Shown: positions 1 to 64,000 of the stretch, one piece after another
Numbering within the stretch: position 1 is the stretch's first letter
Layout: each line of letters begins with the position of its first letter
NCBI GenBank assembly: GCA_035533015.1
Contig: DATLUQ010000029.1
Span: 1 to 64,000 of the forward strand
Length of the DNA: 64,000 bases
Direction of reading: 5' to 3'
DNA from: Gemmatimonadaceae bacterium
GTDB taxonomy: Bacteria > Gemmatimonadota > Gemmatimonadetes > Gemmatimonadales > Gemmatimonadaceae
The notes under the pieces: generated by a model
What the model was told of the DNA's origin: nothing
What the model saw: only the letters and a program-made list of their open reading frames with translations
Databases searched by the model: none
Program-made: the position numbers and the translations under genes

Positions 1-1
1 C

Positions 2-847
2 CCGGACCGCGATTCGATCATCTTCACCGGCGGCAGCAGCGATGGGCAAGACATCCATGTCACCGGGGTTGGGCCGGGAACCGCCCGACTCGTGCTGAGC
101 GATGCCAAGGGGCGCGCCATTCCCGACACCTCCATCGCCATCACCGTCGCTCCAGCCGCCGTCCATTTGCGATACGTCGGTGCGGTGGGGCCGACAGGTG
201 GCGTCACGGTGGGATTCCGGCAGACGCTGCTCCCGGACGAGCACGTCTACATTGACGTGCCATTAGGCATTCAATATGCAGCGCCGGTCAGGCTGCACAG
301 CTCCAACGACGCCATCATTCAGCCATCTGCCACCACCGTACACGGCATCGATTTCACCGCCGACGACGGCCATTTCGACCTGATTGGCGGCACTGAAGCC
401 GGGACGGCGTGGATCGTGGCAGATGGTCCGGGCATCATCCCCGACAGCCTGCTGGTGACCGTGGGGCAACCGCAGCTTCAACTCGTAGGGGCGACCACGG
501 CCGACACCAACGGATTCGGCTTCGCGCTTCGGGCGATCGACCAGGCGGGACTCCTCCGACGCACCGTCGATTCGCTACGGTTCAATCTCCGCAGCACGAA
601 CTGGAGCGTGCTGTCGGTGGACTCTGCCTCGCTCGGCTTGCCGGGCATGGCGAGCGCGACCCCCGGGCACGCGACCGTCCATTTCGCCGGCCAGGGCACC
701 GCGGCGGTTCAGATCAAGGATACGCGAACGGTGCCGTACGGCTACCAGCCCGCGGCCACGCGGCTCATCACGGTGGACGCGTCGCACCATCCGCTCACGG
801 AGCTATTGCTCGACTCGCTCCCGCCGGTGAAACCCGGCGGGAGGTGA
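2..847 (+). CDS. Partial secreted Ig-like/BIG2-type repeat protein (5' end cut)
   Basis: This frame is open from the first bases of the window to a TGA at 845-847, so the gene begins outside it. The visible 281 residues are beta-rich, with repeated short stretches typical of bacterial Ig-like (BIG2) domains: alternating Val/Thr strands, Gly-Thr-Ala turns (GTAWIVADGPG, GTARLVLSDAKG) and a repeat period near 90-100 residues. There are no catalytic motifs, no Cys-rich segment and no membrane span in the visible part. Such proteins are normally secreted or surface-attached and serve in adhesion or as structural modules. The fold assignment rests on residue pattern only, and the exact role is unknown. 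It converges with the decayed peptidase gene 51 bases downstream. Confidence 0.6.
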   Translation, partial: PDRDSIIFTGGSSDGQDIHVTGVGPGTARLVLSDAKGRAIPDTSIAITVAPAAVHLRYVGAVGPTGGVTVGFRQTLLPDEHVYIDVPLGIQYAAPVRLHSSNDAIIQPSATTVHGIDFTADDGHFDLIGGTEAGTAWIVADGPGIIPDSLLVTVGQPQLQLVGATTADTNGFGFALRAIDQAGLLRRTVDSLRFNLRSTNWSVLSVDSASLGLPGMASATPGHATVHFAGQGTAAVQIKDTRTVPYGYQPAATRLITVDASHHPLTELLLDSLPPVKPGGR

Positions 848-898
848 CGGGACCTTCTGGGCGAGCACGCACGCGCGGCATTCGCGGCGTCTTACCGC

Positions 899-2260
899 TT
901 ACCGCCTTCTTTGAGGCACCGCCGGCATCTCGCCCTTCGAGAACCTCGGCAACATCTCATCCCGATTCGCCAACCCAAGCACCACGGCCGCGGTGAGGAC
1001 TGCATTGTGCATGACGTCCTCCGGCACGATCCGCTCGTAGGTATCAAGGTCCGTATGCCACGTCGTGCTGTTGTACTCGATGCCGTCCTGCTGCGTGCCG
1101 ATGCCGGGCAGGCCCGCCACCGCGAACGCACCGTCGTCGCTGCCACCCTCCACAGGCGCCGTCGACGCCGCGGCGCCGAACACGCCCCAGTCCTCGAACG
1201 GCTTCAGGTACTGCGCGAGGATCGTCGCTTCCGGCGGTCCGAAAATGCTCGCGCCGCGCACCCTGCCGGTGCCGTCGTCGATGTTCCAGTAGGCGTCGAG
1301 CTTGTTGAAATCCCTGGTGGGCTCTTCGGCGCTCCCGAAAGGCTGCTTCACGTAGGCGAACGACCCTAGCAACCCCCCTTCCGCACCGCTCCACAGGGCC
1401 ACGCGGATGGTGCGCCGCGGCTTGGCGCCTACGGCCTCCAGAATGCGCGCGGCTTCCATCATGATCGCGCACCCGATGGCGTTGTCGGTGGCGCCGGTGG
1501 CGCTGGTCCACGAATCCAGGTGCCCGCCGAGCATCACGACCTCGTCGGCCTTGTCGGTGCCCGGGATCTCGGCCACGGTCACGTAGCTCGTCTTGCCGTC
1601 GGGGAAATACTGGTTCGAGACGTTGAACTCCACGCTCACCGGCGTGCCGTCCGCCATCAGCCGGTAGATGCGCCCGGCGTCGTCGTTGCGCAGAATCACG
1701 GCCGGGGGCTGCGGCGTGGTGTCGTCGTAGATCTGCCCGGGCCCGTTCTGGGCCACGATCACCCCGGGAATGCGCCCGCCCCCTGCGAGTTGAGCCGCGG
1801 CGCGGGCATATGCGTCTTCAGAAACTCGTTCACGCGCATGGTCACGTCGCGCGCCGAGAGATGGCCCTCCGGCGGAGGAGCACCACGGCCGCGCCCGAAG
1901 CCGCGCCCACCGCGCGCCGGCGCGTTCGGGTCCCGCGGCGCGTGGCGCTCGCGCACCTGATCGTCGGGCGTGCGCAGCGACCGCGGGTTGAAGTTCACCG
2001 GCACCTCGGCCGGACGGCCCACCATCACGATGCCACCGGTCACCTTGCTCGCCATCGACGCGAGATAGCTGTCCAGCTCCGTCGGCGTGGGCGTCTCCGG
2101 TGGGTCGAGGAGCACCACGTTGCCGCGCACGGTCCCCTTGGTGGAGGGCGACCAGCGCACCGCCTCGAACTTGAGGTTCGCCGTGACGGGTGACGTGATG
2201 TAGCCGCTCGCCTTGCCGGGCATCCACCCCACGCCGCGCCAGATGAACGGTTCCAGGAGG
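899..2260 (-). pseudogene. Decayed M28 family metallopeptidase (frameshift, 5' truncation)
   Basis: The C-terminal part (899 to about 1770) encodes an M28 zinc-peptidase core: [26 protein letters not shown] and the C-terminal HTDLDTYE motif. The N-terminal part, a PA-like insert with [15 protein letters not shown], continues in another minus-strand frame from about 1770 to 2210, so a frameshift lies near 1760-1800. Upstream of about 2260 the usual roughly 100-residue N-terminus and signal peptide are missing and the sequence becomes unrelated. In the catalytic loop the usual EEEGLLGS reads AEGGLLGS, so the first of the adjacent glutamates (the general base of the family) is Ala. An intact paralogue lies at 52522-54132. 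Two lesions plus a lost catalytic residue make a non-functional relic likely. A sequencing error could explain the frameshift but not the missing 5' end. Confidence 0.75.
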
Positions 2261-2472
2261 GATAGGAATTTGAATCCCCGTATGACCTGACGGGCGAGCG
2301 GCGCGGGCCAGCCGTCAGGTGCGGTCCGGCGGTGTCGCGGCTGGTCCCGCGTATGGCGAGGGCTGTTGCGACGGCCGGCCTGGGGCAGCCGGGCCTCGTG
2401 AAGCGGCCGCCGCGGGCGTCGCGCCCGCCGACGGGCATCGCACAAGCCCCTGGCCCGCCGGCGGGTACGCGA

Positions 2473-2885
2473 TCAGGACGAGCCGCGGGAAGCGCGCCGC
2501 GCCGTCGGGGGCGCGGGCCGATCGTCGGGTGGGGACCCCCGCGCGGCTTCGCGGGCGCGGCGCAGGTGCGCCAGGATCCGATCGATCACCGCGCCCTCGG
2601 TAATGAAGGCGAGGATGTGCATCGCGCCGCCGCAGGCCGGACAGGCGAGCGGGTCCACTTCTTAATGGATGCGTCGCAGGAGCTCGGCCCAGCGCCGCCG
2701 CGCCTCCCGGAGCGGCAGCACGTCCTGCTCCGCCACCGCGACGGGCGCGGGCACGCCGGCTCCGGCGCTCGCCTTGCGCCGAGTGCTACGGGGCCGGTTG
2801 GCGTACCAGCCGTAGTAGCGCGTCATCACCTGGTGCTTGTTCGGGATGTGCGTGACGCGGGGCCGGGGTCCCTGAAAAGTGGTCC
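2473..2885 (-). pseudogene. Remnant of IS91-type transposase (C-terminal part)
   Basis: Read on the minus strand, the segment gives THIPNKHQVMTRYYGWYANR, then RRWAELLRRIH, an in-frame TAA (2665-2663), then EVDPLACPACGGAMHIL and VIDRILAHLRR. This is the conserved end of IS91-family rolling-circle transposases: the RYYG segment, the WAxLLRRVYEVDPL segment and a CPxCGG zinc-ribbon followed by VIxRILxHL. The upstream two thirds, including the HUH/Y2 nuclease, is absent, and the internal stop breaks the rest. It sits directly upstream of the truncated M28 gene on the same strand, so insertion and decay of this element is the simplest cause of that truncation. No clean element ends could be defined. 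Confidence 0.7.
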
Positions 2886-3670
2886 AGCCGGGGTCACGTT
2901 CTGACAGCGAGCTGAGACGAGGCCAGACGCTCGGGAGAGAGGAGGCCAGGGCTGCGGATCAACCGATGCACCGAAGCCCCAATCGTGGCCGCCCGGCGTG
3001 TGGCCAGATCCGTGACAAGAGCCATTGTCACGAACGGGTGCTCGTGACAAGGGTGAACGACACGACGTGCAGCCATTTCCCCTATGAAGATCACGCCGAT
3101 CCCGTCATAACCACGTTTCGTGGCCCGTAGTTCGAGGGGTACAACGACGCCTCGTGGAGCTGCCACAGCGAGCTGACCCTCGCCCGTCGACTCGGCTCAT
3201 TACCGCTGTTCGGCGTGGGCCGGACGTTCACGGCTTTCCGTGCAGGGCGGAGCCGCTCGGCCGCCGGCGGCGGGTTCACTTAACCCGACCGCCGCGCGGA
3301 GCGTGAGCACCATCTGCGGATTGCTTGCCAGCCCCGACGCGCTGAATCCGCTGGAGTCGGAACACCGCGTGCGGGTGTCCGCCATGCAGAGCATGGGGTT
3401 CGGAACCGATGGCCAATGGTCAACCACGTGGCCCTGGGAAGCCAACGCGCATCCCGTCCAGCCCCGGCTGTCTAACAGGACGCGGGCGACCGTGGGCTTG
3501 GGAATGCTCGCGACGCTTAGTGTCGATCCCGCGGTGCTCCGGTCGACCTACGGATCGCAGACACCCGCGGGGTTCATGGTCTTCCTGCGACTCCGTCCGC
3601 TTGCGCCAGGCTTGCGGGGAATGCAGGGGATGGGCGGCATGCCCGCCATGATCGGGGCGGGCCGTGACCG
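2886..3670. other. Gene-poor stretch beside the transposase remnant
   Basis: About 785 bases with no recognisable gene. Open frames exist on both strands (for example 3240-3674 plus, 2894-3166 minus), but their products resemble no family I know and have shadow-like composition rich in Arg and Pro. The region adjoins the IS91 remnant and the truncated peptidase, and is probably decayed insertion debris. I see no RNA gene or clear repeat in it. Confidence 0.5.
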
Positions 3671-4210
3671 TTAGCCCGTCGTGAACGTGAACACCATGCC
3701 GTAGGTGCTGCTCCCGGGGGTCTGCCAACCCGACCCCATCTCGCCACCGCCCATCATGCCGCCGCTGCCCATCATCTGGCCGGTGGCCGCCTGCCCACCA
3801 AATTGCGTGCAGGTGCTCAGGTCCACCGCGTCTCCGCGATCGTCCATCATGTCACCTCCCATGTGGAGCGCGTAGGTCGTGTGGGCTTTGAGCGGAGTAC
3901 TTGGCATGAAGGTCAGTTTCATCGAATCGGTGGACCACGTCGCCGTGCCACTCACGATTGCACCGGTGACCGTCCCTTCATGAAGGGAGACGTATATCTG
4001 TGCGCCGGCGCGCATGGCATGCGAGAACGAGACGACGATCGGAGCGGCGGGATCGATCCCGGTCGCTCCGCCCACCGGACTGACGGCCACAACCTGCGTG
4101 CGCGATGGGTTGGTAGCCGGGGCAGTGGTGGTCGACGAACTTCCGCTGCACGCGGTCAGGGCCGTGGTGGCAGCGAGCGTGAATAGCATGGACCAAGCGG
4201 AGCGGGACAC
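3671..4210 (-). CDS. Lipoprotein with SbsA/BIG_5-type Ig-like domain
   Basis: A 179-residue protein starting at GTG 4210, chosen because AGGAGG (plus-strand 4217-4222) lies six bases upstream and the N-terminus then reads as a lipoprotein signal: a short basic start, hydrophobic MLFTLAATTALTAC and lipobox LTAC. Residues about 35-120 look like a bacterial Ig-like (SbsA/BIG_5) domain: VVAVSPVGGATGIDPAAPI, VSFSHAMRAG and PLKAHTTYALHMGG are its typical strand and turn segments. The C-terminus is Met- and Gly-rich (QMMGSGGMMGGGEMGSG), which may bind copper or be a flexible tail. It is expected to be anchored in the outer membrane facing the periplasm or surface. Substrate and partner are unknown. 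It is transcribed divergently from the lipoprotein gene at 4534. Confidence 0.75.
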   Translation of the reverse strand: MSRSAWSMLFTLAATTALTACSGSSSTTTAPATNPSRTQVVAVSPVGGATGIDPAAPIVVSFSHAMRAGAQIYVSLHEGTVTGAIVSGTATWSTDSMKLTFMPSTPLKAHTTYALHMGGDMMDDRGDAVDLSTCTQFGGQAATGQMMGSGGMMGGGEMGSGWQTPGSSTYGMVFTFTTG

Positions 4211-4533
4211 GTTCGGCCTCCTGTTATCGCGAGCGCGCTCGCAAGAGGAAACGCGCGGTTCGTAGTGTGCGTGACCGGTCAACCATGTACTGGGCATGGG
4301 CTCAAGTCTGCACCGAACCGGTGGCCACGCAGTCGGGACATCTGGCCGTCCGTGTCAGGGAAACCGCGACCAGGGCTCGACACACTCGTCCGGTAGAAGC
4401 CTCGACGACCATGTGCTGGTCCTCCCGATGATCGGTCCCCCGCCAAGTGCGGAGTTTTCAAGAAGGTCGGGAGATCCGCCCGCGTTCGACTCGGGTGATC
4501 GTCTGGACGGGATCCGGGGGAGGGGGAGGACAG
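4211..4533. promoter_or_regulatory. Divergent intergenic region between two lipoprotein genes
   Basis: 323 bases separating two divergently oriented lipoprotein genes, so promoters for both should lie here. I see strong ribosome-binding sites at each end (AGGAGG for the minus gene, a GGGGGAGG tract for the plus gene) but no convincing -35/-10 pair or operator. Confidence 0.35.
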
Positions 4534-5334
4534 ATGCGCACCGTGAGAAGCTATCTCCTGCTATTTGTCACGTGTGCCTGTGGTGGGCCGACCGTGCTTC
4601 CGCCGGCCGCGCCGACGCCGCTACGGATGAGCGGTGCGGCTAATGCCGCCGACTACGCCAAGTACCTCGCCGCGGGCACCGCAGCGATCGACGGCCGGGT
4701 CTTCGTGACTACTCAGGGCGACGACGTGACGATCGGGGCTGGCCGCCTAGTCACACTCGACCCGGTGACGCGTTACACCGAGGATTGGTTCCGGCAGATC
4801 GGCGCGGACTTCTACCGCTTCGATGAAGCCCCTGCCGATTCTCTCTTCCGGCTCGCGCGACGGATCACGACCTCTGACGCACAAGGACACTTCGGACTGG
4901 CTGCGCTCCCGGCCGGAACGTATCTGGTTCGCAGTTCGGTGATGTGGAAGCCCGGTGAAGGGTTTGCCGGACCGCTCGGCGTCGTCGTTGCGGATACGCT
5001 CACCGTCGGGGACGGCGAACGCCGCAACATCCTTCTGAATGTGATCGTGATGCACGGCCCCCTGCTGACCAGCGCCATCTTGACGAAGGCGCAGATCGGA
5101 GACAGAAGGTTTGCGGTGGTTGGCCGGGTCACCGGAATCTCCTGCAGGAAGGACTTATTGACAGAACCGCCACCGGACCAGTCCGTCGCGCGAAGCCTTC
5201 TGGTTGTGAACGCCCTGGTTCTCGGTGCTGGCGCGGTCACGAACGTGATCTGCGAGAAGGGCGGCTTCAGCCTGCGCCATAACTGCTTCAGTTACATCGA
5301 ATGCAGGGGCGATGCCATCCGGTGGAGTCCATGA
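4534..5334 (+). CDS. Lipoprotein with RcsF-like C-terminal cysteine domain
   Basis: A 266-residue protein. The ATG at 4534 follows a GGGGGAGG tract and begins a lipoprotein signal (MRTVRSYLLLFVTCAC, lipobox VTCAC), so upstream in-frame codons were ignored. Residues about 55-170 form a small beta-sandwich-like segment of the carboxypeptidase-regulatory type (RITTSDAQGHFGLAALPAGTY). The last 75 residues contain four cysteines spaced C-x35-C-x10-C-x5-C in the context SLLVVNALVLGAGAVTNVIC. This is close to the pattern of the disulfide domain of RcsF (C-x34-C-x8-C-x5-C). The similarity is seen in spacing and surrounding Ala/Val residues and is not proof of homology. A role as an envelope sensor or structural lipoprotein is inferred. 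Confidence 0.6.
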   Translation: MRTVRSYLLLFVTCACGGPTVLPPAAPTPLRMSGAANAADYAKYLAAGTAAIDGRVFVTTQGDDVTIGAGRLVTLDPVTRYTEDWFRQIGADFYRFDEAPADSLFRLARRITTSDAQGHFGLAALPAGTYLVRSSVMWKPGEGFAGPLGVVVADTLTVGDGERRNILLNVIVMHGPLLTSAILTKAQIGDRRFAVVGRVTGISCRKDLLTEPPPDQSVARSLLVVNALVLGAGAVTNVICEKGGFSLRHNCFSYIECRGDAIRWSP

Positions 5335-5417
5335 TGGATGCAAGCGAGACACCGCGGGGCAGCGGGTACCGGCGCGCCCCTGGCGAGGGCTGAGCCGAAT
5401 GGCGATGATCCCTGCTG

Positions 5418-6506
5418 ATGAATCTCCGGAAGACGGTCGCCGACTATGAGCGCTGGCTAGGCCGGCAGCTGCCCCTCATTCGCGCCGACCTCGGACTCAA
5501 GCACCGCCGGATGCGCGAAGGCGCGTTGCCGTTCCTGCGCGCGACGTACTTCCGATGGGCCCAGCTGTGGCCCGACCTCTGTCCGGAATTGAAGGATGCC
5601 CCCGCCGTGCTTGCGGTGGGCGATCTGCATGTCGAGAACTTCGGCACGTGGCGCGATGCCGAGGGACGCTTGGCGTGGGGGATCAACGACTTCGACGAAG
5701 CGTGGCGGCTACCGTACGCGAACGATCTCGTGCGCCTGGCCACGAGCGTCATGCTTGCGGGCGATGCGTCCGCGCTTCGTCTCGATCCCGGCGCCGCCGC
5801 CTCCGCCATCATCACGGGCTACCGGGAATCGCTGGTCGCCGGCGGTCGACCGCTCGTGCTCGCCGAGCATCACCCGGCTCTTCGGCGGATGGCCATCCAT
5901 CGCCTGCGCGACCCGGAGGCATTCTGGCACCAGCTCGACACGTCCGCGCCGGTGCGGAGCAGACTGCCCCCGAGTGCGACAAGCGCCCTGTCCAAGCTGT
6001 GGCCGGCGCGTGAGCTACCGTGGCGCATCGTCCATCGCGTCGCCGGACTCGGCAGCCTTGGCCGGCAACGATTCGTCGCGCTGGCCGAATGGAACGGGGG
6101 GCGCATTGCTCGCGAGGCCAAGGGGCTCACGGTGTCGGCGGGCGAATGGGCGGCGGGCCGACGCGAGCGGGATACGCCGCTCTACCGAGAAATCCTCGCC
6201 GGCGCGGTCCGTTGCGCCGATCCATTCGTGGCGGTACGCAAGCGGTGGCTCGTGCGCCGGCTCGCGCCGGACTGCTCCCGTATCGAGTTGGCGAGTCTCC
6301 CACGCGGCCGCGACGAGCGGCGCCTGCTGCATGCCATGGGCTGGGAAACGGCCAACGTGCACCTGGGAAGCATCCGCGCGCATCGCATCCTCTCCGATCT
6401 CGACCGACGGCCCCACGATTGGCTCGTGCGGGCCGCGGATACGATGAGTGCCGCCGTGAAGAAAGACTTCTCCACCTGGCGCCGGGAGACAGCCGCGGGC
6501 TTCTGA
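5418..6506 (+). CDS. DUF2252 family protein (kinase-like fold)
   Basis: A 362-residue cytoplasmic protein with the signature blocks of DUF2252: RMREGALPFLRATYFRWA near the N-terminus, then AVGDLHVENFGTW (about residues 67-79) and GINDFDEAWRLPYANDL (about 91-107). HVENFGT and NDFDEA have the layout of the catalytic HGDxxxxN and DFD/DxD segments of aminoglycoside-phosphotransferase-like folds, so nucleotide-dependent chemistry is possible. The substrate is unknown for the family. There is no signal peptide or membrane span. A 169-base gap separates it from the NRAMP-like gene, and the two may be cotranscribed. Family assignment is firm; no function is claimed. Confidence 0.8.
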   Translation: MNLRKTVADYERWLGRQLPLIRADLGLKHRRMREGALPFLRATYFRWAQLWPDLCPELKDAPAVLAVGDLHVENFGTWRDAEGRLAWGINDFDEAWRLPYANDLVRLATSVMLAGDASALRLDPGAAASAIITGYRESLVAGGRPLVLAEHHPALRRMAIHRLRDPEAFWHQLDTSAPVRSRLPPSATSALSKLWPARELPWRIVHRVAGLGSLGRQRFVALAEWNGGRIAREAKGLTVSAGEWAAGRRERDTPLYREILAGAVRCADPFVAVRKRWLVRRLAPDCSRIELASLPRGRDERRLLHAMGWETANVHLGSIRAHRILSDLDRRPHDWLVRAADTMSAAVKKDFSTWRRETAAGF

Positions 6507-6675
6507 CGGATTGCCGAAGCGTACGACGAGTTCCAGATTGTGCCGCACGCCGATGGCACCTCCGACCTGCACCTGATCCGGATTCCTGGGTATTATCGGG
6601 ACCCTGGGCCGGCGCGCGTGTTCTCGATGCGCCTGACTCTTCGCAACTCACAACGACCGCCCGGCACAGCCACCC

Positions 6676-8019
6676 GTGTACTGGATCAGTAAGCTCCTCC
6701 ATCGCCTCTCCCGCACGAAGCGCCGCTGGGCCATCCTGCTCGCGGTCGTAGGCCCAGGGATCATCACCATGGTGGCCGACAACGACGCCGGCGGAATCTC
6801 CACGTATACCCAGACGGGAGCGCTGACCGGCTTCAACATGCTCTGGGCGTTCATCATCCTCGTCCCCATGGCGTACTACGTACAGGAGATGACGGTGCGT
6901 CTTGGCGCCGTTACCAAGCGCGGGCACGCCGAAGCGATCTTCGACGCCTTCGGCCCCGTCTGGGGATGGTTTTCGGTGTTCGACCTGGTCGTCATCAACT
7001 GGCTGACCCTGGTCACGGAGTACATCGGCATGACGCAGGCCATGCGCCTATTCAATGTGCCCGAATGGGTCACCTTTGTCGGCGTGACAGGCCTGTTGCT
7101 GGCGATCGTGATCACGGGCAAGTACTGGACGTTCGAGAAGATCACCCTGTTCTTCTGTCTCTTCAATTTCGTGTACATCCCGGCGGCGATCTGGGCCATG
7201 CACACCGGGAACGTGAACGAGGGCTGGCTGCAGGTGGGGCGGGGGTTCTACGCGCCGCGGTTCCTGCTCAGCCCCCGGTTCGACGCGGCCGCTCTGCTCA
7301 CGCTGGTCATGGCGAACATCGGCACTACCATCACGCCCTGGCAGATCTTTTTTCAACAATCGGCCGTGGTGGACAAAGGGATGGATGTGAAAGACATCCG
7401 GTACGGCAAGATCGACACGTTCGTCGGCGCGCTCGTGACCTGCGTCGTCGCCGCGTTCATCATCATCGCCGCGGCCGGCGTCTTCTATTATCATCCGGGC
7501 GGGCAGCTGGCCGTCGAGTCCGCCGCGCAGGCGGCGGCCAAGATGCCGGCGGTGATGCCAGGGGCGCACCTCGGACTGTGGGCCCGGACGCTGTTCGCGA
7601 TCGGATTGTTCGACGCCGGTCTCCTCGGGGCATTGTGCATCTCACTGTCCACGAGCTGGGCGCTGGGGGAGGTGTTCGGCTGGGCCCACTCCCTCAACCG
7701 CAGCGTCCGCGAGGCGCCCTGGTTCTATGTGGCGTACGTGGCGATGTTGGGGTCGTCCGGCGTGGTGTCCCTGATCGCGAGTATCAAGATCCAGGACGCC
7801 ATCACGATCTTCGTGCAGGTCGTCGCAGTCACGCTACTGCCGGCGGCACTCGTCTTCCTGATCCTGCTCCTGAATGACCGACCGCTCATGGGCGACTATG
7901 TGAACACCCGTTGGCAGAACATCGCCAATGGATCCATCACGGCATTCGTGATTGTCGTCTCGTCCATGTTCGGTCTGTCCGTGCTGTTCCCCAGCCTGTT
8001 CAGCGCACTCGGCAGGTGA
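6676..8019 (+). CDS. NRAMP-family divalent metal transporter, variant metal site
   Basis: A 447-residue inner-membrane protein with about 11 hydrophobic helices, starting at GTG 6676. The first helix reads GPGIITMVADNDAGGISTY and aligns with the NRAMP segment GPGxxxxxxxxDPGNxxT, but the canonical DPGN is DAGG (37-40). In helix 6 the metal-binding MPH motif of Mn/Fe transporters is TPW (220-222, in IGTTITPWQIFF). The Asp is kept, while the soft Met ligand and the His are lost. Related NRAMP branches with altered motifs have been shown to move Mg2+. The next gene, four bases downstream, carries MgtE-N and CBS domains known from Mg2+ channels, so magnesium or another hard cation is the likely substrate. 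That substrate is inferred; family membership is clear. Confidence 0.85.
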   Translation: MYWISKLLHRLSRTKRRWAILLAVVGPGIITMVADNDAGGISTYTQTGALTGFNMLWAFIILVPMAYYVQEMTVRLGAVTKRGHAEAIFDAFGPVWGWFSVFDLVVINWLTLVTEYIGMTQAMRLFNVPEWVTFVGVTGLLLAIVITGKYWTFEKITLFFCLFNFVYIPAAIWAMHTGNVNEGWLQVGRGFYAPRFLLSPRFDAAALLTLVMANIGTTITPWQIFFQQSAVVDKGMDVKDIRYGKIDTFVGALVTCVVAAFIIIAAAGVFYYHPGGQLAVESAAQAAAKMPAVMPGAHLGLWARTLFAIGLFDAGLLGALCISLSTSWALGEVFGWAHSLNRSVREAPWFYVAYVAMLGSSGVVSLIASIKIQDAITIFVQVVAVTLLPAALVFLILLLNDRPLMGDYVNTRWQNIANGSITAFVIVVSSMFGLSVLFPSLFSALGR

Positions 8020-8023
8020 TGCA

Positions 8024-9286
8024 ATGACGAATCCCATGACCGCTCCAACCCCGCCGGCGACCGGCCCCGACTACGACACGTATTTCTTTTCGGGGCTGCT
8101 CGGACGGCACGTGTGCGAAACCCGCGCCGAATTCCGCATCGGAAAGCTCACGGATCTCGTCTTCCGACTCAGCGAGCCGTATCCCGAAGCGGTGGGCATC
8201 TTCATCAGCCACGGCTGGGGCAACCCCACCGAGTTCATCCCGTGGGAGCGCGTCAGCCGCATCGACCGGGGCACGATCTTCGTCCTCCCGCCCGTCACCG
8301 GCGATCGGTACGCGCCGTTCGTCGACCAGCCGGGATGGATCCTCCTCAACGAGCATCTCGTGGGCAAAGAGATCTTCGACATGGAGGACCGGCGGCTGGA
8401 GATCGTGAACGACGTTCAACTCCTGAGCAGTCGGGGACGCATGATCCTCGCGCACGTGGACACGTCGTTCAACGGCTTCCTTCGCAAGTGGCGGCTGGAC
8501 TGGATCGGCCGCCAGAAGGACCAACTGATCTCGTGGAAGTTCGTGCAGCCGCTTTCCATCGAAGACGCGACGTCGAGCCGCAAGGTGTCGCTCTCCCTCA
8601 CCCGCTCCCAGATCCATGAAATGCCGAGTGAGGATCTCGCCGACGCCCTCGAAGAGCTGTCGGGACGCGAGCAGGAGGCGGTGTTCTCGGCGCTGGATTC
8701 GGACAAGGCGGCTGAAACGTTGCTCGAAGCCGAGCCGCGAGCCCAACGACAGCTCGTGGCCGACCTGCCTCCGGATCGCGCGCGGACGATCCTGTCCGGA
8801 ATGTCGGCTGCCCAGATCGCCGACCTGCTCGAGGCCCTGCCACTGGATGATCGCCGCGACCTGATCGCGCTGCTGCCGGCCGATCGCGCCGAGCGGGCAA
8901 AGGCGATTCTCGCGCAGCACGAGCCCGCCATCGGCGAGCTCATGGCATCCACCTGCGTGGCCCTCGCGCCCGAAACCCCGGTCGCCGACGTCCTGCGCCA
9001 TCTTCGCGAGTCGCGCCTGAACAGGCGGTTCCTGCACTATGTATATGTCGTGCAGCCGCCCGGCCAGGTGCTGGTCGGGGTCGCCGATCTGTTGGAACTG
9101 GTCGCTGCCGAGGTCGGAGCCACGCTCGGCGACGTGATGGCCACACCGGTGGTGTCGGCGGATCGGGACCTGCTGGAGGACGATGTGCGAAAGATGTTCG
9201 AGAAGTATCATTACCGCATGCTGCCGGTGGTGGACGCCGCCAACCGCTTGCTCGGGGTGGTCCATTCCAGGGACATGGGCGAATGA
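8024..9286 (+). CDS. PRC-barrel / MgtE-N / CBS regulatory protein
   Basis: A 420-residue soluble protein. The ATG at 8024 follows the transporter stop by four bases, so the pair is translationally linked. Residues about 15-80 and 85-140 resemble PRC-barrel-like beta units (IGKLTDLVFRLSEPYPEAVG and KEIFDMEDRRLEIVNDVQLL). Residues about 190-290 are MgtE intracellular N-domain repeats (MPSEDLADALEELSGREQEA, LLEALPLDDRRDLIALLP). Residues about 300-420 are two CBS motifs ending VVDAANRLLGVVHSRDM. In MgtE the N-domain plus CBS pair closes the channel when it binds cytosolic Mg2+. Here these domains are detached from the MgtE pore and sit beside an NRAMP-like pore, so a role as its Mg2+/nucleotide-sensing regulator is inferred from context. 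Confidence 0.8.
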   Translation: MTNPMTAPTPPATGPDYDTYFFSGLLGRHVCETRAEFRIGKLTDLVFRLSEPYPEAVGIFISHGWGNPTEFIPWERVSRIDRGTIFVLPPVTGDRYAPFVDQPGWILLNEHLVGKEIFDMEDRRLEIVNDVQLLSSRGRMILAHVDTSFNGFLRKWRLDWIGRQKDQLISWKFVQPLSIEDATSSRKVSLSLTRSQIHEMPSEDLADALEELSGREQEAVFSALDSDKAAETLLEAEPRAQRQLVADLPPDRARTILSGMSAAQIADLLEALPLDDRRDLIALLPADRAERAKAILAQHEPAIGELMASTCVALAPETPVADVLRHLRESRLNRRFLHYVYVVQPPGQVLVGVADLLELVAAEVGATLGDVMATPVVSADRDLLEDDVRKMFEKYHYRMLPVVDAANRLLGVVHSRDMGE

Positions 9287-9333
9287 TCGTGACGCCGGAC
9301 TAACCTTCACGCCCGGTCAGGGAGAGAGGCCTC

Positions 9334-9444
9334 ATGGCACGCATCGAGATGACGAGAACCGTTCGGACGGCGCTCCTCGTGCTCCGGATCTATCTATTGG
9401 GAATGCTCCTCCTCATCCTGGTGAAGTTCCTGCGACTGGGATGA
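9334..9444 (+). CDS. Small single-span membrane peptide (36 aa)
   Basis: ATG 9334 follows GGAGAGAGG (9321-9329) at good spacing. The 36 codons give a basic N-terminus (MARIEMTRTVRTA) followed by one hydrophobic helix (LLVLRIYLLGMLLLILVKFL) and a short basic end. The stop TGA overlaps the ATG of the next gene as ATGA, which implies translational coupling. I do not recognise the peptide. The strong ribosome site, clean amphipathic layout and coupling support a real gene. It may be a helper subunit of the glycosyltransferase encoded next, or a leader whose translation sets that gene's expression. Confidence 0.6.
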   Translation: MARIEMTRTVRTALLVLRIYLLGMLLLILVKFLRLG

Positions 9445-10709
9445 CCGGAGGACGCCTTCGAAGCCGCCTCGCGGTTCATGGGCGGGCGTTGGTCACCGGC
9501 GGCCTCGCACTGGGCGTCTTCGCCATCGGCTGGGCCGGGCTGCACACCGGCTTCTACCGCGACGGCCAGGTCATCGACACGCCGACCTATCAGCGGTACG
9601 GCGATGCGATCGCGAACACGCTGGTGCCGTACCGCGACTTCGGACTCGAGTATCCGCCGGCGGCGCTGCCGGTGTTCGCAATGCCGGCCGTGCTGCGGCC
9701 CATCGAGGGCGACTTGTCGAGCTACCAGCGCTGGTTCGAAGCGGAGATGTTCGTCTGCGGCGCGCTCTCACTGGTCCTCATGCTTGTGGTCCTGATCCGG
9801 CTGGACGCTGATCCGCTCCGGCTCCGCCTCGCACTCGGTCTCGCCGCCGGCGCGCCGCTCCTCATCGGTCCAGTCATTCTCTCGCGCTTCGACCTCTGGC
9901 CAGCGACGCTCACCGTGTGCGCACTGGCAGCACTTATCGTGGACCGGAACCGGCTGAGCGCCGGGGTGCTCGGCGTCGGCTTTGCCGCCAAGCTCTATCC
10001 GGCGGTGCTGCTACCCGTGGCGCTCGCGTGGGTGTGGAAGCGCCGTGGTGGGCGCGAGGCGGCCATCGACCTCGCCATCTTCGCGGCCATCGCACTCGCG
10101 TGCTTCCTGCCGTTTCTCATCATCGCGCCCCACGGGGTCTGGGACGCGCTCACACGACAGACGAACCGTCCCCTTCAGATCGAGTCGCTGGGCGCCGGCG
10201 TTCTGCTCGTCGTTCACGCCATCACCGGGTTCGCGATCACGATGCAGCCTGGGTACGGGTCACAGAACCTCGTCGGCAGCGTAGCTGACACGCTTCCCAT
10301 CGTTCAGACCACCGTCCAACTCATGGCGATTGCCGGCGTCTGGATCTGGTTCGCGCGGGGCCCCGCCGAGCCCGACCGCCTGGTTCGCGCCTGGGCAGCC
10401 GCCGTGTGCGCCTTCGTCGCGTTCGGGAAGGTTCTGTCTCCACAATTCCTGATCTGGCTGATCCCGCTCATCCCGCTGGTTCGCGGCAGGCGCGGGTTCT
10501 GGGCGGGCGGACTCCTCGCCGCCTCGCTCGTGCTCACGCAGCTGTGGTTCCCGCGCCACTACTGGGACCTCGCGCTCCGCTTCGCGCCCGTGGAGTCGTG
10601 CCTGGTGCTCGCCCGGGACCTCGCCTTGGTCGCGCTCCTTGCCGTACTGGTGCTCCCGACACGGCGCAATCGATTCCGAAGCGGCCAGCGGCCAGCGGTC
10701 GTATCGTGA
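9441..10709 (+). CDS. GT87/DUF2029-like polytopic glycosyltransferase
   Basis: A 422-residue membrane protein starting at ATG 9441, which overlaps the stop of the 36-residue peptide. It has about ten hydrophobic helices. After the first helix comes DTPTYQRYGDAIANTLVPYRDFGLEYPPAALPVF: an acidic/aromatic loop followed by YPP, the layout of GT-C glycosyltransferases of the DUF2029/GT87 group (polyprenyl-phosphate-mannose-dependent alpha-mannosyltransferases). Later segments such as LYPAVLLPVALAW and GKVLSPQFLIWLIPLIPL are also typical of that group. It probably transfers a sugar from a lipid-linked donor on the outer face of the inner membrane. Acceptor and sugar are unknown. Confidence 0.7.
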   Translation: MTGGRLRSRLAVHGRALVTGGLALGVFAIGWAGLHTGFYRDGQVIDTPTYQRYGDAIANTLVPYRDFGLEYPPAALPVFAMPAVLRPIEGDLSSYQRWFEAEMFVCGALSLVLMLVVLIRLDADPLRLRLALGLAAGAPLLIGPVILSRFDLWPATLTVCALAALIVDRNRLSAGVLGVGFAAKLYPAVLLPVALAWVWKRRGGREAAIDLAIFAAIALACFLPFLIIAPHGVWDALTRQTNRPLQIESLGAGVLLVVHAITGFAITMQPGYGSQNLVGSVADTLPIVQTTVQLMAIAGVWIWFARGPAEPDRLVRAWAAAVCAFVAFGKVLSPQFLIWLIPLIPLVRGRRGFWAGGLLAASLVLTQLWFPRHYWDLALRFAPVESCLVLARDLALVALLAVLVLPTRRNRFRSGQRPAVVS

Positions 10710-10751
10710 CCTGGCGCCGGGCGGGACATCCACGCCCGCCGGACGCCGAGG

Positions 10752-12662
10752 CTACGGAACGACGTGAATTACCTGCCGTGCGTACACCGTTCCATTGCCG
10801 CGCCGCCCCTCCATCGTGTATTCGCCCGGCGCCGGGATCGTGAGGCGGAAGTCGTAGGTTTCGCCGATGCTCACCCGTTGGCGGGCGCGCTCCCGGCGCC
10901 GTTGCCAGACGGGAAGGTCGAAGCCGTCCTTGGCGATCGCCGTCCAGAGCGGCACCGCCCCGTTGGCCGCCGTCAACACCATCTGGTTGAACGGCGCGTC
11001 GAGCGTGATGTTCATGAGGCGGATGCGATACGGCCGGCCGGCGTGAATGGTCAGCGCGGGCGGCGACGTGCTTCCGTTCAGGATGGGATCGTCCAGCGGA
11101 TCGGTGCCGGCCATGAAGATCAGGTCCGACGACGGGTCCCACGCCTGGCCCAGCGGGAGGACGATGATCGGCCCGTACAGCCCGTGGCTCTGCTGCCGCA
11201 GGTCGTTCACGTGTGTGTGGTACATGAAGCTCCCCGCGCGGGGCGGCGTCACGGTCATCTCGAACGAGTCACGGGGCATGATGAGTGGCGAGACCATCGC
11301 TCCGTCGCGACTGAGTCCCGCCACCCCGTCGTAGTAACTGTCGATCTCGAGCCCGTGCCAGTGCACCTGCGACGGTTCCAGCGCCCGGTTGATCACCGTG
11401 ATGCTCGTGGGCTGTCCCACGTGGAGGATGATGGGCGGCCCGGGCCACTGGATGGCGTTGGGGGCCGGGACGTCGTTGCCGGTGGCCAGGGCGTAGCCGA
11501 ACCGGCGCAGCGTGTCTCCGGGCTGCGAGTCGCTCTGGATGTAAAGCCGGAACCGCTCGCGCGGGCCCGTGTACGGCCGCCAGGTGGCCGACGGCGCGAT
11601 GTCGATGCGCAGCACCAGCCCGCCCATGCCTGTCTCCGAATGATTGGCCATGCCCGGCATGCCCGTCATCTTGTGCGTGGCGAACAGCGCGTGCAGGCGC
11701 ACGCTGTCGGTTTCGCGAGCGGCGCCGAGCGGCGGGTTGGGGACCACGTGCCAGTTGAGGTGGCAATGGAAGATCCAGGCGCCCGGCCGGTCGGCGTACC
11801 ACGCGAGATTCATCGTCGTGCCCACGTCCATCAGTTCCGTGACGGCCATCCGCTCCTGGGCCGGCCAGTACAGGGTATCCCGATTCGCGTCGCCGCGGGC
11901 CGTGATGCGGTAGAAGAACCCGTGCAGGTGCAGCGGGTGCACGTCCGCCGTGGCGTTGATGATGCGCCACCGAACGGAGTCGCCCTGCGCGTACTTCAGG
12001 CGCTCGGTGTTGGGCCATGGCATTCCGTTGAACGTGAAGAACCCGTTGATGGCGTCGGCGGCCGTGTCGGGCGGCACCGAACGCGGCAGATACCACTGGA
12101 TCACGAATACGCGATCCGGTTTCGGGGTCCCGGTGGGCGGATCTACGATCAGCGCGCCGTTGAGTTGCGCGTCCTCATACAGGCGGCCCGAGAACCCGAC
12201 GCCGGTCGTGGTCCCCCAGTAGAAGTACGTGCCCTGGGCGTCCGCCGTAAACGTCACGTCCCGGGTGGCGCCGGCCGGCACGACCAGCGTGTCCGGCATC
12301 GTGGTGTGCCGCGCGGTGAGGCCGTGTACGACGAGCGTGCCGTTGGCCGTGTTGAGCACCCGGACGTGAACGCGCGCGCCTTCCTTGACCCGGATCATCG
12401 GCCCCGGAGTTTCGAGCGGCTTGCCGGTTTCACCGAAGGCGAGGATGCGAACCGCGGGCCCCTGCGGGCCATACGGGTGCCATTCGCCCTCTCGGACCTC
12501 GAGACTCACTTCGAGCATGCCGCCCTTGGTGACGCCGGCGGCGGTGCGATTCTCGTTGGCCGAAACGGCGGGCGGCGCGACTGGGCGCGGAACGGCGCTG
12601 CCTGACGTGGCAAGAGCGGCCGCGATCGCAGCCGGGACGAGCAGCATGTTCACATTCGGCAT
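10752..12662 (-). CDS. Multicopper oxidase with permuted copper-motif order
   Basis: A 636-residue exported protein (signal about residues 1-23, LLVPAAIAAALATSGSA). Three cupredoxin domains are visible. Domain 1 (about 45-180) keeps only degenerate positions (VVHGL 111-115, TYFYWG 145-150). Domain 2 (about 185-360) carries HPLHLHG (242-248) and HCHLNWH (299-305), the type 1 copper and half of the trinuclear site. Domain 3 (about 370-636) carries HWHG (434-437) and HTH (482-484), the other half. Laccases and CueO have HWHG/HSH first and HPxHLHG/HCHxxxH last, so the order here is reversed. A Met/His stretch (KMTGMPGMANHSETGMGG) after domain 2 may bind copper. All ligands for an active enzyme appear present. 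Likely periplasmic cuprous or metal oxidase; the natural substrate is unknown. Confidence 0.85.
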   Translation of the reverse strand: MPNVNMLLVPAAIAAALATSGSAVPRPVAPPAVSANENRTAAGVTKGGMLEVSLEVREGEWHPYGPQGPAVRILAFGETGKPLETPGPMIRVKEGARVHVRVLNTANGTLVVHGLTARHTTMPDTLVVPAGATRDVTFTADAQGTYFYWGTTTGVGFSGRLYEDAQLNGALIVDPPTGTPKPDRVFVIQWYLPRSVPPDTAADAINGFFTFNGMPWPNTERLKYAQGDSVRWRIINATADVHPLHLHGFFYRITARGDANRDTLYWPAQERMAVTELMDVGTTMNLAWYADRPGAWIFHCHLNWHVVPNPPLGAARETDSVRLHALFATHKMTGMPGMANHSETGMGGLVLRIDIAPSATWRPYTGPRERFRLYIQSDSQPGDTLRRFGYALATGNDVPAPNAIQWPGPPIILHVGQPTSITVINRALEPSQVHWHGLEIDSYYDGVAGLSRDGAMVSPLIMPRDSFEMTVTPPRAGSFMYHTHVNDLRQQSHGLYGPIIVLPLGQAWDPSSDLIFMAGTDPLDDPILNGSTSPPALTIHAGRPYRIRLMNITLDAPFNQMVLTAANGAVPLWTAIAKDGFDLPVWQRRRERARQRVSIGETYDFRLTIPAPGEYTMEGRRGNGTVYARQVIHVVP

Positions 12663-13002
12663 GGTATCTGGAGTCGACGGGATCCTTCGACGCGCGGCGC
12701 CGCGCAGCGGAGCACCGCGCGGTCGCCGAACACGGCCGCACCATTGCGCGTCAACGAGCGAGGTTGAGCGATATGCGGCGGTGCCCGGGGGTGAGGTGGA
12801 GGGTCAACCATACGGTTTCCAGGCGGGCCGGGCAAGGATGCATGGTTCTTGCCGGGTGATTCATGTCGCGTTGCGCCCCGCGCGCCGGCGGTTAGCTTGA
12901 CGCAGCCGCGAACAGCGGCACCCCAGAAACCGAACGAGGCAGGCGAATGACAGCGGTGGCCTGGAGAGATGAGAAAAGCAGAGCGGGGATCGGGGCCGCC
13001 GT
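12663..13002. promoter_or_regulatory. Divergent intergenic region, multicopper oxidase / ClC
   Basis: 340 bases between the start codons of the minus-strand oxidase and the plus-strand ClC gene. It contains the candidate plus-strand promoter listed at 12871-12898. No clear operator or copper-responsive box is visible on the oxidase side, and I see no RNA gene. Confidence 0.35.
12871..12898 (+). promoter_or_regulatory. Candidate promoter for the ClC gene (TTGCGC-16-TAGCTT)
   Basis: TTGCGC at 12871-12876 and TAGCTT at 12893-12898, 16 bases apart, about 105 bases before the ClC start. The same TAGCTT box, with a -35-like hexamer 18 bases upstream, recurs before 52522 and 60928. Confidence 0.4.
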
Positions 13003-14772
13003 ATGACGAAGATCCGAGCAGCGCTCCTCGGTCACCCGCTGGTGCGGAAGTACACGTCGTTGGTTCACGAGGACCTGTCGGCCACCTATACGCGCGATCT
13101 GCACAAGTGGCTGATCATCGCGCCGGTGATGGGAGTCGTGACCGGGCTCCTGATCACGCTTCTGGCCAAGACCATCCTCGTCTGGATGTGGCCACCGGTG
13201 CTCCGGGTGTATCTCGCACACCCGTTCGTGATGATCCCGGGGGTAGCGGCGGGCTTCATCGTGGCCGGGCTCATCATGCAGCACCTGACGCCCGATCCGG
13301 ATGAGCATTCGACGGAAGAAGTGATTCGCTCGTACCACGAGCATCAGGGCGCCATCGACGTCAAGCCGTTCGTCCCCAAGCTGGTGGCGGCGATCGCCAC
13401 GGTGGGCCTCGGGGGCAGCGCGGCGCTCGAAGGCCCGAGCATCTACGGTGGAGGGGCACTGGGCTCGTGGCTCTGGACCAGGCTCCGCGGGGTCGGCCTC
13501 GAACCGCGCGACCGCCGCATCATGCTCATCGCCGGTGCGGCGGCGGGCATGTCGGCGGTGTTCCGCGCGCCGCTCACCGGCATCGTGTTCGCCCTGGAAA
13601 TGCCGTACAAAGACGATCTCGCCCATGAAGCGCTGTTGCCGGCGCTGATCGCGTCGGTGACGTCGTACGCCACGATGGCGGCCTTTCTCGGGGCCACGCC
13701 GCTGTTCGACTTCGCCACCGCTGCGGCGTATACGAGACGAGACCTCCTCTGGTCCGCGGTGCTCGGCCTCATCTGCGGGCTGGCGACGATGGTGTTCACG
13801 ATCACCTTCCGTCGCGCGCGGGGCTTCGCCGTACGGGCGCCCGTTCCGCACTGGGTGAAGATGGCGGTGGGCGGGACGCTCACCGGAATCGTCGGCCTCG
13901 GATTCGTATCGGTATTCCACGGAGCTCTCGTGCCGATCGGGCCAAACTACGAAGCCGTGCCGCAGCTACTGCAGCAGGTGCACGGGTCGGCGCTGCTGGT
14001 GGCGTTCGGGATCGCCAAGTTGATCGCAACGCTATTCTCCCTGGGCGTGGGCGGGGTGAGCGCCGCGTTCGTGCCGCTGTTCCTTGCCGGCGGCTCGTTC
14101 GGTACCGCCTTCGCGCAGTCGGTGGTCCACAGTGCGTCGCCTGGGATCTTCGCGGCCGTGGGCATGGCGGCCTTTATCGCTGGCGGCTACAAGGCGCCGC
14201 TCACGGCGGTGATCTTCGTGGCCGAGGCGACCGGGGGGCATGCGTACATCGTTCCCGCGCTCATCGGCGCGGCAGTGGCGTACGCCGTGTCCGGCGAGTC
14301 GTCGATGTCGGGCGACCAGAAGCTGCACGAGATCGCGACCGTGGCGGGCCTGTCCAGGATCCGGGTGCGCGAGGTCATGCGGACGCAGGTGATCGCGGCA
14401 TACGCCGACAGGACCCTTCGCCAATTCGCCGAGCGCATCGGTGCGCAGTACGCGCACGCCGCGTATCCGGTGTACGATGCCGACCGCGTGGTGGGCACGA
14501 TCTCGATGCGCGTGCTGGGGCGCGTGAAGCCGCAGGCATGGGATGAGACACGTGTAGGGGACGTGATGGACCGCGACGTGGTGCGAGTGCCGCTCGATTG
14601 CGATCTGCAGGAAGCATTGCGCCTCATGATGACGCGCCACGGACAACCGATGCTCCTCGTGTCGTCGAGCGGCGAGAGGCTCGAAGGCATTCTCACCAAG
14701 ACCGACATCCTGTCGGCGCTGGACGCGCGCGGAACGACCAACGCGGACGCCGGGATCGCGCACGCACCCTGA
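13003..14772 (+). CDS. ClC chloride channel/antiporter with C-terminal CBS pair
   Basis: A 589-residue inner-membrane protein. The ClC core (about residues 1-430) shows GGSAALEGPSIYGGG, the GxEGP segment with the gating glutamate at E143, RAPLTGIVFALEMPY and GGVSAAFVPLFLAGG (the GxFxP-type selectivity segment). The first selectivity motif GSGIP is not recognisable at its usual place, where the chain reads HLTPDPDEHSTEEVIRSY, so anion selectivity may differ. Residues about 440-580 form two CBS motifs (VREVMRTQVIAAY, VGDVMDRDVVRVP) ending in EGILTKTDILSALD, which usually bind nucleotides and regulate the pore. The gating glutamate suggests a Cl-/H+ exchanger rather than a pure channel. It is monocistronic and converges with the benzoyl-CoA operon 34 bases downstream. 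Confidence 0.88.
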   Translation: MTKIRAALLGHPLVRKYTSLVHEDLSATYTRDLHKWLIIAPVMGVVTGLLITLLAKTILVWMWPPVLRVYLAHPFVMIPGVAAGFIVAGLIMQHLTPDPDEHSTEEVIRSYHEHQGAIDVKPFVPKLVAAIATVGLGGSAALEGPSIYGGGALGSWLWTRLRGVGLEPRDRRIMLIAGAAAGMSAVFRAPLTGIVFALEMPYKDDLAHEALLPALIASVTSYATMAAFLGATPLFDFATAAAYTRRDLLWSAVLGLICGLATMVFTITFRRARGFAVRAPVPHWVKMAVGGTLTGIVGLGFVSVFHGALVPIGPNYEAVPQLLQQVHGSALLVAFGIAKLIATLFSLGVGGVSAAFVPLFLAGGSFGTAFAQSVVHSASPGIFAAVGMAAFIAGGYKAPLTAVIFVAEATGGHAYIVPALIGAAVAYAVSGESSMSGDQKLHEIATVAGLSRIRVREVMRTQVIAAYADRTLRQFAERIGAQYAHAAYPVYDADRVVGTISMRVLGRVKPQAWDETRVGDVMDRDVVRVPLDCDLQEALRLMMTRHGQPMLLVSSSGERLEGILTKTDILSALDARGTTNADAGIAHAP

Positions 14773-14806
14773 AGGGCATCGCACTGCAGAAGGAACGATG
14801 ACCTGA

Positions 14807-15367
14807 CTACTGGCGGAGCGACGCGGCCTCGTGCTCAAGACGGGTGGCGAGCGCCAGGAAGTGGTCGGGTGGGTTGGTCCCGTCGGCCTGCTCGAGCCGG
14901 TTGAACGCGGCGACGAGCGCGGCCGCGGCATCGGGTGGAATCAGTTCGTCGGCCATCGGGAACAGGACTTCGTCTTCCTTGGCGATGTGGTCGCGGAGCA
15001 GGGCGACGTATCCCCGGGCACTCGCGATGATGCGCCGGCGCGCCGCCGGGTCGCCGTCGCCGAGGCGCTTGGCGGCGTCCCGCATGGCACGGTTCAAGTC
15101 GCGTCCTTGCTCATGCTCCTCGAGCATCATGGCGACGGCGCCGCCGTGTGGCGGAGCGCCATGCGCGATCATCGCTCCGAACAGCACGCCTTCTTCCTTG
15201 CGGTGGTGGCAACCGTCGGCGAACCCCGACACGAAGTCGGAGGCATCGAGGAAGAATTCCGGCCGCACGGCGCCACCCCGTGCGAGCTCGTCCGCTGCTG
15301 CCGCCAGCGCATCGAGCACCCGCTCGATGAGGCGGTGCTCGGCCATCAGCATCTCGGTCGGAGTCAT
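14807..15367 (-). CDS. Hemerythrin-like di-iron protein, last gene of the aromatic operon
   Basis: A 186-residue four-helix protein. The start ATG 15367 overlaps the had stop (ATGA), so it is translationally coupled and the start is fixed. Probable di-iron ligands are all visible: H11 (AEHRLIERVL), H54/H55 and E58 (CHHRKEEGVLF), H85 (LEEHEQGRDL), and H127 with D132 (RDHIAKEDEVLFPMAD). These match the H..HxxxE..H..HxxxxD arrangement of hemerythrin-like domains. Such proteins bind O2 or NO reversibly or reduce them. Placed at the end of an operon whose key enzyme is an oxygen-labile radical reductase, O2 scavenging or sensing to protect that enzyme is the obvious inference. A role in iron or NO handling is possible. 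There is no signal peptide, so it is cytoplasmic. Confidence 0.85.
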   Translation of the reverse strand: MTPTEMLMAEHRLIERVLDALAAAADELARGGAVRPEFFLDASDFVSGFADGCHHRKEEGVLFGAMIAHGAPPHGGAVAMMLEEHEQGRDLNRAMRDAAKRLGDGDPAARRRIIASARGYVALLRDHIAKEDEVLFPMADELIPPDAAAALVAAFNRLEQADGTNPPDHFLALATRLEHEAASLRQ

Positions 15368-16440
15368 GGGACGAGCACCGCGCGTTTGGAGAGCCGCCCA
15401 TGGTGGGCCGCCTCGAACACCGCGTTGATCTCGGACAATCGGTGCCGCTCCACGTACGGCTTCACGGCGAGGCGGCCGTCGGAGATCCACTCCAGTAGCT
15501 CGGGATAGATCTCCGGGTCGGCGCCCCAATTGCCGTGGGCTTCGGCGTCATAGGCCATGAGGTTCGAGAGGCAGATCTCGATCTTGTCCATCGTGTAGCC
15601 AACCACGCCCAGCGACGCGCCGAAGCCGAGCAGCGCGTAGGCGGTCTCCTGGCCGGCCTTCGTGCCGGAGGTCTCGAAGATCTTCCACAGGTGCGGCGGT
15701 GCGCCAAGCGACTCGGCGAGAGCCCGCGCTTGCTTGCGAACGTCCTTGAGCGCCATGCCGCGCACGTCGATCACACCGCGCGCCCCCGCCGCCGTGGCCT
15801 GTTCCAATTTCCGCGCGTCGATGTCGATGGCGACCACCGTTCCCCCCGCCGCGCGCGCCACCTGCACCGCATGCACGCCGATGCCGCCCACGCCGACGAC
15901 CACGGCCAGCTCTCCCGGCTGTAGTCTTGAACGCTTCACCGCCTGGAACGGTGTGGACAGCGCATCGGCCACTACGGCGAGTTCCCAGAGTTCGTGTGTC
16001 GCCATCGCCGCGGGCGGCACCGGACACAGATATCGCGCCGGCACGACGACGTGCGACGCGAAGCCCCCGTGTCGGTCGTTGCCCGGCATCACCTGCTGGC
16101 GGCAAATGGCGCGGCGCCCCGCGCGGCAGAGGTCGCACTCTCCGCACGGAAGCACTGCGGGCACCACGACGGCCTGCCCAACGAGCGACGGGCCGACTCC
16201 GGCGCCCACGGCCCGAACGACGCCGCTGATTTCGTGCCCGAGCACCAGGGGCAATGGGCCGCGCGTCTTGACCCCGCCGTACAGATACGACAGGTCAGTG
16301 TGGCACACGCCGCACCCAGCGACCTCGATCAGCGCCTCGCCTGCCAGTGGCGCGGTCCACGGCAGTTCGATACGGTCCATGGCGCTGCCCGGCGTCGTCA
16401 TGACCCAGGCATCGAAGGTCGTTCCAATCGTCGTCGTCAT
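15364..16440 (-). CDS. had: 6-hydroxycyclohex-1-ene-1-carbonyl-CoA dehydrogenase (Had)
   Basis: A 358-residue zinc-dependent medium-chain alcohol dehydrogenase, start ATG 16440 overlapping the ligase stop. Catalytic zinc ligands are in AGCGVCHTDLSYLYGG (C43, C46 region) and GHE (68-70). A four-Cys structural zinc loop is at C99, C102, C105 and C113. The NAD-binding GVGGIG is at about 193-198. The segment LMAYDAEAHGNWG near residue 300 is the feature that marks Had among alcohol dehydrogenases. Had oxidises 6-hydroxycyclohex-1-ene-1-carboxyl-CoA to the 6-oxo compound with NAD+, the third step of the class I benzoyl-CoA pathway. Other genes of that pathway share the operon, which supports the call strongly. 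Confidence 0.88.
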   Translation of the reverse strand: MTTTIGTTFDAWVMTTPGSAMDRIELPWTAPLAGEALIEVAGCGVCHTDLSYLYGGVKTRGPLPLVLGHEISGVVRAVGAGVGPSLVGQAVVVPAVLPCGECDLCRAGRRAICRQQVMPGNDRHGGFASHVVVPARYLCPVPPAAMATHELWELAVVADALSTPFQAVKRSRLQPGELAVVVGVGGIGVHAVQVARAAGGTVVAIDIDARKLEQATAAGARGVIDVRGMALKDVRKQARALAESLGAPPHLWKIFETSGTKAGQETAYALLGFGASLGVVGYTMDKIEICLSNLMAYDAEAHGNWGADPEIYPELLEWISDGRLAVKPYVERHRLSEINAVFEAAHHGRLSKRAVLVP

Positions 16441-18254
16441 TGGGTCTCTCCGAACATCAGGCTGCCGCACTCGTGGCAGCGATCGAGGGTCTTGGGGCGG
16501 CCGCCGAAGCACGGGCGATCGTCACCGGCTACCCGCAGCACCTTTCGCAGGAAACGGCAATCGCATTCCGCGGAGGGCTGGTAGACGGCCTCGAGGTAGT
16601 CTTCCGCCTCGGCCAGCACGTTGCGCACCCGGACCTTCAGCGACGGCGTCAGCTCCTGGTCCTCGATCGTCAGCTCCTTGCTGATCACCGCCACCGCCTT
16701 GATGTGTTCGTACTTGATGGCGTGCGTGCGGTTGAACTCGGCGATCGTCTCGCGCAGCGAGGCGGCGACCACCCGATCGGCGGTGGCGTGGTCGTGGCCG
16801 AACTCCTCGCCGATTCGGAAGAAGTCGGGGTAGATCAGCGCGCAGAGAAAGTCGCGCCCGCCGCCGGCGACGATCACGTGCCGGATGTACGGGTTCATCC
16901 CGGCCAATCGATTCTCGATCTCGGTTGGTACGACCTTTTCCGCGTTCAGCATTTTGAACACCCGGTCCTTGCGCGCGACCAGCTTGAGCGCGGGACCGAG
17001 CAGCTCGCCGAGATCCCCCGTATGGAACCAGCCGTCTCCGGGAAGCGCTTTGGCCGTGGCCTCGTCGTCGCGGTAATAGCCCCGCATGACGTGCGGACCC
17101 TTGACCAGGATCTCTCCGTCGTCGGCGATTTTCACGGTCACGCCGGGCAGCGGGTAGCCCACTTTGCCAGGTTCGGTGCGCGGCTCGTTGAGATCGGTGA
17201 GCGTGCAGCAGGGAGACGTCTCGGTGAGCCCCCAACCTTCGGCCACGGGAATGTGCCGGGCCGCGAAGAACTCGGAGAGGTTCGTGGGAAGCGGCGCGGC
17301 AGCTGTGAACACGAAGCGCAGTTCGGGATGAAAGATCCGCGCCTCGTCTTCCGGGTGCGACTGGATGTGGGCCACGAGCTGCTGGTACACTTTCGGCACG
17401 CTGAAGTAGATCGTGGGCCGGATCTCCATCCAATTCCGGAGCAATACGTCGAAGTCCCGGCCGTACGAGTCGTCGATGGCGAGCGGGGCGCCGTTGTACA
17501 GCGCGCTGTACTTCTCGAAGATGCCGCCGAAGCTGTGGTGCCACGGCAGGTACGACAGGAAGCGGTCCTCCGGGCCGATGTCCCAGATCGCCGCCAGGGC
17601 CCGTCGCTGCGACAGGATGTTGTCGTGGGTCAATTGCACACCTTTCAGCGCGCCGCTCGTTCCCGAGGTGTACATCATCAGGCACGGCGCGGTGGGATCG
17701 AGCGCCACCCCGCGTTCCAGGAACGCGTGACGGCGCGGGTCGCCCGGACTGGAGCGGAATGGCGCGAGCACGTTCCGGAATTCGGCGAACGTGATCACGG
17801 CGCGAGCGCTGAGCGGGACGCGAAGGCGCGCGCGCCACTCGGCATCGGGCAACACCACTGCCGCGGGCGCCGCGTGGGCCAGCAGGTCGCTCGTCTGGTC
17901 GGGCGAGTAGCCGGCAAACAGCGGCGTGTAGATGGCGCCCAGGCACATCGTCGCGAGTTCTGCCACGAGCATCTCGCCCCGATTGGGCGACACGACGACC
18001 ACGCGGTCGCCGCTCGTAACGCCGAGTTGGTCGAGGTAACGGCCGAAGGCGACGACGTCGTCGACCAGTTCCCGCCAGGTGACGTTCCGGAAGGCGCCGC
18101 CGCGCCTCACGCGGATTGCCGGGCGCGCGCCGTGCCTGGCCGCGTTGCGTTTCATGAATGCGGCGATCGTCTCACTCGTCCCGATGGGCTCGAGCAGCGA
18201 CCGGATGCGATCGCCCTCCCGCACCCCGGCGCGCGCGTGGGTGCCCCGTCTCAT
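16437..18254 (-). CDS. AMP-forming acyl/aryl-CoA ligase with Cys-rich C-terminal tail
   Basis: A 605-residue ANL-superfamily ligase. The start ATG 18254 overlaps the upstream activase stop. Motifs in order: MMYTSGTSGALKG (P-loop A3, about residue 190), LPWHHSFGGIFE, GWGLTETSPCCT (A5), GWFHTGDLGEL (A7) and VPTEIENRL near the hinge. It is closer in style to FadD15-like long-chain acyl-CoA synthetases than to the benzoate-CoA ligases of Thauera, so the substrate is uncertain. Benzoate, 4-hydroxybenzoate, another aromatic acid or a ring-reduced acid would all fit the operon. The last 50 residues are unusual: CDC, a further Cys, then CHECGSLMFG, resembling a zinc-ribbon or cluster-binding tail that ordinary ligases lack. 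It is coupled to had by a four-base overlap. Confidence 0.82.
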   Translation of the reverse strand: MRRGTHARAGVREGDRIRSLLEPIGTSETIAAFMKRNAARHGARPAIRVRRGGAFRNVTWRELVDDVVAFGRYLDQLGVTSGDRVVVVSPNRGEMLVAELATMCLGAIYTPLFAGYSPDQTSDLLAHAAPAAVVLPDAEWRARLRVPLSARAVITFAEFRNVLAPFRSSPGDPRRHAFLERGVALDPTAPCLMMYTSGTSGALKGVQLTHDNILSQRRALAAIWDIGPEDRFLSYLPWHHSFGGIFEKYSALYNGAPLAIDDSYGRDFDVLLRNWMEIRPTIYFSVPKVYQQLVAHIQSHPEDEARIFHPELRFVFTAAAPLPTNLSEFFAARHIPVAEGWGLTETSPCCTLTDLNEPRTEPGKVGYPLPGVTVKIADDGEILVKGPHVMRGYYRDDEATAKALPGDGWFHTGDLGELLGPALKLVARKDRVFKMLNAEKVVPTEIENRLAGMNPYIRHVIVAGGGRDFLCALIYPDFFRIGEEFGHDHATADRVVAASLRETIAEFNRTHAIKYEHIKAVAVISKELTIEDQELTPSLKVRVRNVLAEAEDYLEAVYQPSAECDCRFLRKVLRVAGDDRPCFGGRPKTLDRCHECGSLMFGETQ

Positions 18255-19048
18255 ACCGCGACCTCCGGCCCCACCGAAACGGCACCCTCGCGGGCGGCGA
18301 GCGCGGCGCCGAACGCGCCCATCTCCTGCGGGTGCGGCGGGACGACCACTTCGGCGTGCATATCCTCGCCGAGCAACCGCGCCACGGTCGGATGGTACGC
18401 AACCACGCCGCCGGTCGCGACGACCCGACCCTGCAGCACGTCCATCGCTACCACGCGCTTCACGAGCGATCGGTACGCCGCCATGGCCAGGTCCGAGGGC
18501 CGCTTACCGGCGCGGATGAGCGTGAGCAGCTCCGTGCCGGCGAATACCGTGCAGAAACTGGAGAGTTCCAGGACCTCGGTGGATTGCGCCGCCAGGTGGT
18601 CCAGACGATCGACGCCGATACCCAGCCGGAGCGCGATTTCGTCGAGAAAGCTGCCCGTCCCGGCGGCGCACTTTCTGTTCATGCGATGCGCCAGACGTTG
18701 ACCGTTCGCATCGAGGCGAATGACCTTGGCGTCCTGGCCCCCGATGTCGATGACGAGCAGCGGCCCCTTGACGTAGAACGCCGCGCCGCGGCCGTGGCAG
18801 TCGAGTTCGGTCCGCGAACCATCGGCGAACGGTACGGCTTGGCGGCCGAAGCCGGTGGCCCAGATCGCGCGGACGTCCCCCCGCCCACCGGGCGCACGCG
18901 CGAGGGCGAGGGCCAGCGCTTGCTCCGCCGCGCCGGCCAGATCAGCGCCCGAGCGGACCACGGCGCTCGCCAGCACGCGCGCCTCGTCGTCGATGATGAC
19001 GGCCTTGGTGTTCCACGACCCGCTGTCCACGCCCACGAATCGCTTCAT
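18251..19048 (-). CDS. BcrA/BcrD-type ATPase activase (second reductase module)
   Basis: A 265-residue protein of the BcrAD/BadFG/HgdC ATPase family, start ATG 19048 overlapping the preceding subunit's stop. All family signatures are intact: GVDSGSWNTKAVI (phosphate-1), VIDIGGQDAKVIRL (phosphate-2), RKCAAGTGSFLDEIA (first cluster Cys), SSFCTVFAGTELL (second cluster Cys) and VVATGGVVAYHP. These homodimeric activases carry one [4Fe-4S] cluster between the subunits and use two ATP to push an electron onto a 2-hydroxyacyl-CoA dehydratase- or benzoyl-CoA reductase-type partner. Its partner is most likely the subunit encoded immediately upstream (19045-20280). Of the two extra activases in this operon it is the canonical one. 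Confidence 0.88.
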   Translation of the reverse strand: MKRFVGVDSGSWNTKAVIIDDEARVLASAVVRSGADLAGAAEQALALALARAPGGRGDVRAIWATGFGRQAVPFADGSRTELDCHGRGAAFYVKGPLLVIDIGGQDAKVIRLDANGQRLAHRMNRKCAAGTGSFLDEIALRLGIGVDRLDHLAAQSTEVLELSSFCTVFAGTELLTLIRAGKRPSDLAMAAYRSLVKRVVAMDVLQGRVVATGGVVAYHPTVARLLGEDMHAEVVVPPHPQEMGAFGAALAAREGAVSVGPEVAV

Positions 19049-20280
19049 GCACGCGCTCCAGCCGGCCGCGCGTCGGCGAGTTGCTCGACGAACCCCTCGA
19101 CGTTGGTGCGCACCTGTTCGTCGGAAAAGCACCGGAGGTCGTTGACGTCGCCGTCGAGTGCGAGGGTCGGGATGCCGAGTCGCTCGGCGATCCGCCTCGG
19201 CATGCCGTAGCGCGTGTTCGAATTGTTCGGGCAGGTGCGGCAGTCGTGGAAGACGATGCCGTCCACCTCATAGAGCGCGAGCATGCGCTCGATGTACGCT
19301 TCCTTCGCCTCCTCGGAGCGCACGATGAACAGTTCCAGCGACGCTCGCGCCATCGATCGTATGGGATCGGCCGGATCGAGGGACGAGAAGATCCAACTGT
19401 TGCAATAGGTGGATGCGACGACGGCGGTGCGGAATTCCGCGAACAGCGACGAAAGCGCGCGCAGGCGTCCCCACACCGGCATCCCTTCCCAGTACAGACG
19501 GAACGCCTCACGGGGCACCGCAGCCTGCCCGAGGCGCGCCGCGTCGTCCAACTCGGCGAGCAGCAGCCGGTAGTACTCACACGCCTCAGCCGTGCCGCGC
19601 AACACCACCGCCGGCCCCATGTGGATGGTGCCGTCGAAGAACGTCAGCGGGGCAGGGCGATGGGCGGCCGTACGCAGGCACGCCTCCCAGAGGTCCGAGC
19701 ACTCGCGCGACACGCGTACCGCATCCGCCAGGCGTCCGGCATCCAACCTCGTGCCCGCCACGGCCTCGAGCGTCGGGACCAGGCGCTCGAGCTGTATCGC
19801 GACTCCATCCACGTCGCCGTCGTATACCTCCTCGATCGCTCGCGGCGACCGCACCCCGATCACGGGCACGTTCCAGGCCCGGCCGTACCACTCGAACCAG
19901 TCGCGCACGTCGCGGCACTGGTTGGTGTTGAACACGAGTACGTCGGCCCGCGGTGTTGCGCTCAGGCCGAAGGCGGCGAGCGGCGTCTCGCCCGCCAGGT
20001 ACGCGCCGACGTCACTGGTGAGATACGAACACACGTCCTGTGAATAGCCCTGGGCGTGCGCCAGAGGCATGTAGCGGTTGGCGCTGCGCGCGGTGCCCAG
20101 CATGGCCGCATGATTCTCCGGAAAGAACACCTGGAACCCGAGCGCGCGAAGGAGTTCGGCGGGACCAACGCTCGAACACCAGGCCACGGGCGCGGTCTTC
20201 TGCTCGGCGGCCGCGCCGACCGCGCGGTAATACCGGCCCATCGTGTCCTTGAGCGCCGCGGTGCTCCGTAGCGCCGTCAT
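19045..20280 (-). CDS. 2-hydroxyacyl-CoA dehydratase / BcrB-BcrC-like subunit
   Basis: A 411-residue protein. The start ATG 20280 overlaps the upstream stop, which excludes the long in-frame extension. It has the HgdB/FldB/BcrB architecture with three expected cluster cysteines: C35 (VAWCSSVGPAELL), C84 (YSQDVCSYLTSDVGAYL) and the Cys of HDCRTCPNNSNTRYG near residue 360. PADVLVFNTNQCRDV-type Rossmann segments lie between them. Family members hold a [4Fe-4S] cluster, receive single electrons from an activase, and either dehydrate (R)-2-hydroxyacyl-CoA or reduce aryl-CoA. It is more like the dehydratase side than the BcrB encoded at 33698-34969. It probably pairs with the C-terminal half of the fusion at 21076-23328. 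Substrate unknown. Confidence 0.82.
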   Translation of the reverse strand: MTALRSTAALKDTMGRYYRAVGAAAEQKTAPVAWCSSVGPAELLRALGFQVFFPENHAAMLGTARSANRYMPLAHAQGYSQDVCSYLTSDVGAYLAGETPLAAFGLSATPRADVLVFNTNQCRDVRDWFEWYGRAWNVPVIGVRSPRAIEEVYDGDVDGVAIQLERLVPTLEAVAGTRLDAGRLADAVRVSRECSDLWEACLRTAAHRPAPLTFFDGTIHMGPAVVLRGTAEACEYYRLLLAELDDAARLGQAAVPREAFRLYWEGMPVWGRLRALSSLFAEFRTAVVASTYCNSWIFSSLDPADPIRSMARASLELFIVRSEEAKEAYIERMLALYEVDGIVFHDCRTCPNNSNTRYGMPRRIAERLGIPTLALDGDVNDLRCFSDEQVRTNVEGFVEQLADARPAGARA

Positions 20281-21056
20281 TGGAGGACCTTGAGCGCGGC
20301 GCCGAGCGCACCGGTGTAGATCGCATCGGGGACGGCGCGGGCCTCGACCCCGGACAGTTCCTCGAGGGCGCGGAGCACCCCCGGGAAGAACTCGACGACT
20401 CCGCCGCAGACGACGATGGGATGCGTGAAGCCCCCGATCTCGACGATGCGCTCGGCCACCGAGTGCATGCAGCCGAGAGCGACCGCCTCGCGTGAGGCCC
20501 CCTCGCGCAGCCGCTCGAGTACTTCGCTGCCGGAGAACACCGAGCAATAGCTGCTCACGGGCGCCGGCATCGAGGCCGCGGCGGCGAGTTCCTGCAGCCC
20601 CGCGGGCGCGATGTCGAGGTGGCGGGCGGCGAACATCAAGAAGCTGCCGATCCCGACGGCGCACCGTCGCACGCCGCGCGCGTCCACCCGGCGGCCGTCA
20701 TCACCCACGTGCATCACGTGCGGATCACGGCCGCCGATATCGACCAGCGTCATCGCGTGTGGCGCGTGATGGAACGCGCCGAGGGCGTGGCAGCTCTCCT
20801 CGGTGGCCGTGGTCGTCGCGTCGCGCACGCAGTTCATCGCGAACCCCGTGGCGCCGATGCCCGAGAGGTCGGACGGCTGGAGCTGCGCATCCTCCAGCGC
20901 CGCGGTGAGCACCTCGTAGCTGCACGCCTGGAAATACCCCCGCGTAGGGGCCACCGCGCGCCCGAGAATCCGACCGTCGGCACCGGCGACCACTGCCTTC
21001 ACACACTCCGTTCCGACGTCCACGCCGGCTGCGGCCCTCGCTCCATTTTCCAGCAT
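20277..21056 (-). CDS. Divergent BcrA/BcrD-type activase with altered ATP motif
   Basis: A 259-residue member of the BcrAD/BadFG ATPase family. ATG 21056 has GAGGAG eight bases upstream and was preferred to GTG 21062, which is too close to it. Visible motifs: AGVDVGTECVKAVV (phosphate-1), MTLVDIGGRDPHVMHV (phosphate-2, where the usual GGQDxK reads GGRDPH), RRCAVGIGSFLMFAA (usual CAAGTGxFLE) and SSYCSVFSGSEVLERL (second cluster Cys kept). Both cysteines are present, so a bridging [4Fe-4S] cluster is possible, but the changed phosphate-2 and helix-cluster-helix residues suggest altered ATP use or a structural role. In BcrA/BcrD-type heterodimers one subunit is also more divergent, so it may pair with the canonical activase at 18251-19048. 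Confidence 0.8.
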   Translation of the reverse strand: MLENGARAAAGVDVGTECVKAVVAGADGRILGRAVAPTRGYFQACSYEVLTAALEDAQLQPSDLSGIGATGFAMNCVRDATTTATEESCHALGAFHHAPHAMTLVDIGGRDPHVMHVGDDGRRVDARGVRRCAVGIGSFLMFAARHLDIAPAGLQELAAAASMPAPVSSYCSVFSGSEVLERLREGASREAVALGCMHSVAERIVEIGGFTHPIVVCGGVVEFFPGVLRALEELSGVEARAVPDAIYTGALGAALKVLQ

Positions 21057-21075
21057 CGGCACTGCTCCTCGCCGC

Positions 21076-23328
21076 CTAATGGGCGGCCAACCCCTCGACG
21101 TGTTGCTCGATGAACGCGGACAGCTGGCCCTGCAACCGCTCGGTGGAGAACAGGCGCAGATCGTGCGAATCGGCTTCCAGCACGAACGCCGGAACCCCGG
21201 TGGCGCGCTCCGCCCGTACGGCGAGACCAAACCGCACGTGGCTTGCCTCCGGCGTCGTGCGGCAGTCGTGGTAGACCGCCGCGTCCACCCCGAACTCGTC
21301 GAACTTCGAGGCGAGATACGCCGTCTTGAAGTGCTCCGACCGGTTGCCGAACACGCCGGTGTACGCGCGTGCCATGCTGGCGATCGGGTCATCGGCATCG
21401 AGACCCGGCAGCACGAACTCGCCGCAGAACGTCGAAGCCACGACGGCGACCCCGGCATCGGCGAACAGCCGTGAAAGCGGTCGCAGCGCGCACCAGATGG
21501 GCGGCCCATCCCAGTAGAAGCGAAGCGTCTCGTTGGGGACGGCGCCGATTCCCCGGGCCACGCGATCTTCCAGTTCGTCCTTCAGTTCCCGGTAGTACGA
21601 CACCGCTGTCCGCGTCCCGCGCAGCAGCACCATCGGTGCGAGATGCACGACCGAATCGAAGAAGGTCATCGGCGCGGGCACGGCCCGCGCCAGTGTGAGA
21701 ATGTCGTCCCAGAGCGCACTCGCTTCCCCGCTGTAGCCGACCGTTTCGCTCAGCCGGTCGATTTCGAGCGCACGGCCGGTCGAGCGTTCCAGCCGCGACG
21801 CGAGCCGCAGCAACTGGTCCACGGCGGCGTCGACGTCGATGGGCTCCAGATCGTGCAAGGCCGGCGGTGGATGCAGCCCGTCCACCGGCACGCCGTAATG
21901 CGACCCGTAGAACTCGAACCAGCGCAGAAGCTGGTGGCCGGTGTTGGTACTGTAGACCACGACATCGGGGCGGGGCACGCCGGCAATGCCGTGCGCCGCG
22001 ATGAGCGGACTCGTGCCCTCGAGTAATGCGCCGACGTCGGCGCGCATCGCCGAACTGGCGAACTGCGAGAAGCCGTGGGCCGTGGCGCGCGCGATCGCAT
22101 GGCCGCCCTGTCGGGTCGCCGCGATGAGAGCGGCGTGGTTCTCCGGGAAGTACGGCACGATGCCCAGCGCGCGCACGATCTCCACGGGGCCCAACGCCGA
22201 GCACGCCGCCACGAGACGCGACCGGTCGGCCGAGGCCGCCGCGAGATCGCGGTAGTAGTCCCGCATGAGTTCCTTGAGGTGCCGGGTGCTCTCGAGCGGC
22301 GGCCCACTAGGCGTCATCCCGCCGTCCACGCCGCGCAGCATGGGCGTTCCACCGGTGGGCGGCTGGTCCAGGCCCAACTTCTCGGCGGTCGCCTGCTTGA
22401 GCAGGAATTTCTGGCGCTCGCGCGAATGGATGAAGTCCACGATGGCCCGGTTGTGCGGCGCCGAAAGGCCGAGACGAGCGGCCTCAGCGGCCACCGCGCC
22501 GTTGAGGGCATCCACCTCGGTGCGCTTGCCGCGCGAGAGATCCTGCCACATCGACGGGCGGTTCTTGCCGAGCGCCTTGAGCGAGCCGATGATCGGCCGG
22601 AAGGGATCCTCTTCGTCCACGATCGGGATGCCGCGCGCCCGCATCACTGCGACGATCTCACCGCAGAGGTCGCGCATGAACGTCATCAGGTGCTCGTCGG
22701 CGAGCATCTCACGACAGGTGAGTCCCGTGAGCGCCGACGTCGGATTCACCACGGCGTTGTGCAGCAGCTTCTGCCAGATCGCGTGGTCGACGTTCGGCAC
22801 GACTTCGGTGGCCATTCCGGCGGTCCGGAACACCTCCGCGATCGGCTCGATCTGATCCCGATCCGCGCCGCTGAACGGCGCGATCTGAATGGGTTTGATC
22901 CCCGCGCGATAGTTGAGGCGCCGAGGCCCCGCGTGTTGGATGCTGTGATACGTGATGCCGCACAGCACGCGCTCGGCGCCTACGAGCCCGGCGATCTTCT
23001 CGGCATTGCCGATCCCATTCTGGAGTGAGAGGAACAGCGTCCGCGGCCCGCACGCCGGCAACACGGACCGCACCGCGGCCTCGGTCTCGTACGTCTTCAC
23101 GGCGACGAACACCAGATCGAATGGCGCCAGACCGTCCACGGTGGATACCACGGTCACCGGGACGCACACCTCCTCCTCGCCCATCCGGCTGACGAGCAGC
23201 CCGGCCTCGTTCAACAACGTCGCGCGCGCCGTGTTCACCTCGAGCAGAGCAACATCCTCGCCAGCACGCGTCAGATTCGCGCCCACGAGCCCACCCAGAG
23301 CGCCGGCTCCCACAATCAGCGTTCGCAT
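21076..23328 (-). CDS. Fusion: ketopantoate-reductase-type dehydrogenase + 2-hydroxyacyl-CoA dehydratase-like subunit
   Basis: A 750-residue protein in one uninterrupted frame. Residues 1-310 are a 2-dehydropantoate 2-reductase (ApbA/PanE-like) enzyme: VGAGALGG at the N-terminus, VAVKTYETEAA, the catalytic Lys region IWQKLLHNAVVNPTSAL (K187) and SMWQDLSRGKRTEVDALNG with E271. Residues about 348-750 are a BcrB/HgdB-like subunit beginning LKELMRDYYRDLAAASADRS. Its first cluster Cys is C376 (AACSALGP) and the third is in HDCRTTPEAS. The middle one is absent, since the DVCSYLTSDVG of the partner reads FASSAMRADVG here. KPR-fold enzymes include D-2-hydroxyacid dehydrogenases, so the fusion could join 2-oxoacid reduction with 2-hydroxyacyl-CoA dehydration. 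M338 could serve as an internal start. The function is inferred. Confidence 0.8.
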   Translation of the reverse strand: MRTLIVGAGALGGLVGANLTRAGEDVALLEVNTARATLLNEAGLLVSRMGEEEVCVPVTVVSTVDGLAPFDLVFVAVKTYETEAAVRSVLPACGPRTLFLSLQNGIGNAEKIAGLVGAERVLCGITYHSIQHAGPRRLNYRAGIKPIQIAPFSGADRDQIEPIAEVFRTAGMATEVVPNVDHAIWQKLLHNAVVNPTSALTGLTCREMLADEHLMTFMRDLCGEIVAVMRARGIPIVDEEDPFRPIIGSLKALGKNRPSMWQDLSRGKRTEVDALNGAVAAEAARLGLSAPHNRAIVDFIHSRERQKFLLKQATAEKLGLDQPPTGGTPMLRGVDGGMTPSGPPLESTRHLKELMRDYYRDLAAASADRSRLVAACSALGPVEIVRALGIVPYFPENHAALIAATRQGGHAIARATAHGFSQFASSAMRADVGALLEGTSPLIAAHGIAGVPRPDVVVYSTNTGHQLLRWFEFYGSHYGVPVDGLHPPPALHDLEPIDVDAAVDQLLRLASRLERSTGRALEIDRLSETVGYSGEASALWDDILTLARAVPAPMTFFDSVVHLAPMVLLRGTRTAVSYYRELKDELEDRVARGIGAVPNETLRFYWDGPPIWCALRPLSRLFADAGVAVVASTFCGEFVLPGLDADDPIASMARAYTGVFGNRSEHFKTAYLASKFDEFGVDAAVYHDCRTTPEASHVRFGLAVRAERATGVPAFVLEADSHDLRLFSTERLQGQLSAFIEQHVEGLAAH

Positions 23329-23362
23329 ACTCGCCCGCCTCCCGCCGCGCCCATGGCGCCGC

Positions 23363-24148
23363 TCACCGATTGTGCCATACCGGCCTTCGTTTGCCGAAGA
23401 ATGCCGCGACTCCTTCGTTCACATCGTCGAGCGCCATCAGCTCGTCCAGAAACACGCGCTCGGCTTCGAGCCGCCCGGCCTCGAACGGCCGTCCCTGCAG
23501 TTGCCGCACGAGCCGCACGTTCAGCCGCATCACGGCAGGGCTCGCCCGCCGCAGTTCACCAAGCACCGACGCGAGCGTATCGGTCAATTCCGACGGCGGT
23601 ACGACCCGCGACACGAGCCCCATGGCCGCCATCTCGGCGGCCGGATAGGAGTGCCCGGTGGCCGTGATCTCGACGGCGCGGGCCGGCCCGACGCGCGCTG
23701 ACAGCCACGACACGCCCACCGGCGCGAAGAACCCCAGCCGGATCTCGGGTTGGCCGAACGTCGCCCTGGTGCTGACAAGAAGGATGTCGGCCATGAGCGC
23801 AAGCTCGAAGCCGGCTCCCAGGGCGGGGCCGTCCACCGCCATCACGATCGGCACCTCGCAGGCTCCGAACGCCGAGAACAGGCGGCTGAACGCCGCGATC
23901 ATCGCCGGCGCGTTTTCCGGGCGGTGCTCGCCCACGTCGGCGCCCGCCGAGAACGCGGTGCCGTTCGCCGTAACGGCGATGGCCGCGACCGAGCGGTCCG
24001 CCTGCGCGCGCTCCACGACCGCCGCGAGCTCCGTCATCATGGCGCCGGTGAGAATGTTGAGCGGCGGCGCGTCGAGCGTGACGTGCGCGATCGCATCGCG
24101 CACCTCGTATTGCACCGTCGTCTGGGCCTGCGCCGTGGAGGCCGCCAT
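23363..24148 (-). CDS. dch: Cyclohexa-1,5-diene-1-carbonyl-CoA hydratase (Dch)
   Basis: A 261-residue crotonase-fold protein, close to the roughly 258 residues of known Dch. ATG 24148 is preceded by AGGGG at seven bases. The oxyanion/substrate segment reads TAFSAGADVGEHRPENAPAM, and the GEHRPEN part is a hallmark of Dch (GASVEEHLPDQ in Thauera-type enzymes) not found in ordinary enoyl-CoA hydratases. The catalytic region FGQPEIRLGFFAPVG follows. Dch adds water to the dienoyl-CoA made by benzoyl-CoA reductase, giving 6-hydroxycyclohex-1-ene-1-carboxyl-CoA, the Had substrate. Gene neighbours bcr, had and oah agree. Confidence 0.87.
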   Translation of the reverse strand: MAASTAQAQTTVQYEVRDAIAHVTLDAPPLNILTGAMMTELAAVVERAQADRSVAAIAVTANGTAFSAGADVGEHRPENAPAMIAAFSRLFSAFGACEVPIVMAVDGPALGAGFELALMADILLVSTRATFGQPEIRLGFFAPVGVSWLSARVGPARAVEITATGHSYPAAEMAAMGLVSRVVPPSELTDTLASVLGELRRASPAVMRLNVRLVRQLQGRPFEAGRLEAERVFLDELMALDDVNEGVAAFFGKRRPVWHNR

Positions 24149-24174
24149 GTGCTTACCCCTGCCGCGAACCGCGG

Positions 24175-24924
24175 CTATATGTACTGGCCTCCGTCCACCT
24201 TGATGACCATCCCCGTGACATGCCGGGCCTGCGCGGAGCAGAGGAACGTGACGACCTGCGCCACATCCTCCGGCTCGGCGACGCGGCCAAGCGCTGATTC
24301 CCGCTTTGCGTTGTCCACGATCTCGGCCGGCAGCGCCGCCGTCATCTCCGTGCGCACGAGCCCAGGCGCCACGCAGTTCACGGTGACGCCGGCGCCGCCC
24401 AGTTCGCGGGCCAGCGACTTGGTCAGGGCAATGACCCCCGCCTTCGATGCCGCGTAGTTGGACTGGCCGAACTTCCCGCGGAGCCCATTGATGCTCGCGA
24501 TCGTTACGATCCGTCCACGCCGCTGGGCCCGGAGGATCGGAGCGATGGCGCGGCAGTAGGCGAAGCAGCCCTTGAGGTTGACGTCCAGCACTTCGTCCCA
24601 CTGGAGTTCCGTCATCTTCCAGATCACGGCATCGCGGGCCACGCCGGCATTGGCTACGAGAATGTCCAGCCGCCCGAACTCCTGGCGGGCGGCCTCCACG
24701 CACTCTTCCGCGGCGGCGACGTTCGCGACGTTGGCCTCGAGGACGAGCACCCGCCGCCCGCGCGCGCGGATCCGTTCCGCCACCGCCCGGGCCTCCGTGA
24801 TCGCGCCGGAGTCGACGAGGGCGACGTCACATCCCTCGTCGGCCAGCCCCAACGCGATCGCCGCACCGATGCCGCGCCCGCCACCGGTGATGATCGCCGA
24901 ACGTCCCGCCAGCTCCAGGTCCAT
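24175..24924 (-). CDS. Short-chain dehydrogenase (3-hydroxyacyl-CoA/FabG-like)
   Basis: A 249-residue classical SDR. ATG 24924 has GGGAG upstream and starts 14 bases after the oah stop. TGGGRGIGAAIA (about 13-24) is the cofactor loop, NAG the central motif, Ser of IASING and the YAASK pair complete the catalytic set, and APGLVRTEM follows. The residue at the end of beta-2 is Asp (VALVDSGA), which favours NAD over NADP. In this operon it could oxidise 3-hydroxypimeloyl-CoA or another hydroxyacyl-CoA formed after ring opening, overlapping in role with the HCDH fusion at 36350. Substrate is inferred from context only. Confidence 0.8.
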   Translation of the reverse strand: MDLELAGRSAIITGGGRGIGAAIALGLADEGCDVALVDSGAITEARAVAERIRARGRRVLVLEANVANVAAAEECVEAARQEFGRLDILVANAGVARDAVIWKMTELQWDEVLDVNLKGCFAYCRAIAPILRAQRRGRIVTIASINGLRGKFGQSNYAASKAGVIALTKSLARELGGAGVTVNCVAPGLVRTEMTAALPAEIVDNAKRESALGRVAEPEDVAQVVTFLCSAQARHVTGMVIKVDGGQYI

Positions 24925-24938
24925 CGTGCTCCCGCTCG

Positions 24939-25922
24939 TCAGGCGCCGGAGGCGCCGTTCAGCTTCGCTCCGCACTGGCCGCAGTACGCGAACGCGGAGG
25001 GAATACCCTTGGCCCCGCAGTGCGGGCAGGTGTGCTCGTACGGTCCCCACAGAAACTCACTGCTTCCGCCGTCGGTCGCCCGGCCGCGAATCCCGCGGTA
25101 GTCGATCTTGCGCTTCTCGACGAACGCCTGCATGCCTTCGTAGGGTTCGAGCGTCGTGAAGTGCGTGGACAGCCAGTCGCGGGCGTGGCCGATGGTCGCG
25201 AACCACGCCGACTCCTTCCAGTAATTCACCTGTTGCTTGGTATAGCGCGTGCACTCGGGGAACGTGTTCAGAAGCTTCTGCGCCAATTCGTTCACCGTGT
25301 CGTCGAGTTGCGCCCGCGGCACCACGCGGTTCACCAATCCCCACTCCAGGGCCTGCGCCGCCGGAATGCGCGGGTTGAGGAACAGCATTTCGCGCGCGCG
25401 CCGATCGCCCACGTGGATCGACAGCCACTGCGTAGCGCCGCCGGCCGCCACACTGCCCACGCTGGATCCCACCTGGCCCAGATAGCAGTCGTCGGCCATC
25501 ACGGCGAGGTCGCACGCGAGCTGCGACTCGTTCCCGCCGCCCACCGCCATCCCGTTGATGCGCGCGATCGTCACCTTGCCGCTGCGGAAGATCGATTCGA
25601 TGTAGCGGCTGAACAGACCCATGTACTTGAAGTATTCGTGAGGCCGCTTCGTGTAGACCGACGCGTATTCTTTGACGTCGCCTCCGGTGCAGAACGCTTT
25701 CTCTCCAGCGCCAGTGTACACGATCACCCCTACCTGGTCGTCTTGCGACGCGTCGTCGAACGCGCGAATCAGCTCCCGCAGCGTGTCGGTGGTGTACGCG
25801 TTGTAGGCTTCTGGGCGGTTGATCGTGATCCGGGCGACGTAATCCTTCTTGTCGTAGAGGATGTCCTTGAAATCCATGCTGCGAGGCGATTTCGAAGTGA
25901 AGTAGTCGATGAGCGAGGTCAT
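24939..25922 (-). CDS. oah: 6-oxocyclohex-1-ene-1-carbonyl-CoA hydrolase (Oah), short form with zinc-ribbon tail
   Basis: A 327-residue crotonase-family protein. ATG 25922 is chosen although no good ribosome site is visible; M16 (25877) is the alternative. The block VIVYTGAGEKAFCTGGDVKEY, followed by PHEYFKYMGLF and INGMAVGGGNE, closely matches Oah/BamA ring-opening hydrolases (TGAGDKAFCTGGNTKEY...EYxxYMxLF) and differs from enoyl-CoA hydratases. Oah adds water across the C=C and hydrolyses the ring C-C bond, giving 3-hydroxypimeloyl-CoA. Known Oah enzymes are near 377 residues. This one lacks about 50 internal residues and instead ends in CPHCG...CGQCG, a zinc-ribbon-like tail. Functional assignment is good, but the short core deserves checking. 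Confidence 0.78.
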   Translation of the reverse strand: MTSLIDYFTSKSPRSMDFKDILYDKKDYVARITINRPEAYNAYTTDTLRELIRAFDDASQDDQVGVIVYTGAGEKAFCTGGDVKEYASVYTKRPHEYFKYMGLFSRYIESIFRSGKVTIARINGMAVGGGNESQLACDLAVMADDCYLGQVGSSVGSVAAGGATQWLSIHVGDRRAREMLFLNPRIPAAQALEWGLVNRVVPRAQLDDTVNELAQKLLNTFPECTRYTKQQVNYWKESAWFATIGHARDWLSTHFTTLEPYEGMQAFVEKRKIDYRGIRGRATDGGSSEFLWGPYEHTCPHCGAKGIPSAFAYCGQCGAKLNGASGA

Positions 25923-25954
25923 GTGGTAGGTCTGGTTGGCGTCAGCCCGATGGT

Positions 25955-27169
25955 TCAGTGCGTGGTCACCTTCACAACGACCGCCGCCGCCGAATCGCCG
26001 GCGGCGCATCCGGTGAACAGGCCGTATCCTCCGCCCTGATTCACCAGGTCCTCCACGAGTTCGATGATCGCTCGCAGCCCGGTCGGGCCTTGGGGATGGC
26101 CCCAGACCAGCGAAGACCCGAACCGGTTCATCATTTCCGGGTCGAGGTGCAGGGAGCGGGACAGCAGGACGTCGTTCACCGCGAACGGATTGTGAGTCGT
26201 GGTGCTCGCAAGTTGGTCGGCGCCGATGCCCGCCCGCGCCAACGCCATCTGCGCCGCCGGGACGATGGCCATGGGCATGAAGCCCGGCTTCACGCGCGCC
26301 TGGCCGTACGAGAGCAGTCGGACCTCGACGTGCTCGTTGCGCGACAGCGCACGCGCGCGATCGCGGCTCCCGGTGAGCACCATGCCGGCACTGCCGTCGG
26401 CCGGATGCGTCTGGGTGCCGAACGTGACGCTCCCGCCCTCGGCGACCGGCCGCAGCGCGGCCAATCCGCTCGCCGTGGTCGGGAATACACCCTCGTCGTC
26501 TTTGATCGTGGCTGCGACCTTCTTGCCGCGCTTGACCTCCACGGGCCGCACCATGAATCGGCCGTGAAAGGCGCCGTCGTCGGCCAGCGCACGGGCGTAC
26601 TGTGCGTACCGCAACAGCGTCATCTCCTCCTGCGCCTGGCGCGTGATCGCGCATTCGCGGGCGACGTTCTCAGCCGTCTGGAGCATCGAGTTCTTGGCGT
26701 ACGGATCGTGGCCGAAGCTGTCGAGCACCAGGTCCTCGTGCTCCCCCGTGCCGCCGGCGCCGCCGGGATTGGGGTAGTACACGTGCGGCCCGTTGCTCGT
26801 TCGGTCGGCGGCCACGGCCAGGTACACGCTGGCGCTCCCGGTAGCCAACTCCTGCGCGCCCTCCACCACGCACCGCGCCGACGTGGCGCAGGCCTGATTG
26901 ATGGTCGGACCACTGACGTGGCCGAGCCCCGCAAGCCCGGCAAACCACGGCGCGCCGTAGAACGAGCCCTTGCTCGGCACCGTCGTGCCAAGGCTCATGC
27001 CGTCGATGTCGCTCGGCGCGATGCCCCGCTCATCGAGCGCCCGGTGGGCCAGCTCGGCGGCAAGCGGAATTGGCGCGAGGTTCGCAAACGAACCCTGCCA
27101 CGCGCAGAACGGCGACGACCAGTAGCCGCCGTAGGGAATATAGATGCTCTCGAATTGCATATCGCTCAT
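25955..27169 (-). CDS. Thiolase (acyl-CoA acetyltransferase)
   Basis: A 404-residue thiolase, start ATG 27169 overlapping the tetR stop. Active-site nucleophile Cys in INQACATSARCV (about residue 90), His in TTTHNPFAVND, WGHPQGPTGLR as the GHPxGxxG segment, and a second Cys in FTGCAAGDSAAAVVV. The C-terminal motif is CAAGD rather than the CIGGG of classical acetyl-CoA acetyltransferases, which points to a specialised thiolase. In context it would cleave 3-oxopimeloyl-CoA to glutaryl-CoA and acetyl-CoA after Oah and 3-hydroxyacyl-CoA dehydrogenase. Substrate is inferred. Confidence 0.83.
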   Translation of the reverse strand: MSDMQFESIYIPYGGYWSSPFCAWQGSFANLAPIPLAAELAHRALDERGIAPSDIDGMSLGTTVPSKGSFYGAPWFAGLAGLGHVSGPTINQACATSARCVVEGAQELATGSASVYLAVAADRTSNGPHVYYPNPGGAGGTGEHEDLVLDSFGHDPYAKNSMLQTAENVARECAITRQAQEEMTLLRYAQYARALADDGAFHGRFMVRPVEVKRGKKVAATIKDDEGVFPTTASGLAALRPVAEGGSVTFGTQTHPADGSAGMVLTGSRDRARALSRNEHVEVRLLSYGQARVKPGFMPMAIVPAAQMALARAGIGADQLASTTTHNPFAVNDVLLSRSLHLDPEMMNRFGSSLVWGHPQGPTGLRAIIELVEDLVNQGGGYGLFTGCAAGDSAAAVVVKVTTH

Positions 27170-27801
27170 CGTTTGCGCACTCCATTCAGAATCAGATCGA
27201 TCATCTCCGTGCCGATCTCCTCGACCGTGCCGAACCGGGCCGGGTCGTACCACATGAAAATCCAGTTCAGCATGCCGAACACGAACAGCGCCGCGTGGCG
27301 GCTGCGCCGCGACCGGCCGTCACCCTTCTCGCCCATCAAGGCGCTCACCGCGCTGGTCATGAGTTGGTAGTACCGCCGCCGCAGCGCCTCCGTGGCCTCG
27401 TACCGTTCGCCCTGCAGCGAGGCGAGTTCGTAGGTGCACACCTTGAGCTCGTTCGGATGGCTGGTGAAGAACGCGAGGTGCCCGATCACCAGGCGGCGCA
27501 ACCGCTCCTCCGGGGTACCGGACACCGCCGCGCGCTCCTCCTGCGCCGCGAGCAGCGCCGCGAACGTCCGGTACTGGATCTGATAGAGCAACTCCTCTTT
27601 GGAGTCGAAGTAGTGGTAGAGGCCGGCGAGACTCACCCCGAGCGCGCGGCTCACGTCGCGCATGGATGTCGCCTCGAATCCCTTGTCGGCGATCAACCCA
27701 GCCGCCGCTTCGAGAATGGCTTCCAGCTTCTGTTGCGTCGCGGCCCGGGGACCCCGACGGCGTGGGGCGGTGGACGTGCCGCCGTTGCTGCTTGGATTCA
27801 T
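27166..27801 (-). CDS. TetR-family regulator inside the benzoyl-CoA operon
   Basis: A 211-residue regulator. The N-terminal helix-turn-helix is at about residues 35-75 (ATSMRDVSRALGVSLAGLYH, YFDSKEELLYQ), and the C-terminal all-helical ligand domain is of the kind that binds acyl-CoA in many aromatic and fatty-acid degradation repressors. Start and stop both overlap neighbours by four bases, so it is cotranscribed with the pathway and probably autoregulated. The palindrome at 36215-36232 over the two divergent promoters is its best operator candidate. The likely inducer is benzoyl-CoA or a pathway CoA ester, by analogy with PaaR- and FadR-type TetR proteins. The acidic/basic N-terminal leader (APRRRGPRAATQQ) is normal for the family. 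Confidence 0.85.
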   Translation of the reverse strand: MNPSSNGGTSTAPRRRGPRAATQQKLEAILEAAAGLIADKGFEATSMRDVSRALGVSLAGLYHYFDSKEELLYQIQYRTFAALLAAQEERAAVSGTPEERLRRLVIGHLAFFTSHPNELKVCTYELASLQGERYEATEALRRRYYQLMTSAVSALMGEKGDGRSRRSRHAALFVFGMLNWIFMWYDPARFGTVEEIGTEMIDLILNGVRKR

Positions 27802-30677
27802 CGGCTCGGAGCTCCCTCGGTCGGCCGCACGACTGACAAGAGGTCGCGCGCCGCGGCCGGTGACGTCGCGCGCTGTCTGAGGCCATGCAGAATCTTTTCC
27901 GGTGTGATCGGAAGTTCGGTAACGCGAACGCCGCAGGCGTCGTAGATGGCGTTGGCGATGGCACCGAGCATGGGAAGCAATGAGCCCTCGCCGATTTCCT
28001 TGGCGCCGAACGGCCCGCGCGGCTCGTAGCTCTCCACGGCCACAGACCGCACCTGAGGCGCGTCCCAGATCGTGGGGATGAGATAGTCGTGCAGGTTGGG
28101 GTTCACGAGACGCCCGCCAGCGCCGACGACCGTATCCTCCATCAACGCTTCGCCGAGCCCCATGATGACGGAGCCTTCGACCTGGCCGTGAAACGTGAGC
28201 GGATTGATCACCGTGCCGGCGTCGCTGAAGTCCGTGACCCGGTCGACGGTCACGAACCCCGTTTCGAGATCGACCGTGACCTCGGCCACCGCCGTAGAGA
28301 AGCTGTAGGCGGGCGACGTGCCCACCGTGCTCCCCTTGAATCCGCCGCCGAGGTCCTTGGGCGGTTGGTAGGAGCCGGTGCCCACGATCGGGCCATGCTT
28401 GGCGAACGCCAGCCGGCCGGCAGCCGCCCAGTCCATGCCCACGTCAGGGAACTGCTGCACGAATATCCGGCCGCTCCGCGCGACGAGGCCGCCCACATCG
28501 CACGCCAGCGCCCGCGCCGCGGCCTCGAGCACCTGCCGTTTGACGGCGAGCGCCGCTTCGCGCACGGCGTTGCCCGCCATGAGCGTGACGCGGCTGGAAT
28601 ACGAGCCGAGATCCAGTGGGCTCAGGGTCGAATCGCACTCCGCCATCCATACCCACTCGAACGGCACGCCCAGCTCTTCGGCGGCGATCTGCACGAGCAC
28701 CGTGTCCGATCCCTGACCGATCTCCGCCGCGGCGATGTGCAACGACACGGCCGTGCCATCCTCATGCACGCGGATCATGGCGTTCGAGTGGGGAAAGTCG
28801 GAGCGGTAGATCGGATATCCGGCGCCGGACACGAAGCCGCCGCTGCCCACGCCGATCCCTTTGCCCGGCGGCAGATGGCCACGCTTGGCTCGCCAGTCGG
28901 TGGCCTCGCGCGCCTGCTCGAGCGTGCGCGTGAATTCGCACGACGACACGTCGAGGTCGTTCACCGTGCGCGTATTGGGCTGCATCGCATTCTTGAGCCG
29001 GATGTCGATCGGATCCATGCCCAGCTCTCCGGCGATCATGTCGAGGAGCGACTCGAACGCGAATCGCGGCTGCGGAACCCCGTGCCCCCGGAACGCTCCG
29101 CTCGCCGGTAGATTCGTGTAGACGCGCACCCCGTCGTACTTGTAGTGCGGCATCCGGTACAGCGTGGGGAGCATGGACCCGGCGTAGTACGCCGTGATCA
29201 CCCCGAACGATGTGTACGCGCCGCCGTCGAGCACCACGCGCTGCTGCACCGCGGTGATCGTCCCGTCGCGCTTCACGCCGATCTTGAGGTCTATGGTCTG
29301 CTTGTGCCGGCCGCGGAAGTGCCGGAACATCTCCTCTCGCGTGTATTCCATGAGCACCGGCCGGCCGGTCTTGCGCGACAGAATCGCGGCGCAGAAGTCC
29401 AGCGGCGTCGCCTCGGCCTTGGCCCCGAACCCGCCACCGACCGCGGGACGGATTACGCGGATGTTGCCCATCGGAATGCCGAGTGTGCGCGACAGCGACC
29501 GGTGCAGGTAGTGCGGCGTCTGCGTCGAGGACCACAGGGTGAGGCGGTCGCCGTGGGCCTCCCATTGGGCGAGCGCGGCGTGTGGCTCGAGCGGCGCCTG
29601 ATAGGTGCGGTTGCCCACGAAACGCTGCTCGCGCACGAGGTCGGCCTCGGCGAATCCCTGCGCGACGTCGCCGAAGTGCCACTCGACCCGCGTGTTCACA
29701 TTGTTGGCGTAGCGCGGACGCTCGGGATGGATCAGTGGCGCGCCGGGCGCCATCGCCGCATCCGCGTCGAAGACGGCCGGGAGTTCCTGGTAGTCCACTT
29801 CGATCAACGCCAGCGCGCGCTCCGCCGTCGCCTCGTCCACCGCGGCCACCGCGGCCACCTCGTCGCCGATGTAGCGCACTCGCTCGCGCGCGAAGATCTG
29901 CTCGTCCTCTCGCGCCGGGCTCACGCCATACCACGTGTCGGGCACGTCGGCGGCCGTGATCACCGCGAGCACGCCAGGCAGCGCCCGCGCCTTGGTGGCG
30001 TCGATCCGCGTGACGATCCCGTGCGCGATCGGACTGCCAAGAATCTTCCCGAAGATGGTGCCCGGCGGGCGATAGTCCGCCGTGTACTTCGCGCGCCCCG
30101 TGACCTTGTCCGGCCCGTCGTAACGGGTCACCCCGTGTCCGACGATCGCATGATCGCGCTTCTGATCGCGCTCACCCTCGTCGTGCGGGCGCGCGTCGAG
30201 CGGCACGCCGTCGAACTCCCACCACGACCGCACGGCGCGGATCATCCGCGGGTACGTGGCGCAGCGGCAGAGATTCCCACTCAGCGCGTCCTTGACGTCG
30301 TCCTCACTCGGCGACGGATTGCGGTCGATGAGCGCCTTGGCCGACATCAGCGCCCCCGCGGTGCAGAACCCGCACTGCAGCGCGCCGTGCTTGACGAACG
30401 CTTTCTGCAGGGGATGCAGGTCGCCGCCCGTCGCCAGACCTTCTACGGTCGCGATCGCCTTGCCGTCCGCCTCCACGGCGAGCTGCAGGCAGGCGTTCAC
30501 CGGCTCGCCGTCCACGTGCACCGTGCACGCACCGCAGTCGCCCGTGCCGCAGCCGCGCTTGGTGCCGGTGAGACCGAGTTCATCGCGCAGGACGGCGAGG
30601 AGCGTCGTCTCGGGAGCGACCGCCACCGTGTGGGGCTCGCCGTTCACGTCAAGGTGTACGAGCTGCCCCGCCGTCAT
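27798..30677 (-). CDS. Molybdenum hydroxylase, fused [2Fe-2S] and Mo-cofactor subunits (Hcr/xanthine oxidase type)
   Basis: A 959-residue protein. Residues 1-165 are the small iron-sulfur subunit with two [2Fe-2S] motifs: GCGTGDCGACTVHVDGEPVNAC, and CGFC...CRC. Residues about 190-940 are the molybdopterin subunit: DKVTGRAKYTADYRPPG, AVGGGFGAKAEATP, ASGAFRGHGVPQ, and GPFGAKEIGEGSLLP with the catalytic glutamate. In xanthine oxidase and 4-hydroxybenzoyl-CoA reductase (Hcr) these are separate chains or part of a three-domain chain; here the two are fused and the FAD subunit is separate (30674-31558). In a benzoyl-CoA operon the obvious candidate is 4-hydroxybenzoyl-CoA reductase, which removes the para-OH. 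Hydroxylation of another aromatic is possible. Start ATG 30677 overlaps the FAD gene's stop. Confidence 0.85.
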   Translation of the reverse strand: MTAGQLVHLDVNGEPHTVAVAPETTLLAVLRDELGLTGTKRGCGTGDCGACTVHVDGEPVNACLQLAVEADGKAIATVEGLATGGDLHPLQKAFVKHGALQCGFCTAGALMSAKALIDRNPSPSEDDVKDALSGNLCRCATYPRMIRAVRSWWEFDGVPLDARPHDEGERDQKRDHAIVGHGVTRYDGPDKVTGRAKYTADYRPPGTIFGKILGSPIAHGIVTRIDATKARALPGVLAVITAADVPDTWYGVSPAREDEQIFARERVRYIGDEVAAVAAVDEATAERALALIEVDYQELPAVFDADAAMAPGAPLIHPERPRYANNVNTRVEWHFGDVAQGFAEADLVREQRFVGNRTYQAPLEPHAALAQWEAHGDRLTLWSSTQTPHYLHRSLSRTLGIPMGNIRVIRPAVGGGFGAKAEATPLDFCAAILSRKTGRPVLMEYTREEMFRHFRGRHKQTIDLKIGVKRDGTITAVQQRVVLDGGAYTSFGVITAYYAGSMLPTLYRMPHYKYDGVRVYTNLPASGAFRGHGVPQPRFAFESLLDMIAGELGMDPIDIRLKNAMQPNTRTVNDLDVSSCEFTRTLEQAREATDWRAKRGHLPPGKGIGVGSGGFVSGAGYPIYRSDFPHSNAMIRVHEDGTAVSLHIAAAEIGQGSDTVLVQIAAEELGVPFEWVWMAECDSTLSPLDLGSYSSRVTLMAGNAVREAALAVKRQVLEAAARALACDVGGLVARSGRIFVQQFPDVGMDWAAAGRLAFAKHGPIVGTGSYQPPKDLGGGFKGSTVGTSPAYSFSTAVAEVTVDLETGFVTVDRVTDFSDAGTVINPLTFHGQVEGSVIMGLGEALMEDTVVGAGGRLVNPNLHDYLIPTIWDAPQVRSVAVESYEPRGPFGAKEIGEGSLLPMLGAIANAIYDACGVRVTELPITPEKILHGLRQRATSPAAARDLLSVVRPTEGAPSR

Positions 30678-31558
30678 GCCACGCCTCCCGCTTCGCGCGC
30701 CCGGGACACTGCTTGCGCGAGCGCCCGCCGCACGAGCACCGCAACGATGTCGCGGCGGAACCCCTCCGAGCCACGGATGTCGGAGATCGGGAGCGCGGCA
30801 TCGGCGCACACCGCGCCGGCCACGGCGAACAACTCGTCGGTTGCGAGCTCGCCCTCGAGCAGGCTCGACACCTGCTTCACCATCACCGGTACCGGGCTCA
30901 CGGCACCCAGCGCAACCGCCGCGCGCGCAATCCGGTCGCCGGCGAGCACCACGGCCGCCGCGGCCGACGCCACGGCAAGCGCCATCCCGCGGCGCTGCGC
31001 GAACCGCTGAAAGCTGGTGCCGCTGTGCGCTGCGGACGCCGGCACGAGGATCTCGGCCAACACTTCCCCGGGTGCGAGCACCGTCCTTCTCGGACCGGCG
31101 AACAGCTCCGCGGCGCCGATCGTCCGCTCGCCGGTGCCCGAAACGATGCGCAGCCGCGCCTGTCCCACCATGGCGGCCGGCGGCAGGTCGGCACACGACA
31201 CCGCGCGACAGAAGTTCCCGCCAATGGTCGCCAGACTCCGGATCTGCGGGCTGCCCAACGCGCGCGCGGCCTCGGCGAGCGCCGGCAGCCACGCTTGAAC
31301 GTCGGCCGACGCGGCGATCGCGCCCACCGTGGTCAGGGCGCCGATATGCAGCGTGTCGCCCTTGCGCGCGATCCCGCGCAGTTCGGAGATCCGGCCAAGC
31401 GCGATCAGATGGGTCGCCTGCTCGCGGCCACGCTGATAATCGGGCACCAACTCCGTACCCCCGGCCAGGAACGCCGCGCTGCCACCAAGCCGCTGGCCCA
31501 GCGCGCAGGCTTCGGCCAGGGTCGTCGGTCGGTGATAGGTCAGGGGCAGGGTGGGCAT
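30674..31558 (-). CDS. FAD subunit of the molybdenum hydroxylase (CoxM/HcrB type)
   Basis: A 294-residue subunit of the FAD-binding-5/CO-dehydrogenase-flavoprotein type: FLAGGTELVPDYQRG (FAD pyrophosphate), LRGIARKGDTLHIGALTT and RSLATIGGNFCRAVSCADL. It begins eight bases after bcrD and overlaps the fused FeS-Mo gene by four. The Hcr beta subunit has an insert of about 40 residues with four Cys holding an extra [4Fe-4S] cluster, which explains its reverse electron flow. Here that region is short and only two cysteines (C-x4-C in NFCRAVSCADL) are seen. This argues against a classical Hcr, or means electrons take another route. The subunit passes electrons between the FeS clusters and an external partner. 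Confidence 0.83.
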   Translation of the reverse strand: MPTLPLTYHRPTTLAEACALGQRLGGSAAFLAGGTELVPDYQRGREQATHLIALGRISELRGIARKGDTLHIGALTTVGAIAASADVQAWLPALAEAARALGSPQIRSLATIGGNFCRAVSCADLPPAAMVGQARLRIVSGTGERTIGAAELFAGPRRTVLAPGEVLAEILVPASAAHSGTSFQRFAQRRGMALAVASAAAAVVLAGDRIARAAVALGAVSPVPVMVKQVSSLLEGELATDELFAVAGAVCADAALPISDIRGSEGFRRDIVAVLVRRALAQAVSRAREAGGVA

Positions 31559-31566
31559 GCTGGGTC

Positions 31567-32430
31567 TCAGCTCACTGCCGCCGCCGACCACGCGACGTCG
31601 GAGAGCTCCAATTTGCGGAACCGGAAGCCACCCCACAGCGCTGCCCCGATCGCGCCAGCGTAGATCGCGGATTCGTCCGTGATGACCTCGGCCGCCCCTT
31701 CGCCCGTAACCGGCGCCTTCTTGCTCATGGCATCCCGGAGTGCGGCGAGCATCCCCACATCGCCCGCCAATCCGCCGCTGACGAACACCGGTCCGTCGAA
31801 CTGCAGCGACCGCAACAAGCGCGCGAATCGGTCGGCCATGCTCTGGTGCACTCCCCGCAGGATGTTGGCCGTGGTGATTCCTCGCGACACCATGTTGATC
31901 ACGTCGGTTTCGGCCAGCACGGCGCAGATGGAACTCACCTTCTCCGGCTCGTCCGCCTGGAGCGACAGCGGACCGATCTCGTCGTGCGAGACACCCAGGT
32001 ACCGGGCGATGTTCTCGAGGAACTGTCCAGAGCCCGACGCACACTGGCTCGTCATCTTGTAGTCCAGCACCCGGCCGCGCTCGTCCATCGCCAGCGCGCG
32101 TGTGTGCAGGGCCCCGACGTCGAGCACGGCGCGGGCCGGAGGGGCCAGATGCAGTGCGCCCCGGGCGTGCGCCGTCATGCCGTAGAAGTGCCCGGTGGCG
32201 TATGGGAACTCCGCGCCCTCGCCAGTGGTCGCGATGTAGTGGATCGCATCGACGCCAGCCGCATCCGTGGCGGCCTGGAAGACTTCGTCCACGACCTTGG
32301 CCACGACCCGGCGGCGGATGCGCGACGATTGCTGCGTGAGCATCGTGGCGTCACCGTCGGCGTCCGTCCGCATGATCACCACTTTCACGGCGCCGCTGCC
32401 TACGTCGATCCCTGCGCTCAGAGTGCTCAT
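31567..32430 (-). CDS. bcrD: Benzoyl-CoA reductase subunit D (BcrD)
   Basis: A 287-residue BcrAD/BadFG ATPase subunit whose ATG 32430 overlaps the bcrA stop by one base. Motifs: GIDVGSGAVKVVIMR (phosphate-1), AVLDVGALHTRALAMD (the phosphate-2 variant I associate with BcrD-type chains, in place of DIGGQDxK), KMTSQCASGSGQFLENIARYLG (first cluster Cys) and SSICAVLAETDVINMVSRGI (second). The ETDVINMVSRG segment is typical of BcrD/BadG. With BcrA it forms the heterodimer that hydrolyses two ATP per electron and holds a bridging [4Fe-4S] cluster. Order C-B-A-D is identical to Thauera and Rhodopseudomonas operons. Confidence 0.9.
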   Translation of the reverse strand: MSTLSAGIDVGSGAVKVVIMRTDADGDATMLTQQSSRIRRRVVAKVVDEVFQAATDAAGVDAIHYIATTGEGAEFPYATGHFYGMTAHARGALHLAPPARAVLDVGALHTRALAMDERGRVLDYKMTSQCASGSGQFLENIARYLGVSHDEIGPLSLQADEPEKVSSICAVLAETDVINMVSRGITTANILRGVHQSMADRFARLLRSLQFDGPVFVSGGLAGDVGMLAALRDAMSKKAPVTGEGAAEVITDESAIYAGAIGAALWGGFRFRKLELSDVAWSAAAVS

Positions 32431-33701
32431 CAGGCCACCATCCGATTGGCGAACAGCGCGGCGCCCAGCGCCCCGGTGTAGATGCTGTCCGCCGAGATGT
32501 TGATCGTGCGCGCCCCATAGTTCTCGTCCACGAGGTCGCGAATGGCCCTCACGGCCGCGGCGTTCTTCGCAACGCCGCCGGTGAAGGTGAACTCGTCGCT
32601 CACGCCGCCCGAGCGGGCGAGCAGGCTCATCGCGCGGAGAATGATCGCGCGATGCAATCCGGCCAGGATGTCCTCCCGCTTCTGGCCGAGGCCGAGCAGT
32701 TCGCGCAATTCGGCTCCCGCGAACACCGTGCACGTGGAATTGATCTTCACCGCATGCCGCGACTGCTCGGCGAGGGGTCCCAACTCGTGAAGCCCGAGGT
32801 TCATCTCATCCGCGATGTAACCGAGGTACCGCCCGCAGCCGGCCGCGCAGCGATCGTTCATCTGAAAGCTCGTGACGATCCCCTCGGCATCCACCTGGAT
32901 CGCCTTCGTGTCCTGGCCGCCGATGTCGAGCACCGTCCGCGTATTCGGAAACAACACGTGCGCCCCGAGCCCGTGGCAGAGGATCTCGCTCCGGATCTGT
33001 TCCTTCGGAAACGGCAGCCGCGCGCGGCCGTACCCCGTGCCCACGGTCGCCACCGGCGTGAGGTCCGTGGCTACCGCGTGGTCCACCGCCGCGGCCAGAC
33101 CCTCCGGCGTGCCCACGCGCTTCAGGGCATCGGCGATGTGATCCCGGAAGTCGAGATCGAGCGGCTCGTTCTCCACGCGGATGATGCACTTGTCGTACAC
33201 GCCGATCAGCCGGTCGAACGTCACCCCCGTCGGCTCGGCCACCTCTTCGGCGATGCGCATGAACGCCGACCCGGCGGCGTCGCGGAAGAAGTCCGAGCGG
33301 GTCGCCGGCGGCTGCCGGAAGAGCGCGACCTCCTCGTCGGCGATGCGGCCGCAGATCCGCTCCAGCGCCTCCGTGAATGCCGTGCGGAGGTCCGGCGGCG
33401 CCGCGCGGGCCACCTCTTCACGCATCAACTCTTCGAGTCGCCGCAGTTGATGCAGCATCTGCTCCAGCACGAATGCCCGCCGGAGACGCGCCACGGAATC
33501 CTCCCGTTCGGCCCCCGCCAGCCGCTGCTGGATCAGCCCGAACCGCGCGTTGATCAACGCCTCGGTGCGCGCCACCGCCGCGGCCAGATCGTAGTTGGAA
33601 CGCGAATTGGTGATCCCGCGCCCCAGCATCTCGCCGTTCCCGTCGAGCACCACGGCCTTGGTCGTCGTCGACCCGAGATCGATCCCGATGACGCAGCTCA
33701 T
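32430..33701 (-). CDS. bcrA: Benzoyl-CoA reductase subunit A (BcrA)
   Basis: A 423-residue activase. ATG 33701 overlaps the bcrB stop. [18 protein letters not shown] (phosphate-1) is followed by an insert of about 150 residues (helical, [18 protein letters not shown] onward) that makes it longer than simple HgdC-type activases and matches the length of Thauera-type BcrA (about 436). Then come [16 protein letters not shown] (phosphate-2), [19 protein letters not shown] and [16 protein letters not shown] (cluster cysteines) and [10 protein letters not shown]. It pairs with BcrD and powers electron transfer from reduced ferredoxin to BcrBC. The long form points to the Bcr/Bad class rather than the short Bzd activases. 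Confidence 0.92.
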
Positions 33702-34969
33702 GCGGCCGACCTCCGGCGAGCGTCGATCATCTGGAAGTAGCTCTCGAGGCGATTCTTGATGTTGGCCGACGAGAAGTACCGCGGATCCACCAGGTCGCTC
33801 TCGATGAACGCGCCGGGAACCCCCGTCCGCTTCTCCACCTCGCGCAAGATCATCAGCTGCCCGGCCGAGAATGAATTGCACGACTTTATGGAATTGATCA
33901 CGAAGCCGTCCGCCTCGTACTCGCGGATGTACCGCGCGATCGTGTCGATGCGCGACGGGAGATTGAGGTTCGTGTAGCACCCGCTGCAGTAGTCGGCCAT
34001 CGTGCCGAGCGGGTCGTTGGGATCGTGGCGAAAGCCGGTGTCGTACGTCCCGCCCACCTTGGTGTACGTGGACGCCACCACCACCGCCTTCTCGTCGGTG
34101 AACATCTTCCAGAAGTCGCGAAAGTGCGTCCAGCTCGGCGGCCCCTCCACCACGAGCCGGTACCGTTGGTCGTCGAGCGAGCCCGAGGGCGTGATCGGAC
34201 CCAGCCCCGCCGCGGCGCGCGCCTCGATCTCCTCGCGCAGCGCGCGGTAGTACTCCACGCCCTCCTCCGTGCCGCGGAAGGCGCTGAAGATCGGCCCCAC
34301 GTAGTACACCGTGCCGAAGTAGCCGTCGATGGGACTCGGCCGCTGCTTCGCCGATTCCAGCACGGCCACCAGGTCGTCCTCGGCGCGCGCCGAGAGCGCC
34401 AGACGGCGACGAAGTTCCTCCTCGTCGTACTTGCGGCCGGTAGCCTTCTCCAGCGCCGGGATCACCGTGTCGCGGAGTTGCCGGATCATGTACTCGCGAT
34501 GCTCCGGCTCCAGCACGCCGTCGCCCTGATACGGCACGTGGAAGAACACCGCCGGACAGTCGTACTCCTCGCGCAGCAGTTCGAACCACTTCATGAACGT
34601 GTAGCACCCCGTGTACGACAGCAGCAGCAGGTCGGGCTTGGGCAGCTTGGTGCCCGCGGGCGAGATGTTGCCCGACTTCATCATGCCGATGTCACACTTC
34701 ACGTACGCGCACACGTCCTCCGAGTGGCCCGACCGCTCCGCTTCGGCGATGTACTCCCCCGACTGCTTCCGCATGCCCGATTGCAGGGCGTTGATCTCGG
34801 GCAGCACGGGCAGCGCCCCGAACGAGCGGATGAGCTCCGTGAGATTGCCCGGCACGAACGTGTAGACCACGGGCTCGTGCCGCGCCGGAGCCTGCTCCAG
34901 CCGCGCGAAGTGCTGCGCAATCATCTCCTTCTGGAGCAGCATCGATTGATCCTTGAGCACCTCGGCCAT
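33698..34969 (-). CDS. bcrB: Benzoyl-CoA reductase subunit B (BcrB)
   Basis: A 423-residue subunit whose start ATG 34969 overlaps the bcrC stop by one base. Characteristic BcrB blocks: [72 protein letters not shown] and [20 protein letters not shown], which carry the cysteines for its [4Fe-4S] cluster. With BcrC it forms the ring-reducing half of the enzyme, where benzoyl-CoA takes up two electrons to cyclohexa-1,5-diene-1-carboxyl-CoA. The blocks match BcrB more specifically than other 2-hydroxyacyl-CoA dehydratase relatives, including the two extra subunits of this operon. Confidence 0.92.
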
Positions 34970-36135
34970 CAGGCGGCCCCCCAGAGCTTGAGCGAATCGG
35001 AGAACGTTCCGGCCTGCTCGCGGAACTGTTGGAACTGGCCCGTGTTCTCCGCATACTTGAACGCGATGCAGGGCAACCCCGCGCGCTCGGCGCCGTTGCG
35101 CAGCATCGGCTGGTCGAGCAGCGCCGGATCGCAGAAGCTGGGGGTCGCGAAAATGATCCCGTCGGCGTGCGCGGCGTCGGCACGCTGCTTCATCAGGTTG
35201 CGCTTGCCGTCCGGATCGCCCTCGAACAGCACGGAGGTCTTCAGGTCGTTGCGCACGAACGCGTCGGCCAGATTGCGCAGCGGATCGCCGTCCAGCGGCA
35301 CATCGCGCGTCATGAACCGGTCGCCGAGCAGGAAATCGTCGTCCACCACGTAGCAGCCCGCCTTCTCGATCGACTTGATCAGCCCCAACGGCGGCTGCTC
35401 GCAGAACGCGCCGGCGATCACCACCCGGCTGTTGTCGCGCGGCCGGCGGCGGTCGGCATTCACCCCGTCCAGGTACTCGCCGACGCAGGCGATGAACTCC
35501 TCCGGCGGCACCACCTCGCCGGCACGGAGCAGCAGGTACAGCTCCTCGGTGGGCACGTCCCACGGCCGCTCCTGCCGCACCGCGTACAACGCCCGGATCG
35601 CCGAGCGCATCGCGTTGTACAGCCCGATCGATGCCGCGAGGTCTTCGGGCGTCGGCACCTTTCCCGAGACCGCACCCAGGTCGTCCACGAGACGGTGCAA
35701 CTCCCCTTCATAGAACTGCGCTGCGGCCGCCGCGTCGGGTACCTGCGGAATGTCGATGTACCGGACGTAGGTGCCGGGGTAGAGAAGCTTCCACATGCCC
35801 GACAGGTTGCGGATCACGTCGCACGTGGACGGAAAGAGCACCGCCGAGAGCATGTCCAGCCGCCCCGATTGCGCCAGCTCGATGACCGACCGCGGCAGGT
35901 GGCAGATGTACGACTGATAGAAGGCGTCGCCGCGGATGATCTCCAGGCGGTCGCCGCCGCCGTGGATGCCCACGGGCAGAAACCCGCAGGCGTGGAGCAC
36001 CTCGCGGGGGACGTAGACGGGGAGATAGCCGGCCGCCTTGCGGCCCGGATGCTGCTCGAGCCACCGGTGCACGGCACCGAAATCGAGATCCTCGTACAGT
36101 TCACGTGCCCAGGCGACGACAGTGGCTCGAGACAC
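34969..36135 (-). CDS. bcrC: Benzoyl-CoA reductase subunit C (BcrC), first gene of operon
   Basis: A 388-residue subunit. GTG 36135 is chosen because AGGAGG lies six bases upstream and the protein then begins VSRATVVAWARELYEDLDFGAV, like known BcrC; the long upstream extension is not protein-like. Motifs: AAGYLPVYVPREVLHACG, QSYICHLPRSVIELA, AVLFPSTCDVIRNLSGMW, GAFCEQPPLGLIKSIEKAGC and CDPALLDQPML near the C-terminus. It binds a [4Fe-4S] cluster and the CoA substrate with BcrB. As the first gene of the minus-strand run it defines the promoter region at 36212-36263. Length and block order match Thauera-type BcrC (about 384 residues). Confidence 0.9.
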   Translation of the reverse strand: MSRATVVAWARELYEDLDFGAVHRWLEQHPGRKAAGYLPVYVPREVLHACGFLPVGIHGGGDRLEIIRGDAFYQSYICHLPRSVIELAQSGRLDMLSAVLFPSTCDVIRNLSGMWKLLYPGTYVRYIDIPQVPDAAAAAQFYEGELHRLVDDLGAVSGKVPTPEDLAASIGLYNAMRSAIRALYAVRQERPWDVPTEELYLLLRAGEVVPPEEFIACVGEYLDGVNADRRRPRDNSRVVIAGAFCEQPPLGLIKSIEKAGCYVVDDDFLLGDRFMTRDVPLDGDPLRNLADAFVRNDLKTSVLFEGDPDGKRNLMKQRADAAHADGIIFATPSFCDPALLDQPMLRNGAERAGLPCIAFKYAENTGQFQQFREQAGTFSDSLKLWGAA

Positions 36136-36211
36136 TCGGCCTCCTGAATGGAGGGGCAACCGGTCGAGGACGAGAGCCCAGAGCTTGCCGGCCCCCTCCC
36201 CGAACCATCTA

Positions 36212-36240
36212 TTCCGAACGAACGTTCGAACGATTATAAT
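36212..36240 (+). promoter_or_regulatory. Candidate promoter for the divergent HCDH/ECH gene
   Basis: TTCCGA (36212-36217), 17-base spacer, TATAAT (36235-36240), pointing toward the gene at 36350. The palindrome at 36215-36232 fills the spacer, so a bound repressor would block it. Confidence 0.6.
36215..36232. promoter_or_regulatory. Likely TetR operator between divergent promoters
   Basis: CGAACGAACGTTCGAACG, containing the perfect 10-base palindrome CGAACGTTCG (36219-36228). It lies between -35 and -10 of the rightward promoter and just downstream of the -10 of the leftward one, so one bound dimer could shut both. The TetR gene of the operon (27166-27801) is the natural ligand; this pairing is inferred. 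Confidence 0.6.
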
Positions 36241-36263
36241 GGGGACGTTGGCTCCGCTGTCAA
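36233..36263 (-). promoter_or_regulatory. Candidate promoter of the bcr operon
   Basis: On the minus strand TTGACA (36263-36258) and TATAAT (36238-36233), 19 bases apart. The hexamers are perfect and the spacer slightly long. Transcription would start near 36226, inside the palindromic operator, about 90 bases before the bcrC GTG. The self-complementary ATTATAAT serves as -10 for both directions. Confidence 0.6.
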
Positions 36264-36349
36264 TAGCGACTTTTCGGCGCCTGGTACTTTCTGGGTGCCT
36301 TACCGCCGTCCTGCGCCTCGGCCCGGACGGCAGGAGTAAGGGTGCGGCC

Positions 36350-38371
36350 ATGACATACCAGTTCCGCGGTCTGACCCTCTCGAAGGTCGGCATCGTCGGC
36401 TCCGGCAACATCGGACCCGACATCGCCCTCCATTTCGCCAAGACGCTCGCGTCCTCCAACGTCGCCGTGGTGGTCGTCGATGTCGCCCCCGAGGCGCTCG
36501 CCCGCGGTCGCGCGAAGCTCGAACAGAAGGTGCGCAAAGCGCGAGAGGGCGGGGCGTTCACGGACCGCCAGGCCGACGCCATCCTCCACGCCGTCACGTT
36601 CACGGACGACTACGCGCTGCTCGGCGACGCGGGATTGATCGTCGAAGCGGCGACCGAGAATCTCGAGGTCAAGAAGCGCATCTTCGCACAGCTCGAGTCG
36701 CTGGTGTCGGCCGATGCCGTGCTTGCATCCAACTCGTCGCACATCGAGCCGGAGCTGATCTTCGCCGGATTGCGCGATCGCCGGCGGGCGCTGGTGCTTC
36801 ACTACTTCTTTCCCGCCGAGCGAAACCCCGTGGTGGAGATCGTCTCGGGGCCCGATACCAGTGCGACGCTGGTCGACGATCTCCTCGGCTTCTACGAAGC
36901 GATCGGCAAGGTTCCGGTGCGCGTGGGCGGCCGGTACGGCTACGCCGTCAATCCCGTGTTCGAGGGGCTGTTCCTCGCCGCAGCGCTGTGCGTCGAGGAA
37001 GGCCTGGGGACGGTGAAGGAGGTCGACGTCGCGGCCAGACGCGCGCTCGGCCTGGGCATCGGCCCGTTCACCGCGATGAATCTCACCGGCGGCAATCCGA
37101 TCACCGACCACGCGCTGGACGAGATGACGACCCGGGTAGGCCCGTGGTTCCGCTCGCCCCAGTTAATGAAGGACGCGATGGCCTCGGGCCGGCCCTGGGA
37201 CGTAGCCAGACGGGACGAGCCGGTGGCGCTCCCCACCGAGCGCGAGGAGCCGATTGCCGACGCGATGATGGGCGCGTATTTCGGTCTCGTCGGGGAGATC
37301 CTCGACAGTGGCATCATCTCGCTCGGCGACCTCGAACTCGCCGTCGAGATGGGCCTCGCCGTGCGGGCGCCGTTCGCGTTCATGAACGCGCTCGGCGTGG
37401 AGCGCGCGTTGGCGCTGGTCCAGGCATACGCGGCCGGTCACCCGGGCTTCGCGGTGCCGACCGCCCTTGCCAGGCAGGCGCGCGGCGGCCGGCCATTCGA
37501 CATTCCATATGTCCTCCGGCGCGACGTCGGCGACATCGCCGTGCTCACTATCCGGCGGCCGCAGGTGCTCAACGCGCTCAACGACGATGTCTACCGCCAA
37601 CTCCACGACCGGTTCACCCTACTGCGGGACGAGGCGCGGATTCGTGCCGTCGTGCTCACCGGATTCGGGACCAAGGCGTTCGTGTCGGGCGCGGACGTCA
37701 ACTTCCTCGCGGCGATCGCGACGCCGGACGAGGGGTTCCGCACGTCGGAGCGCTCCAAGGCGGCCGGGAACCTGATCGAGAACCTCGGGAAGCCGGTGAT
37801 CTGTGCGCTCAACGGTTCGGCGTTCGGCGGCGGGAGCGAACTCGCCATGTGCTGTTCGGCGCGCATCGCGCGGTCGGGCTTGTCTGTGGCGATGGCGCAG
37901 CCGGAGGCGAACCTGGGCATCGTGCCGGGCGCTGGCGCCACACAACGGCTTCCGCGCCTCGTGGGCGTGGAGCGTGCAGCCGAGATGCTGCGCACGGGAC
38001 GCGGGCTATCGGGACGGGAGGCCGTCGCGTGCGGGCTGATCCGGGAGGAGGTGGACGGCGACGTCGTGGAAGCGGCAATCCAACTGGCACGCGCGGCGGC
38101 GGACGGCCGTGTAACGCTGGCCCGGATCGACCGGCGGCCGCTCGATGTCCCGGCGACTCTGCCGGACGTCGCACTGGGGCACCTCAGCCGGGCAATCGAC
38201 GGCCTCATGTGCAGAGCGATTGTCGAGGGCTGCCGGCAACCGCTGGACCAGGGTTTGCGGTTCGAATCCGAAATGTTCGGGGAATGCTGCGCAACCGAAG
38301 ACATGCACGTCGGGATGCGGAACTTCTTCGAGCATGGACCGCGGGCACCTGCGGAGTTCGTCCACCGATAG
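36350..38371 (+). CDS. 3-hydroxyacyl-CoA dehydrogenase / enoyl-CoA hydratase fusion
   Basis: A 673-residue bifunctional protein from ATG 36350 (AGGAG at 36332-36336 is rather distant). Residues about 1-380 are the NAD-binding 3-hydroxyacyl-CoA dehydrogenase: VGIVGSGNIGPDIA, VEAATENLEVKKRIF, SNSSHIEP, and LHYFFPAERNPVVEIV with the catalytic His, then two C-terminal helical domains. Residues about 395-673 are a crotonase: FVSGADVNFLAAI, and FGGGSELAMC with QPEANLGIVPGAGATQRL, so both catalytic glutamates are present. The order HCDH-ECH is the reverse of FadB/FadJ and is found in archaeal-type enzymes. It would hydrate and oxidise the C7 dicarboxylyl-CoA released by Oah. It shares the divergent control region with bcrC. 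Confidence 0.87.
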   Translation: MTYQFRGLTLSKVGIVGSGNIGPDIALHFAKTLASSNVAVVVVDVAPEALARGRAKLEQKVRKAREGGAFTDRQADAILHAVTFTDDYALLGDAGLIVEAATENLEVKKRIFAQLESLVSADAVLASNSSHIEPELIFAGLRDRRRALVLHYFFPAERNPVVEIVSGPDTSATLVDDLLGFYEAIGKVPVRVGGRYGYAVNPVFEGLFLAAALCVEEGLGTVKEVDVAARRALGLGIGPFTAMNLTGGNPITDHALDEMTTRVGPWFRSPQLMKDAMASGRPWDVARRDEPVALPTEREEPIADAMMGAYFGLVGEILDSGIISLGDLELAVEMGLAVRAPFAFMNALGVERALALVQAYAAGHPGFAVPTALARQARGGRPFDIPYVLRRDVGDIAVLTIRRPQVLNALNDDVYRQLHDRFTLLRDEARIRAVVLTGFGTKAFVSGADVNFLAAIATPDEGFRTSERSKAAGNLIENLGKPVICALNGSAFGGGSELAMCCSARIARSGLSVAMAQPEANLGIVPGAGATQRLPRLVGVERAAEMLRTGRGLSGREAVACGLIREEVDGDVVEAAIQLARAAADGRVTLARIDRRPLDVPATLPDVALGHLSRAIDGLMCRAIVEGCRQPLDQGLRFESEMFGECCATEDMHVGMRNFFEHGPRAPAEFVHR

Positions 38372-38375
38372 CACA

Positions 38376-38402
38376 GGAGGGGCCGGTCATCCCGGCCCCT
38401 CC
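38376..38402. terminator. Stem-loop between convergent genes
   Basis: Perfect 11-base inverted repeat, GGAGGGGCCGG (38376-38386) and CCGGCCCCTCC (38392-38402), with loop TCATC. It starts five bases after the HCDH/ECH stop. There is no T-tract, but the strong GC stem between two convergent genes suggests a bidirectional or Rho-aided terminator. Confidence 0.65.
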
Positions 38403-38445
38403 GCAGTCTGCCCAACCGCACTCGACCGATGGATCCGCGGCCTGC

Positions 38446-39090
38446 CTAGTGCGTGCTCGCCTGGATGACCGGCTTGAAGAGCAGCCCGTTCTGCGTGATG
38501 GAGTTTCCGCGCATGACGAAGCTGTTCCCAACCTGGAAGTCGAGGAGCATGGTGGTCGTATCGTTCGCGGATACGGTCACCGCAGAGGTCAGGTTGATCT
38601 TGATCCCCGACCGGTTGCCGCTCGGGAACATGATGCCCGGGCTGCTCGCACCGGTGAGGGTCATGCCGTTCATGAGGATGACATTGGACCTGGTCGGGTC
38701 GATCACCATCCGGAATCCACTATAGCTGCCCGGCGCCAGTCCGGTTGAACCAAGAGCCAGCGTGTTGCCGTTCTGGTACGACAGCAAGTCCACCGTGGTA
38801 TCGGGCGTTGCCAGAGTCGTCCACCCGCCGGCCGAGGCACTGTCACCCGCGGTTGCCGAGTCGGCCGCGGCAGAGTCCGCAGCGACCATGCGACCGTCCA
38901 CACGCACGACGAATACGTTCACGCTCTGGACGGAGTCGGTGGAGAAAGGCGCGTCGGTGAGTTGCAGCTTCAATGCGCCCTGCTGCGGCGCCGTGGAGGC
39001 ACCGCTGGCACCGGTGCCGCTGCACGCGGCCAGCGCGGCCGCGAGACCCATCACCACCGCGGTGTATCCCATTGAACGAGTGAGCGACAT
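38446..39090 (-). CDS. DUF4382 lipoprotein
   Basis: A 214-residue lipoprotein from ATG 39090 (AGGGGA upstream) with signal MGYTAVVMGLAAALAACS, lipobox LAAC. The mature part has the DUF4382 pattern: GALKLQLTDAPFSTDSVQSV near the start, LLSYQNGNTLALGSTGLAPG in the middle and LLFKPVIQA at the end. The Ala/Asp/Ser-rich stretch at about residues 75-90 is a disordered loop. DUF4382 proteins are beta-sandwich outer-membrane lipoproteins of unknown function, common in Bacteroidota, Gemmatimonadota and related groups. The gene appears monocistronic and is convergent with the preceding gene. Confidence 0.8.
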   Translation of the reverse strand: MSLTRSMGYTAVVMGLAAALAACSGTGASGASTAPQQGALKLQLTDAPFSTDSVQSVNVFVVRVDGRMVAADSAAADSATAGDSASAGGWTTLATPDTTVDLLSYQNGNTLALGSTGLAPGSYSGFRMVIDPTRSNVILMNGMTLTGASSPGIMFPSGNRSGIKINLTSAVTVSANDTTTMLLDFQVGNSFVMRGNSITQNGLLFKPVIQASTH

Positions 39091-39302
39091 CGTATCCCCT
39101 GCGTGTGCGCGGCGCTGCGATCCGCGGGCCTCATTCGTCGAGATCCCAGACGGTTGGGCCGGTCCGCGCTTGAACCCGGCGCTGGTCCGCTTACACGGGA
39201 AGTATCGCTGATGTTCCGGATTCGGCGCAGTGCGCGTCGTCACTGAGCATCAGGTCGCATGGCTGGCGACTGATTGCTCGCGCTCCGGCGCACAGGTGGC
39301 AG

Positions 39303-40055
39303 TCAGAAATAGCGCTGGACGACCAACATCGCGATGAGGGTGAGCGCCGTGACGAGGCCCACTGTGCGCGACCACGCCTGTTGGTAGGCTTCCGGGAGCA
39401 GCTCCACGAGCACCATGAAGAGCATCGCGCCGGCGGCGAAGCCAAGACCGTACGGAAGCGCCGCGTGGATGTGGGCCACGAAGAGGAAGGCCGGCACCGC
39501 CGCGATGGGCTGCGGGAGCGACGAGAAGAGGCTCCACCAGGCGCACGACAGCAGGCTCGCTCCCTGCGGTCGCATGACGGCGCTGATCGCGAGCCCCTCG
39601 GGAATGTTGTGCACCGCCACGGCAAGGGTGATCGCGGCGGCGAGCGCGGTCCCCCCACCGAACGACACGCCCACTGCCGCACCTTCGGCAAAGGAGTGCA
39701 CGGTCATGATGACGATCACGAGCAACATCCGCTGCGCCCCCGCGCCTCGGACCCCGAGGAACTCAGCCTCGTGCTCGTTCCCGCCGAGCAGACGCTGGGT
39801 CACGAGGATGAACAGGACGCCAAAGTTCGTCCCGAGGAAAGTCGCCCAGCCGGAGTGGCGCGTACCTTCTACGAGCAGGCCGAAGCTGGCCCCGAGCATG
39901 AGACCCGCGGCGATCGCGTTCGCCAGTGCCATGCCCTTGGCCGATACCGTGCGAATGAAGAGGAACGGCAAAGCGCCCAGCGACGTGGCAAGCGCGGTGA
40001 GCAGCGCAAAGACGAACACGTGCGCCGTGGGATTCGCCGCCATCCACGCGCTCAC
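39303..40055 (-). CDS. ZIP-family divalent metal transporter
   Basis: A 250-residue membrane protein with eight hydrophobic helices. TM4 has VHSFAEGAAVG and TM5 has AVHNIPEGLAIS, the two metal-binding HxxxE(G) motifs of ZIP transporters (ZupT/GufA branch). VELLPEAYQQA near the C-terminus is also typical. It moves Zn2+, Fe2+ or similar ions across the inner membrane, by family usually inward. Its ATG at 40055 overlaps the stop of the second ZIP-like gene, so the two are translated together. Confidence 0.85.
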   Translation of the reverse strand: MSAWMAANPTAHVFVFALLTALATSLGALPFLFIRTVSAKGMALANAIAAGLMLGASFGLLVEGTRHSGWATFLGTNFGVLFILVTQRLLGGNEHEAEFLGVRGAGAQRMLLVIVIMTVHSFAEGAAVGVSFGGGTALAAAITLAVAVHNIPEGLAISAVMRPQGASLLSCAWWSLFSSLPQPIAAVPAFLFVAHIHAALPYGLGFAAGAMLFMVLVELLPEAYQQAWSRTVGLVTALTLIAMLVVQRYF

Positions 40056-40834
40056 GCGATGCGCCCCCCGAGCAGGGCGACGACGCCGGCGGCCACGCTC
40101 ACCACGACCGCGATGCTCGTGCGCCCGGTGGATCGGTAGCTTTCAGGGAGCAACTCGGCGAGGCAGAGATAGGTGAGCGCACCAAACCCGAAGCCGAGGA
40201 GGGGGGCGCCGGCCACCGGGACATCGACGGCCAGCGCGAAGGCCGCGACGGCCAACAGCACCTGGGGGACATTGGTCAGAACGCCAAGCGCGCCCGCTGC
40301 GGACCGAGAACGGCCATGCGCGAGCAGGAGCGACCCGAGGACCTCGCTCTCCCAGACGTTGTGCACGGCAAGCGTGCCGACGAGAAATAGCCCGAACCGC
40401 AGGTCGACCGCCATCGCGGCGCCGATCGCGACGCCTTCCGGGGCCGCGTGCAGCGCGCTGGCCGCCACGGCGCGCCCCGGGCGAAGCACCTGTTGGCCGG
40501 TGCCGAGCCCGAGCCAGAGATGCGACGCGTAGCTCGCGGCGACCCCGGCCACCGCTCCGAGTGTCGCGGCAGTTCCGTCGTGCGCCAGGCCGACGCTCAT
40601 CAACGCGTAGCCGACGCCCAGCATCGCGCCAGCCGCGAGCGCGCTGTAGATGCCGAGATGGGCGGTACGGCGCACGGGGCGTGCGCCGAGCAGGAAGGGA
40701 CCCGGCGCCGCCGCGAGCGCGGCGAGAGACGCCCAGGCAGAGAGTCGCAGGACAGTGATGGTCGGCAGCACCGCGAACAAGATAAGGCGAATTCGCCGCC
40801 GCGCCGCCCAGGGTCCCGCTGGCCACGCGGCCAC
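40052..40834 (-). CDS. Divergent ZIP-like membrane protein
   Basis: A 260-residue membrane protein related to ZIP transporters. TM4 reads LHAAPEGVAIGAA, keeping HxxPEG, while TM5 reads VHNVWESEVLGSLL, where canonical HNIPEG has become HNVWES, so one Glu ligand is kept and the Gly/Pro lost. LAELLPESYRST matches the C-terminal motif of its neighbour. The first 25 residues are Arg/Trp-rich and the true start could lie a little further in. The four-base overlap with the canonical ZIP gene downstream suggests a hetero-dimer or a regulatory partner. Substrate unknown. Confidence 0.7.
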   Translation of the reverse strand: MAAWPAGPWAARRRIRLILFAVLPTITVLRLSAWASLAALAAAPGPFLLGARPVRRTAHLGIYSALAAGAMLGVGYALMSVGLAHDGTAATLGAVAGVAASYASHLWLGLGTGQQVLRPGRAVAASALHAAPEGVAIGAAMAVDLRFGLFLVGTLAVHNVWESEVLGSLLLAHGRSRSAAGALGVLTNVPQVLLAVAAFALAVDVPVAGAPLLGFGFGALTYLCLAELLPESYRSTGRTSIAVVVSVAAGVVALLGGRIA

Positions 40835-40968
40835 GCGAGGGGTCGAGAATCCCGAGATTGCGGTGCAGGGGACGGGTCCGTAGGGCTTCTCCCTATTGTG
40901 CGATGGCGCTACGGCGCGGCAACGATCATGGTCGCTTCTGGCATTCCTCGTTCACGGGACGGTTCGCG

Positions 40969-42447
40969 GTGAAAGTCCTCTTCATTTCTCCAGAGTTCCC
41001 CGAAACGTTCTGGAGCTTCACCCATGCCCTGCGGTTCATCCGGCGCAGGGCCTCGCATCCGCCCCTCGGGCTGCTCACGGTGGCCGCCATGCTGCCCGCC
41101 GAGTGGGAGAAGCGTCTGGTGGACCTGAACGTCGCGCCGCTCACCGATGCCGATCTCGCGTGGGCCGATTACGCCTTCGTGGGTGGGATGGTCGTCCAGC
41201 GTGCCTCCGCGGTCGCGGTCATCGCGCGCTGCAACGCGGCGGGCCTCCCGGTGGTCGCCGGCGGGCCGCTGTTCACGATCGAATACGAGCAGTTCGACGG
41301 CGTGAGCCATTTCGTGCTCGACGAGGCCGAGGTGTCGCTGCCCCCATTCCTGGAGGACCTCATCCGGGGGTGCGCCCAGCGGGTGTACCGAGCGCCCGAG
41401 TTCGCCGACCTCACCACGACGCCCATGCCGCTCTGGGAGCTGGCCGATCTCTCGCGCTACGCCAGCGTCGGCGTCCAGTACGGCCGCGGTTGCCCGTACG
41501 ACTGCGACTTCTGCAACGTGACCGCGATGCTCGGCCACCGGCCCCGGACCAAGCGCGTCCCGCAGGTGATCGCGGAACTCGATCGGCTGAGCGAACTCGG
41601 CTGGCGGGGCAGCGTGTTCTTCGTAGATGACAACCTGATCGGCAACAAGCGCGATGCCAAGGCGCAGCTCCTGCCCGCCCTGATCGCATGGCGCGGCCGC
41701 CACCCCCACGTCCCGTTCAACGCCCAGGTGTCGATGAACCTCGCCGATGACGTGGAATTGCTGGACCTGATGGCGGACGCCGGCTTCGACACCGTGTTCA
41801 TTGGCATCGAGACCCCGGACGAAACCGCCCTTGCCGAGTGCCGGAAAAAGCAGAACCTCGCGCGCGATCTCGTGGCCGATGTGAAGCGGATCCAGCGCGC
41901 GGGAATCGCGGTCCAGGCGGGGTTCATCGTCGGGTTCGACAGTGACACTCCGTCGTCGTTCCGGCGACTGTCCGAGTTCATCCAGAGCAGCGGCATCGTC
42001 ACGGCCATGGTCGGCATGTTGCAAGCGCCGCCGGGCACGAGGCTCTTCGAGCGCATGCGACTCGAAGGGAGAATCACGGACGCGATGAGCGGAGACAACG
42101 TGGACGGCACCACGAACATCCTGCCGGTGATGGGCCTCAACACGCTGCGGGGGCACTACCGCGCGCTGATCGGGCAACTCTACGAGCCCAAGCACTACTA
42201 TGCTCGCGTGCGGACCTTCCTGCGAGAGTATCGCGCGCCCGCCGTTCGGCCGCGACTCGACACCCAACGCGTGCTCGCCTTCTTCCGGTCGACGGCCCGT
42301 CTCGGCGTCTTGGGACGGGAACGCCTCCAATACTGGCGGCTCCTCGGCTGGACGCTGTTACGGCGTCCCCGGCTGCTCCCGCATGCCGTCACCCTCGCCA
42401 TCTATGGCTACCACTTTCGCCTGATCAGCGAAGGGGTGAACCGGTAG
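40969..42447 (+). CDS. B12-binding radical SAM protein (DUF4070 type)
   Basis: A 492-residue enzyme. GTG 40969 is chosen since it gives VKVLFISPEFPETFWSFTHAL, the standard start of this family; ATG 40903 is an alternative. The N-terminal cobalamin-binding-like Rossmann domain spans about residues 1-150 (HPPLGLLTVAAMLP, DYAFVGGMVVQ). The radical SAM core has YGRGCPYDCDFCNVTAMLG with the CxxxCxxC cluster motif (about 183-190) and FFVDDNLIGNKR. The C-terminal 130 residues fit DUF4070 (GTRLFERMRLEGRI, NTLRGHYRALI, YYARVRTFLREY). Members methylate or rearrange unreactive carbons, and some act in hopanoid or lipid modification. No hopanoid genes are nearby, so substrate is open. Confidence 0.8.
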   Translation: MKVLFISPEFPETFWSFTHALRFIRRRASHPPLGLLTVAAMLPAEWEKRLVDLNVAPLTDADLAWADYAFVGGMVVQRASAVAVIARCNAAGLPVVAGGPLFTIEYEQFDGVSHFVLDEAEVSLPPFLEDLIRGCAQRVYRAPEFADLTTTPMPLWELADLSRYASVGVQYGRGCPYDCDFCNVTAMLGHRPRTKRVPQVIAELDRLSELGWRGSVFFVDDNLIGNKRDAKAQLLPALIAWRGRHPHVPFNAQVSMNLADDVELLDLMADAGFDTVFIGIETPDETALAECRKKQNLARDLVADVKRIQRAGIAVQAGFIVGFDSDTPSSFRRLSEFIQSSGIVTAMVGMLQAPPGTRLFERMRLEGRITDAMSGDNVDGTTNILPVMGLNTLRGHYRALIGQLYEPKHYYARVRTFLREYRAPAVRPRLDTQRVLAFFRSTARLGVLGRERLQYWRLLGWTLLRRPRLLPHAVTLAIYGYHFRLISEGVNR

Positions 42448-42464
42448 AACGCCCAGCCTCCGCC

Positions 42465-42493
42465 TGGCGACCTGCGCCGAAGACTCCTAGGAT
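42465..42493 (+). promoter_or_regulatory. Candidate promoter for the DUF2231-like gene
   Basis: TGGCGA (42465-42470), 17-base spacer, TAGGAT (42488-42493), ahead of ATG 42527. The -35 match is weak. CCTAGGATGT recurs at 50136-50145 ahead of the TonB receptor gene. Confidence 0.35.
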
Positions 42494-42526
42494 GTAAGGG
42501 GCAATCGCGCCCAACCAGGAGAGGCC

Positions 42527-43006
42527 ATGCCGTTCGACGCCGCGCACCTGCACCTGATGGTCAACCATTTTCCGGTCGTCCTGAGTATCGTCGGGATGGC
42601 ATCCCTCGCCGTAGGGGCCGTCACGCGACGCGATTTCTACTGGCGGGCAGGGCTGATCCTGATGGTGTTGGCCGCCATCGCGGCTGGCGTGGCGATCCTC
42701 ACGGGCGAGTCCGCGTCCGATGAGATTCGGCAACGCGCGTTCGTGGTGCGCGGAACGATCGGCGCGCATTCGTCCGCTGCTTACGCCGCGCTCTGGGCGC
42801 TGCTGGTCGCCGGCGTGATTTCGGGCTACGCCTGGTGGAGTGCGCGCGCCCGTGAGGTGATGGCGCTGCCGGCGTGGCTGCGGGAGCTCGTGCTGATCCT
42901 GGCGCTCGTCGGCGCCTCCCTCGTCTCGTATGCCGCGTACCGCGGCGGGATCATCGTGTACGATGCGCCGGTGCTGCAGACGCTCAGGGCACCGTCGGCG
43001 CCCTGA
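42527..43006 (+). CDS. DUF2231-like small membrane protein
   Basis: A 159-residue inner-membrane protein with four hydrophobic helices, starting at ATG 42527 after GGAGAGG. The N-terminal AAHLHLMVNHFPVVLSIVGM, with the HLxxNHFP pattern, is characteristic of DUF2231-type proteins, which place two histidines at a membrane face and may bind heme. YAAYRGGIIVYD near the C-terminus is also a familiar ending of this group (AAYxGGxLVY). Function unknown; a redox or metal-related role is possible given the neighbouring metal genes. Confidence 0.7.
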   Translation: MPFDAAHLHLMVNHFPVVLSIVGMASLAVGAVTRRDFYWRAGLILMVLAAIAAGVAILTGESASDEIRQRAFVVRGTIGAHSSAAYAALWALLVAGVISGYAWWSARAREVMALPAWLRELVLILALVGASLVSYAAYRGGIIVYDAPVLQTLRAPSAP

Positions 43007-43203
43007 GCGCGATGGCGGCGTTGGCCGCGGAACACCTGCCGGCGCCGAGGTGCACGCGCGCGTCATACCGTCATGCGCGCTAGTCTATAGAAGAAGCTGA
43101 ACTCCGATCGCCGCTGGGATTCGACCCGCGTACGGAAATGCCGGACGACGAGGGGGCGGAATCCAGACGGCGCGGTTCCACAAGCCTCCCGTTATATTCG
43201 GAC

Positions 43204-43572
43204 ATGGCCTCCAAGGGCTTTCGCGCGTTCGCGGTCACGATGGCGCTCGTCTTCGCCCAGTTCGGAACGATGACGGGAGCCGGGCCGTGCGAATGTGGCA
43301 ATGCTGACATGGCCCCGATGGCCACGATGGCGCCCGCTTCGCCGCACGACCACATGCCCGCCCGAACCGGAACGCATCAGCCCGTCCCGTGTTCGCAGTC
43401 GATGTCGCACAGCGAATGCGGGAGCATGGCGTCGTGCGGCATCCCGGTCATGGCCGCATCGGCCGTGCAGCTTCCGGCCGCTCCTGTGCCAGCGGTCGAC
43501 TCCTGCCTCGTCGTGATCACGACTCCGCGGAGCGTCGCGCGCGGGCCGGAACCGCCCCCCCCGCGAAGCTGA
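43204..43572 (+). CDS. Small exported Met/His/Cys-rich protein ahead of RND operon
   Basis: A 122-residue product from ATG 43204, with an N-terminal hydrophobic stretch (FAVTMALVFAQFGTMTGAGP) that looks like a signal peptide or membrane anchor. The rest is rich in potential metal ligands: CECGNADMAPMATMAPASPH, DHMPARTGTHQPVPC, MSHSECGSMASCGIPVM. Such composition is typical of small periplasmic copper- or silver-binding proteins found next to efflux systems. It lies 98 bases before the HME-RND operon and probably belongs to it. I know no exact family. Confidence 0.6.
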   Translation: MASKGFRAFAVTMALVFAQFGTMTGAGPCECGNADMAPMATMAPASPHDHMPARTGTHQPVPCSQSMSHSECGSMASCGIPVMAASAVQLPAAPVPAVDSCLVVITTPRSVARGPEPPPPRS

Positions 43573-43670
43573 TCCCACCCATCTGATACGCACCGCCGCG
43601 GCGCATTCCGCGCCCGCGGCCCATGGGGACGCGCTCCGGTCATCGATCGGCGCGCCATTGGGAGACGAAC

Positions 43671-45029
43671 ATGGAAGCGATCATGCGGCGCATAGCGCGC
43701 CGTGCCCGCTGCGCCACGTGCGCGGCCCGCATCACTGGCGCGGCCGCCGGCGCCGCCGTGCTGCTCGCGCCGCGCGCGGCCGGGGCGCAAGCCGCGCCCG
43801 CGGGGCCCGCCCTCCGATTAGGGGACGCGTATGACCAACTCGACGCAGCCAGTCCTCGCATCGTGGCCGCCCGCGCGTTGGCGGCCGCGAGCGCCGCCAC
43901 CGTACGGTCGGCCTCACTTCTGCCCGATCCACAGGTCCAATTCGGCTTCATGAATTACTCCCTGCCGGGCCTCGGACCGATGGCGCCGCTCTCGATGGCG
44001 CAGCTGCAGGTCATGGAGGTGATTCCACTTCCCGGCAAGCTCGGTCTCGCGGGCGCAGCGGCGCGCGCGCAGAGCGACGCCGCCCGTGACCGGGCCGACG
44101 CGACGTTCTGGACGGTGCGCGTCGATCTCGCGAGCGCATTCTACGATCTGTATCAGACCGACGCGCAGTTGGCGGTGGCCCGTCGCACGCTCGCGCTGCT
44201 CCGCGACATCGAGAACACCGCGCAGGCAATGTACCGCGTGGGCGAGGCGAGCCAGCCCGACGTCCTGCGCGCGCAGGTCGAACGTGCGAGAATGGCGGAA
44301 GACACGCTGCGCATGGTGGCCATGCGGAGCGCCGCAGCGGCCCGATTCGACGCCGAACTCGACCGCGCCGCCGACAGCACACTCGGCACGCCCGTCCTTC
44401 CCGCGTTTCCCGCCACGGTCCCCTCCGTGGATTCGGTCCTTTCGCTCGCGCTCCGCGATCGCCCGGAACTGCGCGCGGGCGCGGCCGACGTATCCGCCGC
44501 GGAACGCCAACGCGATCTGGCGGCGCGGAACGTCTGGCCGGACATCACCGTCGGCATGCAACTCGGTCGCCAGGCGGGCGGGGTCGGGAATCTGATGGGA
44601 AGCGCCATGATCGCCGCTTCGATCCCCGTGTTCGCGAACGCCCGTCAGGGCGGCACCCGCGATGCGGCGGCGGCGATGGCGGCGATGAGCCGCGCCGAAC
44701 TTCGCGCAACGCAAGCCGACACGCGCGCCGCGGTGATCACGGCCTACGCCGAGCTCGTCCGCGCCCGCCGCCTCACGGCGCTCTACCGGAACACCGTGCT
44801 CCCCGAGGCCGATGCGGCGGCCACGTCGGCCCTGGCCAGTTACCGAGTGGGCCAAGTCGACTTTCTCACGGTCCTCGACGATCAGCTGACCGTGAACCGA
44901 TACGACCAGGCGGTGCACGAACTCGAAGCCGACGAAGGCAAGGCATGGGCCCGGCTCGAAGCCCTCGTCGCTCGCCCCCTCATGAACGCACACTCCACGG
45001 CCGCCGCGGCGGCCGGAGGTGATCGATGA
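43671..45029 (+). CDS. TolC-like outer-membrane efflux protein (CusC/CzcC type)
   Basis: A 452-residue protein from ATG 43671 (GGGAGACGAAC upstream) with a signal peptide (AAGAAVLLAPRAAGAQA) and two copies of the helical outer-membrane efflux domain, alternating long coiled-coil helices (RDRADATFWTVRVDLASAFY, RAELRATQADTRAAVITAYA) with strand segments. GEASQPDVLRAQVERARM and VGQVDFLTVLDDQLTVNRYD are the repeated signature turns. It forms the trimeric exit duct for the adaptor and RND pump encoded next. Its stop overlaps the adaptor start (ATGA). The order outer-membrane factor, adaptor, pump is that of cus and czc operons. Confidence 0.87.
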   Translation: MEAIMRRIARRARCATCAARITGAAAGAAVLLAPRAAGAQAAPAGPALRLGDAYDQLDAASPRIVAARALAAASAATVRSASLLPDPQVQFGFMNYSLPGLGPMAPLSMAQLQVMEVIPLPGKLGLAGAAARAQSDAARDRADATFWTVRVDLASAFYDLYQTDAQLAVARRTLALLRDIENTAQAMYRVGEASQPDVLRAQVERARMAEDTLRMVAMRSAAAARFDAELDRAADSTLGTPVLPAFPATVPSVDSVLSLALRDRPELRAGAADVSAAERQRDLAARNVWPDITVGMQLGRQAGGVGNLMGSAMIAASIPVFANARQGGTRDAAAAMAAMSRAELRATQADTRAAVITAYAELVRARRLTALYRNTVLPEADAAATSALASYRVGQVDFLTVLDDQLTVNRYDQAVHELEADEGKAWARLEALVARPLMNAHSTAAAAAGGDR

Positions 45030-46255
45030 CCGAAGTTCTTGGACGGCGCCACACGCGCCGCGATTCGATACTCCGTTGGACGGGCGGTGTTCTGGTGGTC
45101 GCTGGCGCCGCCGTGGTGGCGCATTTCGCCGGGCGGCGCCCGGAATCCCAGGCGGCACCAGTGGTGACGGGGTCCGACTCCGCCGGCACGGCTGGCCGGC
45201 AGGCGGTCATGCTCTCGTCTGCCGAAGCCCACCGCATCGGCGTGACCTACGCGCCGGTCACCATGGACCCGGTCGTGCGCGAGGTGCGCACGGTCGGGCA
45301 GGTGTCGTACGACGAGGAGACCGTCTCCACCATCGCGCCGAAGCTGGATGGGTGGGTGGACTCGCTGTTCGTCAATTACACGGGGCAGACGGTGAGACGT
45401 GGCGATCCACTCCTCACGATCTACGCGCCGATGGCGGTGGCCGCGGAGGAGGAACTCGTCCTCGCCCGACACCTCCGCGATCGCGTGCGGCACGGCACCG
45501 CCGATGCGCAGCGCGGGGCCGAAGAACTCCTCGTAGGCGCGCGGCGGCGCCTCGCGTACTGGGACATTCCCGCCGCGGAGATCGCACAGGTCGAGTCGAC
45601 CGGGGTGGTGCGAAAGACGCTCACGCTGCGGTCACCGGTAACGGGCGTGGTCGTGCAGAAGGCCGTCGTGGCGGGTCAGCGCATCTCGGCTGGGGACGCG
45701 CTCTATCAGATCGTCGATCTGCGAACGGTCTGGATCCAGGGTGAGGTGTTCGAGCGCGATCTGCCCGCCGTGCGCCTCGGCCAGCGCGTGCACGCGACCT
45801 TCGAGGCACTGCCGGGTACCGTGCGCACGGGACGCATCACCTTCATCGATCCCACCATCAATCCCGACACGCGGACGGCCCGGGTGCGCGTGGCGCTGGC
45901 CAATCCAGGCCTCGAGCTCAAGCCCGGGATGTACGCCACGCTCACGGCAGCCGCGCGCGAATCCCCGAACACCCTGAGCGTGCCGCGCAACGCCGTGCTC
46001 TCGACGGGCGAACGCAACATCGTGTTCGTGAAGCGTCCAGACGGCATGCTCGAACCGCGGGAGGTGGTGCTCGGCATGGCCGGGGATGACCGCATCGCCG
46101 TGCTGCGCGGGCTGGCCATGGGCGATACGGTGGTGTCGTCCGCCACCTTCCTCATCGATGCGGAATCGAATCTCGCCGAGGCGATGAGTGGCATGGGCGG
46201 CATGCCCGGCATGGACATGGCGCCGCCGAAACCGACCACCGGTCGCCACCACTAG
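45026..46255 (+). CDS. RND periplasmic adaptor (CusB-like)
   Basis: A 409-residue membrane-fusion protein. ATG 45026 overlaps the preceding stop. One N-terminal hydrophobic anchor is followed by a beta-barrel/lipoyl/hairpin arrangement: VREVRTVGQVSYDEETVSTI, GWVDSLFVNYTGQTVRRGDPL, a short alpha-hairpin with VLARHLRDRVRHG, SPVTGVVVQKAVVAGQRISA and the barrel segment NPDTRTARVRVALANPG. The C-terminus is Met-rich (MSGMGGMPGMDMAPP), likely a copper or silver site as in CusB/CusF-linked systems. It joins the TolC-like duct to the pump. Confidence 0.87.
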   Translation: MTEVLGRRHTRRDSILRWTGGVLVVAGAAVVAHFAGRRPESQAAPVVTGSDSAGTAGRQAVMLSSAEAHRIGVTYAPVTMDPVVREVRTVGQVSYDEETVSTIAPKLDGWVDSLFVNYTGQTVRRGDPLLTIYAPMAVAAEEELVLARHLRDRVRHGTADAQRGAEELLVGARRRLAYWDIPAAEIAQVESTGVVRKTLTLRSPVTGVVVQKAVVAGQRISAGDALYQIVDLRTVWIQGEVFERDLPAVRLGQRVHATFEALPGTVRTGRITFIDPTINPDTRTARVRVALANPGLELKPGMYATLTAAARESPNTLSVPRNAVLSTGERNIVFVKRPDGMLEPREVVLGMAGDDRIAVLRGLAMGDTVVSSATFLIDAESNLAEAMSGMGGMPGMDMAPPKPTTGRHH

Positions 46256-46264
46256 GAGACGACG

Positions 46265-49200
46265 ATGTTGACTCGCATCATTGGCTGGTCGGTGCGCAAC
46301 CCGCTGCTCGTCATCCTCGGAGCGGTCGCCGCGGTGGCGCTCGGAATCTGGGCGCTCGAACGGACGCCCCTCGACGCGCTTCCCGACCTCAGCGACGTGC
46401 AGGTGATCGTGCAGACCGACTATGACGGTCAGGCACCAAGGATCGTCGAGGATCAGGTCACCTATCCGATCGCCGCCGAGATGCTCAAAGTGCCCGGATC
46501 GAAAACGGTACGCGGGTACTCGTTCTTCGGGGTCTCGTTCGTGTACGTGATCTTCGAAGACGGCACCGATCTGTACTGGGCCCGCACGCGCGTGCTCGAA
46601 TACCTGAACGGCATCAAGGCCAAGCTGCCGGCCAGCGTCACCCCCATGCTCGGGCCCGATGCGACGGGGCTGGGATGGGTGTACCAATATGCGCTCGAGG
46701 ACACCAGCGGCCGGCTCTCGATCGCGGATCTGCGCAGCCTGCAGGATTGGAACATCCGGTATGCGCTGACCGCCGTGCCGGGGGTCGCTGAAGTCGCGTC
46801 GGTGGGCGGCTTCGAGAAGCAGTACCAGGTGGACGTGGATCCCGCCAAGCTCCTCGCCTACGGCATTCCCATCACGCGCGTGATGGATGCCATCCGGAAC
46901 GCCAACGGCGATGTCGGTGCCATGGTCATGGAGCTGTCGGAGCGCGAGCAGATGGTGCGGGGGCTCGGCTACCTCAAGTCCGTGGCCGACATCGAGGACG
47001 TGGACGTCGGCGCCACCGCGAACGGGACGCCGATCACGGTGCGCGATGTGGCCCACGTGTCCATCGGGCCGGCGGTACGCCGCGGGATTGCCGACCTCGA
47101 CGGCCGCGGGGACGCGGTCGGCGGCATCGTGATCATGCGCTTCGGGCAGAACGCGCTGACCACGATCCGCGCCGTCAAGCAGCGCCTGACCGCAGTGGCC
47201 AAGACGCTGCCGGCCGGAGTCGTCATCGTTCCCGTCTACGACCGGAGCGATCTCATCCAACGCGCCATCGCGACGCTGCGCAGCAAGCTGTTCGAAGAAT
47301 CGCTCATCGTCGCGCTCGTCTGCGTGCTGTTCCTGGTACATGTGCGATCGGCGCTCGTGGCCATCCTGACCCTGCCCGTGGGGATCCTGCTCGGATTCAT
47401 CGCCATGCGGCTGGCCGGCGTCGGCGCCGACATCATGAGTCTCGGCGGCATCGCCATCGCCATCGGGGCAATGATCGATGCGGCGATCGTGATGATCGAG
47501 AACATGCACAAGCATCTGGAACGCGCCGCTCCGTCCGAGAGCGCAGACGGCGGGCGAACGTTCGACACGCGGTCCCTCACCGCGGCCCAGCGCTGGCAGG
47601 TGGCCCTCGATGCGGCGCGCGAGGTCGGGCCCTCGCTGTTCTTCTCATTGCTCATCATCACGGTCTCGTTCCTCCCCGTATTCAGCCTGCAGGGCGAGGA
47701 GGGGCGGCTGTTCCGCCCGCTCGCCTTCACCAAGACCTTCGCGATGGCGGCGGCCAGCCTGCTCTCGGTGACCCTCGTGCCGGTCACCATGGGGCTGTTC
47801 ATTCGCGGGCGCATGTACCGCGAGCACGCCAATCCCATCAATAGGTGGTTGATCCGTCTATACCGCCCAATAATCGACGGCGTGCTGCGGCACCGGGGCG
47901 CCGTCGTCACGGGTGCCGTGGCCGTGCTCGTGCTCACCTGGATTCCGTGGTCGCGCATGGGGAGCGAGTTCATGCCCCCATTGCGGGAGGGCACGCTGCT
48001 GTATATGCCGACCACCATGCCGGGCATCAGCATTGCCCGCGCCCGCGAGATGCTCCAGGTGGAGGACTCGATTCTCAAGAGCTTCCCGGAGGTCGTACAC
48101 GTCTGGGGGAAGACGGGGCGAGCGAACACCGCCACCGATCCCGCCGGATTGGACATGACGGAAACGACGATCACGCTCAAGCCCGAGTCAGATTGGCCGA
48201 ACGGCATGACGCAGGACCGGCTCGTGGCCGCGATGGACTCCGCCGTACGCACTCCGGGGATCGTCAATTCGTGGACGATGCCGATCAAGGGCCGCATGGA
48301 CATGCTGGCGACCGGGATCCGGACGCCGGTGGGCGTGAAGATCTTCGGGCCGAACCTCGACACGCTACAGCGTATCGGGCAGGACGTGGAACGAGCGGTC
48401 CAACGAGTGCCCGGCACCCGGAGCGCGTTCGCCGAACGTACGGTCTCAGGCTACTACCTGGACATCAGCATCGATCGGGAGAAGGCCGCACGGCTCGGAC
48501 TCAACGTGGGTGACGTCCAGACGGTGATCGCCGCCGCGATCGGCGGCGTGGCCGTGACGCAGACCGTCGAGGGACGCGAGCGCTATGCGGTGCGCGTGCG
48601 CTATCCGCAGGAACTCCGGGATACGCCTGAGCGGCTGGCGGAGGTACTCGTGCCAATGGACCATCAGGCGAGCGCGGCCACGGGCATCAGCGCCGGCCCG
48701 GCGCTGGGAACCGCGCTGACCGGTGCGGCAGGGCCATTTCCGACGATGGCCGGCCGCGTGGGCCAGGTGCCGCTCGGTGAGGTCGCGACGATTCGCGAGG
48801 AGACCGGGCCGATGGTGGTGCGTACGGAGAACGCGTCTCCTACCTCCTGGGTCTACGTCGACGTGGTCGGCCGCGACATCGGCAGTTACGTGGCAGATGC
48901 GCAGCGGGTGGTTGAACGGGAGGTCACCCTGCCAGCGGGCTACCGGATCGAATGGAGCGGGGAATACGAATACATGCAGCGGGCCAAAGCACGCATGAAG
49001 CTCGTGATCCCTGCCACACTCGGGATCATCTTTCTCCTGCTGTTCCTCAACTTCCGCACGGTGGGCGACACGCTGCTCGTCCTGGCGTCGCTGCCCTTCG
49101 CGCTGGTCGGCGGCTTCTGGCTGGTCTGGCTGCTCGGCTACAACTGGTCGGTGGCCGTGGCCATCGGATTCACTGCATTGGCCGGCGTGGCGGCCGAGAC

Positions 49201-49507
49201 CGGCGTGGTGATGCTGATCTATCTCAATCAGGCATGGGAGGCACGCCTCGCACACGGCACATCTCCCACGGTGCACGACCTCTACGCAGCGATCATCGAG
49301 GGCGCCGTGAACCGCGTGCGGCCGAAGATGATGACGGTGACCGCGATCATGGCCGGCCTGCTCCCGATTCTCTGGGGCAGCGGCGCCGGGGCCAGCGTGA
49401 TGAAGCGCATCGCGGCGCCGATGGTGGGTGGCATGATCTCCAGCACCGTACTCACCTTGATCGTGATTCCAGCCCTCTATTCCTGGTGGAAGGAGCGCGC
49501 CTTGTGA
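46265..49507 (+). CDS. Heavy-metal RND efflux pump (CusA/CzcA family)
   Basis: A 1080-residue inner-membrane pump, start ATG 46265 nine bases after the adaptor. The N-terminus (MLTRIIGWSVRNPLLVILG, TPLDALPDLSDVQVIVQTDY) and the motif LGGIAIAIGAMIDAAIVMIEN are specific to the HME-RND (CusA/CzcA) class. Twelve membrane helices flank two large periplasmic domains, with MGSEFMPPLREGTLLYMPTT opening the second. Tandem Met residues near that segment and in the companion proteins favour Cu+/Ag+ export rather than Co/Zn/Cd, but the pump sequence alone does not settle this. It works by proton antiport. Confidence 0.9.
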   Translation: MLTRIIGWSVRNPLLVILGAVAAVALGIWALERTPLDALPDLSDVQVIVQTDYDGQAPRIVEDQVTYPIAAEMLKVPGSKTVRGYSFFGVSFVYVIFEDGTDLYWARTRVLEYLNGIKAKLPASVTPMLGPDATGLGWVYQYALEDTSGRLSIADLRSLQDWNIRYALTAVPGVAEVASVGGFEKQYQVDVDPAKLLAYGIPITRVMDAIRNANGDVGAMVMELSEREQMVRGLGYLKSVADIEDVDVGATANGTPITVRDVAHVSIGPAVRRGIADLDGRGDAVGGIVIMRFGQNALTTIRAVKQRLTAVAKTLPAGVVIVPVYDRSDLIQRAIATLRSKLFEESLIVALVCVLFLVHVRSALVAILTLPVGILLGFIAMRLAGVGADIMSLGGIAIAIGAMIDAAIVMIENMHKHLERAAPSESADGGRTFDTRSLTAAQRWQVALDAAREVGPSLFFSLLIITVSFLPVFSLQGEEGRLFRPLAFTKTFAMAAASLLSVTLVPVTMGLFIRGRMYREHANPINRWLIRLYRPIIDGVLRHRGAVVTGAVAVLVLTWIPWSRMGSEFMPPLREGTLLYMPTTMPGISIARAREMLQVEDSILKSFPEVVHVWGKTGRANTATDPAGLDMTETTITLKPESDWPNGMTQDRLVAAMDSAVRTPGIVNSWTMPIKGRMDMLATGIRTPVGVKIFGPNLDTLQRIGQDVERAVQRVPGTRSAFAERTVSGYYLDISIDREKAARLGLNVGDVQTVIAAAIGGVAVTQTVEGRERYAVRVRYPQELRDTPERLAEVLVPMDHQASAATGISAGPALGTALTGAAGPFPTMAGRVGQVPLGEVATIREETGPMVVRTENASPTSWVYVDVVGRDIGSYVADAQRVVEREVTLPAGYRIEWSGEYEYMQRAKARMKLVIPATLGIIFLLLFLNFRTVGDTLLVLASLPFALVGGFWLVWLLGYNWSVAVAIGFTALAGVAAETGVVMLIYLNQAWEARLAHGTSPTVHDLYAAIIEGAVNRVRPKMMTVTAIMAGLLPILWGSGAGASVMKRIAAPMVGGMISSTVLTLIVIPALYSWWKERAL

Positions 49508-49545
49508 GCGGTCCCGAATCCCGCGCACGCCACGCTCCTCGGTCG

Positions 49546-50040
49546 TCAACGATACGGGGACGCGTAGCGTCCGCGAGCCAGGTATTCATGCGCGATGAGC
49601 GCGACGACCGCGAGGTCGATGACGGTAATGGCCCAGAGAAACGCCGACGGGCGAACGGCAATCTGGTACGATTGATAGGCTATGAATCCGCCGAACACGA
49701 CGATGGCGGTTGGATACGCCCAGCGGTGGCCTCGCGCAACCGCCGCCACCAGCAGGACCTTCATCACGCCATGCGCGACGAGCACAATTCCCGCAAAGAC
49801 TTGTACGGGGAACACGTCTCGACTCGCCCGGAGGAATAGATTGGCCAGAAGGTCTTTCGGATCCTCTCGCAGTTCCCCCCGAATGAAGAACAGCACGATG
49901 GCATTGATCGCCCTTGGGGACAGCAACAGCAGGGCAAGCCCGCCACCGAGTTCCAACACACCGTCCACGGCTTTGGCGAGCATGCCAAGCCGAAACAAAC
50001 GGTGCCACACGGGCAGTGGGATGGATCGAGCGCTCGTCAT
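49546..50040 (-). CDS. DUF2127 membrane protein
   Basis: A 164-residue inner-membrane protein with four helices, from ATG 50040. The N-terminal LFRLGMLAKAVDGVLELGGG and the later VLVAHGVMKVLLVAAV, RGHRWAYPTAIVVFGGFIAY are the conserved segments of DUF2127 (predicted integral membrane proteins with a conserved KxxDGxxE motif). Function unknown for the family. It lies convergent to the RND operon and divergent from the TonB receptor gene, without an obvious partner. Confidence 0.75.
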   Translation of the reverse strand: MTSARSIPLPVWHRLFRLGMLAKAVDGVLELGGGLALLLLSPRAINAIVLFFIRGELREDPKDLLANLFLRASRDVFPVQVFAGIVLVAHGVMKVLLVAAVARGHRWAYPTAIVVFGGFIAYQSYQIAVRPSAFLWAITVIDLAVVALIAHEYLARGRYASPYR

Positions 50041-50214
50041 CGTACCGGTTGCTCCTCGTGGGTGATGCCGGCGGAATACCATACCCGACCCGCGCGCGTT
50101 CGATCCGGCGTGTTATCGGACTGACAGGAGCGCGGCCTAGGATGTGACATGGCGCGCATTGCGACGAGGCGCCATCTCGGTATCGAACGCACCCATATGG
50201 CATGAGGGCACGGC

Positions 50215-52392
50215 GTGGATAGGCCGCGAGGCTTGACGTGGTACGCAGCGGCGGGCTTGCTGTCGATTGCGGCGCCGGCGTTGAAAGCGCAGCATCCCGG
50301 CGCCACGGTTCGGCTGTCGGTCCGCAGTGATCGAGGAGCGCTCCCTGGATCGCTGGCGCGCAGCGGCCGCCTGACGGCGCGCACGGACTCAACTGGTCGT
50401 GCCACCCTGCAGCTGGCCGCAGGCGCAACGCAACTGACCGTGACGAAGTTCGGCTTCACACCGGACACGCTCGCACTTCAGCTTTCCACCGGCACCGATA
50501 CGTCGATCGTGGTCGAACTTCAACCCACGGCGCAACTCGTGGCGCCGGTGATCGTCACCAGCACGCGCGCCGACCGCCGGATCGAGGACGAACCGCTCCG
50601 CGTGGAGGTGTTGGGCGGCGACGACATCAGCGAGAAGAACGAGATGCGACCGGCCGATCTCAGTTCGCTCCTCGACGAGCTCAGTGGTGTTCGTATGCAC
50701 ACCACCTCGGCTTCACTCGGCGCCACCAACATCCGGCTCGAGGGCCTTCCCGGGCGCTACACGCTCGTGCTCAACGACGGGCTGCCGCTCTTCGGTACCG
50801 TGGCCAGTGGATTCGGGTTGGTGGAGCAACCACCGCTCGATCTCCGTCAAGCGGAAGTGATCAAAGGCGCGGCGTCGGCGCTGTACGGGCCGGCAGCGCT
50901 CGGCGGGGTGGTGGACTTGGTCTCGCGGCGCCCGCCCGACACGTCGCAGGCGCTGGTGAACGGCACATCGCAGGGCGGGGCCGACCTTCTCGTCTTCGAC
51001 GCACGGTCGCTCACGCCGCACCTCGGGCTGACCGTGCTTGGTGGCCTCCACCGTCAGCCCACGGTCGATCCCGATCACGACGGGTGGACGGATGTTCCAG
51101 GCCTGCGCCGCGTGGAAGTACGGCCGCGCATCTTCTACGACGACAGCGCCGGCCGGTCGTTCATGATCACCGCTGGCGCACTCAGCGAAACCCGCACCGG
51201 CGGCGCGCTGTTCGGTCGAACCGGGCTTCCCGGTTTCCTCGGCCGTGACAGCCTGGCCACGCGCCATGTCGATGTCGGCGCCACGGGCAAGCTGCGCATT
51301 TCGGATGGGTTCTCGCTCGCCCTCCGCACGTCTGCGAACCTGCAGGACCGTCGCCGGATGGTGAACGGCGCGGCGGAACGAGAGCGCGAAGGTACCACCT
51401 TCGGCGAGTTGTCCGGGACGACCGTCTGGCAGCGGCAGGTCCTGATCGTGGGCGCCGCATGGCAACGCGATCAGTACTCCAATCGCACTGGACCATGGGC
51501 GGACCAGACGACCTCCACGCCGGGCCTCTTCGTCCAGCACACGTACGCGCCGGCCTCGTGGATCGCGTCCACGCTCGACGGGCGGTGCGATGCGTCGAGC
51601 GTATTCGGAACAATCTGCACGCCCCGAGCGTCGCTGCTGTTTCGGCCGACGGCCGTGTTGAACGTCCGGGCCTCCGTGGGCGGCGGATGGTCAGCGCCGT
51701 CGGCGCTCAACGATCAGACCGAGGCGATCGGGCTCGCGCACGTGCGCGAGCCGGTGCCTCTCGAAGCCGAGCGGGCGCGTTCGGCATCGCTCGACGTCAC
51801 CGCGTCGCACGGACCACTCCAGGTGAGCGGGACGTTGTTCGCAGATGCGGTCCGGCATCCGGTCGGCCTTCGGCCGGTCCCGGGCGACACCAGCGGGCTC
51901 GTGGACCTCGTGAACGCAGCGGGCGATCTGCGCACGCATGGCGGGGAGCTGTTCGCCGTGTACAACCAGGACCCATTCGTGGTCACGGCGTACTACGCGG
52001 CTACACGCAGCCGCGAGATCTCGCCCGCCACCGGGCGACCGCGCGAAGCACCGTACGTGCCTCGTGAGGAGGCCGGCCTCGACGCCGCCCTTGAAGACGA
52101 CGACTCAGGCACGTACCTGGCGACCGAGATCTTCTATACGGGCCGGCAGGCCCTCCAGGACGATCCTTACCGGGCCGTCTCGGCGCCATACACCACGCTC
52201 GGTATCCTGGCGGCGCAGAGGTTCGGACGGGTGACCGTGTTCGTGAACGCCGAGAATCTGACCGGCGTGCGACAGACCAGCTTCGAACCGTTGATGAGGA
52301 CCACCGTTGGGGACGGCGGCCAGTGGTCGGTGGAGCCGTGGGGGCCGCTCGACGGCCGGCGATTCAACGCCGGCGTCCGATGTGACTTCTGA
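50215..52392 (+). CDS. TonB-dependent outer-membrane receptor
   Basis: A 725-residue receptor from GTG 50215, with signal peptide WYAAAGLLSIAAPALKAQ. Residues about 25-100 form a carboxypeptidase-regulatory-like beta domain (GALPGSLARSGRLTARTDST), followed by the plug (VIVTSTRADRRIEDEPLRVE, the TonB-box-proximal region, and GVRMHTTSASLGATNIRLEG, VIKGAASALYGPAALGGVVD) and a 22-strand barrel ending in an aromatic residue (GVRCDF). The substrate cannot be read off; nearby metal genes make a metal chelate plausible. There is no adjacent TonB/ExbBD set. Confidence 0.85.
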   Translation: MDRPRGLTWYAAAGLLSIAAPALKAQHPGATVRLSVRSDRGALPGSLARSGRLTARTDSTGRATLQLAAGATQLTVTKFGFTPDTLALQLSTGTDTSIVVELQPTAQLVAPVIVTSTRADRRIEDEPLRVEVLGGDDISEKNEMRPADLSSLLDELSGVRMHTTSASLGATNIRLEGLPGRYTLVLNDGLPLFGTVASGFGLVEQPPLDLRQAEVIKGAASALYGPAALGGVVDLVSRRPPDTSQALVNGTSQGGADLLVFDARSLTPHLGLTVLGGLHRQPTVDPDHDGWTDVPGLRRVEVRPRIFYDDSAGRSFMITAGALSETRTGGALFGRTGLPGFLGRDSLATRHVDVGATGKLRISDGFSLALRTSANLQDRRRMVNGAAEREREGTTFGELSGTTVWQRQVLIVGAAWQRDQYSNRTGPWADQTTSTPGLFVQHTYAPASWIASTLDGRCDASSVFGTICTPRASLLFRPTAVLNVRASVGGGWSAPSALNDQTEAIGLAHVREPVPLEAERARSASLDVTASHGPLQVSGTLFADAVRHPVGLRPVPGDTSGLVDLVNAAGDLRTHGGELFAVYNQDPFVVTAYYAATRSREISPATGRPREAPYVPREEAGLDAALEDDDSGTYLATEIFYTGRQALQDDPYRAVSAPYTTLGILAAQRFGRVTVFVNAENLTGVRQTSFEPLMRTTVGDGGQWSVEPWGPLDGRRFNAGVRCDF

Positions 52393-52459
52393 GACGACCC
52401 ACAGCGCCCACGGGATTCCCGCGCACGGGTGATTCCCAGCATTTCGAGCGTGCTGGACC

Positions 52460-52489
52460 TCGACATCCGCAACCGAATGGCCGTAGCTT
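52460..52489 (+). promoter_or_regulatory. Candidate promoter for the M28 peptidase (TCGACA-18-TAGCTT)
   Basis: TCGACA (52460-52465), 18-base spacer, TAGCTT (52484-52489), about 33 bases before the chosen ATG. The same -10 box occurs before 13003 and 60928. Confidence 0.45.
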
Positions 52490-52521
52490 CACGCGTCTTC
52501 CACCAGAAGGTGCGCCCCGCC

Positions 52522-54132
52522 ATGTCGCCTGTGCTTCGTACTGCTCGCCTCCTGATCGTAAGTGCGGCGTTGGCCGCCCCGCTGGCGTCTCTCACCGCGC
52601 AGGGCGAGTCCATCGACACCGCCATGATCGCGAAGATCCGCGAGGTCGGACTGAACCACTCGCAGGTCATGGACCACATGGAGTGGCTGGCCGATGTGTA
52701 CGGACCACGGCTCGAAGGCAGTCCGGCCACCGAGAAGGCAGGGCAGTGGGCGATGCAGACCCTCAGGTCTTGGGGATTGTCCAACGTCCACGAGGAGCGG
52801 TTTCCCTTTGGCAAGGGATGGTCGCTGGTGCACTTCTACGCCGAGATGGTGTCGCCGCAGGAGCAGCCGATCATCGGCATGCCCAGGGCGTGGACGCCGG
52901 GCACGAACGGCCCGGTGGAAGCCGACGTCGTGCGGCCCGACATCGAGAGCGAGGCGGACTTCGCCAAGTACCATGGCGCATTGCGGGGTAAGATCGTGCT
53001 CACGCAACCCGCGCGGCCGGTCCGGATGCTCACGGGACCGATCATGCTCGAGTACACGCCCAAGATGATCGACGAGATGATGACTCCCCTGCCGCCGGGG
53101 TGGAAGCCGCCGGTGCGGCGGCCGGGTCCGGCGCAGCGCTTCCAGGCCGAGCTGCTCCGTTTCTACCAGAACGAAGGCGTGGTGGCATTGCTCGACCGCG
53201 GAATGAACGCCGATACGGTCACGGGCGGCAGCGACCTGTCGTGGTTCGCCCAGCACACCGACGGCGGCACGTTCATGGTCCAGGCCGGCGGACCGCGCGA
53301 CTCGACCGCGGGGCGGGGACTGCCTGAGATCACGCTCGCCGTGGAACACTACAACCGCATGGTGCGCATTCTTGCCCTGGGCGTGGCGGTAAGGATGCGG
53401 CTCGACGTGGACACGAAGTTCTACGACGAGGCCACGCCGCGCGGGTTCAACATCGTCGGCGACATCCCGGGTACTGACCCCCAGTTGAAGAACCAGATCG
53501 TGATGATCGGCGCGCACTTCGATTCGTGGCACGGCGGCACGGGCGCTACCGACAACGGCGCCGGTGACGCGGCGATGATGGAAGCGGTGCGCATTCTCGA
53601 GGCGGTCGGCGCGAAGCCGCGACGCACGATCCGCATCGCACTCTGGGGCGGCGAGGAGGAGGGCCTGCTGGGCTCAAAGGCGTATGCCACGGCACACATT
53701 GGCGACGCGGCCACGGGCAAGGTCGAACCAGGGTACGAGACCTTCGACGCGTACTACAACCTGGACAACGGTACGGGAAAGATCCGCGGCATCTGGATGG
53801 AGGACAACGCCGGCGTCGCCCCGATCTTCAGGGCGTTCCTGGCGCCGTTTCGTGATCTGGGCGTGGATCTGTTCAGCCCGCGTCCGGTGCGGTCCACCGA
53901 CCACGAAACGTTCGAGGCGTTCGGGCTCCCGTCGTTCCAATTCGTGCAGGATCGACTGGAATACGCGGCTCGCACCCACCATACGAACATGGACGTGGTG
54001 GATCGCGTGCAACCCGGCGACATGAAGCAGATGTCGACGATCGTCGCGGCCATGGCCTGGCTCACGGCTCAGCGCGATGGGATGCTGCCGCGCAAACGTC
54101 TGCCCAAGGCGACCTCGCCGGGCGCTATTTGA
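52522..54132 (+). CDS. Exported M28 family zinc aminopeptidase/carboxypeptidase
   Basis: A 536-residue protein from ATG 52522; upstream in-frame Met codons lie before or inside the promoter-like region. Signal peptide LLIVSAALAAPLASLTAQG. Residues about 25-120 are the N-terminal lid (GLNHSQVMDHMEWLADVYGP, GSPATEKAGQWAMQTLRSWG), then a PA-type insert, then the peptidase: IGAHFDSWHGGTGATDNGAG (zinc His and Asp), IALWGGEEEGLLGSKAYA (both catalytic glutamates present), STDHETFEAFGLPSF and THHTNMDVVDRV (last zinc His region). It probably digests peptides in the periplasm or outside. It is the intact counterpart of the relic at 899-2260. Its stop overlaps the 3' end of the next, convergent gene by eight bases. 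Confidence 0.87.
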   Translation: MSPVLRTARLLIVSAALAAPLASLTAQGESIDTAMIAKIREVGLNHSQVMDHMEWLADVYGPRLEGSPATEKAGQWAMQTLRSWGLSNVHEERFPFGKGWSLVHFYAEMVSPQEQPIIGMPRAWTPGTNGPVEADVVRPDIESEADFAKYHGALRGKIVLTQPARPVRMLTGPIMLEYTPKMIDEMMTPLPPGWKPPVRRPGPAQRFQAELLRFYQNEGVVALLDRGMNADTVTGGSDLSWFAQHTDGGTFMVQAGGPRDSTAGRGLPEITLAVEHYNRMVRILALGVAVRMRLDVDTKFYDEATPRGFNIVGDIPGTDPQLKNQIVMIGAHFDSWHGGTGATDNGAGDAAMMEAVRILEAVGAKPRRTIRIALWGGEEEGLLGSKAYATAHIGDAATGKVEPGYETFDAYYNLDNGTGKIRGIWMEDNAGVAPIFRAFLAPFRDLGVDLFSPRPVRSTDHETFEAFGLPSFQFVQDRLEYAARTHHTNMDVVDRVQPGDMKQMSTIVAAMAWLTAQRDGMLPRKRLPKATSPGAI

Positions 54133-54634
54133 CGAATGTCTTGTGCTCCCGCAGCACTTCCCAGTGCTTCCACTTCTTTCCCACGAGCCCGACCACCAGG
54201 GTGTAGTTCACACCGCCCAGGTGCGACTTGCCGTCCCGTGCCTTGTCGGCCCAGCGAACCGAGGCCTCGATATGGTACTCGCCCTCGCGCACGCCCTTCG
54301 TATCCACCGCGTCGATGGTGAAGAACACCCCACCATGGGTGATCGTGCACTCCTCCTGCGCCTTGTCGCACAGGATCGCCGCACTCCGCGTCCTGAGGAG
54401 CGCGGGTAGCGTGAGCGCGAAGTCGCTCTCTTTCAACTCCCCGAGCAAGGGCCGGAACGCTTGGATCGTCGCCGTCTGATCGAAGACGATCGGACGGTAA
54501 TTGAGGGGGCCGTCGCCGATGTCGCCGGCGTGCGGCACCACATGATCCGCCACGGCCCGTACGATGGTGCCGGCTTGCGCCGACGTCATTCTCGGCGCTT
54601 GCATGGCGAACAACATGAGAATAAGCGAGAACAT
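54125..54634 (-). CDS. Exported protein of unknown function
   Basis: A 169-residue product from ATG 54634 (GGAGAGGA upstream) with a short signal peptide (MFSLILMLFAMQAPRMTSAQA). The mature part is mixed alpha/beta, with two cysteines in LCDKAQEECTI likely forming a disulfide and a repeated beta pattern (GVFFTIDAVDTKGVREGEYH, LGGVNYTLVVGLVGKKWKHW) resembling a nuclear-transport-factor-2-like or lumazine-type fold. I do not recognise the family. It is convergent with the M28 peptidase, the two stops overlapping by eight bases, and divergent from the hydroxyproline operon. Confidence 0.6.
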   Translation of the reverse strand: MFSLILMLFAMQAPRMTSAQAGTIVRAVADHVVPHAGDIGDGPLNYRPIVFDQTATIQAFRPLLGELKESDFALTLPALLRTRSAAILCDKAQEECTITHGGVFFTIDAVDTKGVREGEYHIEASVRWADKARDGKSHLGGVNYTLVVGLVGKKWKHWEVLREHKTFVK

Positions 54635-54858
54635 CACGGTCGTCCTCTCCCACGTGCAAGAAATGGTATCAACCTCCGGCGCCCGGCCGAGCCGGTCCCG
54701 CGCCGACACGCTTGAAATATTGCCGACGCGGGGCGCCGGCGGGACTGGTGCCGGCAGATTCGTACGGAATTTGTGCGGGCCCGCGCCGTGGACGGCCGTC
54801 GGGCCGTGAATGGGGGGGCGGCATTGCCGCGCGCCACGCAGGGTCGCAAGTTTCGAGC

Positions 54859-56307
54859 ATGACGCAATCGCTTCGACTCTCGCACTTCATCGGCGGCGTA
54901 TGGACCCCGAGTACCGGCGACGAGTGGATTTCGGATCTCAATCCATCGGACCCTCGCGACGTCGTGGCCACCGTGCCGCGCGGCATTTCTGCGGACGCCC
55001 ACGCCGCCATGAGCGCGGCCCAACGCGCCCTGGATGCCTGGCGCAACCTTTCCGGGCCTGCGCGTGCCGAGCACCTGCATCGTTGGGCGGCCGTGCTCGC
55101 CGACCGCCAGGAGCCGCTGGCCCTGGCCATGACCCGCGAGGTGGGAAAGCCGATCACCGAGTCGCGCGGCGAAGCGGCGCGCTGCGTGGCCATTCTGCGG
55201 TATTACGCGGGCGAAGCGGTCCGAAACATGGGCGACGTGATTCCCGCGCAGACCGCGGGCGCGCTCCAGTTCTCGCTCCGCGAACCGCTGGGCGTGGTGC
55301 TGCTCATCACGCCGTGGAACTTCCCCGCCGCCATCCCACTATGGAAGGCGGCGCCAGCCCTGGCGTTCGGCAATACGGTGGTGCTCAAGCCCGCCGAGGG
55401 ATCGTCGTACGTGGCCACGCTGCTGGCCGAGAGCGCGCACGCGGCTGGCATGCCGCCCGGCACGTTCAACATCGTGCTGGGCTCGGGGGCGGCGCTCGGT
55501 CCAACGCTCCTGCACGCACCCGAACTGCGCGGGGTGAGCTTCACCGGATCGGCGGCCGTCGGCGCGCAGATCGCCGCCGCCGGTGCCGATCGCAATATCC
55601 GCTACCAGACGGAGATGGGCGGCAAGAACGTCGCTATCGTGCTTCGCGACGCCGACCTCGCGCAGGCCGCGGCGCTCACCGCCGCGGGCGCCATGCGGTT
55701 CGCGGGCCAGAAGTGCACGGCGACGAGCCGAGTGGTCGTGGCACGCGAAGTCGAGGACGCATTCCTGGCCCTACTCAAGCAGCAGATCGCCGGGCTGCCC
55801 ATCGGCCCCGTGACCGATCCCAAAGCGGCCGTGGGCCCGGTCATCTCGGAGCAGTCGCGACATTCCCTGCGCCACGCGCTCGCCAACGCCGGCGGCGACC
55901 AAATAGTCGCCGCCCCGATTCCCGGTGGGCCGGAATTCGCCCACGGCTACTTCGTGGAGCCTACGATCGTGCGCGGACTATCGCCCGACGCGCCGGTGGC
56001 GCAGCAGGAGCTGTTCGGCCCGGTGCTGGCGTGGCTCGCCGCCGACGATCTGGAACACGCACTCGCGCTCGCCAACAACACGGTGTACGGACTGAGCGCG
56101 TCGCTGTTCACGCGCGACGTGCGGAGCGCGCTGACCTATATTCGCCGTATCAACGTGGGCCTTGTGCGTGTGAATGGCGACACGACCGGGGTGGACCCGC
56201 ACGCGCCGTTCGGCGGCATGCGTGGTTCCAGTTCCGGAAGCCGCGAGCAGGGACCGGCGGCCCGCGAGTTCTACACCGAAACCAAGACCGTCCAAATCAA
56301 TCCCTGA
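54859..56307 (+). CDS. Alpha-ketoglutarate semialdehyde dehydrogenase (aldehyde dehydrogenase family)
   Basis: A 482-residue aldehyde dehydrogenase from ATG 54859; the upstream part of the open frame lacks protein character. Motifs: LITPWNFPAAIPLWKAAPAL, VSFTGSAAVGAQI (Rossmann/cofactor), YQTEMGGKN with the general-base Glu and FAGQKCTATSR with the catalytic Cys, ending HAPFGGMRGSSSGSREQG. With the next five genes this is the 4-hydroxyproline route, whose last enzyme oxidises alpha-ketoglutarate semialdehyde to alpha-ketoglutarate. Family assignment is certain; the substrate is inferred from the operon. It is nine bases upstream of the deaminase gene. Confidence 0.85.
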   Translation: MTQSLRLSHFIGGVWTPSTGDEWISDLNPSDPRDVVATVPRGISADAHAAMSAAQRALDAWRNLSGPARAEHLHRWAAVLADRQEPLALAMTREVGKPITESRGEAARCVAILRYYAGEAVRNMGDVIPAQTAGALQFSLREPLGVVLLITPWNFPAAIPLWKAAPALAFGNTVVLKPAEGSSYVATLLAESAHAAGMPPGTFNIVLGSGAALGPTLLHAPELRGVSFTGSAAVGAQIAAAGADRNIRYQTEMGGKNVAIVLRDADLAQAAALTAAGAMRFAGQKCTATSRVVVAREVEDAFLALLKQQIAGLPIGPVTDPKAAVGPVISEQSRHSLRHALANAGGDQIVAAPIPGGPEFAHGYFVEPTIVRGLSPDAPVAQQELFGPVLAWLAADDLEHALALANNTVYGLSASLFTRDVRSALTYIRRINVGLVRVNGDTTGVDPHAPFGGMRGSSSGSREQGPAAREFYTETKTVQINP

Positions 56308-56316
56308 GGGCGCGCC

Positions 56317-57222
56317 ATGCAACCGCACGACTGGTCGGGGGTCTTCTCCGCCATCACCACGCCGTTCCGCGGCGACCTGTCGGTGGACCACGCGTTCCTG
56401 GCGCGCCACGTGTCGTGGCTCGTCGACCGCGGAGTGCGCGGCATCGTGCCGCTCGGCTCCCTGGGCGAAGGCGCCACGCTGAGTGCTGCCGAGAAAGTGG
56501 AGGTGCTCGCCACCTGCCGCCGGGCGACGGCCGGTCGCGTACCCCTGGTGGCCGGCATCGGCACACTCGCCACCGCCGACGCCGTGGCGCTGGCATGCCA
56601 GGCGGAACGCCTGGGGTGCGACGGCTTGATGGTGCTGCCGCCGTACGTGTACCGCGGCGACGCCCGCGAGACGCTCGCCCATCTGAGCACTGTCATTGCG
56701 GCCACGCCACTGCCGTGCATGCTGTACAACAATCCGATCGCCTACGGCACCGACGTCACGCCCGCCCAACTCGGCGCGCTCGCGCGCCACGGGAACCTGC
56801 ACGCGGTGAAGGAATCGAGCGGCGACATCCGCCGCGTGACCGAGATCATCGAACGGCACGGCGACCGGTTCCGGGTGTTCGTGGGCATGGACGACGTGAT
56901 CGTGGAAGGCATCGCGGCCGGCGCCGTGGGATGGATTGCCGGGCTCGTGAACGCCCTCCCCGACGAATCGGTGCGCCTGTTCGAACTCGCCGCGAGTGGC
57001 CGGGCCCACGAGGCGCGGGAACTGTACCACTGGTTCCTGCCGCTGCTTCGCCTCGACACGGTCCCCAAGTTCGTACAACTCATCAAGCTCGTGCAGCAGG
57101 AGGTGGACATCGGAAACGCGCGCGTGCGGCCGCCACGATTGGAACTCCTGGGCGCCGAGTTGGACGGGGCGCTGGCCATCATTCGCGCGCAGCTGGCCGC
57201 CATCCCACAGTCGGCGGCATGA
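56317..57222 (+). CDS. DapA-family lyase, probable 1-pyrroline-4-hydroxy-2-carboxylate deaminase
   Basis: A 301-residue (beta/alpha)8 protein of the DHDPS/NAL family. VPLGSLGEGATLSAAEK is the substrate carboxylate loop, MLYNNPIAYGTDVT holds the catalytic Tyr, and LHAVKESSGDIRRV the Schiff-base Lys. In the hydroxyproline pathway a DapA relative converts 1-pyrroline-4-hydroxy-2-carboxylate to alpha-ketoglutarate semialdehyde with loss of ammonia. Position between the semialdehyde dehydrogenase and the epimerase supports that role over DHDPS. Stop overlaps the next start. Confidence 0.85.
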   Translation: MQPHDWSGVFSAITTPFRGDLSVDHAFLARHVSWLVDRGVRGIVPLGSLGEGATLSAAEKVEVLATCRRATAGRVPLVAGIGTLATADAVALACQAERLGCDGLMVLPPYVYRGDARETLAHLSTVIAATPLPCMLYNNPIAYGTDVTPAQLGALARHGNLHAVKESSGDIRRVTEIIERHGDRFRVFVGMDDVIVEGIAAGAVGWIAGLVNALPDESVRLFELAASGRAHEARELYHWFLPLLRLDTVPKFVQLIKLVQQEVDIGNARVRPPRLELLGAELDGALAIIRAQLAAIPQSAA

Positions 57223-58178
57223 TGCCGCGGGAGCTGGCGACGGAGGTCCAGGTCGTCGATTCCCACACGGAAGGCGAGCCCACGCGGGTCGTGATCGCCG
57301 GGTGGCCCATGCCCGCTGGCGCCACGATGGCGGCTCGGCGCGATGATATGCGAACACATATGGAAGCCCTCCGCCGCGGCGTGGTGCTCGAGCCGCGGGG
57401 GCACGAGGCGGTGGTCGGGGCCCTGCTCACGCCTCCCGTCGAGGCCGGATCAGCGGCCGGCGTGGTGTTCTTCAACGACGTCGGCTACCTGGGCATGTGC
57501 GGCCACGGCACGATCGGCGTGGTGCGCACGCTGCAACACCTGGGACGCCTGGCGCCGGGCGACGTGCGGCTCGACACCCCGGTGGGCACGGTGAGCGCCC
57601 ACCTCGAAGCCGACGGCGCCGTGACGATCGCCAACGTGCCCGCCTACCGCGCCGCGGCCGACGTGGAAGTGGCGGTGCCGGGCGTGGGCACGCTGAGCGG
57701 CGACGTGGCGTGGGGGGGCAACTGGTTCTTTCTCACCGGGTACGACGCGCTCTCCCTGACCGCTCAACACATTCCCGAGTTGACCCGCATCGCGATGAAG
57801 ATCCGCGAGGCCATCCGGGCGCAGGACATCACCGGAAGCGACGGCGCCGACATCGATCACATCGAGCTGTTCGGCCCGCCCTCCACCCCCAACGCGGACA
57901 GCCGGAACTTCGTGCTCTGTCCGGGCTCGGCCTACGACCGGTCGCCATGCGGCACGGGGACATCGGCCAAGCTGGCCGTGCTCCACGCACGCGGACAGCT
58001 GGCGCCGGGCCAACGCTGGGTGCAGGAGAGCATCACCGGCAGCACGTTCACCGCATGGTTGGAGGAACGGGGCGGGCAGCTCGTGCCGCACATCCGCGGC
58101 CGGGCGTTCATCACCGCGCAGAGCACGCTCTTCTTCGATCCCGCCGATCCATTCCGCTCCGGGTGGCGCGCCGGATGA
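57219..58178 (+). CDS. 4-hydroxyproline 2-epimerase (proline racemase family)
   Basis: A 319-residue proline-racemase-fold enzyme. ATG 57219 (or the adjacent ATG 57222) overlaps the previous stop. Both catalytic cysteines are present: GYLGMCGHGTIG and RSPCGTGTSAKL. This marks an epimerase or racemase, since trans-3-hydroxyproline dehydratases lack the first or second Cys. VVDSHTEGEPTRVV at the start and FVLCPGSAYDRSPCG are family hallmarks. It inverts C2 of trans-4-hydroxy-L-proline to cis-4-hydroxy-D-proline, the first step. The neighbouring genes support 4-hydroxyproline over proline. Confidence 0.88.
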   Translation: MMPRELATEVQVVDSHTEGEPTRVVIAGWPMPAGATMAARRDDMRTHMEALRRGVVLEPRGHEAVVGALLTPPVEAGSAAGVVFFNDVGYLGMCGHGTIGVVRTLQHLGRLAPGDVRLDTPVGTVSAHLEADGAVTIANVPAYRAAADVEVAVPGVGTLSGDVAWGGNWFFLTGYDALSLTAQHIPELTRIAMKIREAIRAQDITGSDGADIDHIELFGPPSTPNADSRNFVLCPGSAYDRSPCGTGTSAKLAVLHARGQLAPGQRWVQESITGSTFTAWLEERGGQLVPHIRGRAFITAQSTLFFDPADPFRSGWRAG

Positions 58179-59317
58179 GCGGCCCGCCGCGTCCCGACGC
58201 CGTGATCGTGGGGGCGGGTATAGTCGGTGCCGCGTGCGCCTATGAGTTGGCACGCGCCGGGTTGCGCGTTATGGTGTGCGACACCGCGTTCCCGGGAAGT
58301 GGGGCCACGGCGGCCGGCATGGGGCACATCGTCGTGATGGACGACTCGCCCGCGCAGCTGGCCCTCACGGCGCTCTCGCGGCGCTTGTGGGCCGACCTCG
58401 CGCCGGGGTTGAATGCCCCCTGCGAGGACCGCGCGCCGGGCACGCTCTGGATCGCGGCCGACGCGGGCGAGATGCGGGCGGTGGAAGACAAGCGCGCCCT
58501 CTGCGCGTCGGTCGGCGTGCGGGCGGAGGTGCTCGATCGTGACGCGCTCGCCGCCGCCGAACCGAATCTCCGGCCCGGCTTGGCCGGCGCGCTGCTCGTG
58601 CCCGACGACCGGGTGCTCTATCCGCCCGGCGCTGCCCGGTGGCTGCTCGAAGCGGCGCGCGAGCACGGCGCCGTGATTCGCGCCGGCGTGACCGCCAGCG
58701 CCGTCGCCCCGGGATCGGTGACCCTCCACGCCGCCGGGCGCACCGAGAAGACGGACGCCGGGGCGATCGTGCTCGCCGCCGGCATCGATACGGGTTCGCT
58801 CATCCCAGGCCTGCCGGTGGTGCCGCGCAAGGGACACCTCGTGATCACCGACCGATACCCGGGGCTGGTGCGGCACCAGCTCGTGGAACTCGGCTACCTG
58901 CACAGCGCCCATACGATGACCGGCGCGTCCACCGCGTTCAACCTCCAGCCGCGGGCCACGGGCCAGGTGCTCATCGGCTCCTCGCGCGAACTCGTCGGAC
59001 GCGACGCGTCGATCAATCGCGCGATCGTCGCCGACATGGTCCGCCGCGCCGTGGAGTTCGTTCCGCGGCTGGGACACTGCCTGGCCATCCGCACCTGGAC
59101 GGGATTCCGCCCGGCCACGCCCGACGCGCTGCCACTCATCGGAGCCTGGCCCGCCGTCCCCGGTGTCTGGATCGCCGCCGGCCACGAAGGATTGGGGATC
59201 ACCACGGCCACCGGTACGGCCGCGCTCATCGCCGCTGGGGTGCTGGGGACGGCGCCTCCCATCGATGCCGCACCGTTTCGCCCCGACCGGCCGATGCATG
59301 CCGCGGAGGCGGCATGA
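58175..59317 (+). CDS. FAD-dependent D-amino acid (cis-4-hydroxy-D-proline) dehydrogenase, DadA-like subunit
   Basis: A 380-residue DAO-type flavoprotein. ATG 58175 overlaps the epimerase stop. DAVIVGAGIVGAACAYELA is the dinucleotide loop, followed by GSGATAAGMGHIV, and the C-terminal GFRPATPDALPLIG, HEGLGITTATG segments that bind the flavin. It would oxidise cis-4-hydroxy-D-proline to the pyrroline. The next two genes encode a ferredoxin-like protein and a second flavoprotein, the set found in the heteromeric D-hydroxyproline dehydrogenase of Azospirillum and Pseudomonas. Confidence 0.85.
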   Translation: MSGPPRPDAVIVGAGIVGAACAYELARAGLRVMVCDTAFPGSGATAAGMGHIVVMDDSPAQLALTALSRRLWADLAPGLNAPCEDRAPGTLWIAADAGEMRAVEDKRALCASVGVRAEVLDRDALAAAEPNLRPGLAGALLVPDDRVLYPPGAARWLLEAAREHGAVIRAGVTASAVAPGSVTLHAAGRTEKTDAGAIVLAAGIDTGSLIPGLPVVPRKGHLVITDRYPGLVRHQLVELGYLHSAHTMTGASTAFNLQPRATGQVLIGSSRELVGRDASINRAIVADMVRRAVEFVPRLGHCLAIRTWTGFRPATPDALPLIGAWPAVPGVWIAAGHEGLGITTATGTAALIAAGVLGTAPPIDAAPFRPDRPMHAAEAA

Positions 59318-59574
59318 GCGGCGCGATCACCATCACCATCGACGGCCGCACCCACGAGGTGCGGCCCGGCACCATGGTCGTGGTGGCGCTGCTCGACGCC
59401 GGCACGTCGGCCTTCCGCACCTCGGTCCGTGGAGCGCCCCGCGGCCCAGTGTGCGGTATGGGTGTCTGCTTCGAATGCCGAGTGACGATCGACGGGCAGC
59501 CCCATCAGCGCGCCTGTCTCGTAACCTGTGAACCGGGGATGGACATCCGCACCGCGAACCTCGCCGATGGCTGA
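59314..59574 (+). CDS. [2Fe-2S] ferredoxin-like subunit of hydroxyproline dehydrogenase
   Basis: An 86-residue protein starting at ATG 59314, overlapping the previous stop. CGMGVCFECRVTI and RACLVTCEPGM supply the four cluster cysteines, in the CxxxxCxxC...C pattern of the plant-type fold used by small subunits of D-hydroxyproline dehydrogenase and sarcosine oxidase-like complexes. It transfers electrons between the two flavoproteins. The last eight bases overlap the next gene. Confidence 0.85.
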   Translation: MSGAITITIDGRTHEVRPGTMVVVALLDAGTSAFRTSVRGAPRGPVCGMGVCFECRVTIDGQPHQRACLVTCEPGMDIRTANLADG

Positions 59575-60826
59575 CGCCCTGCGCGTGGACGTCGCCGTGG
59601 TGGGCGCCGGCCCGACAGGGCTTGCCGCGGCTGCGCGCGCCGCGGAGTCCGGCGCGCGCGTGGTGGTCGTGGACCAGTCGTCACATCTCGGCGGGCAGAT
59701 CTGGCGCCACCGCGAGCGCGCCGAGCTCTGGGCGGCGGCGCGCGCCTGGATGGACCGCTTCGAAGCGTCAAACGCACGGTATCTCCCGCGCGCGACGGTC
59801 GCCGACGCCTGCGGCGGACGGTTGATGGTCGTGACGTCCGAGGGGCCGCTCACGATTCATGCCGCCGCGACGGTGCTCGCCACCGGGGCGCGCGAGCTGT
59901 TCCTGCCGTTCCCCGGTTGGACACTGCCCAACGTGTTCGGGGTGGGCGGACTCCAGGCCCTCATCAAGAGCGGCCTCTCGGTGCAGGGCAAGCGCGTCGT
60001 GATCGCGGGGACGGGACCGCTGATCTTTCCCGTCGCGGCCACCGTGGCTGCGCACGGGGCACGCCTCGCCGCAGTGTGCGAGCAGGCGCGGCGCCGTGAC
60101 GTGTTCGCCTTCGGTGCCGGCCTCTGGAATTCGCCGGCCAAGCTGTGGGCCGCGGCGACGTACCGCCGTGCATTCCGCGGCGTGCCGTTTCGCATGGGCA
60201 CGTGGGTGGAACGCGCCGAGGGGGCGCGGCAGGTGGAACGCGCCACGCTCACCGACGGCGGCCGGCGGTGGACGGTGGAGTGCGACCTGCTGGCCACGGC
60301 GTGCGGACTCGTCCCCAACGTGGAGCTGGGAATCGCCCTCGGCTGCCGCATCGCGGGAGGGATGCTCGTCGTGGACGACGCGCAGCGCACGTCGGTGCCC
60401 AACGTGTACGCCGCGGGAGAATGCGTGGGGGTTGGCGGTGTGGACCTCGCGCTCCTGGAAGGGGAGATCGCGGGGCTCGCCGCCGCGGGCCAGCCGTCCA
60501 ACCGGCTGCACCGGGCGCGCGATCGCGCCCGCGCGATGGTCGCGCGCCTCGACAGGGCGTTCGCTCCGCGGGCCGAACTCATCAGCCGCGCCGACGCGGA
60601 CACGGTGGTCTGCCGCTGCGAAGACGTGCGGGTCGGAGACCTGAACCCCGACTGGAGCGGCCGGGAGGCCAAGCTGGCCACGCGCGCCGGCATGGGCGCC
60701 TGCCAGGGCCGCGTGTGCGGAACCGTGCTGGAGCGGATGTACGATTGGGCGCCTGGCACGGTACGGCCTCCGATCGCGCCCGTGTGCGTGGACGCGCTCG
60801 CCGCCGGCGGCGACCTGATCGGGTGA
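59567..60826 (+). CDS. FAD/NAD(P)-dependent oxidoreductase subunit with BFD-like [2Fe-2S] domain
   Basis: A 419-residue protein from ATG 59567, overlapping the ferredoxin gene by eight bases. VAVVGAGPTGLAAAARAAES is the FAD loop and VVIAGTGPLIFPVAATVAAHG the second Rossmann. The C-terminal VVCRCEDVRVGDL...GMGACQGRVCG is a BFD/Fer2-BFD cluster site with four cysteines. This alpha-subunit type partners the DadA-like chain and ferredoxin in heteromeric hydroxyproline or sarcosine dehydrogenases and passes electrons on, perhaps to the quinone pool. It is the last gene of the operon; 100 bases follow before icd. Confidence 0.85.
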   Translation: MADALRVDVAVVGAGPTGLAAAARAAESGARVVVVDQSSHLGGQIWRHRERAELWAAARAWMDRFEASNARYLPRATVADACGGRLMVVTSEGPLTIHAAATVLATGARELFLPFPGWTLPNVFGVGGLQALIKSGLSVQGKRVVIAGTGPLIFPVAATVAAHGARLAAVCEQARRRDVFAFGAGLWNSPAKLWAAATYRRAFRGVPFRMGTWVERAEGARQVERATLTDGGRRWTVECDLLATACGLVPNVELGIALGCRIAGGMLVVDDAQRTSVPNVYAAGECVGVGGVDLALLEGEIAGLAAAGQPSNRLHRARDRARAMVARLDRAFAPRAELISRADADTVVCRCEDVRVGDLNPDWSGREAKLATRAGMGACQGRVCGTVLERMYDWAPGTVRPPIAPVCVDALAAGGDLIG

Positions 60827-60846
60827 CGCACAGCCATCGCGGCCGG

Positions 60847-60876
60847 TTGCCCGCAATCCGGACAAACCTGTAGCTT
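60847..60876 (+). promoter_or_regulatory. Candidate promoter for icd (TTGCCC-18-TAGCTT)
   Basis: TTGCCC (60847-60852), 18-base spacer, TAGCTT (60871-60876), about 50 bases before ATG 60928. Matches the recurrent TAGCTT box described elsewhere in the window. Confidence 0.45.
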
Positions 60877-60927
60877 ACGCTGCGCAGAAGGTCGTGCGGT
60901 TTCACCGTTCACATACAGGCGCCCCCA

Positions 60928-62175
<1,248 letters not shown>

Positions 62176-62217
62176 ACGGCCGGCCTGGACCTATCACCAT
62201 ACACTCATATCCACCCC

Positions 62218-63696
62218 ATGGCCATTCCGATCGCAGCGCGTGCCGCCGAGTTTGGCACGCTCGACACGCCGCTCCTCGCCATCGCACTCGGCGCCGGTGA
62301 TGCGCTCCCGCCCGCGCTCGCCCCTGTGGACGCGGCCACCCTCGGCGCGATCGGCCGCGCCCTCGCATCGCGTGACTTCCGCGGCGGCCGCGATGAAGTC
62401 CTCACGCTCGCCGGCGGCGCGCAAGGCATCCGCCGCGTGCTGCTCGTGGGCACGGGAAAGCCGACGCGGCGCACCGACGCGCTGCGCCGGGCCGCCACGC
62501 TGGCGGCCCGAAACGCGGCCCGGCTGGGCACCGGCGCCATCGCCTTCTACGCCGGTCCACTCACCGCCGCCGAGTCCGAAGCCGTGACCGTGGGGCTCAT
62601 CGCCGGCGGGTGGCGCTACGACGACGTCAAGACGCCGCCGCCGGCCGATGAACGGCGCGCCGCGCTGGCGGCCGGCACCGTCCTCGCTCCCGACCTTGCG
62701 GCCGCCGAGCGCGGCGTCGTGACCGGAACGGCGATCGGCGAGGGCCAGTCGCTGGCCCGCACGCTCGGTATGATGCCGGGCAATCTCTGCACGCCTGATT
62801 TCCTCGCCGACACGGCGCGTGACATCGCCAAGCGACACGGCTTGCCGTGCACGGTGCTCGGCCGCGCCGACATGGAAAAGGAGGGGATGGGGTCGTTCCT
62901 GGCCGTGGCCCAGGGTACGCCGCAGGACCCCAAGCTCATCGCGCTCGAATACCGGAAGGGCCCCAAGAACGGCAAACCGGTGGTGCTCGTCGGCAAGGGA
63001 CTGTGCTTCGACTCGGGCGGTATCTCCATCAAGCCGGCCGCGAGCATGGAATGGATGAAGTACGACATGTGCGGGGCAGCCGGCGTGCTGGGCGCCATGG
63101 AGGCGATCGCCCGCCTGGGGCTCGCCGTGAACGTGGTTGGCCTCGTGGGCTCCACCACCAACATGGTCTCGGCCACGGCGGTCAAGCCGGGCGACGTGGT
63201 GAAGAGCCACCTGGGCAAGTACATCGAGATCATCAACACCGACGCCGAGGGGCGGCTCGTGCTGGCTGACGTCCTGTCGTACGCCCGCCGCTACGAACCG
63301 ACGGCCGTGATCGACGCGGCCACGCTCACCGGTGCCTGCGTGATCGCGCTTGGACACAGCGCCACGGCCGTGCTCGGCACCGACCGACAGCTCGTGCAGG
63401 AAGTGCTCGACGCCGGCGACCGGTCGGGCGAACGCGGCTGGGAGTTGCCGCTGTGGGACGATTACAAGCCGCTCATCAAGTCCGAAGTGGCCGATATCAA
63501 GAACGTCGGCGGCCGCGCGGCGGGAACGATCACGGCCGCGCTGTTCCTGGCTGAATTCGCCGAGGCGTTCCCGTGGGTTCACCTCGACATCGCCGGCACC
63601 GCGTATAGTGAGACCGATCTGGTGACCATCCCCAGCGGCCCCACGGGCGTACCGGTGGGCATCTTCGTCGAGTTCGTGCGGGGGCGGGCGAGCTGA
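62218..63696 (+). CDS. pepA: Leucyl aminopeptidase (M17, PepA-like)
   Basis: A 492-residue M17 cytosolic aminopeptidase. The C-terminal catalytic domain shows VGKGLCFDSGGISIKPA (metal Lys and Asp), MKYDMCGAAGVLG, INTDAEGRLVLADVLSYA (the M17 signature with Asp, Glu and Arg) and the roof GITAALFLAEF-like end. The N-terminal 160 residues are the variable alpha/beta domain (GGAQGIRRVLLVGTGK). It removes N-terminal residues from peptides and forms hexamers with two metals per subunit. It begins 42 bases after icd and couples to the next gene by CTGA. Confidence 0.9.
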   Translation: MAIPIAARAAEFGTLDTPLLAIALGAGDALPPALAPVDAATLGAIGRALASRDFRGGRDEVLTLAGGAQGIRRVLLVGTGKPTRRTDALRRAATLAARNAARLGTGAIAFYAGPLTAAESEAVTVGLIAGGWRYDDVKTPPPADERRAALAAGTVLAPDLAAAERGVVTGTAIGEGQSLARTLGMMPGNLCTPDFLADTARDIAKRHGLPCTVLGRADMEKEGMGSFLAVAQGTPQDPKLIALEYRKGPKNGKPVVLVGKGLCFDSGGISIKPAASMEWMKYDMCGAAGVLGAMEAIARLGLAVNVVGLVGSTTNMVSATAVKPGDVVKSHLGKYIEIINTDAEGRLVLADVLSYARRYEPTAVIDAATLTGACVIALGHSATAVLGTDRQLVQEVLDAGDRSGERGWELPLWDDYKPLIKSEVADIKNVGGRAAGTITAALFLAEFAEAFPWVHLDIAGTAYSETDLVTIPSGPTGVPVGIFVEFVRGRAS

Positions 63697-64000
63697 CGCG
63701 TTCACTGGTCCGCGCCCTCTGGTGTGCCGGCCTCGGCCTCCTGGTCGGGGCCGCTTTGCCTTCGGCGGCCCGCGCCCAGGGGCGGGACACGGTCGTCAAG
63801 CGCGACACGTTGGTCAGGCGCGATACCTCGGCCAAACGCGACACGCTGGTGAAAACGGACTCCGCGGCCAGAGCGGCGGCCCGCGTGCCTGGCAACACCG
63901 TGCCACCAGCGGACACGACGGTGCGGGCCGACACCGCTCCGCCGCACATACCGCTGCCCGTCGATACGGTGCGGCGCGACACGATCAAGGCACCGTTGGC
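63693..64000 (+). CDS. Partial exported protein with RDT repeats (likely CTG start)
   Basis: The frame has no ATG, GTG or TTG between an upstream stop (63609-63611) and an obvious signal peptide, so CTG 63693, preceded by a G-rich tract and overlapping the pepA stop as CTGA, is the likely start. The signal is VRALWCAGLGLLVGAALPSAARAQ. The mature part then repeats Arg-Asp-Thr units (GRDTVVKRDTLVRRDTSAKR, later RADTAPP, VRRDT), a low-complexity spacer with alternating charge. The gene runs off the window end, so the downstream domain is unknown. Confidence 0.6.
   Translation, partial: MTRSLVRALWCAGLGLLVGAALPSAARAQGRDTVVKRDTLVRRDTSAKRDTLVKTDSAARAAARVPGNTVPPADTTVRADTAPPHIPLPVDTVRRDTIKAPL

What the first reader, a model, noticed from the sequence alone, without database searches (positions are those of the whole stretch)
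18251..23328. Second activase/reductase module with alternating gene order and divergent key residues
Beside canonical bcrCBAD, the operon carries subunit (fused)-activase-subunit-activase. One activase is canonical (GGQDAK, CAAGTG); the other has GGRDPH and CAVGIG. One subunit has three cluster cysteines; its partner lacks the middle one (FASSAMRADVG in place of DVCSYLTSDVG). This looks like a heterodimeric system with two active and two modified halves, distinct from BcrCBAD, BzdNOPQ and YjiM/YjiL pairs. It may reduce a substituted or polycyclic aryl-CoA, or dehydrate an aryl-lactoyl-CoA.
Basis: partly seen in the sequence, partly recalled or inferred. Interest (0 to 1): 0.8.

Follow-up and report, generated by a model that had tools for sequence, protein, structure and literature searches.

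The report
Dehydratase-like enzyme missing its electron-store subunit
Next to its ordinary benzoate-reducing enzyme, this soil bacterium carries a related radical enzyme built from two copies of the same half, one of which has lost its iron-sulfur centre, so it seems to lack the part that its known relatives use to store an electron between reaction rounds.

Summary
The four chains are real and conserved: KPR:SubA (ketopantoate-reductase-type domain fused to an HGD-D chain), Act2 (altered activase), SubB (HGD-D chain) and Act1 (canonical activase), in one conserved order with bcrCBAD, hcrBCA, CoA ligase and had in 15 of 16 fetched Gemmatimonadota loci. Both catalytic chains are alpha-type; no beta (electron-storing) chain accompanies them, unlike BCR and known 2-hydroxyacyl-CoA dehydratases. 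SubA and SubB are sister clades and Act1/Act2 group together, so SubA-Act2 looks like a degenerate copy of a SubB-Act1 pair. SubA lacks two cluster ligands in 18 of 18 rows and the third in 15 of 18. Acidobacteriota carry SubB-Act1 without SubA, usually beside a KPR gene and often beside acyl-CoA-synthetase, CoA-transferase or 2-hydroxyacid-racemase genes; 5 of 19 such genomes hold no other HGD-D protein. SubB shares HadB's active-site Trp and Ser, which BCR alpha chains lack. I favour a beta-less (R)-2-hydroxyacyl-CoA dehydratase, here probably for aryl-lactyl-CoA (inferred). A second aryl-CoA reductase is not excluded; the tree leaves the sister group open. New variant of a known kind.

The parts
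21076..23328 (-). KPR:SubA fusion, 750 aa: ketopantoate-reductase-type domain (about residues 1-305), low-confidence linker (305-340), alpha-type HGD-D chain lacking the cluster ligands (S425, G464, T692 at the three ligand places)
   Evidence: Pfam ApbA, ApbA_C, HGD-D; open frame 769-830 aa in 17 of 17 Gemmatimonadota copies; in frame in 15 of 15 named loci that show both parts; model pLDDT 82, both folds matched in PDB; ligand table
20277..21056 (-). Act2: activase with altered phosphate loop (GGRDPH) and both cluster cysteines kept
   Evidence: BcrAD_BadFG; both Cys invariant in 16 of 16; no GGQD motif among the variants printed, 16 of 17 rows
19045..20280 (-). SubB: alpha-type HGD-D chain with all three [4Fe-4S] ligands (C84, C122, C350 counted from Met)
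   Evidence: HGD-D; ligands in 30 of 30 SubB rows; profile best to HadB 199 bits, HadC 20 bits; model pLDDT 91, VIA-align Z 48.5 to HadB, 32.7 to HadC
18251..19048 (-). Act1: canonical activase (GGQDAK, KCAAGTG, SSFCTVF)
   Evidence: CoA_E_activ 196.8 bits over cut-off 125.4; motif table
16437..18254 (-). CoA ligase (AMP-binding), overlapping the end of Act1
   Evidence: Pfam AMP-binding; order kept
15364..16437 (-). had, 6-hydroxycyclohex-1-ene-1-carbonyl-CoA dehydrogenase
   Evidence: TIGR03201 440 bits over cut-off 338.65
23363..24148 (-). enoyl-CoA hydratase; best dienoyl-CoA-hydratase candidate of the genome but below that model's cut-off
   Evidence: ECH_1; TIGR03189 133.7 of 292.5 bits, best of 9 places
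24175..24924 (-). short-chain dehydrogenase (FabG-like)
   Evidence: NCBIfam
24939..25940 (-). crotonase like Oah/BadI/MenB
   Evidence: NCBIfam below cut-offs; ECH_1
25955..27166 (-). thiolase
   Evidence: Thiolase_N/C
27798..31549 (-). hcrBCA-like molybdenum hydroxylase (4-hydroxybenzoyl-CoA-reductase-like)
   Evidence: TIGR03194 928.9 of 994.55 bits, TIGR03193 171.7 of 257.8
31567..36132 (-). canonical bcrCBAD benzoyl-CoA reductase
   Evidence: TIGR02263 482.8, TIGR02260 675.4, TIGR02261 344.5 bits over cut-offs; TIGR02259 567 of 578

Best explanation
Shown: SubA and SubB are paralogous alpha-type (HadB/BzdO-like) chains; SubB has the conserved ligands for one [4Fe-4S] cluster and SubA does not; Act1 is a canonical activase and Act2 is altered but keeps both cluster cysteines; no beta-type chain is encoded in the module; KPR is fused to SubA. 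Inferred: KPR reduces a 2-oxoacid to an (R)-2-hydroxyacid, the operon's ligase makes the CoA ester, and SubB, given one electron by the Act1/Act2 dimer, removes water by ketyl-radical chemistry to give a 2-enoyl-CoA. Because benzoyl-CoA and 4-hydroxybenzoyl-CoA reductases are in the same operon, the likeliest substrates are phenyl- or 4-hydroxyphenyl-pyruvate/lactate, fed through (hydroxy)cinnamoyl-CoA to benzoyl-CoA. In known dehydratases the beta cluster stores the electron between turnovers; here that role would be lost, or taken over by the activase's own cluster in a stable SubA-SubB-Act1-Act2 complex.
For: Chain type: SubA and SubB profiles hit HadB (143, 199 bits), MbdO and BzdO; HadC is absent for SubA and 20 bits for SubB, while window BcrC hits MbdN/HadC/BzdN. 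Trees: SubA+SubB one clade, 98/100, apart from the beta clade, 100/100; Act1+Act2 97 and 94. Active site: HadB Trp34 and Ser37 places kept in 30 of 30 SubB and 4 of 4 aligned HAD alpha rows, in 0 of 21 BCR alpha rows. KPR: residues N104, K187, N191, N195, E271 invariant (their catalytic role is recalled); it is the only TIGR00745 match over cut-off in the genome and panB is absent. SubB-Act1 without SubA in 19 Acidobacteriota genomes: KPR in 15 of 19 loci, ADP-forming acyl-CoA synthetase 14, family III CoA-transferase 7, LarA-like racemase 5; 5 of the 19 genomes have no other HGD-D protein. A BCR-type alpha chain is already present in all 23 genomes with SubA. Storage role of the beta cluster: PMC11574389 (passages).
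Against: No biochemistry. The sister of SubA/SubB is unresolved: AU rejects neither +HAD (p 0.36) nor +BCR alpha (p 0.26), and Bzd-type BCR alpha falls beside HadB, so the tree does not predict the reaction. The module lies between the ring-pathway genes ECH and had. G758 has a strong had (574 bits) but SubB as its only HGD-D. A paired activase with one altered half is a BCR trait. The operon's ECH is also the best ring-hydratase candidate, so not every gene supports an aryl-lactate route. L043 lacks SDR and thiolase nearby.
Confidence: 0.6

Rival explanations
1. A second ATP-dependent aryl-CoA or alicyclic-CoA reductase, for a substituted ring or a later ring intermediate, with SubB as active-site chain and Act1/Act2 as a BCR-like unequal activase pair.
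For: Lies between ECH and had; SubB-Act1 beside ECH-had in L111 and L117 and beside Had-Oah-ECH in L127; G758 carries had but no class I BCR; BcrD shows the same kind of activase loss; AU does not reject grouping with BCR alpha.
Against: HadB-type Trp/Ser kept, absent from BCR alpha; 23 of 23 SubA genomes already have a BCR-type alpha chain; no reason for a fused or adjacent 2-oxoacid reductase, racemase or CoA-transferase; no beta cluster to deliver the second electron.
Confidence: 0.22
2. SubA and Act2 are catalytically dead; only SubB2-Act1 works and SubA serves as scaffold or regulator for the KPR domain.
For: SubA has no ligand set; SubB-Act1 alone in 19 genomes; in L123, L124 and L060 SubB-Act1 is split off on the other strand.
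Against: SubA was never seen without SubB (23 of 23 genomes) and Act2 follows SubA wherever the contig shows it; Act2 keeps both cluster cysteines; SubA keeps the active-site Glu in 18 of 18.
Confidence: 0.15
3. SubB borrows the beta chain BcrC from the neighbouring reductase.
For: A class I BCR is found in all 23 genomes with SubA.
Against: Five genomes with SubB-Act1 have no other HGD-D protein; BCR types differ (MBR-type in L043) while SubB is one clade.
Confidence: 0.06

Closest known systems
(R)-2-hydroxyacyl-CoA dehydratases (HadBC-HadI, FldBC-FldI, HgdAB-HgdC)
   Same: Alpha-chain fold, ligand cysteines and active-site Trp/Ser of HadB; canonical activase; 2-hydroxyacid dehydrogenase and CoA-activation genes nearby
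   Different: No beta chain; second alpha-type chain without cluster ligands; second, altered activase; KPR fused in; AMP-forming CoA ligase or ADP-forming synthetase; lies in a benzoyl-CoA operon
Class I benzoyl-CoA reductases (BcrCBAD, MbdNOPQ, BzdNOPQ)
   Same: Two catalytic-type chains plus two activase chains, one activase altered (shown for BcrD and MbdP); same operon
   Different: BCR pairs alpha with an anciently split beta chain carrying the storage cluster; here both chains are alpha paralogues and one has no ligands; scores far below the BCR equivalog cut-offs
Double-cubane cluster proteins with their activase
   Same: One catalytic chain type plus one activase (the SubB-Act1 form)
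   Different: DCCP falls on the beta side of the trees and has an [8Fe-9S] cluster; SubB scores 45.8 of 350 bits on that model

Membership tests
2-hydroxyacyl-CoA dehydratase (HAD) | alpha chain with three Cys ligands | tested here: met
   SubB 30 of 30 rows
2-hydroxyacyl-CoA dehydratase (HAD) | component D is an alpha-beta heterodimer, beta chain with a storage cluster | tested here: not met
   both chains alpha-type; no beta chain in the module; SubB the only HGD-D in 5 of 19 SubB-only genomes
2-hydroxyacyl-CoA dehydratase (HAD) | NCBIfam HadB equivalog NF052455 over cut-off | tested here: not met
   193 bits (SubB), 138 (SubA), cut-off 750
2-hydroxyacyl-CoA dehydratase (HAD) | activase with intact nucleotide motif and two cluster Cys | tested here: met
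   Act1 meets both; Act2 only the Cys
2-hydroxyacyl-CoA dehydratase (HAD) | dehydrates (R)-2-hydroxyacyl-CoA | not testable with these tools
   needs enzyme assay
class I benzoyl-CoA reductase | alpha chain in a BCR clade or over the BcrB/BzdO model cut-offs | tested here: not met
   TIGR02260 138.2 of 486.55, TIGR03191 69 of 448.6; separate clade, though a sister relation to BCR alpha is not rejected
class I benzoyl-CoA reductase | beta (BcrC/BzdN) chain in the complex | tested here: not met
   SubA is alpha-type; borrowing of BcrC in trans not tested
class I benzoyl-CoA reductase | two unequal activase chains | tested here: met
   Act1/Act2, as BcrA/BcrD; Act1/Act2 group apart from BcrA/BcrD
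double-cubane cluster protein | NF040772 over cut-off | tested here: not met
   45.8 and 31.6 of 350 bits
ketopantoate reductase (PanE) of pantothenate synthesis | occurs with panB | tested here: not met
   domain over TIGR00745 cut-off but no panB match in the 95 percent complete genome; 11 of 14 control genomes match

The most novel reading that the evidence does not exclude
A lineage of the BCR/HAD radical enzymes that has dropped the electron-storing beta chain: SubB2-Act1 is an alpha-only enzyme, and in the quartet a duplicated pair lost its catalytic cluster and ATPase motif while keeping the activase cluster ligands, so that a permanently bound, unequal activase holds the electron and a single catalytic [4Fe-4S] cluster does the radical chemistry. 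A four-chain, BCR-like architecture would then have arisen a second time, by duplication of a two-gene unit.
Probability: 0.4. Interest if true: 0.85.

Novelty: new variant of a known kind. Interest (0 to 1): 0.7.

Why it matters
The dehydratases and class I reductases described in the papers read here have a second clustered chain, thought to park electrons for the active site (PMC11574389 passages, PMC11971306 sections 8 and 12). An enzyme of this family with one catalytic cluster and no beta chain would make the need for that chain, and the ATP cost per turnover, directly testable in a small system (SubB-Act1). If the substrate guess holds, it also gives an anaerobic route from tyrosine- or phenylalanine-derived 2-oxoacids to benzoyl-CoA in two widespread phyla.

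Tried and rejected
Rejected: chance fusion or frameshift of KPR and SubA (conserved frame). Rejected: KPR as the pantothenate enzyme (no panB). Rejected: SubA as a disguised beta chain (profiles and trees). Rejected: a duplication inside the quartet lineage only (SubA + quartet-SubB as one clade has p-AU 0.0056; the group was named after a first tree had been seen). Not settled: HAD or BCR alpha as nearest kin.

A first residue table wrongly put three other alpha chains into SubA because groups were set by a best hit that may be short; it was remade with tree membership, and the numbers here are. In that table five HAD rows were named but only four were in the alignment (L133 dropped out), and the BzdO row is out of register at the HadB Ser35/Ser37 columns, so BzdO is not used there. 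The 30 SubB rows are 11 quartet rows plus 19 others; three of the latter (L072, L073, L124) come from genomes that also have SubA. In some searches the long-branch rows are uncertain: the L127 activase falls outside Act1, and the order inside the Act1/Act2 group is unresolved (one Act1 row, L095, groups with Act2). Of the 19 SubB-only loci, KPR was not found in L114, L115, L117 and L119; L107 has it on the opposite strand; L111 has it fused to an AFOR. A count of KPR neighbours against random loci was not run. The careful version of the first tree did not finish; its quick version was used. Structures of complexes could not be predicted (single chains only). Literature looked for: (search listings); no paper on a beta-less dehydratase, or on a KPR fused to or paired with such a chain, was seen in those listings, and most subscription papers are not held.

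Full report
WHAT IS THERE. The region 18251-23328 (minus strand) holds four genes in the order KPR:SubA (21076-23328), Act2 (20277-21056), SubB (19045-20280), Act1 (18251-19048); Act2/SubB and SubB/Act1 overlap by four bases. Pfam finds HGD-D in SubA and SubB, BcrAD_BadFG in both activases, and ApbA plus ApbA_C in the first 305 residues of the fused chain. The genome (3.03 Mb, 95.2 percent complete) has four HGD-D places, all in this window: SubA, SubB and the BCR pair. The neighbouring bcrCBAD is canonical: BcrC 482.8, BcrB 675.4 and BcrD 344.5 bits over their NCBIfam cut-offs, BcrA 567 of 578.

CONSERVATION. A search of 395 genomes of the phylum found the fused chain in 16, each with SubB about 2 kb away; open frames of the fused chain are 769-830 aa in all 17 copies, G307 having two. 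A BCR alpha hit is in 15 of these 16 genomes and in the sixteenth (G307). Sixteen 13-20 kb stretches were fetched. In 15 of 16, everything inside the contig keeps the order bcrCBAD - hcrBCA - TetR - thiolase - Oah-like - SDR - ECH - KPR:SubA - Act2 - SubB - Act1 - CoA ligase - had; L043 keeps Oah-like to had around the quartet, but has an MBR-type BCR and no SDR or thiolase there. A pattern scan of one genome each of 84,980 named species with the SubA alignment gave 16 loci, 13 titled as Gemmatimonadota-type MAGs and 3 as Acidobacteria MAGs. The fusion is in frame in 15 of 15 named loci that show both parts.

CHAIN TYPES. Profiles of SubA and SubB find HadB (3o3m_A; 143 and 199 bits), MbdO and BzdO, i.e. 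alpha chains; the beta chain HadC is not listed for SubA and gets 20 bits for SubB; the window's BcrC finds MbdN, HadC and BzdN. In a careful tree of 51 chains the beta rows are one side of a branch (100/100), SubA+SubB are one clade (98/100), SubA alone 100/100 and SubB 96/93. The SubB model (pLDDT 91) aligns to HadB with Z 48.5 (rmsd 1.9, 396 residues), to BzdO 45.5, MbdO 42.1, HadC 32.7. The fused model (pLDDT 82, pTM 0.56) matches HadB and ketopantoate reductases with its two halves, with an unconfident linker at 305-340.

LIGANDS AND MOTIFS (rows by tree membership). At the three ligand places of HadB (C84, C117, C346; BzdO C95, C128, C380) SubB rows have Cys in 30 of 30; SubA rows have Ser/Asn (18 of 18), Gly/Ser (18 of 18) and Cys in only 3 of 18. 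The thioester-contact Tyr is kept in 30 of 30 SubB and lost in 18 of 18 SubA; the active-site Glu is kept in all. HadB's Trp34 and Ser37 are kept in 30 of 30 SubB and 4 of 4 HAD alpha rows and in 0 of 21 BCR alpha rows. BzdO ligand and contact residues are from PMC11971306 (abstract, sections 8 and 12, passages); HadB numbers were counted from the printed chain. Act1-type rows have GGQDxK and KCAAGTG in 27 of 27; Act2 rows keep both cluster Cys (16 of 16) but show no GGQD motif in the 16 of 17 rows whose variants were printed. BcrD rows have GALxxR in 8 of 8 and MbdP GGQTMK, so BCR has the same kind of inequality.

ORIGIN. Act1 and Act2 group together (97, 73-row tree; 94, 91-row tree), with the order inside the group unresolved in the larger tree. 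Together with the SubA/SubB tree this points to duplication of a subunit-activase pair and decay of one copy. A clade of SubA with only the quartet SubBs is rejected (p-AU 0.0056), so the duplication seems older than the quartet. The nearest kin of SubA/SubB among alpha chains is unresolved (p-AU 0.36 with HAD, 0.26 with BCR alpha).

THE FORM WITHOUT SubA. In 396 genomes drawn from the phylum of the Acidobacteria MAG G405, 25 have a SubB-like chain over 500 bits and one (G405) a contig-end fragment; 7 of these 26 also have SubA, 19 do not. SubA was never seen without SubB (16 of 16 and 7 of 7). In the 19 SubB-only loci KPR is present in 15, an ADP-forming acyl-CoA synthetase in 14, a family III CoA-transferase in 7 and a LarA-like 2-hydroxyacid racemase in 5 (maps and clusters; representatives named by Pfam/NCBIfam, where racemase, transferase and synthetase hits are below equivalog cut-offs). 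No beta-type chain was hit in 18 of the 19 stretches; L127 has its BcrC. In 5 of the 19 genomes (G586, G528, G758, G636, G478) SubB is the only HGD-D protein (completeness of these genomes is not given). More distant alpha chains (L129-L134) come in the usual beta-alpha-activase order.

FUNCTION. KPR-family enzymes make (R)-2-hydroxyacids, the stereochemistry that dehydratases use (recalled); here the KPR residues N104, K187, N191, N195 and E271 are invariant, no panB exists and this is the only over-cut-off KPR of the genome. Reductase, CoA activation, dehydratase and activase are the parts of the clostridial Had/Fld pathways. With hcr and bcr in the same operon, phenyl- or 4-hydroxyphenyl-lactyl-CoA is the natural guess; a similar route from phenylpyruvate through cinnamoyl-CoA to benzoyl-CoA has been sketched for a benzene degrader (PMC13416013, passages). 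The electron-storage role of the beta cluster is as stated in PMC11574389 (passages); its absence here is the striking point. Against: ring-gene neighbours, the G758 case (had at 574 bits, SubB the only HGD-D) and the unresolved tree leave a reductase possible.

NOVELTY. Gemmatimonadota have been reported to carry benzoyl-CoA degradation genes (PMC10581226, passages). No paper on this module was seen in the listings. I rate it a new variant of a known kind.

Noticed in passing
L111:721-3639 (minus): 973-aa single frame with KPR, aldehyde:ferredoxin oxidoreductase (AFOR_N/C) and ThiS-like domains in the SubB-Act1 locus of G758, whose only AFOR_N match this is.
   Followed up: partly
window 36350-38368 (plus): Fusion with 3-hydroxyacyl-CoA dehydrogenase first and enoyl-CoA hydratase second, divergent from bcrC.
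   Followed up: no
window 24942-25940 and 16440-18254 (minus): The Oah-like crotonase and the CoA ligase both end in cysteine-rich tails that look like zinc ribbons (by eye).
   Followed up: no
G000:C6:30824-32545: Two BcrAD_BadFG domains in one 1048-aa frame of the same genome, with no HGD-D gene outside the window.
   Followed up: no
G307: L038 and L039: One genome carries two copies of the quartet with bcr and hcr genes in each locus.
   Followed up: no
Genomes G586, G528, G491, G678, G602, G654, G519, G662: 8 to 25 AFOR_N matches per genome in genomes with SubB-Act1 but no SubA.
   Followed up: no
window 46265-49507 (plus): AcrB/AcrD/AcrF-family RND transporter, 1080 aa.
   Followed up: no

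Follow-up and report, generated by a model that had tools for sequence, protein, structure and literature searches.

A ketopantoate reductase-type domain fused to a predicted clusterless 2-hydroxyacyl-CoA dehydratase-like subunit in bacterial benzoyl-CoA gene clusters

The window, a 64,000-nucleotide stretch of DNA from a Gemmatimonadaceae bacterium, carries a benzoyl-CoA gene cluster in which one open reading frame joins a ketopantoate reductase (KPR) domain to a 2-hydroxyacyl-CoA dehydratase-like (HGD-D) domain (Table 1). This frame runs uninterrupted on the minus strand from an ATG at 23328 to a stop at 21076. The initial annotation, which gave no strand, had read both domains in a single frame, and profile searches bear this out: Pfam places ApbA at residues 4–153, ApbA_C at 179–303 and HGD-D at 381–742 (E-values 1e-33 to 1e-47, all scores well above the curated cut-offs), and TIGR00745 (apbA_panE) gives 255.9 bits, above its cut-off of 141.

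Transcription on the minus strand proceeds from the Mo-hydroxylase genes through those for the TetR regulator, thiolase, Oah-like crotonase, SDR, Dch-like hydratase, fusion, Act2, HgdP, Act1 and AMP-forming CoA ligase to Had, with stop and start codons overlapping by 4 bp from Act2 to Had. Upstream of the fusion run lie the class I benzoyl-CoA reductase genes, with BcrB, BcrC and BcrD above their equivalog cut-offs and BcrA slightly below. The gene order is constant in Gemmatimonadota, whereas in other phyla HgdP and Act1 often stand in a separate run beside a different CoA ligase.

Table 1 Features of the fusion locus and its neighbourhood in the window
Feature	Position	Strand	Evidence or remark
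Had, 6-hydroxycyclohex-1-ene-1-carbonyl-CoA dehydrogenase	15364..16440	-	TIGR03201 440 bits, cut-off 339
AMP-forming acyl-CoA ligase	16437..18254	-	Profile matches; Cys-rich tail at end
Act1, canonical BadF/HgdC-type activase	18251..19048	-	Profile matches
HgdP, intact HGD-D partner	19045..20280	-	All three cluster Cys present
Act2, activase paralogue	20277..21056	-	Two cluster Cys kept; DIGGQD.K motif degenerate
KPR::HGD-D fusion ORF	21076..23328	-	750 aa; Pfam, TIGRFAM and homologues
Predicted clusterless HGD-D domain (HGDf), residues 345-750	21079..22296	-	Cluster-Cys positions are S425, G464, T692
Inter-domain linker, residues 307-344	22297..22410	-	Variable length; pLDDT <50 at 315-341
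KPR domain, residues 1-306	22411..23328	-	GAGALGG, E30, N104, K187, N191, N195, S259, E271; fold match
Dch-like enoyl-CoA hydratase, directly upstream of fusion	23363..24142	-	Profile
SDR dehydrogenase	24175..24927	-	Profile
Oah/BadI/MenB-like crotonase, divergent ring hydrolase candidate	24939..26081	-	Profile; start codon provisional
Thiolase	25955..27172	-	Profile; start codon provisional
TetR regulator	27166..27801	-	Profile
4-Hydroxybenzoyl-CoA-reductase-like Mo enzyme	27798..31573	-	Gamma-alpha fused, plus FAD subunit without extra FeS loop
Class I benzoyl-CoA reductase BcrC-B-A-D	31567..36114	-	Equivalog profiles
FadB-like 3-hydroxyacyl-CoA dehydrogenase/enoyl-CoA hydratase	36347..38371	+	Profile

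The Mo enzyme resembles 4-hydroxybenzoyl-CoA reductase in its alpha subunit (930 bits, cut-off 995). Its FAD subunit, however, is matched better by XdhB and, unlike the homologue at a Myxococcota locus (L142), has no Cys-rich [4Fe-4S] loop, so that the electron donor or reaction of the enzyme may differ. The Oah-like hydrolase ends in a CxxC...CxxC tail. In Gemmatimonadota and one Eisenbacteria genome it falls far short of the Oah cut-off, whereas other fusion genomes have a canonical Oah. In the FadB-like protein the 3-hydroxyacyl-CoA dehydrogenase precedes the enoyl-CoA hydratase, the reverse of the order in Escherichia coli FadB. Elsewhere in the window (6676–9286, plus strand), an Nramp-type transporter gene overlaps a gene encoding PRC-barrel, MgtE_N and CBS domains in which a transporter domain was not detected.

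One scan of genome contigs yielded 37 loci that encode relatives, in metagenome-assembled genomes (MAGs) labelled Gemmatimonadota, Acidobacteria, Krumholzibacteriota, Eisenbacteria, Myxococcota/Myxococcales, Anaeromyxobacter and Deltaproteobacteria. The frame is uninterrupted at every independent locus with a contig spanning the junction, which rules out an assembly artefact or frameshift; because the same open frame recurs in MAGs of several phyla, the fusion is genuine. GC3 stays at 0.85–0.93 across the junction, and the linker varies from 38 to 61 amino acids among homologues. In an AlphaFold2 model built with the 37 homologues (mean pLDDT 87), residues 315–341 are disordered. The artefact that the initial annotation had allowed for is thus contradicted by intact independent frames, a variable linker and high GC3. 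Its other reservation, that the homologues might always be two separate genes, fails because fused homologues recur; three Myxococcota do have a standalone KPR. Finally, Met occupies the position of M338, which had been suggested as an internal translation start, in 30 of 37 homologues. Shine-Dalgarno matches precede it in 10 of those 30, whereas about 24% of random codons have such a match, as do 33 of 37 at M1; with matches only at background, a conserved internal start is unsupported.

The amino-terminal half is a member of the KPR/ApbA family, with ApbA, ApbA_C and TIGR00745 scores above cut-off and the catalytic Lys, Glu and Asn in place. GAGALGG, K187 and E271 are present as first annotated. 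Across the 37 homologues N104, K187, N191, N195 and E271 are invariant, while at position 259 there is a Ser in 32 sequences and a Thr in five. Foldseek matches for this half are KPRs and NADH-dependent D-mandelate dehydrogenases. An acidic residue at the end of beta2 usually indicates NAD(H) rather than NADP(H). That position, which we take to be the 2′-phosphate position of the KPR cofactor site, is E30 here and is Glu in 35 of 37 homologues, Asp in one and Thr in one; judged by this residue, the domain is probably NAD(H)-linked.

These features bear on whether the KPR domain could simply be the PanE of the organism, serving pantothenate synthesis and fused by chance. A second full-length KPR was not found in the genome of the window, as such a role would have it, but several other fusion genomes encode one. 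The catabolic cluster with its TetR gene, the rarity of the fusion among Gemmatimonadota genomes (about 5%) and the NAD-type residue E30 also stand against this explanation, which we regard as highly improbable.

The carboxy-terminal half, HGDf, differs from known catalytic subunits at precisely the residues that hold the cluster. The [4Fe-4S] ligands of BzdO are Cys95, Cys128 and Cys380, with identical coordination in HadB, and its acid/base residue is Glu65 (PMC11971306). Alignment of HGDf to HadB and BzdO sets the ligand positions, which in the 37 homologues are occupied by S/N, G and T/A/S; a Cys occurs at one of these positions in six of the 37 sequences and at two in none. These counts were made on clean sequences, with antisense-frame rows (L004 and L090–L098) excluded from Cys comparisons. 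In contrast, C88, C126 and C354 of HgdP, which is 44% identical to HGDf, are invariant (C-C-C in 28 of 28 unique homologues). The Glu65 equivalent is kept in both proteins, as E396 of the fusion (37 of 37) and E59 of the HgdP slice, and many other HGDf residues are invariant over the 37 sequences. Because the cluster cysteines are lost in HGDf and kept in HgdP, the fusion resembles a pseudo-subunit beside an intact one. Judged by these residues, HGDf holds no cluster and is excluded as the radical site; the cluster-bearing subunit is the separate HgdP. The suggestion that the fusion sets a hydride-transfer domain beside a radical enzyme therefore has to be corrected, as the fused half is not the one that would carry the cluster.

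Both HGD-D proteins resemble dehydratases more than reductases. The best Foldseek match for HGDf is HadB (3o3m; TM-score 0.93–0.94 by target length), followed by 3-methylbenzoyl- and benzoyl-CoA reductase subunits at about 0.82–0.85, and HgdP scores 170 bits to HadB versus 98 to MbdO. Against the BcrB and BzdO equivalog models the fusion scores 113 and 67 bits and HgdP 137 and 69, where the cut-offs are about 487 and 449. The domain first annotated as BcrB/HgdB-type is thus HGD-D, with a remote likeness to BcrB (113 bits) and all three cluster cysteines missing. Relative to a 2-hydroxyacyl-CoA dehydratase, HgdP has the three Cys ligands of the catalytic subunit, whereas HGDf lacks the cluster residues of a HadC-like second subunit. 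The cysteines of a double-cubane cluster are absent from HgdP and HGDf in the alignments.

Besides the three ligands, C39 and C297 of the HgdP slice are also invariant; both of these cysteines lie near the active-site region and are absent from HadB and BcrB. They are out of register with the extra cysteines of BcrC-type subunits, and a double-cubane cluster was rejected on this ground. Selenocysteine in HgdP homologues was also rejected, as the TGA that had seemed internal is the true stop just past the alignment end. More distant HadB-like proteins in Myxococcota (L082, L083, L084 and L089; 33–38% identical to HgdP) are paired with an activase, some with an adjacent HadC-like gene, and their neighbours are kinase, PEGA, sigma-54 and ABC/transporter genes rather than catabolic ones.

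The activases show a parallel asymmetry. Act1 and Act2 both score above the TIGR00241 cut-off, and the cluster Cys pair is invariant among the homologues of each, so that an ATP-dependent activase with conserved cysteines accompanies HgdP. The DIGGQD.K motif is kept in Act1 and lost in Act2. With HGDf lacking the cluster and Act2 lacking this motif, each pair has one degenerate partner. Act2 has a conserved E-C-x-K (C33 in 29 of 30) where Act1 has the usual ATP-loop residues.

The fusion is carried by uncultured bacteria from soil, sediment and groundwater that belong to several phyla, in clusters serving the anaerobic degradation of aromatic compounds. Benzoyl-CoA genes had already been described in MAGs of Krumholzibacteriota and Gemmatimonadota (PMC10936416, PMC10581226). 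The fusion occurs in 15 of the 298 Gemmatimonadota genomes drawn and in 7 of 195 in the Myxococcota group. HgdP is present in all 15 Gemmatimonadota fusion genomes and, at that threshold, in no fusion-less one. BcrC is above cut-off in 17 of 23 fusion genomes. Three without a class I benzoyl-CoA reductase (G066, G072 and G076) encode proteins matching Geobacter BamB at 814–1067 bits, which excludes the fusion complex as their sole benzoyl-CoA reductase. Since the module is found beside benzoyl-CoA reductases of both class I and class II, it is not itself the reductase; it accompanies benzoyl-CoA reduction whichever class is present, and is most likely peripheral to it.

The fusion, HgdP, Act1 and Act2 might still form a second, divergent aryl-CoA reductase with the KPR domain as hydride donor, as their layout of two HGD-D subunits and two different activases within a benzoyl-CoA cluster recalls BcrABCD. 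We consider this improbable, given that a true BcrABCD or BamB is also encoded, that the partner subunit lacks the double-cubane cysteines, that benzoyl-CoA reductase equivalog scores lie far under cut-off and that the nearest fold is HadB.

The origin of the module can be traced through relatives in which the KPR is not fused. In three Myxococcota genomes (G330, G334 and G335), a standalone KPR that is 61–62% identical to the fused one lies in the order Dch-KPR-Had, and HgdP-Act1 and CoA ligases are encoded elsewhere, usually divergent from FadB. These operons place the KPR at the operon position of the fusion but differ in that it is unfused, with no Act2 or HGDf inserted ahead of Had. In trees, the fused KPRs form one clade, sister to the standalone Myxococcota KPRs, and HGDf and Act2 each form one clade (support 1.0) on a long stem, sister to HgdP and Act1, respectively. 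The simplest account of these trees and gene orders is that HgdP and Act1 were duplicated jointly and inserted between KPR and Had, and that the HgdP copy then fused to the KPR and lost its cluster. Non-fusion genomes have HgdP without an adjacent second HGD-D gene, which suggests that it may act there as a homodimer, and other Myxococcota, with HgdP and neither fusion nor close second HGD-D subunit, indicate that HGDf is not strictly needed, which counts against the proposal set out below.

In Myxococcota, some benzoyl-CoA/HgdP clusters encode, alongside HgdP, Act1 and ligases, a KPR of a second subfamily (L142 1981–2916, L145 3521–4501 and L146 7204–8226), 27% identical to the fused KPR. KPR is apparently a regular, unrecognized member of such clusters in this phylum.

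The ancestral order Dch-KPR-Had, the clusterless HGDf and the long, disordered linker could also mean that the KPR serves ring degradation itself, with HGDf attached only for assembly or co-regulation. Every step of the ring pathway already has an enzyme, however, the second-subfamily KPRs recur with HgdP-Act1-ligase genes and a passive tail would not need the many invariant residues of HGDf. We therefore judge this unlikely, while the location of the KPR between Dch and Had, which would fit ring degradation too, counts against our own proposal.

In that proposal, which we hold to be evenly balanced between right and wrong, the fusion would be one subunit of a redox-plus-dehydration module feeding the benzoyl-CoA pathway. 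HgdP, as the catalytic subunit with one [4Fe-4S] cluster, would pair with HGDf, whose part would be structural, in docking or in CoA binding. As in 2-hydroxyacyl-CoA dehydratases, a heterodimer of Act1 and Act2 would inject a single ATP-activated electron. Reduction of a 2-oxoacid by the KPR domain would give the (R)-2-hydroxyacid, which the neighbouring CoA ligase would convert to its thioester, and HgdP, by its predicted activity as an (R)-2-hydroxyacyl-CoA dehydratase, would yield the 2-enoyl-CoA, which FadB, SDR and thiolase could carry by beta-oxidation to the aroyl-CoA. The substrate is probably an arylpyruvate, to judge from gene content; the likeliest are 4-hydroxyphenylpyruvate (from tyrosine) and phenylpyruvate, which would pass through coumaroyl- or cinnamoyl-CoA to 4-hydroxybenzoyl-CoA and benzoyl-CoA.

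The L142 locus carries on a single strand genes for a ligase, second-subfamily KPR, FadB, thiolase, 4-hydroxybenzoyl-CoA-reductase-like subunits (one of them a beta subunit that has the Cys-rich loop), HgdP, Act1 and SDR. This is the set needed for converting 4-hydroxyphenylpyruvate through coumaroyl-CoA to benzoyl-CoA. Furthermore, three unrelated CoA-ligase types interchange beside HgdP-Act1, as expected if the HgdP substrate is the CoA ester of a free acid. An Anaeromyxobacter locus (L042) has an indolepyruvate:ferredoxin-oxidoreductase-like gene and a phenylacetate-CoA ligase nearby. Against the aryl reading, we identified no aminotransferase or arylpyruvate-specific gene in the cluster. 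The intervening CoA ligation also counts against the proposal, as it leaves the benefit of the fusion unexplained. The initial idea that the fusion couples 2-oxoacid reduction to dehydration remains the best fit, given the split and second-subfamily KPRs in HgdP/activase/ligase/FadB clusters, but only as far as the pathway goes: a KPR acting on the free acid needs the ligase step before the dehydratase, and direct channelling is not implied.

The strongest named rival runs these steps in reverse, as part of the lower pathway. HgdP would hydrate glutaconyl-CoA to (R)-2-hydroxyglutaryl-CoA, an ADP-forming ligase would save ATP, an NAD-linked KPR would oxidize 2-hydroxyglutarate to 2-oxoglutarate, and 2-oxoglutarate:ferredoxin oxidoreductase would supply low-potential electrons for benzoyl-CoA reduction. 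Such a scheme accounts for the link to benzoyl-CoA reduction regardless of reductase class, and it agrees with the acidic NAD-type residue and with the ADP-forming ligase beside HgdP-Act1 at several loci. Nevertheless, dehydration is the normal direction of 2-hydroxyacyl-CoA dehydratases, the ligase in the window and at L142 is AMP-forming and feruloyl-CoA-synthetase-like, and the L142 operon unites HgdP with 4-hydroxybenzoyl-CoA-reductase-like genes, FadB and thiolase. We give this scheme little credence.

A fuller version of the redox-plus-dehydration proposal can be put forward more tentatively, as somewhat less probable than not. It envisages a heterodimer of the HAD/BCR type, new in architecture, in which one subunit has permanently lost its cluster, carries a nicotinamide dehydrogenase and works with a degenerate activase, so that 2-oxoacid reduction and ATP-driven radical dehydration would take place in one complex. 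In anaerobically living bacteria of at least five phyla, aromatic amino acids or aryllactates would thereby reach benzoyl-CoA by an unrecognized reductive route. The radical reactions of the HAD/BCR family rank among the hardest known, and a second subunit that is conserved yet clusterless, with a diverged activase of its own, would reveal the purpose of the second cluster. The characterized two-subunit members discussed in a published account have clusters in both subunits, and single-cluster BzdNO variants made by mutation were reported to be unstable (PMC11971306); compared with these, the fusion module would be a natural single-cluster system. It also marks a candidate route by which phyla represented almost solely by metagenomes may break down aromatic amino acids anaerobically.

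We found no description of a KPR/HGD-D pairing in one protein in the open-access literature searched, and within that scope the initial statement that no such protein had been described holds. The fusion module is best classed as a new variant within the HAD/BCR family. With HadBC-HadI ((R)-2-hydroxyisocaproyl-CoA dehydratase) and FldBC-FldI (phenyllactyl-CoA dehydratase) it has in common the HGD-D fold with a three-Cys [4Fe-4S] catalytic subunit, an ASKHA activase with two conserved cysteines and, we infer, the pathway logic from 2-oxoacid through 2-hydroxyacid and CoA ester to enoyl-CoA. It differs from them in its second subunit, which is a clusterless, KPR-bearing paralogue of HgdP rather than HadC, in its two different activases and in its benzoyl-CoA cluster setting. 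With class I benzoyl-CoA reductase (BcrCBAD, BzdNOPQ and MbdONPQ) it shares the superfamily and the complement of two HGD-D subunits and two activases, but it lacks a double-cubane subunit, scores far below the equivalog cut-offs and stands beside a separate, real benzoyl-CoA reductase or BamB. Finally, the fused KPR shares fold and catalytic residues with ketopantoate reductase and with the D-mandelate dehydrogenases of this fold, which are NADH-linked 2-oxoacid reductases, and is set apart from both by its joining to HGD-D, its acidic residue at the end of beta2 and its place in an aromatic catabolic operon.

Follow-up and report, generated by a model that had tools for sequence, protein, structure and literature searches.

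The locus and its genes

The window, i.e. the whole stretch of 64,000 nucleotides that was analysed, is part of a 184-kb contig from a draft genome of 3.03 Mb. It carries a presumed operon on the minus strand, headed by the genes of a benzoyl-CoA reductase, and a divergent gene (had) that is separated from bcrC by a gap of 214 bp (36136-36349). The main genes are:

31567..36135, minus strand: bcrC, bcrB, bcrA and bcrD, class I benzoyl-CoA reductase, head of the operon (NCBIfam)
15364..31558, minus strand: presumed remainder of the operon (profile searches; co-transcription presumed from the spacing)
27166..27801, minus strand: tetR, proposed repressor, within the operon (PF00440 and PF17932 over cut-off)
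36350..38371, plus strand: had, fusion of a 3-hydroxyacyl-CoA dehydrogenase and an enoyl-CoA hydratase, divergent (profile searches)

The products of bcrC, bcrB and bcrD score over the NCBIfam cut-offs (TIGR02263, TIGR02260 and TIGR02261, respectively) and that of bcrA just below it (TIGR02259, 569.5 bits versus 578); all four subunits of a class I (BcrCBAD-type) enzyme are present in the operon. After bcrD the order is hcrB-like, a fused hcrC-hcrA, tetR, thiolase, oah-like, SDR and dch-like, and the presumed operon also holds a second reductase-like set, a CoA ligase and an alcohol dehydrogenase. One fused frame (27798-30677, minus strand) encodes both the small and the large subunit of the 4-hydroxybenzoyl-CoA-reductase-like enzyme. 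The second reductase-like set (18251-23328, minus strand) comprises two ATPases of the BcrAD type along with two HGD-D proteins; one HGD-D protein is fused to a ketopantoate-reductase-like domain (21076-23328), a fusion that is kept in relatives from other phyla. Elsewhere in the window (43623-49507, plus strand) lies a candidate three-gene metal RND efflux operon, its genes named by eye from the translations as an outer membrane factor, an adaptor and a CzcA-like pump.

The TetR protein is well covered by both domain profiles (PF00440, 62.9 bits with a cut-off of 24; PF17932, 82.4 bits with a cut-off of 26.4), and its structure model (pLDDT 89.9) has TetR proteins as best Foldseek matches. 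There is a 4-nt overlap between the tetR start and the hcrCA stop, and the thiolase gene begins within the tetR end; expression from the operon is thus the simplest reading.

Promoter elements and the conserved box

The elements that a preliminary description of the gap had proposed were all found where it had put them, with spacings of 19 nt leftward and 17 nt rightward. Together with the elements that came out of the present analysis they are:

36212..36217, plus strand: possible weak -35 of had, TTCCGA (sequence match)
36215..36228, no strand: operator box CGAACG-NN-CGTTCG, 14 bp (predicted from conservation)
36215..36232, no strand: 18-mer CGAACGAACGTTCGAACG of the preliminary description (final four bases vary among relatives)
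36233-36240: self-complementary ATTATAAT (coordinates confirmed)
36233..36238, minus strand: -10 of the bcrC promoter, TATAAT (ATTATA on the plus strand; 19-nt spacing from the -35)
36235..36240, plus strand: possible -10 of had, TATAAT (17 nt from TTCCGA)
36236-36241, minus strand: alternative -10 of bcrC, CATTAT (16-nt spacing, 10/12)
36258..36263, minus strand: -35 of the bcrC promoter, TTGACA (TGTCAA on the plus strand; sequence match and conservation)

Scored with approximate -35 and -10 frequencies, the leftward TTGACA-19-TATAAT was matched by none of 200 shuffles and the rightward TTCCGA-17-TATAAT by one of 200. A stricter promoter scan of the gap returned the leftward promoter alone, with CATTAT at 16-nt spacing, and the -10 in use at bcrC may therefore be either TATAAT or CATTAT. 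The earlier proposal that ATTATAAT serves as a -10 in both directions holds in that both TATAAT hexamers are present; ATTATAAT is, however, private to this genome.

The 18-mer had been put forward as a palindromic operator. With up to three mismatches it occurs once in the window, versus 0.08 copies expected from shuffles; it is, however, an imperfect palindrome, and since its last four bases vary among relatives it was ruled out as the operator. The conserved unit is the 14-mer at 36215-36228. This shorter sequence shows no enrichment in the window (with up to two mismatches, 13 occurrences versus 11.0 expected), and its significance thus comes from conservation and not from rarity. In the bcrC direction the -10 ends 4 nt before the box. 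The palindrome was also said to lie within the rightward spacer, which is correct for most of the box, whereas its first three bases fall inside the rightward -35 hexamer.

Conservation of the box

Among 395 Gemmatimonadota genomes, 15, our own counted, have a TIGR02263 match over the cut-off. The other 14 genomes and G092, in which bcrC is split over two contigs, provided 15 relative loci. All 15 contain exactly one CNAACGNNCGTTNG, and the exact box, CGAACGNNCGTTCG, precedes bcrC in 14 of the 15 relatives as it does in the window, counts that are not independent given the close relatives among them (L037/L039, L043/L046 and L044/L045). In the divergent locus L049 an 11/12 box heads another operon, with a distant tetR and bcrCBAD. 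The half-sites are invariant among the phylum relatives and the two central bases vary. The 18-mer and ATTATAAT were found in one of 15 Gemmatimonadota gaps (the window counted, L049 excluded), solely that of the window. Our genome has six copies of CNAACGNNCGTTNG, including that of the window; one overlaps a V-type ATPase-like ORF (L004) and one a methionine-synthase-like ORF (L005), both named by eye, and two overlap ORFs without a confident name (L001 and L003).

A bcrC-alignment scan of species genomes yielded 80 loci (1.29 Mb), nine of which are on the same contigs as loci of the phylum set; two of the genomes, G425 and G436, look like a single one. The exact box occurs 17 times in these 1.29 Mb, 16 of them within 160 bp upstream of bcrC, so that 16 of the 80 loci, from many phyla, have it there. 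Beyond Gemmatimonadota these include loci of Acidobacteria (L072, L074 and L103), Krumholzibacteriota (L075) and Myxococcales (L088), as well as L079. The 89 other permutations of the half-site gave one locus in total among the 80, and of the half-site spacers from 0 to 8 a spacer of 2 alone gave loci. Eight further bcrC loci have an 11/12 box. No box of at least 11/12 was found within 400 bp at 56 of the 80 loci, many of them from Planctomycetota and Proteobacteria; at many such loci a different gene extends as far as bcrC, and control must come from some other promoter or factor. In the Myxococcaceae locus L134 an exact box (7424-7437) lies in the divergent promoter between hgd2-act1 and adh-dch-tetR-bcrCBAD; this operon carries a distant TetR (about 35 % identity) and has the same layout with other genes.

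All 30 rows of the alignment agree at 11 of the 12 half-site positions, and 28 of the 30 sequences have TTGAC no more than 48 nt upstream of the box, i.e. the bcrC promoter is conserved as well. At eight loci of other phyla this promoter reads TTGACA-17-TAnnnT and ends 6 nt before the box, which places the start of the box at about +1. An inverted repeat that is self-complementary and overlaps the putative start site might work as RNA, in the form of a hairpin in the bcrC leader, or might be no regulatory site at all. We consider this exceedingly improbable: the half-sites are invariant without covariation, no terminator-like site was found in the gap of the window, and the tetR genes of related clades have the same box upstream. 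The hairpin as such was ruled out by its loop of just 2 nt together with the invariant half-sites.

Co-occurrence of the box and the TetR protein

The search for orthologs of the operon TetR covered 30 loci out of the 80: 15 had a box of at least 11/12, and the 15 box-less ones came from among those closest to the query. An ortholog was found in 12 of the 15 genomes with a box at bcrC versus one of the 15 without (Fisher p 1.2e-4, kinship ignored). The three box genomes in which none was found might be drafts with missing parts. The box-less exception, G456, has an 11/12 box ahead of hcrB, and the box-less G449 has a distant TetR relative only (E 4e-38).

In other phyla the pathway is split, with bcrCBAD preceded by a box and a separate hcrB-hcrCA-tetR operon. 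A second box is present in seven of the nine readable hcrB upstream regions of such operons (three exact, four 11/12); L196 has no better than a 10/12 box before hcrB and L192 has none there. In L179 an exact box lies between tetR and a divergent hcrCA-like gene, and tetR adjoins hcrCA in all 12 other-phylum loci examined. A genome-wide pattern search of 15 split-pathway genomes returned 20 sites, 13 at bcrC, three at hcr/tetR and four elsewhere (L208, L211, L214 and L227), versus none for a control pattern in the same genomes. The preliminary description had named the operon-encoded TetR as the binder of the palindrome; conservation of the box, co-occurrence with the ortholog and the second boxes give this proposal strong comparative support.

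For the protein tree 31 TetR sequences were aligned; near copies, fragments and distant ones were excluded (L039, L045, L046, L049, L134, L140, L142, L154, L160, L162, L165, L167, L168, L169 and L184). The 23 proteins linked to bcr or hcr form one clade (support 100/99), the exact neighbours of which are unsure owing to long branches. Outside the clade, 11 of 13 related TetR genes have a box of at least 11/12 no more than 60 bp ahead of their start, and behind seven of these 11 lies a fadB-like gene. In other Gemmatimonadaceae (L158-L164) a FadR-like TetR gene precedes a fadB-like gene and has the box 32-37 bp before its own start; judged from this arrangement, it likely encodes an autoregulated fatty-acid regulator.

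The operator code is thus common to several clades, and a different cellular protein of the TetR type, e.g. a FadR-like one, might bind the box of the window instead of the operon TetR. We consider this quite improbable, since the genome has four TetR_N genes only, the other three have no box of at least 10/12 in their available flanks, and the ortholog of the operon TetR tracks the box across phyla. The presence of the box at related TetR genes and its absence at the others of the genome tie it to that branch of TetR and not to TetR proteins generally. An evenly balanced proposal is that a single, so far undescribed regulator clade with a single operator code controls class I bcr and 4-hydroxybenzoyl-CoA reductase genes across Gemmatimonadota, Acidobacteriota, Krumholzibacteriota and Myxococcota, the code being kept through fission and fusion of operons, and that operator and fold derive from an acyl-CoA-sensing FadR-like ancestor, the signal having changed, with aromatic or alicyclic CoA thioesters in place of fatty acids.

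Possible control of the divergent had gene

A single site was originally proposed to repress both divergent promoters, which the analysis supports in part. The bcrC half of this proposal is sustained by the conserved promoter that abuts the box, whereas the had half is weakened by the poor rightward -35 and by two related loci. In L038 the TATAAT is kept at the same place though the upstream gene is not divergent, and in L042, from the same genus, a second near-match box (11/12) lies close to the had start. Both loci would fit a box that serves the bcrC promoter only, with a had promoter that is absent here or independent of TetR and a rightward TATAAT that arises incidentally from the AT-richness of the leftward -10 and from the flanks of the box. 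The rightward -35, which matches at three of six positions at best in most gaps, and the boxes at bcrC that have no adjacent divergent had in other phyla (e.g. L072, L075 and L079) point the same way. Nevertheless, the best rightward promoter, with a TATAMT-type -10, adjoins the box in 14 of 15 gaps, an argument for a common site that also controls had, and the gap of the window yielded no second convincing promoter in the rightward direction. We hold a box that is restricted to bcrC to be possible though rather doubtful; repression of had by the box is plausible and somewhat to be preferred, if weaker than for bcrC.

A proposed repressor-operator switch

We consider it highly probable that 36215-36228 is the operator of the TetR protein of the bcr-hcr operon, through which initiation at bcrC would be blocked, the had promoter covered, the synthesis of the repressor itself limited and acyl-CoA would bring release. 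In the proposed mechanism the ligand-free TetR dimer would sit on the bcrC promoter (TTGACA/TATAAT) at about +1 to +14, where it would block initiation. Given the compact gap, this dimer would extend, in the divergent had promoter, over the spacer and a portion of the -35. Accumulation of an acyl-CoA that is aromatic or ring-reduced would release the dimer. We infer from the position of the box that the protein is a repressor and not an activator.

On comparative grounds, repression of bcrC by the operon TetR appears well supported. As tetR lies inside the repressed operon the protein would restrict its own synthesis, and the feedback from within the operon that had been suggested before likewise finds strong comparative support. 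Very probably, judging from the sequence comparisons, the operon TetR represses bcr via the box and limits its own synthesis. The box has been kept nearly letter for letter across several phyla together with one repressor gene, and is thus very probably the on/off switch of this oxygen-independent pathway of aromatic-ring breakdown. The pathway and the nearest protein structures suggest that the ligand is probably a CoA thioester; benzoyl-CoA itself is a tentative candidate, possible rather than probable.

In the literature searched there is no described regulator of class I benzoyl-CoA reductase outside Proteobacteria and, with most subscription journals outside the scope, no TetR protein described for bcr/hcr operons in Gemmatimonadota or Krumholzibacteriota; the main text of a paper on bcr in Krumholzibacteriota (PMC10936416) has no mention of TetR, regulator or repressor. 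In uncultured phyla the box can serve as a DNA marker of the regulon. It is also a defined probe with which to find the ligand, and the ligand would reveal the intermediate that these bacteria read as the signal of aromatic supply. A further possible use of the box is as a part of an aromatic-CoA biosensor.

Comparison with known systems

The solved structures nearest to the operon TetR, by profile and by fold, are those of PfmR (3vpr), AibR, KstR2 and FadR, with identities of 19-36 % in the fold alignments; they include AibR with isovaleryl-CoA, KstR2, and FadR with stearoyl-CoA. All four are acyl-CoA-type TetR regulators of other pathways, with acyl-CoA-binding proteins among them.

Benzoyl-CoA degradation genes in Azoarcus are controlled by BzdR/BoxR with benzoyl-CoA as effector (PMC4424350, PMC6449761). 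Unlike the operon TetR and its box, these regulators belong to the XRE family and use TGCA repeats; TGCA occurs zero times in 36136-36349 and BzdR-type repeats were thus ruled out for the gap. MbdR of Azoarcus sp. CIB (3-methylbenzoyl-CoA) is also a TetR repressor of an anaerobic aromatic-CoA pathway, with operators that span the start sites and the -10 (PMC4424350). Its operator, ATACN10GTAT, is unlike the box of the window; with up to one mismatch it is absent from 36136-36349, the nearest match starting at 36355 inside had, and an MbdR-type operator in the gap was ruled out accordingly.

PaaR (TTHA0973) of Thermus thermophilus is a phenylacetyl-CoA-responsive TetR protein and a local repressor of an aromatic-CoA pathway, with AACnAACGTTnGTT as its REPSA consensus (PMC6651687). 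The box of the window fits its operator, CNAACGNNCGTTNG, exactly (PMC6651687), a string that stands in two of the papers searched; the PaaR pathway is that of aerobic phenylacetate, unlike bcr. Judging from its sequence features, the system of the window would work like PaaR and MbdR, with a TetR protein as the local repressor of a pathway for aromatic-CoA compounds.
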